From assembly GCA_022827945.1 (NCBI GenBank), contig JAJEIT010000061.1, positions 1 through 37,109 on the forward strand: a stretch of 37,109 nt of DNA, written 5' to 3'. This DNA is from Dehalococcoidia bacterium (GTDB taxonomy: Bacteria; Chloroflexota; Dehalococcoidia; Tepidiformales; Tepidiformaceae). The translations under genes and the position numbers were made by a program. The notes under the pieces were generated by a model. The model was not told the DNA's origin. It saw nothing but the letters and a program-made list of their open reading frames with translations, and ran no database searches. Shown piece after piece: positions 1 to 37,109 of the stretch (the stretch's first letter is position 1; every line of letters starts with the position of its first letter).

Positions 1-7
1 GGATGAC

Positions 8-1133
8 GGTTCCCCCGCACGCGCGGGGATAGACCGGAGGCGGTATGGAGCGTCGCCGGCGCGAAGGTGGTTCCCCAGCACGCGCGGGGATAGACCCACG
101 GACCCCCGCCACTTGATCGCCCCCAACGTGGTTCCCCCGCACGCGCGGGGATAGACCCGAAACCCAGCACTGGCGACCCGAGCGGTCGGGGGTTCCCCCG
201 CACGCGCGGGGATAGACCCAGAAGGTGAACGAACGCCGCGAACGGGAAGCGGGTTCCCCCGCACGCGCGGGGATAGACCGAGCTTCGAGACGCAGGACGA
301 GGCCGTCCGAGCGGTTCCCCCGCACGCGCGGGGATAGACCGTGGAGAGAAGCGCTGCCGCGAGTGGGTCGATAGGTTCCCCCGCACGCGCGGGGATAGAC
401 CGCCGCTCTACTGCCTCGGGACGACGAAGGCGGGGGTTCCCCCGCACGCGCGGGGATAGACCGCGGAAGCCGCTGACCGAGTCGCCCCAGTTGAGGGTTC
501 CCCCGCACGCGCGGGGATAGACCCTACTACGCCCGTCGCCCGGGAACGACGGCGTGGGTTCCCCCGCACGCGCGGGGATAGACCGGAGGCCCAGGCATGG
601 CAGGACGCAGGACAACTGGTTCCCCCGCACGCGCGGGGATAGACCCGCCGATATCCGCGGACTCCTCGGCTCGGTCGAGGTTCCCCCGCACGCGCGGGGA
701 TAGACCCGCGACGATCGCCTCCGGGGTCGTCACGACCAAGGTTCCCCCGCACGCGCGGGGATAGACCCTCCAGGTATTCGGCCCGCACCGCCTCCGGCGG
801 GGTTCCCCCGCACGCGCGGGGATAGACCCGCCGCCTCGCAGGTGAGCTTGATGGGTACGATGGTTCCCCCGCACGCGCGGGGATAGACCGTGCCAGACGA
901 TCGTGTCCTGCTGGTAGTCGACGGTTCCCCCGCACGCGCGGGGATAGACCGTAGGTCAGGAGACCCTGCGGCTGGCCGGAGCCGGTTCCCTCGCACGCGC
1001 GGGGATAGACCGGTCTACCCCCTGACGACGCGGGGCCTCGTCTCGGTTCCCCCGCACGCGCGGGGATAGACCGTACCGCCGGATGTCGAAGGAGCTGGCA
1101 ACGGCGGTTCCCCCGCACGCGCGGGGATAGACC
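8..1133 (+). CRISPR. CRISPR array, type I-E-like, 19 repeats / 18 spacers visible
   Basis: A 28-bp repeat starts at 8 and recurs every 61 bp up to 1106, giving 19 repeats separated by 18 spacers of exactly 33 nt. The repeat starts GGTTCCCCCGC and ends GCGGGGATAGACC. Its core forms a 6-bp stem CCCCGC/GCGGGG. The sequence and the 28/33 geometry match type I-E (Cascade) repeats, whose conserved order of GTTCCCC, stem, GGGGAT puts the leader on the left, outside the window. Two repeats vary: the one at 69 (C to A at repeat position 9) and the one at 984 (C to T at position 8). Positions 1-7 look like the end of another spacer, so the array continues leftwards. No cas gene lies in the window. The spacers differ from one another, and by eye none matches elsewhere in the window. 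Confidence 0.97.
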
Positions 1134-1533
1134 GGGGACTCCCTCCGCCCCAGCGTACCTCGTTGTTGATGCAAAGCCGCTCCGCGTAGGCCTCGATCGA
1201 AAGCTGTACCGTGCCCCCCGAGGGCGGCACCGCTAGCCCCCGCTCGCCGGCGGTTAAGCCCGACCAAGCCGCGCCCCGACGGCGACGGCTAGAAGCGCGA
1301 GCACTGCGACCTAGCTCAGCCATGCTCGCATCACGCTTAGCATGCCACACGCAGGGAAGCCTCGCAGGTCTGAGCGATGCCTGTCGGCGGTCGTGGCAGG
1401 CATGCTAGGGGCCTATCAGCGAAAGAGTAGGCACAACAAATGAGTAGGAGGTCGTGCTCACAGGCGTTCTGGAAGACCCACTCGAACGAAGAGGGACGCA
1501 TGGAGGCGGCCCAACTGCAGGGGTCAGCTACTG
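1134..1533. other. Intergenic stretch after the CRISPR array, no gene recognised
   Basis: This lies between the last CRISPR repeat and the 3' end of the broken minus-strand gene. Open frames here have no recognisable protein and read through unrelated sequence. There is no A/T-rich leader on this side, which agrees with the leader being at the other end of the array. Confidence 0.6.
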
Positions 1534-3873
1534 CTACTCGGGAGCGACCCCCTCCCACGGCGGCGGCAAGACCTCGATCACACTGCTCCGCACCCATGCG
1601 CCTATGGGGAGGTCGGCTGGCAAGTACCGGATGTCGGGGGAGACCCTGTCGCCAGCGGCGTTGCGGAACCCCAGTTCGACGCGGCCGTCGACCAGTCGTT
1701 GGGCGCGGCTCAACCCGATCGGGGTTGCCATCGACTTCGACGTCACCGCTGATATGCCAACGGCCGACAGGTGCGTCGACTGGCAACAGGCGGCCAGGTG
1801 GCAGGACCTCCAAGCCGTTGGTGAGTTGCACGCCGTGCTCCACGCGACCGTCCTCCGTCAGCCGCGCGACTATGCGCAATTCATATGGAGGCACTGGCGC
1901 ACCCTCGGCCAGGAGCGGTCCCTCTGCCATGTGGAGCGAACCGACCACCGGGTCCGAGAAGGTCCCCAGCCGGTGGATGAACCATTCGTTCTCACTATCC
2001 ACGGAGGAGGCCGCGCAAAGGGCTGCATCGCTCCGGACCCGAGTGCCGGCAGGGAGCCTCGGAGCTCCTCGTCGATCGCTTCCAGGCCCTCGACGTCCTC
2101 AACGCCTCCGAACAGGAAGCTGTAGCCGAGCAGGGAGGACCTGGAGTTGAAGCGGGCCTGAGCGGCGAGCTCACGAACCATCGCCTGGACGGACGGATCC
2201 TGCCAACCGGCTTCCGCCTCGCGCGGCCTGCACGGCCCTGGCTGCGGCCGCGAGTGGTGTGAGGATGCGCTCGGCGTAGGCCGGTTCGCTTTGCTGGGTG
2301 CTAGCCTGCTCAAAGGAGATCCCTTCGCCGCTGGCCACCTGCTCTTCGAGCGCACTCCACGAAGCCGCTAGCCACGCGTAATGCCTCGATACCCTGCCCG
2401 CCACCTCAAGGATGAGATCCTCGACCACGACGGGACTAACCACCTCTCCCGAAGCCAGCGTCTCCTCGACGCCCGAGGTCGAGACGAACTCTGCGTACAG
2501 CTCCGCGAACGCCCCATACAGCGTGGTTGATGCTGCGTTCGCAAGGGTGGTCTCTAGCGGCTCTCCGCTCGCCGTCAGGCCCTGAAGGCCCGGTCGCTCG
2601 AGGATGCCTTCCAACAGGAATGCGCCCACGGCCGCCGTGTCGATCGCCTTGGCCTGCGCTGTGGTGTCGACCTCCACTTCAGGGTCGGCGACGGAAGTGA
2701 CCGAATTGGTCACTGTCCCTTCTTCGTCGGCCGTGGCTGCCACCTCAAGGTCACCGCCGTCGACCTTCACGGTGGGTGGGCCAAGACGTCGGGCCGCTGT
2801 GAACAGTTAAGACTCGCGCAATGAAGTAGAATTCGACCTCCTCTTCGGTTTCATCGTTATCGGTGAAAGTCACCAGCACCACATAGGAATCGCCTGGCTC
2901 AGGGATGTTCAGGCTCAGCGGCCGCAGCGGCGGAAGCAGGGTGCTCGTCGTCGATGCTGCCTCTTCTCCGGAGTGGTAAGAGACGCCCACGCCCCAATGT
3001 CCGCCCTCAGCCGGTACAGACTCCGTGATGTCCCACGTGCCGCCAGGCGCGGCCGTGACGACCACGGCACTCAGCCCCTCGGGGAGGTCGGTGTCCGACG
3101 TTGCCGACGCGGTAGCACGGTGAAGGGTTCGCCGGCAGTGACAACGTCCGGAATCTCAAGGGTCTTGACCTTGATCAGGAACGAATCCGATTCAACGAAA
3201 TTGACGGTCAGCGTGAAATCCGCCAGGAGCCGGTTGCGGTCCCGTGCGCTGTACGTCGTCGCTTCGATCAGGTAGGGGCCGCTGGCCAGGTACTGATCGA
3301 GTCGGGAATTGCGCCTCGCGCCCCATCGTCGTTGGCGCCAATAACCCCTCGCGTGGGCGACATTAGGGAGAGGACGGGGTCGCCGTCCTCTGAGGCGAGA
3401 TCGATACGGACCCGACCATCCTGTGGCAGGTCGAAGGCGTAGGTATAGGCAGGGTGGCTCGCCGCGAAACGAGAGCCGCAGGTGTCAATCGTCCAGACCC
3501 CGGATGCTGTCAGGCTCGTGCCGGGCTCGAGCGCACCGAGGTGAACGGGATCGCAACCGGCTACGTAGCCAATGGAGAGCGAGAAGTCTGCGGGACCGCG
3601 TGAGCGTCCTCCAACGGTCGTCGCCTCCACCAGGTAGGTGCCCGCTTCCAAGTCGCGCTCGACGCGCGCGCCGAGAAGGGGGGCGCCATCATCGTTGTCA
3701 GCGATGCGGCTGCCGTCCTCGGCCATGAGATACAAGTAAGAGTCGGCACCCGCGGACGTGAGGCCAATGCGGATGCGACCGGCCTCGGCGACCTCGAAGC
3801 GATACGTGTGGGCGTCACTCCCGTGCCGAAGGCCGAGTCGCAGTCCTCCGTTGTCCAGCGCCCTCCCTCGCAA
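1534..3873 (-). pseudogene. Frameshifted gene for a secreted PPC-domain protein
   Basis: Minus-strand coding sequence is spread over several frames. It begins in the frame at 3873-3310 with a PPC-type (bacterial pre-peptidase C-terminal) domain: HTYRFEVAEAGRIRI, then SYLYLMAEDGSRIADNDDG, then GTYLVEATT. A second PPC unit follows (YTYAFDLPQDGRVRIDL, GANDDGA). It then shifts near 3310 (YLASGPYLIEATTYSARD), near 3110 (TDLPEGLSAVVVTA), near 2790, near 2200 (VQAMVRELAAQARF), near 2015 (ENEWFIHRLGTF) and near 1730 (QRLVDGRVELGF). It ends at the stop next to 1534. The C-terminal part holds two diverged copies of a unit of about 50 residues (RLTEDGRVEHGV...GRLLPVDAPVGRW and RLVDGRVELGF...RYLPADLPIGAW). 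At least six shifts, against intact genes everywhere to the right, indicate decay. The N terminus is unclear and may lie further right, towards 3960. The domain calls are from memory of the families. Confidence 0.75.
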
Positions 3874-3959
3874 GCTGGTCCGTGTCGGCCCTGAGCGTTC
3901 CCAGGTCGGTTACCGGGCAGGCGGCGTCGTGCCAACTGCTTAGTAGCCGTCCCGGACCT

Positions 3960-4000
3960 CCCGGTTGACCCCGACGACGCCATCGTCGAGGTCAACCGGG
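3960..4000. repeat. Strong 41-nt hairpin (inverted repeat)
   Basis: Arms CCCGGTTGACC (3960-3970) and GGTCAACCGGG (3990-4000) are perfectly complementary. After one C/A mismatch the stem continues with CGACGA (3972-3977) against TCGTCG (3983-3988), leaving a 5-nt loop CGCCA. There is no T-run on either side, so it is not a standard Rho-independent terminator. It sits beside the 5' end of the broken PPC gene and left of the presumed mobile element. Its role is unknown. Confidence 0.8.
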
Positions 4001-4605
4001 CGTTACCTGGCTCGCCGTGGCGCTTTTCCTTGCGGAGGCCTTAGCGGCCGTCTGCGAGGGCTGCGTCCACCTTCTCGGCCACGGCGGTCGCCTATACCGA
4101 GAATTGGCAGAGACAGTTAAGCCCCTATCCACTGACATCGCCACCCACAACAGCCAAGTGCAGACCCAAGGAGGCCGCACCCGGTCTGCCCTGGGCGTTG
4201 GGCGGAACTGCAGCCGATCGTGCGATGAACTCCACTGCCCCAGGAATCCCTACTGCCCCGCCGATGCAGGTTTTTCGGTAGCGCCCCGGGCCCAAGGACA
4301 TGGTTCGCCGTCCGCCGTGGGAATCGCTACCGCTGAGCATCGCGCGCTCGCGCTACAGGAGCCTTACTCGTTGGAGGGTCTTCGTGTGAGCGTTTGGACT
4401 GAGGCCACAATTTCGTCAAACAACGCTCCTACGCACGCGTCTCCAGCGTCGGCCCCGAAACATCTGCTAACGGAAAGTTCACCTTGGAATATAGCAATCC
4501 ACCCCCTTGATGCGAACGCATGCATGAAGCCATGGGTGCCTGCTCATCGCAGCCCCACGGCCAGCTCGAGAGTTCGTAGTACAGTCCCGTCAGGTGTCAC
4601 AGGCC
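4001..4605. other. Gene-poor stretch, nothing recognised
   Basis: An open frame spans most of this stretch on the plus strand (4017-4640) but has no recognisable domain, no convincing ribosome binding site and an unnatural composition. The part around 4380-4560 is visibly less GC-rich than the genes on the right. It may hold the left boundary of the mobile element, but no att-like direct repeat was found by eye. Confidence 0.5.
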
Positions 4606-4701
4606 GGGGTGCATGCGCGCACCCCCCTGCAGGCAGTTAACGGCCGACCCTTTCGCGCTCACACTCGGTTGCCCTCACCACACCGCCTCAGGCCAGGAGG
4701 G
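4606..4701 (+). promoter_or_regulatory. Promoter/leader cassette, copy 1 (T4SS operon)
   Basis: An inverted repeat GGGGTGC (4606-4612) / GCACCCC (4619-4625) is followed by a block at 4619-4681 that aligns without gaps to 15148-15210, with 50 of 63 positions identical by hand count. Inside it are a possible -35 TTAACG (4637-4642), a 17-nt spacer and a possible -10 CACACT (4660-4665). Downstream, AGGAGG sits about eight bases before the GTG start at 4707. The hairpin just upstream of the -35 could be an operator. The promoter hexamers are weak matches and inferred; the repetition is seen directly. Confidence 0.6.
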
Positions 4702-4706
4702 TCATC

Positions 4707-5324
4707 GTGCTATCTCGTATCCCCATCCCGAAATCCAGTAGGAGGAGGCCACCGTTCATCGTCGCTGTGCTGCTGTCCGCGGCGCTGCTGACGGTGGCCG
4801 TCGCCATCCCCACCGCCCTCGTCCTCGCCCAGAACCCGCCCACCGACGAGGTCGTCTTCGTCAACGCCAGCGAGGAACCCGTCGAGCGCAAGGGCGACGG
4901 ACGCTTCATCGCGCGTCCCGTCTTCAGCACGCAGGTCGCGCCCCTCTACTACGGCGTGCGCGACCCCGACACGGGCGAGTTCCTGACGACGATGTTCCGC
5001 GTCCAGGGCGGCGAGAAGAAGCGCAGTGACGGCTGGGAGTACTCCTTCGAGTACCCCTTCGAGGACGACCAGGTGGAACTCGACAAGGAGCGTCCGTACC
5101 TGCTCGTCATCCTCGCTATCAAGAACGGTGAGACGTACCGCTTCTACACCGCCATCCCCGAGCACCGGCCCGGCGGCATCTGGAACAAGATCCTGAACGC
5201 GCTCGACCCCAGGGAATGGGGGCGGGCGATCGCGGGCTGGGTGATCGAGGGGACGCACGGCGTCCTCTGCGGGGTGGTGGAGCAGGCCACCGGCGAAGAC
5301 GCCGACCGCTGCCGGGGCCAGTAG
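4707..5324 (+). CDS. Exported or membrane-anchored protein, first gene of the T4SS-like operon
   Basis: A 205-residue protein starting at GTG 4707, with AGGAGG about eight bases upstream. The N terminus is basic (residues 1-15), followed by one hydrophobic segment at roughly residues 17-40, which fits an uncleaved signal anchor or signal peptide. The rest is soluble and charged, with a possible amphipathic C-terminal part. I recognise no family. It is the first gene after the repeated promoter cassette and lies 3 bp before the VirB6-like gene, so it is very likely a structural or accessory part of the same transfer apparatus on the outer face of the membrane. It does not resemble a VirB1 transglycosylase or VirB8 that I can identify. 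Confidence 0.75.
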   Translation: MLSRIPIPKSSRRRPPFIVAVLLSAALLTVAVAIPTALVLAQNPPTDEVVFVNASEEPVERKGDGRFIARPVFSTQVAPLYYGVRDPDTGEFLTTMFRVQGGEKKRSDGWEYSFEYPFEDDQVELDKERPYLLVILAIKNGETYRFYTAIPEHRPGGIWNKILNALDPREWGRAIAGWVIEGTHGVLCGVVEQATGEDADRCRGQ

Positions 5325-5327
5325 GTC

Positions 5328-6323
5328 ATGCCGGACATCATCAGCGGCACCCCGGCGGAGATGACCTACCTGCACCCCATCGTGCGCGAGGCGTGGATGG
5401 TGGTGTGGGCCATCACCTCGGCCATGCTCGTCGCCATCCTCGGCTGGATGGGGCTGAGCTTCACCATCCAGGAGCACCTCGGCCAGGCGCAGGCGGGCTG
5501 GCGGGAGATGGTCCCCCGTCTCCTCCTCGGACTCGCCGCCGCCGCTACCTCCCTCTGGTGGTGCGGGCTCGTGATCGACGTGGCGCACGCGGTCTCCAGC
5601 TTCGTCGCCGCCTCCCTCGGCCTCAGCGCCGGCGACCTCCTGCGCTCATCGGCGCAGACCCTGCTCACGGCGGTCGAGGTGGGGAGCGTGGGCATGGCCC
5701 TGCTGCTCGCCCTGCTCTACCTCGTCTACGGCTTCTTCGTCCTCTACGTCCTGTTGCAGCTCATCATGCGGCTGGCGCTCATCGACCTCCTGATCGCGCT
5801 CGCACCCGCCGCCCTCGGCCTCTGGATCCTGCCGCACACGGCGGGCTGGGGCCGGCACTGGCTGCGGCTGTTCATGACGACCGTCTCCCAGCAGGCGATC
5901 CAGCTGATCGCCCTGGCGATGGGCTTCGGCATGCTCAACCTGCTGGCAGACATCGCCGCCTTCGAGCCGATCCAGGACCTCGTCTGGAAGCTGCTGCTGT
6001 CGCTCGCCTTCGTCTACCTGGCGACGCGCGTGCCCGCGCTGCTCGGCAACGCCGGCACGTTCGACGCCTGGCTCCACACCCTCCACTTCGGCATGGCCCT
6101 GCCCGGGAGCATGGTCCGCTCCGCGCGCAGCGTGGGGATGCTGGGCCGGGGCGTGATGGGCGCCGGGAGGGGCGCGGGAGCCACCGTCGCTGCCGGAGCG
6201 GCTGGCGCCGCGGCCGGGGCGGGGCTCGCCGTTGGAGCGGGAGCCGTGCGCTCCGCCGCCGAGACGGCCACTCCCGGAGAGGGCGGAGGGGCAGCCGGCA
6301 TGCCCAGGAGCGCGTCCGAGTAG
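5328..6323 (+). CDS. VirB6/TrbL-like polytopic membrane protein of the T4SS
   Basis: This 331-residue protein has about five to six hydrophobic segments: roughly residues 20-45, 62-88, 118-150 (probably two helices), 180-205 and 215-235. They are followed by a cytoplasmic-looking tail rich in Gly and Ala (about residues 270-331). That layout is typical of VirB6/TrbL-type inner-membrane channel proteins of type IV secretion systems, which are poorly conserved in sequence. The context agrees: it sits 3 bp after the exported protein and upstream of VirB2-like, PrgI, VirB4 and VirD4-like genes. The call rests on topology and neighbourhood rather than a diagnostic motif. Confidence 0.7.
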   Translation: MPDIISGTPAEMTYLHPIVREAWMVVWAITSAMLVAILGWMGLSFTIQEHLGQAQAGWREMVPRLLLGLAAAATSLWWCGLVIDVAHAVSSFVAASLGLSAGDLLRSSAQTLLTAVEVGSVGMALLLALLYLVYGFFVLYVLLQLIMRLALIDLLIALAPAALGLWILPHTAGWGRHWLRLFMTTVSQQAIQLIALAMGFGMLNLLADIAAFEPIQDLVWKLLLSLAFVYLATRVPALLGNAGTFDAWLHTLHFGMALPGSMVRSARSVGMLGRGVMGAGRGAGATVAAGAAGAAAGAGLAVGAGAVRSAAETATPGEGGGAAGMPRSASE

Positions 6324-6343
6324 CCCACCACCAACCACAACCC

Positions 6344-6362
6344 GGCGCGGGTTTCCCGCGCC
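6344..6362. repeat. Intra-operon hairpin before the pilin gene
   Basis: A perfect 8-bp inverted repeat GGCGCGGG (6344-6351) / CCCGCGCC (6355-6362) with loop TTT lies in the 139-nt gap between the VirB6-like gene and the first pilin gene. It has no clear T-run after it. It could be a processing or stability element that lets the pilin be made in larger amounts, or a partial terminator. Neither role is shown. Confidence 0.6.
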
Positions 6363-6462
6363 GCCCACCACTCGAGGAGCAGAAAAAGCGATGTGCCGCT
6401 AGCACGACGGAGCAGCCCCACCGGCAACGACCAGCAGACACCGCACAAGGAGTTGCGAAGCA

Positions 6463-6759
6463 ATGGAAGACCTCGTCCAGACCATCTCCAACATCGTCGG
6501 CATCCTCCTCGGCCTCGTGGGGGCCGTGGGCGTCGGCTTCTTCATCTACGGCGCCTATCTCTACCTCACCGCCTCGGGCGCGCCCCACCAGATGGAGCGC
6601 GGCAAGAGCGCGATGATGACGGCCCTCGCCGGCATCGTCCTGGCGATGGTGGCCTTCGGCATCGTCGAGCTCGTCATCGGCGCCGTCGTCGACCCGGCCG
6701 TGGACATCGGCGACATCCCCGACCCGAACGCCGCCCCCACCGCCCAGTCGGGGACGTAG
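6463..6759 (+). CDS. VirB2/TrbC-like pilin subunit
   Basis: A 98-residue protein with two hydrophobic helices, about residues 10-36 (ILLGLVGAVGVGFFIYGAYL) and 48-75, separated by a short polar turn (ASGAPHQMERGKSAM). The turn-and-helix pattern is that of TrbC/VirB2-type pilins, in which a GK-containing loop sits between two membrane helices. The start is ATG 6463 with AAGGAG ten bases upstream. It lies 139 nt after the VirB6-like gene and 2 nt before the PrgI fusion gene. It probably builds the extracellular or membrane conduit. No cleaved signal peptide is obvious. Confidence 0.75.
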   Translation: MEDLVQTISNIVGILLGLVGAVGVGFFIYGAYLYLTASGAPHQMERGKSAMMTALAGIVLAMVAFGIVELVIGAVVDPAVDIGDIPDPNAAPTAQSGT

Positions 6760-6761
6760 CC

Positions 6762-8459
6762 ATGCAAGCGCATGAAGTCCCCACCCACGTGCAGGCCGAG
6801 GACCGCGTCCTGCTCTGGTTCACCTTCCCCCAGATCGTCGCACTGACGGCGGTCGCGGCCCTCGCCTACGGGGTCTACAGCCTCGCCCCCTTCGGTCCCT
6901 CGGGGGTGCGGCTGGCCCTGGCCAGCCTTCTCGGGCTGACGGGCGTGGCCGCGGTCGCCGGCAAGATCGGAGGGCGGCGGCTGCCCCTGGTCGTGGCCGA
7001 CCTCCTCCGCTTCTGGCTGGGGCCGCGGCGCTACGCCGGCTCTCCCGCCGAACTGGTGCGGTGCGAGCCGCCCCCGTCTCCGCCGCCCACCCCCAATCCG
7101 CTCCAGCTGCTGGTAAAGCGCACCCGGCGCGGACTGAGGAAGCTCCGCAAGCGGCGGCGGCGGGGCGAACGCAAGCCCTTCCGCGCGCACTGCCGCCTCG
7201 GCAAGCGCCTCTTCCGCCGCCGCGGGGAGGGCGGCAAGGGCCAGCGCCAGGAGATCCGCCTCCTCGGACGGCGGGCGGGACTCGCCCTGCTGGCCGTCTC
7301 CGTAGCGGCGACGACGGCCGTCGGGGTGATGGCGCTCGCGGCGCAACCCGCCAGCGCCGACGGCCACGACCAGTGGTTCGAGGAGGAGGTGCTCATCCCG
7401 GAGCCCGTCCCCGGGCAGCGCCTCTTCCTCGAGCGCCTCACCGTCTACGGCGACCGCGCCGGCATCGCGCTACGGGCGTCCACCGACCTGCAGGTCCACG
7501 TGCGCGCCTACGGAGGTGACGGCGGGCAGACCCTCGTCTACCAGGCGACGGAGAGCCTCGTGACGGGAGAACGCCGCGGCTGGGACGTGCCCCTGGATGG
7601 GGAGTTCCCGTCGGTGACGGTCTCCTGGCAGGACGGGTTCGGGGAGGCGGGAGCGTTCAGCCTCGAAGGGGCGCAGCTTCCCTATCCGCTGCCATCCATC
7701 GAGGGAGAGCTCTGCTCCGTGGCGGTGACCTCGCTCTCGTGGTCGCCCGGTCGCATCGAGGGGAGCGTCTCCTCCCGTTGCGCGGACACGGTCGAGGAGC
7801 GGGTTGAGCTTCCCGTCGCCGCCGGCCACCACGAGGCGTCGGTGACGGCCCTCATCGAGGCCTCGGTGACGGACCTCTCGGGAACGGTCACCGTCACGTC
7901 CGGAACGTGGACTGCTGCCGCGGACCTCGCGCCGAACGGGAGCACGACCTTCCGCCTTCCGATAGGAGGCGGGGCCGGGGTCCAGGCCGTGGCCGTCGAG
8001 GCCGCCATCGAGGCGACGACGACGGCTCCCCTTCCAGCGCTGGTCGAGCTCACGCACCACCCGGAGCGCACCGATCAGCTCACCGAGACGGCGTCGGTCA
8101 CCATCCCCGCTTTCGGCGACTCCGTCACCGAGACCATCACGGTCACCGGCGAGGACGGGACACCGGTCAGTCACAGCGTCACCGCCAGCTGCTACGTCCC
8201 CGAGTCGGTCGTCCGCCAGGACGTCGTTTTCACCGTCATCCACGAGGAGCACGTGCGCGCCGAGGTCGTGGCGCGGGCTCCCCTCGTCCGCGGCCGGAGC
8301 GAGTCTCTCGCCCTGGCCCTGAGCGTCGCCTCCGATGACCCCTACGAGGCGCTCGCCTCGCAGGAGCCTGAGGACGAGGAGGAGGTCCTCTCCACCCAGA
8401 CCGCCGTCAGTCCCGAGGTCCTGCAATGGCTCCTCGGGGTCGTCAACGAAGGGCAGTAG
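6762..8459 (+). CDS. PrgI/VirB3-like protein fused to a large exported domain
   Basis: A 565-residue protein starting at ATG 6762, two bases after the pilin stop; the frame is open further upstream but only this start follows the pilin. Residues 1-85 look like a PrgI/VirB3 domain: an EVPTHVQAEDRVL start, then FTFPQIVALTAV leading into the first of two membrane helices. Residues about 110-165 form a strongly basic linker of many Arg and Lys. A third membrane helix (about residues 170-195) ends in a signal-like ASA-D sequence. The remaining 370 or so residues are Thr/Val/Glu-rich, look beta-structured and should lie outside the membrane. Ordinary PrgI proteins are about 100-130 residues long, so the fusion is unusual. 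The C-terminal part matches no family I recognise. Confidence 0.75.
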   Translation: MQAHEVPTHVQAEDRVLLWFTFPQIVALTAVAALAYGVYSLAPFGPSGVRLALASLLGLTGVAAVAGKIGGRRLPLVVADLLRFWLGPRRYAGSPAELVRCEPPPSPPPTPNPLQLLVKRTRRGLRKLRKRRRRGERKPFRAHCRLGKRLFRRRGEGGKGQRQEIRLLGRRAGLALLAVSVAATTAVGVMALAAQPASADGHDQWFEEEVLIPEPVPGQRLFLERLTVYGDRAGIALRASTDLQVHVRAYGGDGGQTLVYQATESLVTGERRGWDVPLDGEFPSVTVSWQDGFGEAGAFSLEGAQLPYPLPSIEGELCSVAVTSLSWSPGRIEGSVSSRCADTVEERVELPVAAGHHEASVTALIEASVTDLSGTVTVTSGTWTAAADLAPNGSTTFRLPIGGGAGVQAVAVEAAIEATTTAPLPALVELTHHPERTDQLTETASVTIPAFGDSVTETITVTGEDGTPVSHSVTASCYVPESVVRQDVVFTVIHEEHVRAEVVARAPLVRGRSESLALALSVASDDPYEALASQEPEDEEEVLSTQTAVSPEVLQWLLGVVNEGQ

Positions 8460-8461
8460 CC

Positions 8462-8773
8462 GTGCTGAAGCGCACCGCAACCGCCCTGCTCTTCGCCGGC
8501 GTCGCGCTCCTCTCGACGGGCGCGGCGCCGGAGGAGGAGCAGGCGATGCTCGAAGCCTTCAACGGGGCGCTCACGGGGATGGCCTACGCGGCCGGCGGCC
8601 TGGCCGTCTTCGCCATCGCCTGGGCCGGAGTCGTCCTCATGGCCGACGGAGCGGAGGGGCGCTCCGGGCGGGCGCGCACCGCCGTCGTCATGGCGGTCGT
8701 CGGGCTCGTCCTCGTCCTCTCCGCGAAGGGCATCGCCCTCGCCCTCCTCAACGGCGTCATTCCGACCACCTAG
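8462..8773 (+). CDS. Second pilin-like small membrane protein
   Basis: A 103-residue protein starting at GTG 8462, two bases after the preceding stop. It has an N-terminal signal-like segment (KRTATALLFAGVALLSTGAA), a short acidic stretch (EEEQ), and two further hydrophobic helices (about residues 33-60 and 75-98) separated by a polar loop (ADGAEGRSGRARTA). This resembles the VirB2/TrbC family layout and the first pilin at 6463. It may be a second pilin or a minor subunit. It lies 19 nt before the VirB4 gene. Confidence 0.65.
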   Translation: MLKRTATALLFAGVALLSTGAAPEEEQAMLEAFNGALTGMAYAAGGLAVFAIAWAGVVLMADGAEGRSGRARTAVVMAVVGLVLVLSAKGIALALLNGVIPTT

Positions 8774-8792
8774 CACGAAGGAGACCTCAACC

Positions 8793-11000
8793 ATGAAGAC
8801 ACCCGCATTCATGCGCACCGAGCCACCCGTCATTGGGGGCAGCGCGCCCGCCGCTCCCGAGCCGAAGCCGCCACTCCCCCTGCCCCTCTGCTTCCTCCTC
8901 TCCCACGTGGAGGAGGAGGCGATCGTTCGCCTCGACGGGGAGAAGATCGGTGTCTGCGAGGTGCTCGGCCTGGAGCTGGACGAGCCCAAGCTCGGGGCCT
9001 TCGCGGGCGCCCTCAACGCCCTCGCCTTTCCCGTCCAGCTGCTCGTGCGCCAGCACCCGCCCGACCTCGGCCCGCTGCGGGACGCACTCAGGGAGTCGCA
9101 GCCCGAAGCCCTGCCCCCGCAGACCGAGGCGGCGGCGCAGTCGCTCCAGGGGCTCCTGGGAGAGCTGGAGACCCGGGACGGCGTCCTTGACCGACGCTTC
9201 TACGCGGCCTGTGCGGAGGAGCACGCGGAGGAGCTGCAGGGACTGCTCGTGCGGGCGGGGCTCTCCGTCCACCCCCTGCGGGGCCGCACCCTGCGTCGGC
9301 TGCTCATCGCCTCCGCGCTCGGTGGCACGCCCTCCGACCGCGACGAGGTGCGTCCCGCCCGCATCGAGATCAACCGCACCGACATCCGCCTGGGGGAAGG
9401 GCTGGCGCGGTCGCTGCACCTCGGCCGCTGGCCGCGCTCGCTCGCCCCCGGCTTCCTCCAGGGGCTGATGACGGCGGGAGTCCCCATGGACCTCGCCCTC
9501 CACCTCGGCCCCATCCCCGCCGAGCAGGCGGCGCGCACCCTGGAGTGGCAGAAGGTCCGCTTCGAGTCCGCCCAGAGCCTCTCCCTCAATAAGGGCAAGA
9601 CCCTCTCCTCCGAGGCCGAGATCGCCCTCGAGGACGTGACCCGCCTGCGGGACGAGGTCCAGCGCGGGCGGGAGCGCCTCTTCCACGCCTCGCTCTCCCT
9701 CACCCTCCACGCGCAGGACGACCACGTCCTCACGGAGATGACGCAGCGGGCGAAGGGGCACTTCGGGGCGACGCTGGGGAAGCTCGACACGCTCGCCTTC
9801 CGCCAGCGCGAGGGCCTCCTCTCGACCCTTCCCCTCGCCCTCAACGCCGTCGCCGCGTGGCGCACCCTCGACACGTCCTCGCTGGCGCGGCTCTTCCCCT
9901 TCTCGCCGCCCGACCTCGACACCCGCAGCGGCACGCTTGCCGGCATCGACCTCAGGGCGTGCGCCCCCGTCGTCTACGACGCCTTCGACGGCACTCACCT
10001 CAACGCCAACACCGCCGTTCTCGCGCGGTCGGGAAGCGGGAAGTCGTTCGCGACGAAGCTGGGGGTGCTGCGCGGACTGATGCGAGGCGTCGTCGCCTAC
10101 GTCATCGACCCCGAGGGCGAGTACGCCTCGATGGCCCGCGCCGCGGGCGGCCGCGTGCTCTCCCCGGGCGTCTCCGGCCAGGGCCTCAACCCCTTCATCA
10201 TCGAGCGCCGCGACGGCGAGGAGTTGCTGCAGCGCATCGGCAGCCTGCGCCGGCTCATCGAGGTGATGGTGGGCGAACCGCTCGGGGCGGAGCGCCGCGC
10301 CGCCCTCGACCACGTCCTCGCCGCCTACTACGCCGAGCCCCGCGCGGGCGCCGGCTTCGGGGACTTCTACCGCTTCCTCCAGGAGAGCGATGCAGACCTG
10401 GCCAAGCTGCTGCGGCCCTTCGCCACGGGCAGCCTTCGCCACCTCCTCTCCGACGAGAGCGACGACCTCCTCGCCAAGGAGGCGCTCGTCACCGTCTTCG
10501 ACCTGCGCCTGCTGGAGCCGGAGCTGCGGCCCGCCGCGGCGATGGTCTGCACGGAGACGGTCTGGGCGGCCGCCGCGCGCGACCCCCGCCCCCGCCTGCT
10601 GGTCGTGGACGAGGTCTGGTCGATCATGCAGCACCCCCAGGGCGCCGCCTTCATGGTGTCGATGGCGAAGCGGGCGCGAAAACACCGGCTGGGGCTGCAG
10701 TTCATCACGCAGGACGTGCAGGACCTCCTCAGCGAGGATTCCTCACGCACGATCACCGGCCATTCCGGCAGAGCCCTCCTCCAGAACGCCGCCTTCAAGC
10801 TGCTCCTCCAGCAGGACGCGGCCGCCATCTCCACCGTGGGCGACGCCTTCGATCTGCCCCAGGACCTGCAGCGCTGGCTGCTTTCCTGCCAGCGAGGCGA
10901 CGGCCTCCTGCTCGCGAGGGGCAACCGCTTTCCCGTCCGCATCGAGGCCACCCCCGAGGAGCACGCCCTCATCGAGTGGAAGCCCGGCAGCGGGCACTGA
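8793..11000 (+). CDS. VirB4-family T4SS ATPase
   Basis: A 735-residue protein with the architecture of VirB4/TraC/TraE conjugation ATPases. The N-terminal half is divergent. The C-terminal ATPase domain has Walker A ARSGSGKSFATK (about residues 411-422), then VIDPEGEY after the first strand, Walker B RLLVVDEVW (about residues 600-608), and the QFITQDVQDLL motif of the same family. The start is ATG 8793 with AAGGAG about eight bases upstream. It should power assembly and transport from the cytoplasmic face, together with the VirB6-like and PrgI proteins. The length is normal for Gram-positive-type VirB4. Confidence 0.92.
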   Translation: MKTPAFMRTEPPVIGGSAPAAPEPKPPLPLPLCFLLSHVEEEAIVRLDGEKIGVCEVLGLELDEPKLGAFAGALNALAFPVQLLVRQHPPDLGPLRDALRESQPEALPPQTEAAAQSLQGLLGELETRDGVLDRRFYAACAEEHAEELQGLLVRAGLSVHPLRGRTLRRLLIASALGGTPSDRDEVRPARIEINRTDIRLGEGLARSLHLGRWPRSLAPGFLQGLMTAGVPMDLALHLGPIPAEQAARTLEWQKVRFESAQSLSLNKGKTLSSEAEIALEDVTRLRDEVQRGRERLFHASLSLTLHAQDDHVLTEMTQRAKGHFGATLGKLDTLAFRQREGLLSTLPLALNAVAAWRTLDTSSLARLFPFSPPDLDTRSGTLAGIDLRACAPVVYDAFDGTHLNANTAVLARSGSGKSFATKLGVLRGLMRGVVAYVIDPEGEYASMARAAGGRVLSPGVSGQGLNPFIIERRDGEELLQRIGSLRRLIEVMVGEPLGAERRAALDHVLAAYYAEPRAGAGFGDFYRFLQESDADLAKLLRPFATGSLRHLLSDESDDLLAKEALVTVFDLRLLEPELRPAAAMVCTETVWAAAARDPRPRLLVVDEVWSIMQHPQGAAFMVSMAKRARKHRLGLQFITQDVQDLLSEDSSRTITGHSGRALLQNAAFKLLLQQDAAAISTVGDAFDLPQDLQRWLLSCQRGDGLLLARGNRFPVRIEATPEEHALIEWKPGSGH

Positions 11001-11219
11001 TCCGAACACACAGGAACGAGAGGAACAGAAAGATGGGGTCCCTCCGCTAGCTGCCTGCCCGGAGCCTGGAACGCCTTCGTCCCGCGGCCGCCGTGAGCGG
11101 CCAGGGGTTGGCCGTCGCCTCCGCGGCGAACGCGGCATCCCGACCACGCGAAGAAGGGGAGGCCCTCACGGCCGCCCCTGCCATGACGCCTCCAACACCC
11201 AGAACCAGAAGGAGTACCC

Positions 11220-13790
11220 ATGAATCCCATCCACCGGCTCTTCCCCCGCTCCGTCCCGAAGGACCCCGTCCTGCTGACGGTGACGCCGCCGCGCACGGGC
11301 GAGCGCACCCTGCTCGGCGTCGAGAACCTCCTCGCCTCCATCGCCGTCCCCGAGCCGTTCTCGCTTGAGCTGGCCGGTGACGCCGGGGGCGTCACCCTCA
11401 TGGCCCGCTGCCGCGACGACGAGGTCGTGCGCCGCCAGATCGCCGCCCACTACCCCCAGGCCCGCATCGAGGAAGTGTCCAAGGCGAAGGATCCCCTGCG
11501 CCTCGGCGAGGGGGAGGAGGCCTGGGGCCTGACCCTCACCTCCACGGGCCCCGACTACGTGCCCTTGCGCACCTTCCGCGACGACGACCTGCTCGATCCC
11601 GGCTCCGACCCCCTCCTCGCCCTGCTGGGGGCGCTCGCCGCCGCGGAGGAGGGGGAGCGGGTCGTGGCCCGGCTCCTCCTCCGCTCCCTCGACCCGGACT
11701 GGTCGCAGCCCCACCAGGAGCTCGCCTTCGGGCCGCCGCCCGCTCAGCGCCCTGCTCCGGCGCCCTCGTCCTCCCCGCAGGGCGCTTCCGGCGGCCCGGA
11801 GCCCCTCGCCCTCGCCGTCCTCGCCGTGGTCGGTCTCGTCGCCTTCACGGGCTGGGACTGGGTGCAGAACGGCGAGCCCCTCAAGGCCGCCCTCCTCGGC
11901 CTGGGGGCGCTGGGAGCGAGCATCGCCGGACTCTGGGTCTGGCAGCGCTGGAAGGGCGGCCGCGACCGCGTGTACGACCCCGCCCTGATCAAGGAGAAGG
12001 TGTCGCGCGGGGCCTTCGAGGCGCAGGTCGAGGTGACCGCCATCCTGCCCCCGGGCGGGAAGGCGGATCGCGCGCGGGAGCTGCTGGAGGCGGTGGCGTC
12101 CGCCTACCGCCACTACGACCATCCCGCCGGAGCGCGCTTCAAGATTGGCAAGGCGCGGCCCGTGGAGGCCGCCCCCTCCCTCGAACCCACCCCGCCCGGC
12201 TTCTTCGGCAGGCGTAGCGTCCTCGGGGTGCGCGAGGTCGCCTCCCTCTGGCATCCGCCGGGGGCCGGCGACGAGGCGCCCTTCGTCGAGCGGGCGGGGG
12301 CGAAGGCCCTGCTGCCCGCGGCCAGGAGCGTCCGCGGAGGCGCGCTCGTGGGGGAGACCACGGCGGGCGCCCCCCGGGAGATCCGCTTCCCCGACGACCT
12401 CCTGCGCCGGCACCACCTCTACGTGGCGAGGACGCGCATGGGCAAGTCCACGCTCATGCGCCATGGGGTCGCCCACAAGCTGCGGGAGAAGGCGGCGGGC
12501 CGCGACGGGGACGCCATCGTCGTCGTCGACCCCCACGCCGACCTCGTGGCCGGCATCCTCGAGGACGTTCCCGAGTCGCTCGTGGACCGCGTGCGGCTCA
12601 TCGATCTCGCCGACGAGACCGCCTTCCCCGGCATCAACCTCCTCGACACGCGCATCTTCGCGGACCGCGACCGCACGGCCGACTCGGTCGTCAGGGTGGC
12701 GCGGGGACTGTGGGAGCAGTGGGGACCGAGGATGCAGTCCATCCTCGAGCAGACCGTGAAGACGCTGCACGAGGCCAACACCCACCGCGAACCGGACGAC
12801 CAGTTCACCATCCTGGACGGCCTGCGTCTGCTCTCCGACGAGCGTTTTCGCAAGGACGTGCTCGGCCTGGTGAGCGATCCCTACCTGCTGGAGTGGTGGG
12901 CGCGGGACTTCGGGGGCTGGCGTCGCGAGTACCGGGCGGAAGCGCTCGCTCCTGTGCAGACGCGCCTCTCCTACTACGCCTCCTCGAAGCGGGCGCGGGC
13001 CATCCTGGGCCAGCCCCGCTCCACCATCGACCTGCGTCGCACCATCCTCGACGGGGACGTGCTCCTCGTCTCTACCGCCCAGGGCGCCGCCGGGCGCGAC
13101 GTGGCCGCCCTCGTGGGCGCCTCGCTGCTGAACCTCGTCGACGCCGTCATCCGCGAGCAGGAGAGCCTGCCTCTGGACCAGCGCCGGGGCGCGCTCGTGG
13201 TCGTGGACGAGATGCAGTCGATGCCGGGCGTCGACTACGAGTCGATGCTCTCGGAACTGGGCAAGTACGGGGCGAGCTTCGTGCTCGCCACGCAGAGCCT
13301 GGCCAAGCTCGGGGACCTCTCCCCCACCATGAAGGACACCGTCCTCGCCAACGTGGGCTGCCTGGCGGTCTTCCAGGTGGCCGGCTCGGACGCCCGCCAG
13401 CTGGTCTGGGAGCTGGACCGGGAGCGCGTCTCCGAGGACGACATCGTCTCCCTGCCCGTGCACCACTGCTACGTACGCGCCACCGTGGGCCGCGAGCGCC
13501 TGCCCGCCTACTCCATGCAGGTGAGGAAGCCGGATGGGGGCGACGCCGGCGTCGCCGCCCGCATCCGCGAGGCGGCCCGCGCCTACAGCGCCTCCGCCTC
13601 GGACGTGGCGGCGAGGGAGGCCCATCACGCCGGGGGGCGCGTGGAGGAGTACCGCGCGGGACTGGGGACGCTCAGGGGCGGTGAGCCGTCGCCGCCATCA
13701 CCGGACAAGGGGCGCAGGCGGCGGAGCAGACGGCCCCGGGGCGATGGCGCCTCCCCGGAGGGCGTCGTCGGAGAGGAGGGTGAGACGTGA
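11220..13790 (+). CDS. VirD4/TraG-like coupling ATPase
   Basis: An 856-residue protein with AGAAGGAG just upstream of ATG 11220. Residues 1-190 are a soluble N-terminal domain. Two membrane helices follow (about residues 197-215 and 225-245). The ATPase domain has Walker A VARTRMGKST (about residues 402-411), a VVVDPHADL strand, and Walker B GALVVVDEMQSM (about residues 657-668) followed by VLATQSLAKL. The tail is basic (GRRRRSRRPRG). This matches the type IV coupling protein / TraG-type DNA transport ATPases, although the N-terminal domain is larger than in classical VirD4, where the helices come first. It lies 219 nt after virB4. It presumably recruits DNA or protein substrate to the channel. 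No relaxase partner is visible. Confidence 0.85.
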   Translation: MNPIHRLFPRSVPKDPVLLTVTPPRTGERTLLGVENLLASIAVPEPFSLELAGDAGGVTLMARCRDDEVVRRQIAAHYPQARIEEVSKAKDPLRLGEGEEAWGLTLTSTGPDYVPLRTFRDDDLLDPGSDPLLALLGALAAAEEGERVVARLLLRSLDPDWSQPHQELAFGPPPAQRPAPAPSSSPQGASGGPEPLALAVLAVVGLVAFTGWDWVQNGEPLKAALLGLGALGASIAGLWVWQRWKGGRDRVYDPALIKEKVSRGAFEAQVEVTAILPPGGKADRARELLEAVASAYRHYDHPAGARFKIGKARPVEAAPSLEPTPPGFFGRRSVLGVREVASLWHPPGAGDEAPFVERAGAKALLPAARSVRGGALVGETTAGAPREIRFPDDLLRRHHLYVARTRMGKSTLMRHGVAHKLREKAAGRDGDAIVVVDPHADLVAGILEDVPESLVDRVRLIDLADETAFPGINLLDTRIFADRDRTADSVVRVARGLWEQWGPRMQSILEQTVKTLHEANTHREPDDQFTILDGLRLLSDERFRKDVLGLVSDPYLLEWWARDFGGWRREYRAEALAPVQTRLSYYASSKRARAILGQPRSTIDLRRTILDGDVLLVSTAQGAAGRDVAALVGASLLNLVDAVIREQESLPLDQRRGALVVVDEMQSMPGVDYESMLSELGKYGASFVLATQSLAKLGDLSPTMKDTVLANVGCLAVFQVAGSDARQLVWELDRERVSEDDIVSLPVHHCYVRATVGRERLPAYSMQVRKPDGGDAGVAARIREAARAYSASASDVAAREAHHAGGRVEEYRAGLGTLRGGEPSPPSPDKGRRRRSRRPRGDGASPEGVVGEEGET

Positions 13791-14005
13791 GGGCGGCGAC
13801 CTGCGAGGGAGCGCTCCCGAGCCGGGCGGCGGGCATGCCCCTCGCCGCCCGCCCGGGGCTCGCCGCCCTCACGGGTTGGTCGCCGGGCGCCGCCCTGGAA
13901 GAGCGGGGGCCGCCGGGGCGCGCCTGGCGAACGACCTGCGAGGGGGAGTCACGGCAAAGGCTGCCGGGGGCGCCGGCCCCGGCGCGCGACGGAGAACGGC
14001 CATGA
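13787..14005 (+). CDS. Small ORF coupled to both neighbours, unknown
   Basis: A 72-residue frame starting at GTG 13787, whose last bases overlap the TGA of the VirD4-like gene (GTGA). Its own stop overlaps the ATG of the DUF3800 gene (ATGA at 14002). Such 4-nt overlaps at both ends suggest translational coupling. The protein is Ala/Pro/Arg-rich with no domain I recognise, and in DNA this GC-rich a chance frame is possible. It is plausible but unproven. Confidence 0.35.
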   Translation: MRAATCEGALPSRAAGMPLAARPGLAALTGWSPGAALEERGPPGRAWRTTCEGESRQRLPGAPAPARDGERP

Positions 14006-14754
14006 GGCTCTACTACCTCGACGAGCGCGAGAGCGCCCGCCACCACGTCCGCTCCGCCCTGGGGGTCGACGGCGAGCGCTGGAACGACCTCTTCAGGGAT
14101 GTCCGCGCCTGGCGGCAGGAGCTGCGGAAGCGCTACGACATCAGCCCGGCGGCGGAACTGCTGCCCCTCGACCTGCTGGGCCCGCGGGAGGAGCCGGGCG
14201 GGGGGCGCGACGGCTGGGTCTCCCCCGAAGAGGGTGCGGACATCTTCCGTGGCGGTCTGCGCCTCCTCGAGGAGGCTGCTTGTCGGGCTGGCGGGATCGA
14301 GCTGATCAACGTCTGCCTGGAGAAGGGGGCGCGCGGGCGCACGGACGAGGTCAGCCTCGGCCGTCTCCTGACGCGCATCAACACCTCCGCCGCCGGCGCG
14401 AGCCGCCACGCCTTCCTCATCTTCGACCAGGTCCGCGAGGAGCCGATCACGCGGCTCTACCGGCGCCTGCGCGTCCACAATCCCATCCCCAGCCGCCACG
14501 AGGTCTGGGGGGACGGCTCGCCAGTCCGCAACATCCCCCTTGCGCGCATCATCGGCGGACCCGCCTTCCGCAGCGCCGGGGACGATCACCTGCTGCAACT
14601 GGCGGGCTTCGTCGCCTGCGCCCTCCTGCTCCAGGAGCAGGGCGTTGGGGCAGGCGGGGCGGACCTCGATCTCGAACACGCCTTCTCCACCCTCAACCGC
14701 GTCCTCAACCGGGAGGCGTCGCGGCGAGACCGGCAGGGGGTGGTGAGGCGGTGA
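14002..14754 (+). CDS. DUF3800-domain protein, possible RNase H-fold nuclease
   Basis: A 250-residue protein. It starts MRLYYLDERES, the position where DUF3800 proteins carry an acidic YxDES-like motif (here D7, E8), has a second acidic strand HAFLIFDQ (D142), and ends with DDHLLQLAGFVA (D194, D195, Q199). That last segment corresponds to the conserved S/D-x-x-LQ-x-AD-x-x-A segment, with AD replaced by AG. DUF3800 has a predicted RNase H-like fold and is often found on mobile elements; its activity is not established. The start is ATG 14002, overlapping the stop of the small ORF. As the last gene of the T4SS operon it could process the DNA that is transported, but that is conjecture. Confidence 0.65.
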   Translation: MRLYYLDERESARHHVRSALGVDGERWNDLFRDVRAWRQELRKRYDISPAAELLPLDLLGPREEPGGGRDGWVSPEEGADIFRGGLRLLEEAACRAGGIELINVCLEKGARGRTDEVSLGRLLTRINTSAAGASRHAFLIFDQVREEPITRLYRRLRVHNPIPSRHEVWGDGSPVRNIPLARIIGGPAFRSAGDDHLLQLAGFVACALLLQEQGVGAGGADLDLEHAFSTLNRVLNREASRRDRQGVVRR

Positions 14755-14801
14755 AGATGGCGTCCCTGAGGAGTTTCCCCGGGCTGGACGTCCCGGGATA
14801 G

Positions 14802-15134
14802 TCAGGCTGATCTTCGGCTTGCAGCCATAGGCGGTGCGGAGTTCGGTGGCGAGTCCCCAGGCGCGGACGCGCGGGGAACAACACCGACTCCAACCGGCCC
14901 CTCAACAACGGTCCGCGAGACACTCACTCACGCGCCCGGCGATTCCAGGCGTCCATCGACGTGCTGCCCGAAGGTGGGAGCCCGGCACCCGGTTCGTGGC
15001 CAAGGTGCAGTTCACTCGACCTGTCAGATGAGCGCCCAAATATCATCGTGACGTTAGGAAATTAACCGTTAGCATCGCACTTATGTCCGAGAATTCCACT
15101 ACCGGCAGGCCGGATCGACCGGGACCACCCCGCA
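14802..15134. other. Gap between the T4SS operon and regulator genes, no gene recognised
   Basis: No convincing coding frame was found. The last part (around 15040-15080) is locally AT-richer, which would suit a promoter or boundary region. The stretch at 14853-14878 loosely resembles the CRISPR stem, probably by chance. Confidence 0.5.
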
Positions 15135-15220
15135 GGGGTTCGTTCACGCACCCCCTTGCAGGCAGTTACCGCAGACGCGTTTCGCGCTCACACTTGCTCG
15201 CCCTTACCACATGAGCGGAG
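15135..15220 (+). promoter_or_regulatory. Promoter/leader cassette, copy 2
   Basis: Positions 15148-15210 align without gaps to 4619-4681 (50 of 63 identical). The block again carries a GC-rich imperfect inverted repeat just upstream (GCAGGGGT near 15132 against ACCCCCTTGC), GGCAGTTA, a possible -35 TTACCG (15166-15171), a 17-nt spacer and a possible -10 CACACT (15189-15194). As in copy 1, a GGAGGG site and a GTG follow (GTG at 15228). Conservation of this geometry argues for a shared regulator. Its identity cannot be read from the sequence. Confidence 0.6.
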
Positions 15221-15227
15221 GGCAGCC

Positions 15228-15377
15228 GTGCAACCTCATCCCCCTACATCAGGGCTCCCAAAATGGAGGCGCCCGGCGCTGCTCGTGACGGTACCGCAAC
15301 TCGTGGCGATGCGTGAGGCCCGCCCTCGTCCGCCCGTCGCGGAGGCTGACACTTCTCTGATGTCCGGAGGTTGCTGA
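15228..15377 (+). CDS. Possible 49-residue leader ORF after promoter copy 2
   Basis: GTG 15228 has GGAGG six bases upstream and occupies the position of the GTG start of the first T4SS gene after promoter copy 1. The frame gives 49 residues with a basic-then-hydrophobic start (KWRRPALLVTV) that loosely recalls the RRRPPFIVAV start of the 4707 product. It may be a decayed copy of that gene's 5' end or a leader peptide. It ends 3 nt before the first HTH gene. Confidence 0.3.
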   Translation: MQPHPPTSGLPKWRRPALLVTVPQLVAMREARPRPPVAEADTSLMSGGC

Positions 15378-15380
15378 GCG

Positions 15381-15620
15381 ATGCCACGACGGCCTCTGGT
15401 CCGGCTCAAGCAGCGGGCGCTCTGGGATCGGTTGGAGTTGATGAACCGCTCCCAGCGCTGGCTCGCGCGCGAGGCGGGCATCAGTCCCGGCTACCTCTCC
15501 GAACTCGTGAACGAGGGCCGTGCTCCCTCGGGGGCACTCCGCCGGCGCCTGCAGGCGGCCCTCGCCATTGACGACTTCGATGAACTCTTCGCGCTGGAGT
15601 ACGAGGATGACGCCTCGTAG
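15381..15620 (+). CDS. Small Xre-type helix-turn-helix regulator
   Basis: A 79-residue protein that is almost entirely one helix-turn-helix domain. The helix pair is around residues 20-50, with SQRWLAREAGISPGYLSELV as the recognition region, as in lambda Cro/Xre proteins. The start is ATG 15381 with GGAGG about eleven bases upstream; ATG 15438 is possible but would remove helix one. It is the first complete gene after promoter copy 2 and probably regulates the element, perhaps through the hairpins of the promoter cassettes. Confidence 0.75.
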   Translation: MPRRPLVRLKQRALWDRLELMNRSQRWLAREAGISPGYLSELVNEGRAPSGALRRRLQAALAIDDFDELFALEYEDDAS

Positions 15621-15930
15621 TCGCTCCTCCGCCTCCTCAGCGAGCGGGCGAATGCTCTCCATCAACGGCCGCCACGCGCCCTATGAGAATGGTGTGCTTC
15701 CCGCCGACTTTCCCAGGCGCATCAACCTCGTCAGAGAGCGCAGCGGCCTCAGCTGGAGCGTCTTTGCCGAAGCGGTGGGGGCGGACCCCAAACAGGTGCT
15801 GCGCTGGCGGCATGGGGCAGAACCCTGCGGCGGCGCCCTGTACTCGCTCCTGCGCTTTGCGAGCCATGTCCCCGGTGGCGTTGAACTGATCATGGGCGAG
15901 GACTTCGAGGCTAAGGGACAGGAGGGATGA
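15607..15930 (+). CDS. Small helix-turn-helix protein of the DFP/GLSW type
   Basis: A protein of about 107 residues if started at ATG 15607, which overlaps the end of the previous gene; ATG 15652 is an alternative that keeps the whole domain. The core ADFPRRINLVRERSGLSWSV with RWRHGAEP is a helix-turn-helix of the same type as the next gene (DFPLRLEQLKEASGLTW and RWRKGARP), so the two are paralogues. It is probably a DNA-binding regulator. No toxin lies next to it. Confidence 0.65.
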   Translation: MTPRSRSSASSASGRMLSINGRHAPYENGVLPADFPRRINLVRERSGLSWSVFAEAVGADPKQVLRWRHGAEPCGGALYSLLRFASHVPGGVELIMGEDFEAKGQEG

Positions 15931-15933
15931 GCC

Positions 15934-16197
15934 ATGCCCCGGCAGCCCAAGCTTCCGCGTGAGCACCACGAATTTCCCAGGGACTTTCCCCTGCGTCTGG
16001 AACAGCTGAAGGAGGCCTCGGGCCTCACCTGGAGCGAACTGGCCCGGCGGCTTGGGACCAATGCCCTCACCCTCAGGCGCTGGCGCAAGGGCGCCCGCCC
16101 CAACGGGCTGCATCTCCTCGCACTTCAAGGCCTGGCGGAGTCACTGGATCTCACCCATCTGCTGCCCGTCGTGAGGCAACGCCATGCCGGGTCGTGA
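15934..16197 (+). CDS. Small helix-turn-helix protein, paralogue of the preceding gene
   Basis: An 87-residue protein with GGAGGG seven bases upstream of ATG 15934, 3 nt after the previous stop. It carries RLEQLKEASGLTWSELARRL as the first half of the HTH and TLRRWRKGARPNG as the recognition helix and turn, then an LLALQGLAESL helix. I recall similar small proteins from Chloroflexota and Actinobacteria. Three HTH genes in one run (15381-16197) suggest layered control or a maintenance module for the element. Confidence 0.7.
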   Translation: MPRQPKLPREHHEFPRDFPLRLEQLKEASGLTWSELARRLGTNALTLRRWRKGARPNGLHLLALQGLAESLDLTHLLPVVRQRHAGS

Positions 16198-16232
16198 GGA
16201 GCGGACGCGATGCACTGCCGTCTCGACGACCC

Positions 16233-16261
16233 TGAACTGACGGTAATGACGGTGATAAGAT
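16233..16261 (+). promoter_or_regulatory. Promoter and possible operator of the antitoxin-toxin pair
   Basis: A possible -35 TGAACT (16233-16238), a 17-nt spacer and -10 TAAGAT (16256-16261) precede the antitoxin gene. The spacer contains a 9-bp-spaced direct repeat, TGACGGT at 16238 and at 16247, placed where a repressor such as the antitoxin could bind. Autoregulation is known for Xre-RES type systems; here it is inferred. Confidence 0.5.
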
Positions 16262-16289
16262 AGAGGAGCCACTGTCAGAAGCGGGTGTT

Positions 16290-17018
16290 GTGATGGTAAG
16301 CCGGTCCGAACTCGACGAGCGACTCCGTGACCTGGAGCGAGAAGCCGGCCATGAAGAGTTCGTGCGCGCCCTGGCGACGGTTCTGTCGCGCCGGGTCCAC
16401 GTCGAAGACTCCTGGCGGAAGCTCGTCGAACACATTGCCGCCGCCTTGCCGGAGGAGTCCGATCTGCTGGATGCCGCCGCCTCACTTGCCGCACGGCATC
16501 ACGCCCTCGAGGACGACGAGTCCCGGCTGCGGAGCTGGCTGGCGCTGTTCGCACTGCGCGGTGACCTCGCCCGGCAGCTGGGCGGAGAGCCTCGCCAGGT
16601 ACTGGACGAAGCCGACGAGGCACTCATGACTCGGGCTCGGCTCCAGGGGGAAGCGATCTGGACGATCTGGCGTGAACCCATGCTTGCACCGAAGGACGCC
16701 GCGGTCGCTCTTGGGGCAAGGGCGACGAACCGCGAGAAGGTGCGGCAGTATCGCGAGCGTTCCTGGCTCGTGGGGGTGGCCTCCGGCCGGGGCTACCTCT
16801 ACCCGGCGTTCCAGTTCGATCAGGAACGGCGCGATGTCTTTGCCGAGGTACGGGCTGTGAACGAGCGCCTCGATGCCGCGAGCGACCCCTGGGGGGTAGC
16901 GTCCTGGTGGACCTCCCCGCACGCACGCCTCGGCGCCCGGCCGGCTGACCTCGTGGGAACCCACCGGGGCGACGACCTCGTGGCGGTGGCCACCTCAGTT
17001 GCCGGGCTGGTCGGGTAG
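16290..17018 (+). CDS. Antitoxin of a RES toxin pair (ParS/MbcA-type C-terminal domain)
   Basis: The frame begins at adjacent GTG 16290 and ATG 16293, giving 242 or 241 residues; no strong ribosome site decides between them. The last 60 residues or so, with AVNERLD, SDPWGVASWW, ARLGARPADLVGT and DDLVAVAT, match the toxin-binding domain of Xre/MbcA/ParS antitoxins. Residues about 125-180 (APKDAAVALGA...REKVRQYRERSWLVGV...YLYPAFQFD) look like the usual DNA-binding part. The first 120 residues are mostly helical and extra compared with typical antitoxins of about 120-150 residues. The RES-domain toxin follows 6 nt downstream, supporting a toxin-antitoxin function. Confidence 0.8.
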   Translation: MMVSRSELDERLRDLEREAGHEEFVRALATVLSRRVHVEDSWRKLVEHIAAALPEESDLLDAAASLAARHHALEDDESRLRSWLALFALRGDLARQLGGEPRQVLDEADEALMTRARLQGEAIWTIWREPMLAPKDAAVALGARATNREKVRQYRERSWLVGVASGRGYLYPAFQFDQERRDVFAEVRAVNERLDAASDPWGVASWWTSPHARLGARPADLVGTHRGDDLVAVATSVAGLVG

Positions 17019-17024
17019 GGAAGC

Positions 17025-17690
17025 TTGTCGCCCAACCAGCCGCCTCCTTCACGGTACGCGGGAAGACCGTCCACGTTCCTGCTCCCCGCGGGAACAACGC
17101 TGACGCGAGTCCACAGCACCGCCTTCCGTGTCACGCAGTTCAATCCGACGCTCGCGCTTCACAGCCTTCAGGGTGGCCGGTTCGATGCCACTCCGGAGGA
17201 CGAGTATGCATTCCTCTACGCCGCCGAGGACGACGCCACCGCGGTCTCGGAAGCGCTGCTCCGCGACCTTCCGGCGGACGAGCACGGGGCGCGGCTGCTC
17301 CCGCGTGCCAGCCTCTCGCAGCTGAGCATCAGCTGGCTGCGGGCGACGGCCGATCTGGAGCTGGTGAGCCTCCGTTCGGGTCGAGACCTGGCTGCGATCG
17401 GCCAGGACGCCTGGCTGACGGCCTCGCCTGCCGCCGACTATGCGGCCACCCGGTGGTGGGCCTCGGCCATCCGGGGATGGGCGCCCCGGGCCAGCGGCCT
17501 GACCTGGCGCTCGTACCGGGAACCCGAAGGGTTCGCGTACGTGTTCTTCGCAGACCGCTGCCCTGAGGGCTGCTTCGAGGAGGTGACGGACGGCCTGCCC
17601 GTTCCTCCGGGAGACCAGAGCCTCGACGCCGGGCCGGCGCGGCTCTACGTGGAAGGGCTGCTGGCTTCGTACCGTGTCGCGTTGATGTGA
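17025..17690 (+). CDS. RES-domain toxin
   Basis: A 221-residue protein from TTG 17025, the only start before the domain that is not CTG. RES signatures are present: LTRVHS (R28), FNP then GGRFD (R52), FLYAAED (Y65), TAVSEALLR (E76), DLELVSL and TWRS (R162, S163). RES toxins are NAD-degrading enzymes neutralised by Xre/ParS-type antitoxins, as shown for known members. The Arg, Tyr, Glu and Ser positions expected in the family all appear present, so it should be active. It follows the antitoxin by 6 nt in one operon, order antitoxin then toxin. Confidence 0.88.
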   Translation: MSPNQPPPSRYAGRPSTFLLPAGTTLTRVHSTAFRVTQFNPTLALHSLQGGRFDATPEDEYAFLYAAEDDATAVSEALLRDLPADEHGARLLPRASLSQLSISWLRATADLELVSLRSGRDLAAIGQDAWLTASPAADYAATRWWASAIRGWAPRASGLTWRSYREPEGFAYVFFADRCPEGCFEEVTDGLPVPPGDQSLDAGPARLYVEGLLASYRVALM

Positions 17691-17989
17691 TCCTGCCCCC
17701 GAGTTGCCGGGTTCGCGTACTCGCCCTGCACACGATGCGGTGGTGCCCCGGTTCCTGACTGCTCAGTCGAGCCGTCCCACGCGCGGTTGCGTGTGGGGAC
17801 CCGGCCCAGCTGCAGTGAAGGAGGGTACCCGTGTGAACCCCCTCCGAGGCAGTTCCACCCGGAAGCCTCGCTCCTAATACTGAAGCGCAGAAGCCGGAGT
17901 GCGGCCAGATCTGGGCTGCTCTCGCTGTGTACTCCCCAGCAGGGCCGCCGCGGCTCCGGTGCGACCACCCTGCGTTGCGAGCGGACAAG
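17691..17989. other. Gap after the RES toxin, holds promoter copy 3
   Basis: No gene is recognised in these 299 bases. They contain the weaker third copy of the promoter cassette (17821-17880) and the start region of the small ORF at 17990. Confidence 0.5.
17821..17880 (+). promoter_or_regulatory. Possible promoter cassette, copy 3 (weak)
   Basis: A GC-rich hairpin (GGAGGGT near 17820 against ACCCCCTCC near 17837) is followed by GAGGCAGTT, a possible -35 TTCCAC (17853-17858), a 16-nt spacer and -10 TAATAC (17875-17880). The order hairpin, C-run, GGCAGTT, -10 is the same as in copies 1 and 2, but the identity is low and needs at least one gap. Confidence 0.4.
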
Positions 17990-18229
17990 ATGAAGAGCAC
18001 GCCGGACCAAGGGTCACATGCCGCCGACCGGGACGAGACGCTCGAGTCCGGCCTGCGGATGATCGCGCGCCTGATCGCACGCGCCCACCTGCGGCGCCAG
18101 GGCGCACTGCCTTCCGCTGGCTCCAGCCCGGACGCGAGCGACGACTCCAGCGGAGCGTCCCCCACTCGTCGTGAGCGTGAAGGCGCCCAGGAAAAGCCGT
18201 CGTCGAGTTCGGACCCCTCGCCAGAGTGA
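17990..18229 (+). CDS. Small ORF, unknown
   Basis: A 79-residue frame from ATG 17990 (the frame is open further left). The first half is helical and basic (RMIARLIARAHLRR), the second Ser/Pro/Asp-rich and disordered. No domain is recognised. It sits between promoter copy 3 and the HigA-like gene, in the place where a toxin could stand, but it does not look like HigB/RelE. Confidence 0.4.
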   Translation: MKSTPDQGSHAADRDETLESGLRMIARLIARAHLRRQGALPSAGSSPDASDDSSGASPTRREREGAQEKPSSSSDPSPE

Positions 18230-18269
18230 AGAGCGCCGGCGGCGGAGGGAGGGTGGCGGTGTGATCATG

Positions 18270-18285
18270 GTATCCTGTTAGATAC
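18270..18285. promoter_or_regulatory. Palindromic operator before the HigA-like gene
   Basis: GTATC (18270-18274) and GATAC (18281-18285) form an inverted repeat with spacer CTGTTA. It lies in a short AT-rich patch that would hold the -10 of the next gene. Antidotes of this family usually bind such palindromes in their own promoter, so it is a likely autoregulatory site. Confidence 0.55.
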
Positions 18286-18327
18286 TTTGATTTGGGGTCG
18301 GCACTCGTCCCCGACCAGGAGGCACGT

Positions 18328-18606
18328 ATGCCGAAGGTGGAGTTCCAGCCCTGGCCCGTGGCGGATGCAGCCGCTGCCCTGAATGCTGCCCTCGAGGCCG
18401 ACGACCTGGGCCAGGTCACGGCCACGCTCGGAGAGATCGCTCGTGCGAAGAGCATGCGCCAGGTGTCGGCGGAGACGGGACTGGGGAGGGAGAGCCTCTA
18501 CAAGTCGCTGACCCCCACGGGCAGACCGGAGTTCGCCACCGTATTCATGGTACTTCACTCCCTCGGCCTCCGCCTGCATGTCACTCCCATCGAGGACACG
18601 CGATAG
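18328..18606 (+). CDS. Orphan HigA-like addiction module antidote
   Basis: A 92-residue protein from ATG 18328 with AGGAGG five bases upstream. ALNAALEADDLGQVTATLGE, then RAKSMRQVSAETGLGRESLY, then GRPEFATVFMVLHSLGLRL are the signatures of the 'probable addiction module antidote' family (HigA/Xre-like HTH). The usual partner toxin of the RelE/HigB type is not found immediately before or after it, so the gene appears to be an orphan. It precedes the serine recombinase by 59 nt and may regulate it. Confidence 0.8.
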   Translation: MPKVEFQPWPVADAAAALNAALEADDLGQVTATLGEIARAKSMRQVSAETGLGRESLYKSLTPTGRPEFATVFMVLHSLGLRLHVTPIEDTR

Positions 18607-18665
18607 GCCCCGACCCACCAGAACAACCACAGCAGACAAGTCACGACACCGGAAAGGAAGACCCC

Positions 18666-20345
18666 ATGAAGCAGCCACCAGCCCCCAAGCCCGCCGCCCT
18701 CTACGCCCGCGTGTCCAGCGACCGCCAGGACGTCGACCTCTCCGTCGCCGCTCAGCTGCGGGCGCTCCGCGACTACGCCGGGAAGAACGGCTACCTCGTC
18801 GCCCGGGAGTACGTCGACGAGGCGGAGAGCGGCCGGGTCGCGGACCGGCCCCAGTTCCGCACGATGCTGGACGCGGCCAGCGGGCCGAACCCTCCCTTCG
18901 AAGAGATTCTCGTCTGGAAGTTCTCCCGCTTCACGCGCAAGCGCGAGCACGCGGTCGCCTTCAAGTCGATGCTTCGCCGGCGCGGCGTCCGGGTCGTCTC
19001 CATCACCGAGCACGCCGATGACTCGCCCACGGGCAAGCTCATGGAGGCGATCATCGAGAGCGTCGACGAGTTCTACTCGGAGAATCTTGCCCAGGAAGTC
19101 GTGCGGGGGATGCGCGAGGCCGCCTCCCGCGGCTTCTTCCTCAGCCCCAAGGCCCCGTTTGGCTACAAGCGGGTGAAGGTACAAGACGGAATGCGGGAGC
19201 GCCCGACCCTGGAGGTCGACCCTGCGGCCTCCCCCCTCGTGCGGGAGATCTTCGAGAGTTCGCTGCGAGGAAACGGCCTGAAGGAGATATGCCGCGACCT
19301 CAACGAGCGGGGCATCACGAAGAACGGCAAGCGCTGGCAGAAGAACGGCCTCTACTACCTGCTCACCAACGAGGCCTATACGGGAACCGCGGTCTGGGGC
19401 CGCAGGGTGAAGGGCCCGAAGGCTCCCGACCCCGTGCGGGTGGAGGGGGCCTGGGAGGCGCTCATCTCGAAGGAGCTGTTCGACAAGGTGCAGCAGGTTC
19501 TGCGGGATCGGGCCCCGGCGAAGCAGCGGCCGGCGCGGGCTGGGAGCAAGTTCCTGCTCAGCGGCCTGCTGCGCTGCGGCCTCTGCGGCAAGCCCTATAC
19601 CGGACAGGGAGCGAAAAGCGGGCGCTTCGGTTACTACGTCTGCGGGACGCTGCTGCGTGAGGGCGCGGGGACCTGCGAGGCTCGGTACCTGAATGCGGGC
19701 AGGGTGGAGGAGTTCATCGTGGGGAAGATCAGGGAGCGCATCCTCACGGACGAGACCATCACGGAGCTGGTGACGCGGGTGGCCGAGGAAGTGGACGCGA
19801 TGGCGGGAGAGCTCGGTGACAGGCTCAAGGCCATCGAGGCGGAGCTTGCCGATGTAGATGGCAGGCTGCAGCGGCTCTACGAGGCCCTCGAGAAGAGCGA
19901 TCTCACGCTGGAGGCGCTGTCGCCGCGGATACTCGAACTGCGGCACCGCGAGGACCAACTTGCGGCAGCGCGGGAGGAGGCTGCTGCCCATCTCGCGCAG
20001 CGGCGGGTGGAGTTGCCCACCACCGAGGAGATTAAGGGGTACGTCGCTGACTTCCGCAGCTTCCTGTGCGAGGGCACGATCCCCGAGCGGAAAGCGCTCA
20101 TCCGCAACTTCGTGAAGGGTATCGAGGTGACCGGCGACGAGGCCAGGCTGACGTACACGGTCCCGATGCCCTCGGATGGCGTGACCAGCGAGGAAACCCC
20201 GGTTCTCGATTTCGTCCAGTCCGGCCTACCACCCCCCGGACCACAACGTGCGGTGCTGCGAACTCCGGCGGAGCTGGGCTTGGCCTGGCGTGCCCGCGGG
20301 CGGCCCCGCCCCCGCCAGACGGTTTCAGTCCCCGTCCCCCGTTGA
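18666..20345 (+). CDS. Large serine recombinase (probable integrase)
   Basis: A 559-residue protein with GGAAAGGAAG upstream of ATG 18666. The resolvase domain starts ALYARVSSDRQ (catalytic Ser in RVS, about residue 17) and includes VWKFSRFTRKREHA and the GKLMEAIIESVDEFYSE segment. A recombinase domain follows (KAPFGYKRV...LEVDP...RGITKNGKRWQKNGLYYLLTN). Next come a zinc ribbon with two CxxC-type clusters (CGLCGKPY about residues 304-311, then YYVCG and GTCEARY) and a coiled-coil stretch of about residues 370-450. This is the standard large serine integrase order. The tail of about 45 residues after VTSEETPVLDFV is Pro/Arg-rich and may reflect an att junction at the gene's 3' end. It probably integrates and excises the element to its left. 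Confidence 0.92.
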   Translation: MKQPPAPKPAALYARVSSDRQDVDLSVAAQLRALRDYAGKNGYLVAREYVDEAESGRVADRPQFRTMLDAASGPNPPFEEILVWKFSRFTRKREHAVAFKSMLRRRGVRVVSITEHADDSPTGKLMEAIIESVDEFYSENLAQEVVRGMREAASRGFFLSPKAPFGYKRVKVQDGMRERPTLEVDPAASPLVREIFESSLRGNGLKEICRDLNERGITKNGKRWQKNGLYYLLTNEAYTGTAVWGRRVKGPKAPDPVRVEGAWEALISKELFDKVQQVLRDRAPAKQRPARAGSKFLLSGLLRCGLCGKPYTGQGAKSGRFGYYVCGTLLREGAGTCEARYLNAGRVEEFIVGKIRERILTDETITELVTRVAEEVDAMAGELGDRLKAIEAELADVDGRLQRLYEALEKSDLTLEALSPRILELRHREDQLAAAREEAAAHLAQRRVELPTTEEIKGYVADFRSFLCEGTIPERKALIRNFVKGIEVTGDEARLTYTVPMPSDGVTSEETPVLDFVQSGLPPPGPQRAVLRTPAELGLAWRARGRPRPRQTVSVPVPR

Positions 20346-20424
20346 GGGTTGGCGCGAGGGTTTCAACTGTGCCCGGGAGCTGTCGCGGGCTGGGTGGCCG
20401 CGCACTCAGCGTCGCATGGCTCCT

Positions 20425-21066
20425 TCAGTCTTCACCCAGGATGATGCCCTTCAAGTCACGCAGCGTGTCGATTCGATAGCGAGCCTGCGAAAAGTCATGT
20501 GCCTTCGTAAATTCGTTGTGGACGATGACACAGTCGATACCGGCCGCCACGGCTGAGTTCAGCCCTCTCGTTGAATCCTCCACGACCAGCGTCTCTTCCC
20601 TGGTGGCGCCGAGGCGCTCCAGGCCGGTCAGATACGGTTCCGGGTGCGGCTTGGCGATGTCGTAGTCTTCGCGGGCAAGGACGAACTCCATGAATGGGGT
20701 GATCTGGCGCTTTTCGTGGATGATCTCGAAGTCCGCCCGTTTTGCAGTCGTCACGATGGCCATGCGGACGTAGTCTGACAGCTCGGCAAGGGTCTCAACG
20801 ACGCCTTCGATCTCGATGGCTTCCGTTCTCAGGTACTCCTGATAGTAGGCATTGCGGACGTCACGCTGCCTGCTGATGGTCTGTTCATCAATGCCCGCCG
20901 CCCTGGCTTGAGCCCAGGTGGCCATCCCCTGGGTCATGTCCCGGAGGTACTGGTCTCTGTCCAGGGTGAAGCCAATCTCGGCGAGGGCGCGCTCTCCGGC
21001 CTTGAAATACCAGAATTCGGTATCCACCAGGACACCGTCATGGTCGAAGAGTACGTACTTCTTCAC
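20425..21066 (-). CDS. HAD-superfamily hydrolase (phosphatase/phosphomutase-like)
   Basis: The protein is 213 residues long from GTG 21066; the frame is open to 21096, but GGGAAGGG precedes the GTG and the family starts here. Motif I is FDHDGVLVDT (nucleophile D8, acid D10), motif II VTTAKR, motif III KPHPEPY and motif IV VVEDSTRG, all intact. The helical cap between residues 15 and 80 fits HAD subfamily IA such as beta-phosphoglucomutase-like enzymes. The substrate cannot be told. It is convergent with the recombinase gene and is probably the first chromosomal gene to the right of the element. Confidence 0.9.
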   Translation of the reverse strand: MKKYVLFDHDGVLVDTEFWYFKAGERALAEIGFTLDRDQYLRDMTQGMATWAQARAAGIDEQTISRQRDVRNAYYQEYLRTEAIEIEGVVETLAELSDYVRMAIVTTAKRADFEIIHEKRQITPFMEFVLAREDYDIAKPHPEPYLTGLERLGATREETLVVEDSTRGLNSAVAAGIDCVIVHNEFTKAHDFSQARYRIDTLRDLKGIILGED

Positions 21067-21316
21067 TCCCCCGACCCTTCCCGGCAGCCGCGACAACGAG
21101 TCGTGCGCGTCCGCCCAGGTTCGAGCATCGCGATATCCCGGAGCGGCGGCAGACAGTCAACCGGCGGCGGCGCACCTTGAGCGGATGATAGCGCGGGTCC
21201 GCCTGCGCCGGCGGGGCGCCTGCTGGCGAGGATGTCGTCCGCCACCTCCGCGGAAGCCTCGCTTACACGCGCCGCCCTGCCCGTGGTGTACAAAGTGCCC
21301 TGAAAGAGAGGACGCC

Positions 21317-21613
21317 ATGAAGGGCTACGTCGTCGTGGACACCGAGGTCATGGACCAGGAGGCGTACCAGGAGTTCCTTCAGCGCATCCCCGGGATCGTC
21401 GAGGGACAGGGCGGACGGTTCATCGTGCGCACCAGCGATGCTGAGCCCGTCGAAGGCGGCTGGGAGCCGAAACGACTCGTGATCATGGAGTTCGACAGCC
21501 TCGAGGCGGCACGGGGTTTCGTCAACTCCGACGCCTACACATCCCACGACGATCTCCGCCATCGCGCGGCGAGGGCCAGGATCGTGGTCGTGGAGGGCGT
21601 CCCCGAGGCGTGA
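21317..21613 (+). CDS. DUF1330 family protein
   Basis: A 98-residue protein with GAAAGAGAGG before ATG 21317. GYVVVDTEVMDQEAYQEFL, FIVRTSD...VEGGWEPKRLVIMEFDSLE and a closing AYTSHDDLRHRAARARIVVVEG follow the ferredoxin-like fold of DUF1330. The family is of unknown or diverse function. It precedes the amidohydrolase by 91 nt on the same strand. Confidence 0.88.
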   Translation: MKGYVVVDTEVMDQEAYQEFLQRIPGIVEGQGGRFIVRTSDAEPVEGGWEPKRLVIMEFDSLEAARGFVNSDAYTSHDDLRHRAARARIVVVEGVPEA

Positions 21614-21704
21614 ACCCGCCCTTCCTCCCACGACCCGCTTATGGCCAGTTAGAATCCGTTGTGCCTTGAGCACAGCCGGGAGTTAGGCCGGCGGGGAGAC
21701 AGCC

Positions 21705-22805
21705 ATGACAGCGCGAGTAGTAATCTCGGCCGATAGCCACACCGAGAGGTTCCTCGACCTCTCCGAGTACATCGATCCCGCCCACCGTCCCAAGATGGAC
21801 GAGCTCAACAAGCGCGACGAGGAGCGGCTTCTCAAGATTCTCGAGAACATGCGCAACCGCGGGCAGGAGACCTCCTACTCCGGGCGGAAGAACACCATGG
21901 AGGAGTTCCGCATCACCGTCGATCTCGGCGACCGCATGGACGCCATCACCAGCGACGGTGTCTGCGCCGAGGTCGTGATCGAGCGCGGCGGTTCGCGCGA
22001 CCCCGATGTCGAGTTCCTGCGCGCCTGCAACATGGCCTACTACCGCTGGTTCAACGAGCACTTCGCCGATGAGGCCTACCGCTTCATCGGCGTCGCCGCC
22101 ATCACAATCGGCGATATCGAGAAGGGCATCGAGGAGCTGAAGGCCGCCCACGACCTCGGCTTCCGCGCCCTCATCCTGCCCGGCTCCCACTACTGGTTCC
22201 CGGGCGCGCTTCCCTTCCACGATCGCGCCTACGACCCCCTCTGGGCCACCGTGCAGGAGATGGGCATCCCCATCCTCTTCCACCCCGGATTCGGTCGGGA
22301 GAACCCCATCCTTCCGGCCGATCCCGAGGGCCAGGTCTTCAAGTACGGCCCGCTCACCACGCTCGAGCTGCGGGGCGCGCTCAAGCACTTCCTGCTGGGC
22401 GGCATCGCCGAGCGCTTCCCCACGCTTAACTTCGGCTGGGTCGAGTCCGGCAGCCTCTGGGTGCCGCCCCTCCTCGACGAGTACGACGCGCTCGTGAAGC
22501 GCCGCCCCGGCGGCCAGAGCCAGGAGCTGCTCCCCAGCGAGCTCTTCGCCCGCCAGGGCTTCTGCGCCGGCCCCCTGACCAAGTCCGAGGTCGACGCGCG
22601 CCATCGCCTCGGGATCGAAAACCTCATGTTCGGCACCGACTACCCCCACCCCGAGGGCACCTATCCGCACACCCAGTCGATGATCGACGAGATGTTCGAG
22701 GGCGTGAGCGAAGAGGAGACCCACAAGATCCTCGCCACCAACGCCGCGCGGGTGTTCAACCTCGACATCGGCCGGCTGACCAGCTCCACCGTGGCCGTCG
22801 GCTAG
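21705..22805 (+). CDS. Amidohydrolase family 2 protein
   Basis: A 366-residue protein with a GGGGAG site before ATG 21705. Metal-binding motifs of the amidohydrolase (PF04909-like) barrel are present: DSH at residues 10-12, ILFHPGF, the VESGS strand, and FGTDYPHPEGTYPH with the catalytic Asp. It is a metal-dependent hydrolase or decarboxylase of the same broad group as ACMSD; the substrate is unknown. Expansion of this family is common in Chloroflexota of the SAR202/Dehalococcoidia type. The gene ends just before a strong terminator. Confidence 0.9.
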   Translation: MTARVVISADSHTERFLDLSEYIDPAHRPKMDELNKRDEERLLKILENMRNRGQETSYSGRKNTMEEFRITVDLGDRMDAITSDGVCAEVVIERGGSRDPDVEFLRACNMAYYRWFNEHFADEAYRFIGVAAITIGDIEKGIEELKAAHDLGFRALILPGSHYWFPGALPFHDRAYDPLWATVQEMGIPILFHPGFGRENPILPADPEGQVFKYGPLTTLELRGALKHFLLGGIAERFPTLNFGWVESGSLWVPPLLDEYDALVKRRPGGQSQELLPSELFARQGFCAGPLTKSEVDARHRLGIENLMFGTDYPHPEGTYPHTQSMIDEMFEGVSEEETHKILATNAARVFNLDIGRLTSSTVAVG

Positions 22806-22827
22806 ACCGGCGCAGGCAGGACAAGCG

Positions 22828-22860
22828 AGCCCCGGCTGGCTTCGGCCGGCCGGGGCTTTG
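22828..22860. terminator. Hairpin terminator with UUCG tetraloop, probably bidirectional
   Basis: AGCCCCGGC (22828-22836) pairs with GCCGGGGCT (22849-22857). The stem continues through TGGC/GCCG (one G-U pair) to a C-TTCG-G tetraloop at 22841-22844. TTTG follows. It lies between the converging amidohydrolase and permease genes and could serve both. Confidence 0.8.
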
Positions 22861-22877
22861 TCTGTCCGGGAAGCTGG

Positions 22878-23774
22878 TCAGGAGCGGCGGGTGTAGGGGC
22901 TGATGGCGGCGTTGATCGCGTCCGCCAGCAGGTTCAGGCAGAGGAGCAGGAAGGCGAGGATGGCGCCCGGGAAGACGGGATACCACCAGGCGCGCTGGAG
23001 GTAGGGCCTGCTGTCGTTCACGAGTCCCCCCAGGGAGGGTGTGTCCGCCTCGATCCCGAGCCCGAAGTAGCCCAGGGCGGCCACGATCAGCACGCCGCTC
23101 GCGATCGCCAGCGCCACCTGCACGAGCAGGGGCGGAAGGGCGTTGATCACGATGTGCCGGAAGATGATGCGGGGCGTGCTGGCGCCGAGAACCTGCGCCG
23201 CCAGCACGTAGTCCTTGTTCCGCTCGCCCAGCATCTGGGCGCGCGCGAGGCGGGTGAAGCCGGGAATGGCAAAGACCACGATCGCGATGCCGATGTTCTC
23301 GAGTCCTTCGCCGAGGATGGTGAGGATGGCGAAGGCGATAAGCAGGCCCGGGAAGGCCAGCAGGGCGTCTACCAGGCGCATCACCACCGAGTCGGCCCAG
23401 CCCCTCACGTAGCCCACCGTGAATCCGGCGACGGTGCCGATGACGGCGCCGGCCAGGACCGACACGAAGCTCAGGGCGAGGGCCGTCTTGAGTCCGTGGA
23501 GGTTGCGGGAAAAGAGATCGCGCCGCAGCTCGTCCGTGCCGAACGGGTGGTCCCAGGAGGGTGACAGCAGCCGCGCGGATGCGTCCTGCGCGATCGGGTC
23601 GTGCCAGGCGATGACGGGGGCCGCGATGGCCGCGATGGCGATGATGAGAAGGCCGCCCACGGCGATGGCGCCCTGCGGGTTGCGGAGCAGCCGCCGCATG
23701 GTGTCCGCCCACATCGACCGGGCCTGGTCCGAACGGAAGGTTGTCAGCTCATCCCGGCTGGTGGCGGCGCTCAT
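22878..23774 (-). CDS. ABC transporter permease, DppC/OppC type
   Basis: A 298-residue protein with an N-terminal cytoplasmic leader and about six membrane helices. It has the DppC-type N-terminal segment (HDPIAQD...HPFGTDELRRDLFSR) and the permease core ending in the EAA-like loop (DYVLAAQVLGAS, then FRHIVINALPP). It forms the second pore subunit of an oligopeptide/nickel-family importer. Its ATG overlaps the stop of the dppB-like gene by 4 nt, so the two are translated together. No ATPase genes are in the window. Confidence 0.93.
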   Translation of the reverse strand: MSAATSRDELTTFRSDQARSMWADTMRRLLRNPQGAIAVGGLLIIAIAAIAAPVIAWHDPIAQDASARLLSPSWDHPFGTDELRRDLFSRNLHGLKTALALSFVSVLAGAVIGTVAGFTVGYVRGWADSVVMRLVDALLAFPGLLIAFAILTILGEGLENIGIAIVVFAIPGFTRLARAQMLGERNKDYVLAAQVLGASTPRIIFRHIVINALPPLLVQVALAIASGVLIVAALGYFGLGIEADTPSLGGLVNDSRPYLQRAWWYPVFPGAILAFLLLCLNLLADAINAAISPYTRRS

Positions 23775-24715
23775 CGGACCCTCACCCTCGGGTCGACGAA
23801 CCCATAGATGATGTCGGCCAGCAGGTTCACGGTCACGAAGATGACGACGAGCACGACGAGCATGGTCTGCACCACGAGGTAGTCGAGGCGCTGGATCGCC
23901 TCCACCACCACGCGACCGAGGCCGGGCCGCGTAAAGACCGCCTCGATGATCACGACCCCGGTCAGCACTTCACCGACCTGCAGCGCCATGATCGTGATCA
24001 CGGGAATGAGCGAGTTGCGCAGCGCGTGGCGCGCGATGACGGTGCTTTCCCCGAGCCCCTTCGCCCTCGCCGTGCGGACGAAGTCCTGGCCCACCACGTC
24101 GGTGATCGTCGTGCGCGTATACCGTGCGAGCACCGCGCTGATGGGCATCGCCAGGGCGATGACGGGCAGGGCCAGGTGGTGCAGCGAGTCCACCGGGTCG
24201 TCGAGGATCGAGACGCGCCCGTGCGAGGGGAACCAGCCAAGCTCGGCCGCGAAGATCCAGAGCAGGATGATGCCCGACACGAAGCTCGGAACGCCCACGG
24301 CAACCATGGTGTAGCCCGAGAGGAGCCAGTCCCAGCCGCTCCTCGGCTTCACCCCTCCGAGGATGCCGAGGGGGATCCCGACCAGGATGGCGAAGGCGTA
24401 GGCCGCGATCCCGAGCTCCAGCGTGGGCGGGACGTTGATGGAGAACAGTCGGTTGACGCTCAAGCCGCTTGTGAAGGAGTAACCCAGATCTCCCGAGAGG
24501 AGATCGCCAAGCCACTTGATGTACTGCTCGGGCCAGCTGTCGTGCAGGCCGAGCTGCTCCCGGATGGCGTACAGGTCCTCGGCAGTCGCTTCCTCGCCCG
24601 CGATCACAAGGGCTGGATCACCCGGGATGAGCCTCAACACGAGGAACGCCGCCACCGTCCCCAGGAACAGGATGGGAATCGTCTGCACCACCCGGTTCAC
24701 GATGAACGGGGCCAT
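23771..24715 (-). CDS. ABC transporter permease, DppB/OppB type
   Basis: The protein is 314 residues long from ATG 24715; the frame is open to 24907 but family members start at the MAPFIVNRVVQTIPIL segment. It has the first membrane helix, a LIPGDPA motif just after it, the conserved GDLGYSF segment, and the EAA loop (DFVRTARAKGLGES, ARHALRNSLIPV). It pairs with the DppC-like protein. It is transcribed away from the solute-binding lipoprotein gene at 24952, with a palindromic site between them. Confidence 0.94.
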   Translation of the reverse strand: MAPFIVNRVVQTIPILFLGTVAAFLVLRLIPGDPALVIAGEEATAEDLYAIREQLGLHDSWPEQYIKWLGDLLSGDLGYSFTSGLSVNRLFSINVPPTLELGIAAYAFAILVGIPLGILGGVKPRSGWDWLLSGYTMVAVGVPSFVSGIILLWIFAAELGWFPSHGRVSILDDPVDSLHHLALPVIALAMPISAVLARYTRTTITDVVGQDFVRTARAKGLGESTVIARHALRNSLIPVITIMALQVGEVLTGVVIIEAVFTRPGLGRVVVEAIQRLDYLVVQTMLVVLVVIFVTVNLLADIIYGFVDPRVRVR

Positions 24716-24842
24716 ATCCCTCGCCCTCTGGCTCGTGTTCCCGGCGCCATGTCGGCGCTCGATCGAGCCGTGAGCATACACAGGCGGGCAACGTGTGGGG
24801 CGAGAGTTCAACGGCGCCGCCGGGCGCCCCACGCTCATGCCG

Positions 24843-24861
24843 GGGCGGTATAGTACCGCCC
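24843..24861. promoter_or_regulatory. Perfect palindrome in the divergent promoter region
   Basis: GGGCGGTA (24843-24850) and TACCGCCC (24854-24861) are a perfect 8-bp inverted repeat with loop TAG. The sequence TATAGT at 24849-24854 inside it resembles a -10 box for the plus-strand lipoprotein gene. Binding here could control the transporter genes on both sides. No regulator gene is adjacent. Confidence 0.55.
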
Positions 24862-24951
24862 ACGCGTCAGTGGCCGCCGGGCGGGGCTTCGGACAGAGCC
24901 CGCACATGCGCTGGCGGCGCGAACGAGACTGACGCCACGACGGAGGTTCCC

Positions 24952-26682
24952 ATGACGTCGACCTGGAAGAGGCCTATTTCACGCCGGCAGATGCTCGCCG
25001 GATCGGGAGTTGCGCTTGGCGCCGGCGTCACCGCTGCCCTGGTCGGTTGCGGCGACGACGACGACGACGAGGCGCCGCCAGCGGCCACCGAAGCGCCCGC
25101 GGAGGCGACCGAAGCCCCCGCCGAAGCGACTGAGGCGCCCGCGGAGGCGACCGAGGCTCCGGCGGAGGCTACCGAGGCCCCTGCTGAAGAGGAGCCGGAG
25201 GCGACCCCCGAGCCCACCGAGGCTCCCGACACAGGCCCGAAGCAGGGAGGCACGCTCCGCTACGCCGTGCAGGGAGACCTGCTCCTGAACCAGGGAGCTC
25301 CCTTCACGCGGGCGCAGGGCATCCCCATCCTCGTCTTCGAGAGCCTCATCCGCTACGAGGACTCGCCCGCGCCGACGCTGGTGCTGCTCGACCAGTACGA
25401 CGTGTCCGAGGACCTGACCCAGGTCACCGCACGGCTCAAGGAGAACGCCGTCTTCCACGACGGCTCCCCGGTCACGCCCGACGACGTCTTCTTCGGGATC
25501 GACGCGATCGTCAACCCCGATAAGTACGGCTTCAGCTTCCGGGGACAGCTCCTGGCTTTCGCTTCCCTCGTCACCGACATGAGCACGGTCGACGAACGCA
25601 CGATGGTGTTTACCTTCGCGACGCCCCTCGCCAACATCAACGACTTCTTCGCCCAGTTCCCCGTCACCAAGAAGGACACCTACGCCCAGCTCCAGACGGG
25701 CGAGAACATCCAGGGCACGGGGCCCTACAGGATGAAGTCCTGGACCCCCGGCGTCGGCTACGAGCTCGAACCGAGCGATAACTGGCACGACGACCGGGGC
25801 GGCCCTTACCTCGACGGCGTCAGGGTCATCCAGTTCGCCGACGCCGAAGCCGTCGGCCAGGCCTACGACGCAGACGACATCGACATCGCCACCGGCGTGA
25901 GCCCCGTCTTCGGCAAGGCGCACGAGGACGATGTCAGGCTCGCGGCGAAGTGGGGCATCGTCTACGTCGGCCTCAACGTCACCAACCCGTACTTCCAGGA
26001 CAAGCGCGTGCGGCAGGCGCTCTTCTTCGCCATCGACCGCGAGCGCATCGTGAACGAGCTCATGGAGGGCCTGGTGGAGCTGACCACCCAGCCGTGGGAC
26101 CCCGGCAGCCCCGCCTTCGACCCCGACCTCGAGCAGCCCTTCTACGACCCCGAGCGGTCGAAGGCGCTCCTCGCGGAAGCCGGCTTCACCCAGACCGAGC
26201 CCATCACGTTCGATCACTACGCCAACCACCCCGTGGTGGGCGCCGGACTCGCCTCGCTCATCAAGGACAACTTCGCCGCCGTGGGCGTCGAGATCGAGCT
26301 GGTCGGTCATCAGATCCCCGACATGAACCAGAAGCTCTTCCAGCGAGACTTCGAGGCGGGTTGGTTCCTCATGACCGGCTTCTCTCCGTTCTCGCCGGTC
26401 ACCGTCATCACCCAGCCGTTGCCCTTCCAGGACAACAACCCCAGCAAGTACACGAGCGAGACGTTCCTCGACATCAGGGCCAAGCTCAAGACCCTCGATC
26501 CGTTCTCGGAAGAGGCGCTGGCGGAGTACGACCGCTTCAACGAGCTCTTCCACGACGACCCGTGGCTGCTCCCCTGCGCCCCCTTCCGCAGCATCAACGT
26601 CGTGAAGCCGCGCGTGCAGGGCTACAACAGCTTCATCGAGCCGCTCACGTACCTCGGGTACGTCTGGCTCGACGACGCCTAG
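24952..26682 (+). CDS. ABC transporter substrate-binding lipoprotein (SBP family 5)
   Basis: A 576-residue protein from ATG 24952, with GGAGG six bases upstream. The N terminus carries a twin-arginine signal (ISRRQMLAGSG) ending in a lipobox LVGC, so it is exported folded and lipid-anchored. Residues about 45-85 are a low-complexity linker of repeated ATEAPAE units. The rest follows peptide-binding family 5: GGTLRYAVQGD, ARLKENAVFHDGSPVTPDDV, NIQGTGPYRM, and KRVRQALFFAIDRERIV. It should deliver peptides or similar solutes to the DppB/C-like pair transcribed divergently. Such linkers are typical of Chloroflexota lipoproteins. Confidence 0.95.
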   Translation: MTSTWKRPISRRQMLAGSGVALGAGVTAALVGCGDDDDDEAPPAATEAPAEATEAPAEATEAPAEATEAPAEATEAPAEEEPEATPEPTEAPDTGPKQGGTLRYAVQGDLLLNQGAPFTRAQGIPILVFESLIRYEDSPAPTLVLLDQYDVSEDLTQVTARLKENAVFHDGSPVTPDDVFFGIDAIVNPDKYGFSFRGQLLAFASLVTDMSTVDERTMVFTFATPLANINDFFAQFPVTKKDTYAQLQTGENIQGTGPYRMKSWTPGVGYELEPSDNWHDDRGGPYLDGVRVIQFADAEAVGQAYDADDIDIATGVSPVFGKAHEDDVRLAAKWGIVYVGLNVTNPYFQDKRVRQALFFAIDRERIVNELMEGLVELTTQPWDPGSPAFDPDLEQPFYDPERSKALLAEAGFTQTEPITFDHYANHPVVGAGLASLIKDNFAAVGVEIELVGHQIPDMNQKLFQRDFEAGWFLMTGFSPFSPVTVITQPLPFQDNNPSKYTSETFLDIRAKLKTLDPFSEEALAEYDRFNELFHDDPWLLPCAPFRSINVVKPRVQGYNSFIEPLTYLGYVWLDDA

Positions 26683-26717
26683 GAGGAAGCTCCGGGCGCT
26701 CGCAATCCGTTCCGTCG

Positions 26718-26749
26718 CGCCGCCGCCGGTCTCCGACCGGTCGGCGGCG
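26718..26749. terminator. GC-rich hairpin between lipoprotein and sulfatase genes
   Basis: CGCCGCCGCCGGT (26718-26730) pairs with ACCGGTCGGCGGCG (26736-26749) with one bulged base and loop CTCCG. It has no T-run, so it may be an attenuator or partial terminator rather than a complete one. Confidence 0.45.
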
Positions 26750-26807
26750 TGGCGATCAACGAACCTGACCGGTCGGGTGCGCGATGCGCGCCCCCGGAGG
26801 AGGAACC

Positions 26808-29045
26808 ATGCCTGACGCCGCCGAGTCCGCCGGCTACTCGACCCTCGAATCCACCGAGTTCTCCGGAGGGTGGCCCGAACCCCCCGACCTGAGCGGCCTC
26901 CCCAACGTCGTCTACATCGTCCTCGACGATGTCGGGTTCGCCCAGGTCGGCTGCTATGGCTCCACCATCGACACGCCCAACATGGACCGGCTCGCCGCCA
27001 ACGGACTGCGCTACACCAACTACCACACCACCACCCTCTGCTCCCCCTCCCGCGCCTGCCTTCTCACCGGACGCAACCACCACACCGTCGGCATGCGCTC
27101 CGTCTCCAACTGGGCGCGCGCCTACCCGAACGGCCGCGGCGCCATCACCAACCGCGCCGCCACCATCCCCCAGTTGCTCAGGGACCGCGGCTTCTCCACG
27201 TTCGCCGTCGGCAAGTGGCACCTCGCCCCCATGTCCGAGACCTCGGCCGCCGGCCCCTTCGACCACTGGCCCCTGCAGAAGGGCTTCGAGCGCTACTACG
27301 GCTTCCTCGATGCCCTCACCGACCAGTTCGCCCCCGAGCTCACCTACGACAACCACCGTATCCCCACCCCCGACACCCCCGGCTACCACGTCAGCGAAGA
27401 CATGATCGACCACGCGATCGAGTTCATGCGCGACCAGCGCGCTATCTATGAAGAGAAGCCCTTCTTCCTCTACGTCGCCTTCGGCGCCTGCCACGACCCC
27501 CACCAGGCCCCGCAGGAGTACCTCGACAAGTACCGCGGACGCTTCGACCAGGGCTACGACGTGGCCCGCGAGGAGTGGTTCGAGCGCCAGAAGGCGATGG
27601 GCATCGTCCCCCAGGACACGGTCCTGCCGCCGAGCAATCCCAACGTCCCGCCCTGGGACAGCCTCACTCCCGACCAGCAGCTCGTCGCCAACCGCCTGCA
27701 GGAAGCCTTCGCCGCCATGCTCGACCACACCGACGTCCAGATCGGACGCGTCGTCGACTACCTCGAGCAGACGGGCCAGCTCGACAACACCCTCATCGTG
27801 CTCACCTCCGACAACGGCGCCAGCGACGCCGGCGGCCCCCTCGGGACGGTCAACTGGCTGCGGGGCATGAACGGGCTCGACATCGAGTCCTACAACCTCG
27901 AGCACGTGGACGAGATCGGCGGTCCCCGCTCGCACACGAACTACCCCTCCGGCTGGGCGCAGGCCGGGAACGCTCCGCTGCGCTGGTACAAGCAGTACCT
28001 CCATGCCGGCGGCATCCGCGCCCCCCTCGTCTTCCACTGGCCGGACCGCATCCAGGAGGGAGGCCTCCGCCACCAGTTCCACCACGTCACCGACGTGACC
28101 CCCACCGTCCTCGACCTCCTCGGCATGGAGGCCCCCGCCGTCTTCGAGGGCATCTCCCAGCTTCCCGTCGCCGGCGAGAGCATGGCCTACACCTTCGAGG
28201 ACGCCGACGCCCCCACCCGCAAGGTCACCCAGCACTTTGAGCTGAACGGCCATCGCTCGATCTGGCACCAGGGCTGGAAAGCCGTAACCCTCCACACGGT
28301 CGGCGACGACTTCCAGGCCGAGCCCTGGGAGCTCTACCACCTCGACGAGGACTACTCCGAGAGCTACGACCTCGCCCAGGAGGAACCGGAGCGGCTGCAG
28401 GACCTGATCGCCCGCTGGTGGGCGGAGGCCGGGAAGCACGGCGTCCTCCCCCTCGAGCAGGGCGGCGCCGCCTCGGCCGTCGGCAACGTCCAGCCCGGCG
28501 CCCCCCAGGACCGCACCACGTTCACCTATGCGCAGGGGATGGCGCACGTCCCCACCGTCGCCGCCGCCGATATCCGCAACCGCTCGCACCGAATCAAGGC
28601 CGATATCGTCCGGGAGGGCGCCGGCGAGGGCGTCATCCTCGCCCACGGCGGCTATGCCGGCGGCTACGCCCTCTACGTGCGCGACAACCGCCTCGTCTAC
28701 GAGCACAACTGCGCCGACGACCACACCCGCATCGTCAGCGGCGAGGAGCTTCCCGCCCGCGCCTCCGTCGAGTTCTCCTTCACGAAGACGGGCGAGAACC
28801 GCGGCGTCGGCGTCCTGACCGTGGACGGCCGCGAGACCGCCCGCGGCGACCTGCCCCGAATGCTGGGCGGCCTCTTCACGATCGAGGGCCTCGACGTCGG
28901 CCAGGACACGGCGACGCCGGTGAGCGACCAGTACGAAGCGCCCTTCCCCTTCTCCGGCGCCATCGAGTCCATCGTCATCGAAGTCGACAACGACCAGTCC
29001 CTCGACCCCGCCCAGCTGGCGGAGGCGGAGGAAGCGCAACAGTAA
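26808..29045 (+). CDS. Arylsulfatase (Cys-type, formylglycine-dependent)
   Basis: A 745-residue protein from ATG 26808 with GGAGGAGGA upstream. It has sulfatase motif I LCSPSRACLLTGR (C78 is the residue converted to formylglycine; R82), the metal-binding IVLDD (D40, D41), and VGKWHL (K136, H138). The LTSDNGA segment supplies further metal ligands. The C-terminal 200 or so residues after the sulfatase domain look beta-rich (GYAGGYALYVRDNRLVY), as in large AtsA-like sulfatases. No signal peptide is visible, so it may be cytoplasmic. The maturation enzyme (FGE or anaerobic SME) is not in the window. It follows the transporter lipoprotein, so uptake of sulfated compounds is a possible link. Confidence 0.93.
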   Translation: MPDAAESAGYSTLESTEFSGGWPEPPDLSGLPNVVYIVLDDVGFAQVGCYGSTIDTPNMDRLAANGLRYTNYHTTTLCSPSRACLLTGRNHHTVGMRSVSNWARAYPNGRGAITNRAATIPQLLRDRGFSTFAVGKWHLAPMSETSAAGPFDHWPLQKGFERYYGFLDALTDQFAPELTYDNHRIPTPDTPGYHVSEDMIDHAIEFMRDQRAIYEEKPFFLYVAFGACHDPHQAPQEYLDKYRGRFDQGYDVAREEWFERQKAMGIVPQDTVLPPSNPNVPPWDSLTPDQQLVANRLQEAFAAMLDHTDVQIGRVVDYLEQTGQLDNTLIVLTSDNGASDAGGPLGTVNWLRGMNGLDIESYNLEHVDEIGGPRSHTNYPSGWAQAGNAPLRWYKQYLHAGGIRAPLVFHWPDRIQEGGLRHQFHHVTDVTPTVLDLLGMEAPAVFEGISQLPVAGESMAYTFEDADAPTRKVTQHFELNGHRSIWHQGWKAVTLHTVGDDFQAEPWELYHLDEDYSESYDLAQEEPERLQDLIARWWAEAGKHGVLPLEQGGAASAVGNVQPGAPQDRTTFTYAQGMAHVPTVAAADIRNRSHRIKADIVREGAGEGVILAHGGYAGGYALYVRDNRLVYEHNCADDHTRIVSGEELPARASVEFSFTKTGENRGVGVLTVDGRETARGDLPRMLGGLFTIEGLDVGQDTATPVSDQYEAPFPFSGAIESIVIEVDNDQSLDPAQLAEAEEAQQ

Positions 29046-29079
29046 GCAGATGGCGTCCCGGGGAGAGTCGGGCGGTCGA

Positions 29080-29094
29080 GCCGCTGCCAGCGGC
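29080..29094. terminator. Small hairpin between convergent genes
   Basis: GCCGCT (29080-29085) and AGCGGC (29089-29094) pair around GCC. It lies in the 54-nt gap between the converging sulfatase and metallopeptidase-like genes and may be a weak shared terminator. Confidence 0.3.
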
Positions 29095-29099
29095 CTGCC

Positions 29100-31928
29100 C
29101 TATGGAGAAGAGTCCTCCGCCTCTGGCTCGCGCTTCTCGTACCAGAAATCGAACACCTCGTCGACGATGTCTATCACCTCCTGCGAGCCACCTTCCTTGA
29201 AGGCGGCCTCGACGTGGCAGGCGCCCAGACTCGTACCCTCGCAGCTGTCTGACTCGTCCTCGGCCTGGGACTTCTGGTACAGCCGCTGGAGCCCGTCCCA
29301 GAAGTCCTCTCCCAGCTTGCGGTAGAGATCGCGGAACAGGCGCTCGCCCAGCGAGTACGAGCAGAGGAATTGCCGGGACCGCTGCTGTGGTCCTATGGCC
29401 TCGAGGTCGGAGATATAGCGGGCGAAGGGGCACGGGAAGACCGCGTCACGCTCCGGGAGATCCTTGAAGGTGTCGTTCGCCACGGTCTCCAGGAGATTCG
29501 CCACCCCTTCATTGACCCAGGGCTCGTTCCCGGTCCAGTAGTAGTGGGCGACCTCGTGGACGATCGGGCGATAGGCCTGCTCCCTGGACATCCCCATCGA
29601 ATCGACCTTGGGCGAGAGCGCGACGTGAGTCCCGTAGTGGGTGCCGAAGAAGGTGGTCAACACGGCATCTTCGAACAGGAAGGTCACCTGCCGGGAAGGC
29701 AAGGGGCTGCCCATGAGCTCCTCCACCGCGGATACGGCCGACTCCACGAGATCCATGGTCCGCTCCATGCCCGGCTTCGTGCGGATAACGGTGAGCGTCA
29801 CCTCTCCGGCCAGAGGGAGTGTGATCCCCCGGTTCTCCAGCATCACGCTCGCCGGGTCCAGCAGCGTTTCGATCAGGTCGGGGTTCGTCCTGTGCACACC
29901 CCAGAGCGTCGAGACGACGGCGGTCTCGTCCTCGGCAATGCCGTCTTTGACCGCGGGGTGCTCCAGCACGCTGGCAAGAGTCTCCGGTGCCCAGTGGGCC
30001 AGGCTGGCAAGAGCGTGGGTTGCAGCAGCCCCGGCGGCGGGCAGGTCCTGGAGGAAAGGCATGGTCACCACGATGTCGACTCCTGCCTCGGCAAGTCCCT
30101 TCAGGTTCAACACAATCCAGTGTTCCTCGCTGGTGATGCCGTCCCGGAACCAGGGGAAGCCGGCGACGCGACCGGCGAGCTGGCGGTCGGCGAGGGCGAG
30201 GTCCTTCAGGCCCCGCACCGCCCACCGCTCGGATGCAGTCACGTCGTCCTGGAACCAGGGCAGGTCGACCACGAGGCCGGCGAGCTGGAGATTAGCCTCG
30301 GCGAGTGCCTTCAGGTTCCACACGGTCCAGCGTTCGTGCTCGGTCACGTCGTCCTGGAACCAGGGCAGGTCGACCACGAGGCTGACGAGCTGGAGGTCCT
30401 CCTCCGCAAGTGTCTCCAGGGTCCGCACGATCCAGCGTTCGCGCTCGGTCACGTCGTCCTGGAACCAGGGGAGGCCGGTCACGAGGCTGGCGAGCTGTGG
30501 GCCTGCCTCCGCGAGTGCCTTCAGGTTCCACACCGTCCAGCGTTCGTGCTCGGTGATGTCGTCCTGGAACCAGGGCAGGTCGACGACGGTGCTGGCGATC
30601 TGGGGTTCAACCCGGGCGAGGTCCGTCAGGTTCGTGAGGACCAGGCGTTCGTCCTCACTGACGCCGTCCCGCATCCAATCCGTTCCGGCCACCGCTCGGC
30701 CTGCGGACGCACTGCGGGCTCTCGTCCGGCCGAGGGTGTGGAGGTCCAGCCACTCGTCGTCGTCGACTCCGTCCGCAAGCCACGGGTAGGTGGCTACCTG
30801 CCGTGCGACCTCGATGTCCTCACGCGCAAAGATGTCCACTTGCTGCAGGGCCCTCAGGTCGTTGCCGCCGGGCGCTTCCCTGAGCCACGGGAACGAGGCG
30901 ACCGAGGCTGCCAGTGCCGGGTCGGCCTGGTGCAATCCTGCAAGCGCCAGCAGGGCCACACGTGAATCGTGGTTCAGAGGGCCACGGGCCCAGGGAAGGG
31001 TCTCCCGCAGTTCGGCGAACGCCCCCGACTCAGGGACGCGCTGGTCGATGACTTCGAATGCCGCTCTGGCGATCGGCTCCCCTCCTATGGCCAGTTCGGC
31101 GCGGTAGGTCCCGGGCTGCCATGACCCTCCGGCGGTCGAGCCCCAGCCAGAGCTTCGAGAGCTGTTGGTCCACCCCTCGCCGATGTAGCTCGCCGACGTG
31201 TAGCTGGCAGCGACGGTTCCGTCCGCGCGGTAGATGGTGGTGTCGATGGAGAAGTCGAGACGTGCCGCTGGCGGAGGGTGAATGAGGCCCAGCTGCCAGG
31301 TGATGTAGCGAGTGACTGATCGGTCGAACGTTGTCCGGTAGACCCGCTCATGGAGCGGTGGAAGCTCAACGGGCGACTCGAAGAAATCGAACGCCGCGAC
31401 CGTTGCGCCAAGCGAGGGGATGTACCCGTGGAAGTCCGTCCCTCGTGCGTCTGAGGGACGCCGCTCCAGTTGCACCTCGACCCGGACGGCGTTGCTCCGG
31501 TGGAAGTTCCCCGAGCGGCTCAGCGCCGACATGTCGAGTGCGGTGTCTTCGGTCCTCCAGCCTCCCCCCTCTGCCCTGGTGCTCACATACAGGCGGGCGG
31601 GGTTCGCGACCGATCGCCACACAGTCACGTCGACGGTTGCTGTCTCGCCTCCGCCCAGCGGCACGTCCACCCTGACCGCGTTGCTCTGGTGGAAGCTGCC
31701 TGAACGGCTCAGCGCCGTCATGTCGAGTGCGGCGTCTTCAGTCCTCCAGCTACCCCCCTCGGGGCGCGTGCTCACGTAGAGACTTGCGGGGTTGGCAACG
31801 GATCGCCACACCGTCACCTCGATCACGGCCGTGGTTGTCTGCGAATCGGGCTCCTGCGCCTTCGCAACGCCTCCGCCCGCCGTCAGGGCAAGCGCACAGA
31901 CCAGCACACCCGCGAGTCGGATGTTCAT
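29100..31928 (-). CDS. Secreted metallopeptidase-like protein with tandem 35-residue repeats
   Basis: A 942-residue protein with a signal peptide (residues 1-24, ending AKAQ). Residues about 35-155 hold two copies of a unit of about 60 residues (VTVWRSVANP...LYVSTR...GGSWRTED). A beta domain of about 150 residues follows. Residues about 310-685 hold about eleven units of 35 residues with consensus PWFQDDVTEHERWTVWNLK followed by a hydrophobic helix. The C-terminal domain has HEVAHYYW (about residues 788-795) and PWVNEG, a gluzincin-type zinc site of the peptidase MA class. I recall similar helical repeats from Chloroflexota. It is transcribed after the alpha-2-macroglobulin gene, 38 nt downstream. 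Activity is inferred from the zinc motif only. Confidence 0.8.
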   Translation of the reverse strand: MNIRLAGVLVCALALTAGGGVAKAQEPDSQTTTAVIEVTVWRSVANPASLYVSTRPEGGSWRTEDAALDMTALSRSGSFHQSNAVRVDVPLGGGETATVDVTVWRSVANPARLYVSTRAEGGGWRTEDTALDMSALSRSGNFHRSNAVRVEVQLERRPSDARGTDFHGYIPSLGATVAAFDFFESPVELPPLHERVYRTTFDRSVTRYITWQLGLIHPPPAARLDFSIDTTIYRADGTVAASYTSASYIGEGWTNSSRSSGWGSTAGGSWQPGTYRAELAIGGEPIARAAFEVIDQRVPESGAFAELRETLPWARGPLNHDSRVALLALAGLHQADPALAASVASFPWLREAPGGNDLRALQQVDIFAREDIEVARQVATYPWLADGVDDDEWLDLHTLGRTRARSASAGRAVAGTDWMRDGVSEDERLVLTNLTDLARVEPQIASTVVDLPWFQDDITEHERWTVWNLKALAEAGPQLASLVTGLPWFQDDVTERERWIVRTLETLAEEDLQLVSLVVDLPWFQDDVTEHERWTVWNLKALAEANLQLAGLVVDLPWFQDDVTASERWAVRGLKDLALADRQLAGRVAGFPWFRDGITSEEHWIVLNLKGLAEAGVDIVVTMPFLQDLPAAGAAATHALASLAHWAPETLASVLEHPAVKDGIAEDETAVVSTLWGVHRTNPDLIETLLDPASVMLENRGITLPLAGEVTLTVIRTKPGMERTMDLVESAVSAVEELMGSPLPSRQVTFLFEDAVLTTFFGTHYGTHVALSPKVDSMGMSREQAYRPIVHEVAHYYWTGNEPWVNEGVANLLETVANDTFKDLPERDAVFPCPFARYISDLEAIGPQQRSRQFLCSYSLGERLFRDLYRKLGEDFWDGLQRLYQKSQAEDESDSCEGTSLGACHVEAAFKEGGSQEVIDIVDEVFDFWYEKREPEAEDSSP
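29860..31000 (-). repeat. Tandem 105-nt repeats encoding 35-residue helical units
   Basis: The central part of the metallopeptidase-like gene contains about eleven in-frame units. The middle ones are nearly identical: on the plus strand the word GTCCTGGAACCAGGG recurs near 30247, 30352, 30457 and 30562, exactly 105 nt apart. Units towards the ends are more diverged, as expected from expansion by unequal recombination in the centre. Confidence 0.85.
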
Positions 31929-31966
31929 GTCGGCTTACTGTACCGGCACCGTGGTGGAGCGGCGCT

Positions 31967-34900
31967 CTACTCCTCGGCGTGGACGACGAAGCGTCCGCTG
32001 TCGCTCCGGCCGAAGACCTCGGGCAGGTACGTCTCTTCCGCGAACGTGGGGGCCACGAAGAAGTCGCCGGGAGTCGTGGCGCGGGCATAGTAGACGTACT
32101 CGTGCACGCCCTTCGGGATGCGGCTTGCGAGGAGTGTCACGCGGTCGTCGCGCAGGTCGACCTGGTCCCACGGGCTGAAGTACCACGCGTACCAGGGAGC
32201 GTAGTAGGACGAAGCCCCGCCGAGGACCGCTGCCGTCTGTTCGCGCTGGAGCTCCTCCCGGAGCCAGGGCGAGACGGTCGCCAGCTTCGGGTCGACCGGC
32301 TCGAGGCCCGCCGGCAGGAAGTCCTCGATCCGGGCGAAGAGCCGGTCGGCCGGTGCCACCACCGTCACCGTCACCCGCACCACGTCGCCCACCGTGGCGC
32401 TCGTGATGGGCGTCTCCGGATCCTCCAGCAGCGTGTAACGGTGCGAGACGGCGAAGCCCCGGTTGAGCGCCTCGATCTCCTTCGCCGGCGTCACGTAGCG
32501 CAGGTTGAGGCTGTAGTACAGGCGCCCTTCCGTATCCGCCTCGCGCTCGAACTGCACGCGGCTCACCTCGCCCAGCGGCAGCGCGTCCAGCTCGAGCGCC
32601 ACGCCGTCAAGGTAGTCGCCAGCCGGCACGTCGAAGTGCCCGTCAAGCACGCGGCGCGTGTTGAGCAGCACCTGGTAGTCGTAGACGCCCCGCGTCTCGC
32701 CCGTCAGCTCGGCGAAGGCGCCCAGCGAGGCCATGCCCTGCGCCCGCTCGACCGACGACTTCCAGCGCTGCTCGGATCGCGCCAGCACGAGCCAGCGCGC
32801 CGTCTCCTCGATCAGCGGGTGCTGCGGGTCGACCTCGGTCAGGGCGTGCAGCACGAGCGCCGTCGCCCGCACGCTGCTGTTGTGCATGCAGCCCGCGATG
32901 CGCTCGTCCTCCCAGTGGTTCCCGTTGGCGCTCGCGATGGTGTCGGCGGCGAGGTCGTTCAGCAGGGCGCGAACGGCCGCGTGGTCCGCGTCGTGGCCGC
33001 TCGCCAGCAGCCCGAGCAGTGCGTAGGCGCGGCCCCAGTTCGTCAGCTGCGTCCGATGCTCTTCGACCAGCGAGCGCAGCAGGCCCGCCTGCTCCCGCGC
33101 CAGCGGACTGACCACCCCACCCTCGTTCGCGGCGCTCGTGAGCGCGTACAGGAGGAAGGCGTGCTGGTTCACGTCCGCCGGGCGCATGACGTCGGTGCGC
33201 CGCTGCACGTGCTCGGTGATGAGCCGCGTCGTCTGGTTGTAGCGGTAGTCCGAGGTCGGGACGGCGTACCCGGCGTCCCTCGCCTCGCCGAGCGCGATCA
33301 GCACCCAGCCGGTCACCCACAGGTCGGTGCGGTAGCACGAGCGGCACCATGCCCAGCCGCCGTCGTACATCTGCGCCTCGAGGAGCCTGTCGATGTCCTT
33401 CGCGAGCTGGCGCTCCTGCCCCTCGGTCAGGCCACTCGCGCTGGCGCGCTGCACCGCGACGCTCGCGACGATGCGGCTCGCGATGCTGACGTTGGACTCC
33501 CACCGGTACGGTGGCCAGAAGTTGGGCAGCTCCTCGTCCAGCGCGCCCACCAGCGAGGCCTGCAGCGCCAGCTCCAGCGATCCGCTGCCCGTGATCACGT
33601 ACTCCGGCAGGTAGACCGCCTCGATCCGGGCCGTGTCCTCCACAACGCCGCCCGTCGCCGTCGTTTCGGGGGTCACGTCCAGGTGGACGGGCAGGCTCAG
33701 CTCGACCGCGTCGCCGTAGCCGCCCGTGGCCGTCGCGGTAAAGCGCACGGTGGCCGTGCCTGCTTCGAGGGCGCGTGCGGGCCACGAGAAGATGGCCGAC
33801 TCGCCCGGCTCGAGGAGCCTGGCCGCGACGCCTGCGCCATCGACTACGACGCCCTCTGCCTCGATCGCGACCGTCACCTCCCGCGCCTCGTCCGTGCCGT
33901 TCCGCACGAGCGTGCGCAGCGACACCTCGTCGCCGACCCGCAGGAAGCGCGGCAGCGCCGGTCGCACCAGCAGCGGCTGCTTGACCAGCAGCTCGCTCTC
34001 GCCCTGCCCGACCAGCGTCTCCGCCGTCACGGCTCGCGCCTGGGCGCGCCACGTGGTCGCGTTGTCGGGCAGTTGCAGCTCGAAGCTGGCCCTGCCGTCC
34101 GCGTCCGTGACGAGCTGCCCGATCCAGAGCGCCGTGTTCTGGAAGTTGGAGCGAACCTGTGGCGCCTGACCGCTCTCTTCCGTGGCCCGGAAGGCCATGG
34201 AGTCTTCGCCCGGCCCCGAGAGCGCGGGCGCCGGTGCGGCGTCGGCCATTTCCATTTCGGCTTCTTCGGCAACGTCGTCACCCGCCTCACCCTCTCCCGC
34301 GCCCTTCTCGCCCTCGACGACTTCGTCGAACGCCTCGTTCCCGCGATCAACCGAGACCGCGAGCGACGAAGCCGTCCGCACGCCCAGGGCGCGTTCGAAC
34401 CAGAATGCATCCGTGCCGTCCCGTGCCGACTCCGCCCGCAGCGACAGCACGGCCTGGTCCACGACCGCCACGGACACGTCCGCCTCCACCCCGTTCCCGT
34501 CCGAGTCGGTCACGAGCACGTCGTAGCTCACCGTTTCGCCCGGCGTCGCGCGTTCCCGATCCGGCTCGATGCTCACGTCGAGGCGGCGGGGAGCGGTCGA
34601 GATAGACAGCTCCACGTAGCCCACGTGGTAGCGCGGGTAGGGGTCCTCATCCGTGGGCGGCCGGTACAGCACGACCCCGACGTAGATGTTGGGGATGTGC
34701 CCGTCCTCGATGGGAATGCGCAGGACCTCGCTGTTCGTCTCGAATCGGCGCACCTCCGCGCTCAGCACGCGCCCGCGCTCGAACGTCACGAGTCCCGTGG
34801 CCCCGGCGAACGGCGCCGGCACGAGCACCTCCGCCACGTCGCCCACCTCGTAGCTCCCGCTGCCCGCGATCAGGTCGATGACGTCGTTCTCGCGAACCGG

Positions 34901-37109
34901 CCACGGCGCGATGTCGCTGCCGCTCACCCAGAGGAAGCGGGCCGACCGCGCCACGCGTCCCTCGCCGTCCGTCGATTCCGCCACCAACCGGTACGAGCCG
35001 GCCGCCGGCGGCGTGAACTCGATCGACGCCTCGCCGTCCTCGCCGGTGGTGACCGTCTGCACGTCGACCTCGGTCTCCCGGAGCTCATATCGGTAGCGGT
35101 AGCCGCCGTGGTCGGCTCGCTCTTTCGTGCGGATCCACTCCCGCTCGAAGGCGCGCACCGTCACCGGCCGGTTCGGCGCGATCGTGCGCTCGTAGTCGAC
35201 CGTCACGAGGTGGACGGTGGTCGGCTCCTCCGCCTTCCCAATGTACGACTCGACCTTGATGCCCGCGTACCAGGTGGCCGGGTGGACCGTGACCGTGGTG
35301 CTGCCCGCGATCGCCTGTGCGTTCTGGTCCGTCACGGTCGCGCTGATCGTGAACGCCTGCGTGCCCTCGTCCGGGTCGAGGTCCGCGGGCACGTCGAAGC
35401 GCACCACCCCGTCGGAGCCCGTGCGTCCCTCGCCCTGGCTGCGCCGCGGATTCCCCTCGTCGTTCCCGTCCCACCACCACCAGTAGGTGCGCTCCGAGAA
35501 CGAGTAGTCCTCGTAGCCCTCGACCGTGACCGAAGTCGGGATCGACTGCGCCGCCCACTCGACCGACGCGCCGGTGACCGGTCCGCCGAAGAAGAAGGCG
35601 GCTCGCGCCTCCGTCGCGATCGTGGCCCCGGCGAGGTAGTCCCCGGGCTCCGCCTCAACCTCGACCTCGAACTCGGGGACCCGGAACTCGGCGACGGTGA
35701 AGTAGGCGGTCGTGACGTAGCGATCGTTCTCGTCCCGCACCGTCATCCAGTAGGTGCCGATCGGGGCGTCCGTGGGGAGCACGAGCTCGCCGCTGAACGT
35801 GCCCAGCTCGTTCAGCTCGACCTGGATCGCCACGACCTCCTCGTAGGCTGCGTCGCGAATGCGCAGGGAGAACGTCGCGGCTGCGCCGGGCACGGAGTAG
35901 GCAGCGTCGTCGTCGAGGCGCACGACGCCCTTGTAGAAGACGGTCTCCCCGGGCCGGTAGATCGGCCGCTCGCTGAAGAGATGCCCAACCGGACCCGGTT
36001 GGTACCGGGAGGCGGGGACCTCAAGGTCCCACGGCGTGGCGCCGTAGTCCCACGCCGTCGAGACGACACCCTGGCGGCCGCCCTCGTCGATCCGCACCAG
36101 CTTCTCGCCGTACCAGGACGAGTAGCCCGTGGCCCGGCTCACGCTGGTGGCCAGCCGCGCCAGTCCGTCCCCATCCGTGACCGCTTGCTGGTACGGGCTC
36201 GGGGAGGTCTCCCCGATCGGTCCGGCGCGAACGCTCGTCGCGTCCAGCGGTGCGCCCGTGTCGTAGTCGAGCGCCCACACCAGGAGCTCATCGAACGCCA
36301 GCTTGGTCACGATTGCCGTGTCGACGACGCTGAAGACCCGCTTCAGCGTGCGGCCGGCGTCCTTTCCCGTCGCGGCCAGGAAGTAGTGGCCCTTCGCCAG
36401 CGGTTCCGAGGTGCCGAGGGTCGTCGAGTACAGCCGCGAGGCGCCGCGCAACTCCTCGTCGATCCCCTCCGTCCAATCCCGCAGCGGCTCGCCGGCGGGC
36501 CAGAAGTCAACGTGACCACGCCCGGAGAGGTAGCCGTCGATAAAGCCGCGGCGAAGCAGCGTCTCCGCCTCCTCGTCCGTCAGACGGAAGAGCTGGAAGC
36601 GCACATCCTCGAAGCGCGCGGCGTGGTAGTAGAGCACCTGCGCGTTGCTGGCCGAGTAGGTCGAGAAGGTTCCCGCTGCCAGGCTCAACGACGGGTACGG
36701 ATCGCGCGTGGTGAACGAGAACTCGTACGCCGGGAGCGCCCGCCCGCCCCGGTCGCGCGCACCCTCCGCGATGCGCACGGTGTACTCGGTCGAGTACTCG
36801 TAGTTGAAGTAGATCGTGATCTCCTCTGGGTTCCAGCGGTACGAGTGCAGCTCGATTTCCTCGGCGTCGATACCGCTGACCGACACGCGCTCCTCGAACG
36901 ACTCGAGGTCCATCGGGTTGTTGTAGATGAGCGCGATCCGGTACGGACTCGCATCGGTTTCCCCGTCTTCCGGATACGTGCGCAGGAGCTCAGGCAGGCC
37001 CACCGTCGTGAACCTCGCGGTGCGCTCGCTGCGGGTCATCCCGCCGCTGGCGCTCCCCAGCCCGGAGGAGATGGTGAAGTCGTACAGCTTCAGCAGTTCC
37101 AGCGGCTCC
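31967..37109 (-). CDS. Bacterial alpha-2-macroglobulin family protein, 5' end beyond window
   Basis: At least 1,713 residues; the frame stays open past ATG 37039 to the window edge, so the N terminus is missing. Order seen: macroglobulin-like beta domains, with DRPIYRPGETVFYKG-type sequence (here SERPIYRPGETVFYKG), then an acidic low-complexity stretch (near 34180-34330), then the A2M core VRSNFQNTALWIGQL with LPDNATTWRAQARAVT, a helical thioester-type domain (GGWAWC...DLWVTGWVL) and a C-terminal receptor-binding-like domain. At the place where the CxEQ thioester is expected (near 33490-33520) the sequence is PPYRWESNVSIASR, so no thioester can form. Such proteins are thought to trap proteases at the cell surface. 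The gene is followed by the peptidase-like gene. Confidence 0.9.
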   Translation of the reverse strand, partial: EPLELLKLYDFTISSGLGSASGGMTRSERTARFTTVGLPELLRTYPEDGETDASPYRIALIYNNPMDLESFEERVSVSGIDAEEIELHSYRWNPEEITIYFNYEYSTEYTVRIAEGARDRGGRALPAYEFSFTTRDPYPSLSLAAGTFSTYSASNAQVLYYHAARFEDVRFQLFRLTDEEAETLLRRGFIDGYLSGRGHVDFWPAGEPLRDWTEGIDEELRGASRLYSTTLGTSEPLAKGHYFLAATGKDAGRTLKRVFSVVDTAIVTKLAFDELLVWALDYDTGAPLDATSVRAGPIGETSPSPYQQAVTDGDGLARLATSVSRATGYSSWYGEKLVRIDEGGRQGVVSTAWDYGATPWDLEVPASRYQPGPVGHLFSERPIYRPGETVFYKGVVRLDDDAAYSVPGAAATFSLRIRDAAYEEVVAIQVELNELGTFSGELVLPTDAPIGTYWMTVRDENDRYVTTAYFTVAEFRVPEFEVEVEAEPGDYLAGATIATEARAAFFFGGPVTGASVEWAAQSIPTSVTVEGYEDYSFSERTYWWWWDGNDEGNPRRSQGEGRTGSDGVVRFDVPADLDPDEGTQAFTISATVTDQNAQAIAGSTTVTVHPATWYAGIKVESYIGKAEEPTTVHLVTVDYERTIAPNRPVTVRAFEREWIRTKERADHGGYRYRYELRETEVDVQTVTTGEDGEASIEFTPPAAGSYRLVAESTDGEGRVARSARFLWVSGSDIAPWPVRENDVIDLIAGSGSYEVGDVAEVLVPAPFAGATGLVTFERGRVLSAEVRRFETNSEVLRIPIEDGHIPNIYVGVVLYRPPTDEDPYPRYHVGYVELSISTAPRRLDVSIEPDRERATPGETVSYDVLVTDSDGNGVEADVSVAVVDQAVLSLRAESARDGTDAFWFERALGVRTASSLAVSVDRGNEAFDEVVEGEKGAGEGEAGDDVAEEAEMEMADAAPAPALSGPGEDSMAFRATEESGQAPQVRSNFQNTALWIGQLVTDADGRASFELQLPDNATTWRAQARAVTAETLVGQGESELLVKQPLLVRPALPRFLRVGDEVSLRTLVRNGTDEAREVTVAIEAEGVVVDGAGVAARLLEPGESAIFSWPARALEAGTATVRFTATATGGYGDAVELSLPVHLDVTPETTATGGVVEDTARIEAVYLPEYVITGSGSLELALQASLVGALDEELPNFWPPYRWESNVSIASRIVASVAVQRASASGLTEGQERQLAKDIDRLLEAQMYDGGWAWCRSCYRTDLWVTGWVLIALGEARDAGYAVPTSDYRYNQTTRLITEHVQRRTDVMRPADVNQHAFLLYALTSAANEGGVVSPLAREQAGLLRSLVEEHRTQLTNWGRAYALLGLLASGHDADHAAVRALLNDLAADTIASANGNHWEDERIAGCMHNSSVRATALVLHALTEVDPQHPLIEETARWLVLARSEQRWKSSVERAQGMASLGAFAELTGETRGVYDYQVLLNTRRVLDGHFDVPAGDYLDGVALELDALPLGEVSRVQFEREADTEGRLYYSLNLRYVTPAKEIEALNRGFAVSHRYTLLEDPETPITSATVGDVVRVTVTVVAPADRLFARIEDFLPAGLEPVDPKLATVSPWLREELQREQTAAVLGGASSYYAPWYAWYFSPWDQVDLRDDRVTLLASRIPKGVHEYVYYARATTPGDFFVAPTFAEETYLPEVFGRSDSGRFVVHAEE

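What the first reader, a model, noticed from the sequence alone, without database searches (positions are those of the whole stretch)
4707..14754. Compact relaxase-less type IV secretion-like module ending in a DUF3800 gene
Seven genes in tight order (exported protein, VirB6-like, pilin, PrgI fusion, pilin-like, VirB4, VirD4-like) plus a small ORF and DUF3800 form a minimal transfer machine suited to a cell with one membrane. No relaxase, VirB1, VirB8 or VirB11 is visible. Either DNA processing is done by something unrecognised (the DUF3800 RNase H-like protein is the obvious candidate), or the system moves protein, or it depends on a relaxase elsewhere. The family calls rest on motifs read here; the function is inferred.
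Basis: partly seen in the sequence, partly recalled or inferred. Interest (0 to 1): 0.75.

Follow-up and report, generated by a model that had tools for sequence, protein, structure and literature searches.

The report
Conjugative element with deleted relaxase gene
This is a DNA-transfer element of a kind widespread in marine and sponge-associated Chloroflexota bacteria; it looks relaxase-less only because the relaxase gene in this copy has lost its middle 485 codons, so it is not a new kind of transfer machine.

Summary
The seven-gene type IV secretion module is real and in the reported order, and no relaxase profile hits the window. But the "small ORF" at 13787-14005 is the relic of a relaxase gene. 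In 62 of 66 related loci with enough flanking DNA, a ~550-residue PF13814 protein is present, in 54 directly behind the VirD4-like gene. PF13814 is the MOBC relaxase family (restriction-endonuclease type). A profile of these proteins hits the window's 72-residue ORF as model positions 1-36 joined, in frame, to 522-544, so about 485 codons, including the catalytic PD...ExE region, are gone. With the large serine recombinase at 18666-20345 and three small HTH genes, this is a damaged integrative conjugative element (MOBC relaxase + VirD4 + serine integrase), a combination already described in streptococcal mobilizable elements. Intact MOBC-VirD4 units exist elsewhere in the same genome, so transfer in trans is possible but untested. 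Not a new type; what is new to me is the abundance of this family in SAR202/sponge Dehalococcoidia.

The parts
4603..4682 (+). 80-nt element upstream of the transfer operon; second copy at 15132-15211 (78% identical); candidate shared promoter/operator
   Evidence: the repeat finder; also upstream of the same operon in L051 and L046 and aligned
4707..5324 (+). gene A, exported/membrane-anchored protein (start may be 4767)
   Evidence: ORF; orthologues first in the operon, 46-91% identical; no Pfam hit
5328..6323 (+). gene B, VirB6/TrbL-like polytopic protein
   Evidence: PF04610 weak, E 0.021; conserved order and identity
6463..6759 (+). gene C, VirB2-like pilin
   Evidence: PF18895 T4SS_pilin 5.5e-12; NCBIfam Mbov_0395-type pilin-like 3e-10
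6762..8459 (+). gene D, PrgI/VirB3-like N-terminus fused to a TM segment and an extracellular part
   Evidence: PF12666 weak, E 0.21; the N-terminal part matches short PrgI-size proteins in L048-L050
8426..8773 (+). gene E, second pilin-like protein (start may be 8462)
   Evidence: PF18895 1.4e-6, TrbC 8e-6
8793..11000 (+). gene F, VirB4 ATPase
   Evidence: PF19044, PF12846; CD1110-type VirB4 1e-65; solved VirB4 4ag5, 3e-28
11220..13790 (+). gene G, VirD4-like coupling protein
   Evidence: PF10412, PF12696 just under cut-off; conserved Walker A/B in family alignment
13787..14005 (+). relic of the MOBC relaxase gene: residues 1-36 fused in frame to the C-terminal end; junction at about 13886-13895
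   Evidence: BLASTP to intact 554-aa protein; HMM positions 1-36 and 522-544 in one ORF, E 5.5e-5; DNA junction
14002..14754 (+). gene I, DUF3800-related RNase H-fold protein
   Evidence: 3 of 9 orthologues hit PF12686, best 6e-9; collinear profile alignment; AF2 model with RNase HII as best PDB match, E 1.2e-3
15132..15211 (+). second copy of the 80-nt upstream element, before the HTH genes
15381..15620 (+). small HTH_3 regulator, gene J
   Evidence: PF01381 2.6e-5; recurs with the element in relatives
15652..15930 (+). small conserved HTH-like protein, gene K
   Evidence: recurs beside J and L in relatives
15934..16197 (+). small HTH protein, gene L
   Evidence: HTH_Tnp_1 1.6e-5, HTH_3 1.6e-4; recurs in relatives
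18666..20345 (+). large serine recombinase (integrase), gene P
   Evidence: PF00239 6e-32, PF07508 2e-23, PF13408 2e-14; homologues beside the same T4SS in L053/L163, L140, L179 and others

Best explanation
The region is an integrative and conjugative element (or what is left of one) of a family common in Dehalococcoidia/SAR202 Chloroflexota. Genes A-F build a single-membrane mating pore powered by VirB4. Gene G (VirD4-like) is the coupling protein. A MOBC-type relaxase, encoded between G and I, would nick oriT and deliver the strand to VirD4. The serine recombinase integrates and excises the element, and small HTH proteins with a duplicated 80-nt upstream element probably control it. In this copy the relaxase gene has lost about 485 internal codons, including its catalytic region, in frame, so the element cannot process its own DNA. 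It is either stranded or depends on a MOBC relaxase supplied by another element in the same cell. Gene I is an accessory passenger, not the relaxase. Shown: gene content, deletion, relatives with intact relaxase. Inferred: pore function, nicking, regulation, loss of self-transfer.
For: Intact relatives: 54 of 66 usable loci have the PF13814 protein directly behind VirD4 and 8 more have it elsewhere in the locus; PF13814 E-values down to 6e-26, most tested members above cut-off. PF13814 is treated as the MOBC relaxase family and occurs with a VirD4 coupling protein and serine integrase (PMC5357655; PMC12479173); MOBC relaxases are PD-(D/E)xK nucleases, shown for pAD1 TraX (PMC12857230). The 51-member alignment has invariant P426-D427 and E444 plus nearly invariant E446, and the AF2 model (pLDDT 93.8) places D427 just before strand 428-434 and E444 at the end of strand 437-445, as in PD-(D/E)xK enzymes. 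Relic. Serine recombinase. Own genome: six other PF13814 matches, one intact next to VirD4 in L047. Other genes read intact with pN/pS well below 1.
Against: The genome is a fragmented draft, so a misassembled junction cannot be excluded without reads; against that, the relic has also lost two nearly invariant residues (L14, D21), though relic pN/pS is not clearly higher than between intact N-termini. Whole-model fold searches matched only the winged-helix parts of the MOBC protein, so the nuclease domain rests on motif, PF13814 and secondary-structure order. No oriT or left att site was found. No relative was shown to transfer.
Confidence: 0.9

Rival explanations
1. Relaxase in trans: the deletion is tolerated because MOBC relaxases from other elements in the same cell act on this element's oriT, so the copy is a relaxase-minus but still mobile element or a pore donor for mobilizable elements.
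For: Six other PF13814 matches in the genome; intact VirD4-MOBC units without a VirB4 pore exist in the same genome (L047) and in 11 of 14 pore-less loci; the other transfer genes of the window are unbroken and low in pN/pS.
Against: Related relaxases are mostly 47-63% identical across copies and oriT recognition is usually element-specific; no shared oriT was found; intact genes may only mean that the deletion is recent.
Confidence: 0.2
2. Protein secretion or another co-opted role: the relaxase was discarded because the machine now moves something other than DNA, as proposed for most Patescibacteria systems.
For: Relaxase-less monoderm T4SS clusters are common in Patescibacteria and were read as co-opted (PMC12102498). 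A second complete A-G cluster without MOBC within 10 kb exists (L149).
Against: 44 of 46 pore loci with enough downstream DNA carry the relaxase; the window copy keeps a relaxase relic, a coupling protein and a serine integrase; no effector-like gene is evident.
Confidence: 0.05
3. One reading: DUF3800 gene I is a new DNA-processing enzyme that replaces the relaxase.
For: Gene I is RNase H-like and sits in the relaxase position in the window.
Against: In ten related loci gene I follows an intact MOBC gene; only 7 of 46 pore loci have it at all; the N-terminal Asp of 'YLDE' is replaced by H, V or M in L127, L135 and L138.
Confidence: 0.02
4. Assembly artefact: the deletion is a false junction in a draft assembly.
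For: Fragmented draft (99 contigs) with several related copies; junction lies in a short GCCGCC-type microhomology.
Against: Single continuous in-frame ORF, both coupled overlaps (VirD4 stop, gene I start) kept; relic carries its own substitutions at nearly invariant positions.
Confidence: 0.08

Closest known systems
MOBC-VirD4-serine integrase elements of streptococci (Rel_PF13814 IMEs, class 8; PMC5357655)
   Same: PF13814/MOBC relaxase, VirD4 coupling protein and serine integrase in one compact element
   Different: those IMEs have no mating pore of their own; the family here usually carries a full A-F pore, and the window copy has lost the relaxase
Tn1549/CD1110-type and mycoplasma ICE transfer systems (monoderm T4SS)
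   Same: VirB4 matches the CD1110 family (1e-65) and the pilin matches the Mbov_0395 ICE pilin; PrgI-like and VirB6-like partners
   Different: VirB4 only 24-35% identical to plasmid copies; Tn1549 uses a MOBP relaxase, and the tested MOBP family PF03432 was not found in this genus
pAD1 TraX / CloDF13 MobC (MOBC relaxases)
   Same: PF13814/MOBC membership of the intact relatives; restriction-endonuclease-like active-site motif
   Different: no direct sequence or structure comparison with TraX or MobC was made; the window copy lacks the catalytic region
Patescibacteria relaxase-less T4SS (PMC12102498)
   Same: monoderm-type T4SS, T4SS pilins, no relaxase next to VirB4
   Different: there relaxases are absent from most copies; here they are present in nearly all, and the window keeps the relic

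Membership tests
Integrative and conjugative element (ICE), MOBC type | VirB4 and pore genes | tested here: met
Integrative and conjugative element (ICE), MOBC type | coupling protein of the VirD4 superfamily | tested here: met
   PF10412/PF12696 hits just under cut-off in the window copy, two other VirD4-like proteins of the same genome above cut-off; conserved Walker motifs
Integrative and conjugative element (ICE), MOBC type | intact MOBC (PF13814) relaxase in this copy | tested here: not met
   only model positions 1-36 and 522-544 remain; so this copy is a defective relative, not a self-transmissible member
Integrative and conjugative element (ICE), MOBC type | MOBC relaxase in homologous loci | tested here: met
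   62 of 66 loci; PF13814
Integrative and conjugative element (ICE), MOBC type | integrase | tested here: met
   large serine recombinase 18666-20345
Integrative and conjugative element (ICE), MOBC type | att sites / empty site | tested here: inconclusive
   right edge between about 20231 and 20418; left edge not found; flanking contig C41 ends in a short tandem repeat
Integrative and conjugative element (ICE), MOBC type | oriT nicked by the relaxase | not testable with these tools
   needs a nicking assay; no oriT candidate singled out
MOBC relaxase (for the intact relatives) | PF13814 match | tested here: met
   (up to 6e-26)
MOBC relaxase (for the intact relatives) | PD-(D/E)xK nuclease fold and residues | tested here: inconclusive
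   motif and strand order fit, but fold searches only returned the winged-helix domains
MPF_FA/FATA class of T4SS | VirB4 phylogenetic position | not tested
   nearest profiles are Gram-positive/mycoplasma ones; no tree built
DUF3800 (PF12686), gene I | profile match of the window protein itself | tested here: not met
   no hit at E<=1
DUF3800 (PF12686), gene I | profile match of orthologues and RNase H fold | tested here: met
   3 of 9 orthologues, best 6e-9; RNase HII as best fold match, borderline E 1.2e-3

The most novel reading that the evidence does not exclude
Relaxase-minus copies (window, L149) are maintained as shared mating pores, and separate VirD4-MOBC mobilizable units in the same cell supply the relaxase in trans: a division of labour between pore-donor elements and relaxase-donor elements within one genome.
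Probability: 0.12. Interest if true: 0.5.

Novelty: new member of a known kind. Interest (0 to 1): 0.22.

Why it matters
It removes a candidate 'relaxase-free transfer system' and shows why one can appear: small ORFs beside a coupling protein should be tested as relaxase relics before a new mechanism is proposed. Positively, it reveals a multi-copy family of MOBC-type conjugative and mobilizable elements in uncultured Dehalococcoidia/SAR202 from sea water and sponges, a plausible main route of gene exchange there; my paper searches found no description of it.

Tried and rejected
DUF3800 as nickase: rejected (accessory, follows an intact relaxase, Asp not conserved). MOBP relaxase elsewhere in the genus: PF03432 found nothing; other MOB families (MOBF, MOBQ, MOBV, MOBT) were not searched genome-wide. 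CRISPR spacers against the fetched element loci: no match. Defining both ends of the element by an empty site: HAD-side homology starts at 20417, but the other side lies on contig C41, which breaks in a short tandem repeat. Tandem repeats as oriT candidate: nothing convincing. Fold search of the MOBC model for a nuclease match: only winged-helix hits. Single-sequence tblastn of MOBC proteins against plasmids and phages: no match. MOBC remains in L149 and L121: none. PADLOC scan of gene I and neighbours: nothing informative.

Full report
What is there. The window is contig C13 of a 2.85 Mb, 99-contig genome. Relatives with names are mostly uncultured Dehalococcoidia, 'Chloroflexi' and SAR202 MAGs. 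From 4707 to 13790 seven genes run in one direction: exported protein, VirB6-like, pilin, PrgI-like fusion, second pilin, VirB4 and VirD4-like. VirB4 and the pilins are clear profile matches. VirB6, PrgI and VirD4 fall below Pfam cut-offs in this copy, but their order and sequence recur in dozens of loci.

The 'small ORF' is a deleted relaxase gene. In same-genus loci the VirD4 gene is followed, with an overlapping stop/start, by a gene of about 550 codons whose product matches PF13814 Replic_Relax. BLASTP of the window's 72-residue ORF against the 554-residue protein of L052 aligns residues 1-41 to its N-terminus and residues 32-72 to its C-terminus, positions 514-554. A profile built from 12 intact family members hits only this ORF convincingly in the window, as model positions 1-36 (residues 2-37) directly joined to 522-544 (residues 37-59), E 5.5e-5. 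The DNA break lies at about 13886-13895 in a GCCGCC-type stretch present at both ends of the lost segment in the relative. The deletion keeps the frame, the overlap with the VirD4 stop and the start of gene I.

How general the relaxase is. Of 80 named loci found with a VirD4 alignment, 66 have at least 2.3 kb after VirD4; 54 carry the MOBC gene directly behind it, 8 carry it elsewhere in the locus, 4 lack it. Among loci with the VirB4 pore and enough downstream DNA, 44 of 46 have it. The two without it are L121, whose VirB4 and VirD4 hits are also broken, and L149, which looks complete but has a methyltransferase-like gene and other unrelated genes in that place. Fourteen loci have VirD4 without a pore despite more than 3 kb upstream; 11 of these carry MOBC. 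VirD4 and MOBC thus travel as a mobilization unit, with or without the pore. Mosaic identity agrees: L120 is 91-97% identical to the window over pore genes A-F but 77% over VirD4. Some loci are copies from one genome, so these counts are not independent events.

Why PF13814 counts as a relaxase. Coluzzi et al. 2017 (PMC5357655) found PF13814 proteins recognised by CONJscan as MobC, with a VirD4 coupling protein and a serine integrase. A 2025 S. suis survey (PMC12479173) uses the same assignment. The FEMS review (PMC12857230) describes MOBC as related to PD-(D/E)xK restriction endonucleases, with site-directed evidence for pAD1 TraX. In the 51-sequence alignment here the invariant residues include H380, P426-D427 and E444, with E446 nearly invariant. 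The predicted structure (pLDDT 93.8) puts D427 just before one central strand and E444 at the end of the next, as that motif requires. Structure searches returned only winged-helix proteins for other parts of the molecule, so the nuclease fold is not independently confirmed.

Gene I. The window protein does not hit DUF3800, but 3 of 9 orthologues do, best 6e-9; profile comparison is collinear over most of the length, and the AF2 model is most like RNase HII, at borderline significance. Its role as DNA-processing enzyme is not supported: gene I follows an intact MOBC gene in ten loci, most pore loci lack it, and the Asp of 'YLDE' is H, V or M in L127, L135 and L138, with only the following Glu invariant. 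It is best seen as an accessory gene.

The element. A large serine recombinase (18666-20345) closes the right side; homologues stand beside the same transfer genes in other genomes. Three close homologues lose similarity to it at the same point, window about 20231, inside the 3' end of the gene, and chromosomal homology (HAD gene) begins at about 20417, so the right border lies between. The left border was not found; the relatives' neighbour gene (P450) is on contig C41, which ends in a short tandem repeat. An 80-nt element upstream of the transfer operon is repeated before the HTH genes and conserved upstream of the operon in two other species, which suggests shared control (inference).

Function and rivals. 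Most likely the copy is a conjugative element that lost self-transfer through deletion of its relaxase. Transfer in trans is possible, since the genome holds six other PF13814 matches and at least one intact MOBC-VirD4 unit, L047. A co-opted role, as proposed for Patescibacteria, is unlikely given the relic and the near-universal relaxase in relatives. Assembly error is possible; two lost near-invariant residues in the relic (L14, D21) argue mildly against it, but its pN/pS does not stand out from that of intact N-termini.

Novelty. The parts and their combination are known. A MOBC-based conjugative element family with full pores, in several copies per genome in Dehalococcoidia/SAR202, is not described in the papers I could search, but that library is incomplete. 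I score it as a new, damaged member of a known kind.

Noticed in passing
window 8-1133: CRISPR array at the contig edge: 19 repeats of 28 nt (GGTTCCCCCGCACGCGCGGGGATAGACC), 33-nt spacers, type I-E-like. None of the 18 spacers matches the fetched transfer-element loci.
   Followed up: partly
window 4603-4682 and 15132-15211: An 80-nt sequence, 78% identical, upstream of both the transfer operon and the HTH genes; also upstream of the operon in L051 and L046. Candidate shared promoter/operator.
   Followed up: partly
window 16290-17690: RES-domain toxin-like gene (17025-17690, PF08808 3e-16) directly behind a gene with a weak effector-associated-domain (EAD1) match (16290-17018); possible toxin-antitoxin or defence pair carried by the element.
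   Followed up: no
window 18292-18606: HI1420-type antidote protein (PF21716 7e-21) just upstream of the serine recombinase, with homologues beside the recombinase in L129, L184 and L196: possibly a regulator tied to the integrase.
   Followed up: partly
L129, L158, L187, L196; G224:C11, G224:C14; G000:C64: Pairs of convergent large serine recombinases meeting tail to tail; similarity to the window's recombinase ends at the same point in its 3' end (three loci compared), so the att core may lie inside the gene end.
   Followed up: partly
L047 (G000:C20), L036, L044, L160, L167, L176, L188: VirD4-MOBC pairs without a VirB4 pore: mobilizable counterparts of the conjugative elements, one of them in the same genome as the window.
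   Followed up: partly
L149 12550-16750: A complete transfer cluster without any MOBC gene within 10 kb; a DNA-methyltransferase-like gene and other unrelated genes stand in its place.
   Followed up: partly
L120 versus window: Pore genes A-F 91-97% identical but VirD4 77% identical: recombination between pore and mobilization modules.
   Followed up: partly
window 30085-30650 and 31466-31822: Long tandem repeats (105-nt unit, about 5 copies; 189-nt unit, 2 copies) inside a large gene next to an alpha-2-macroglobulin-like gene (31967-37109).
   Followed up: no
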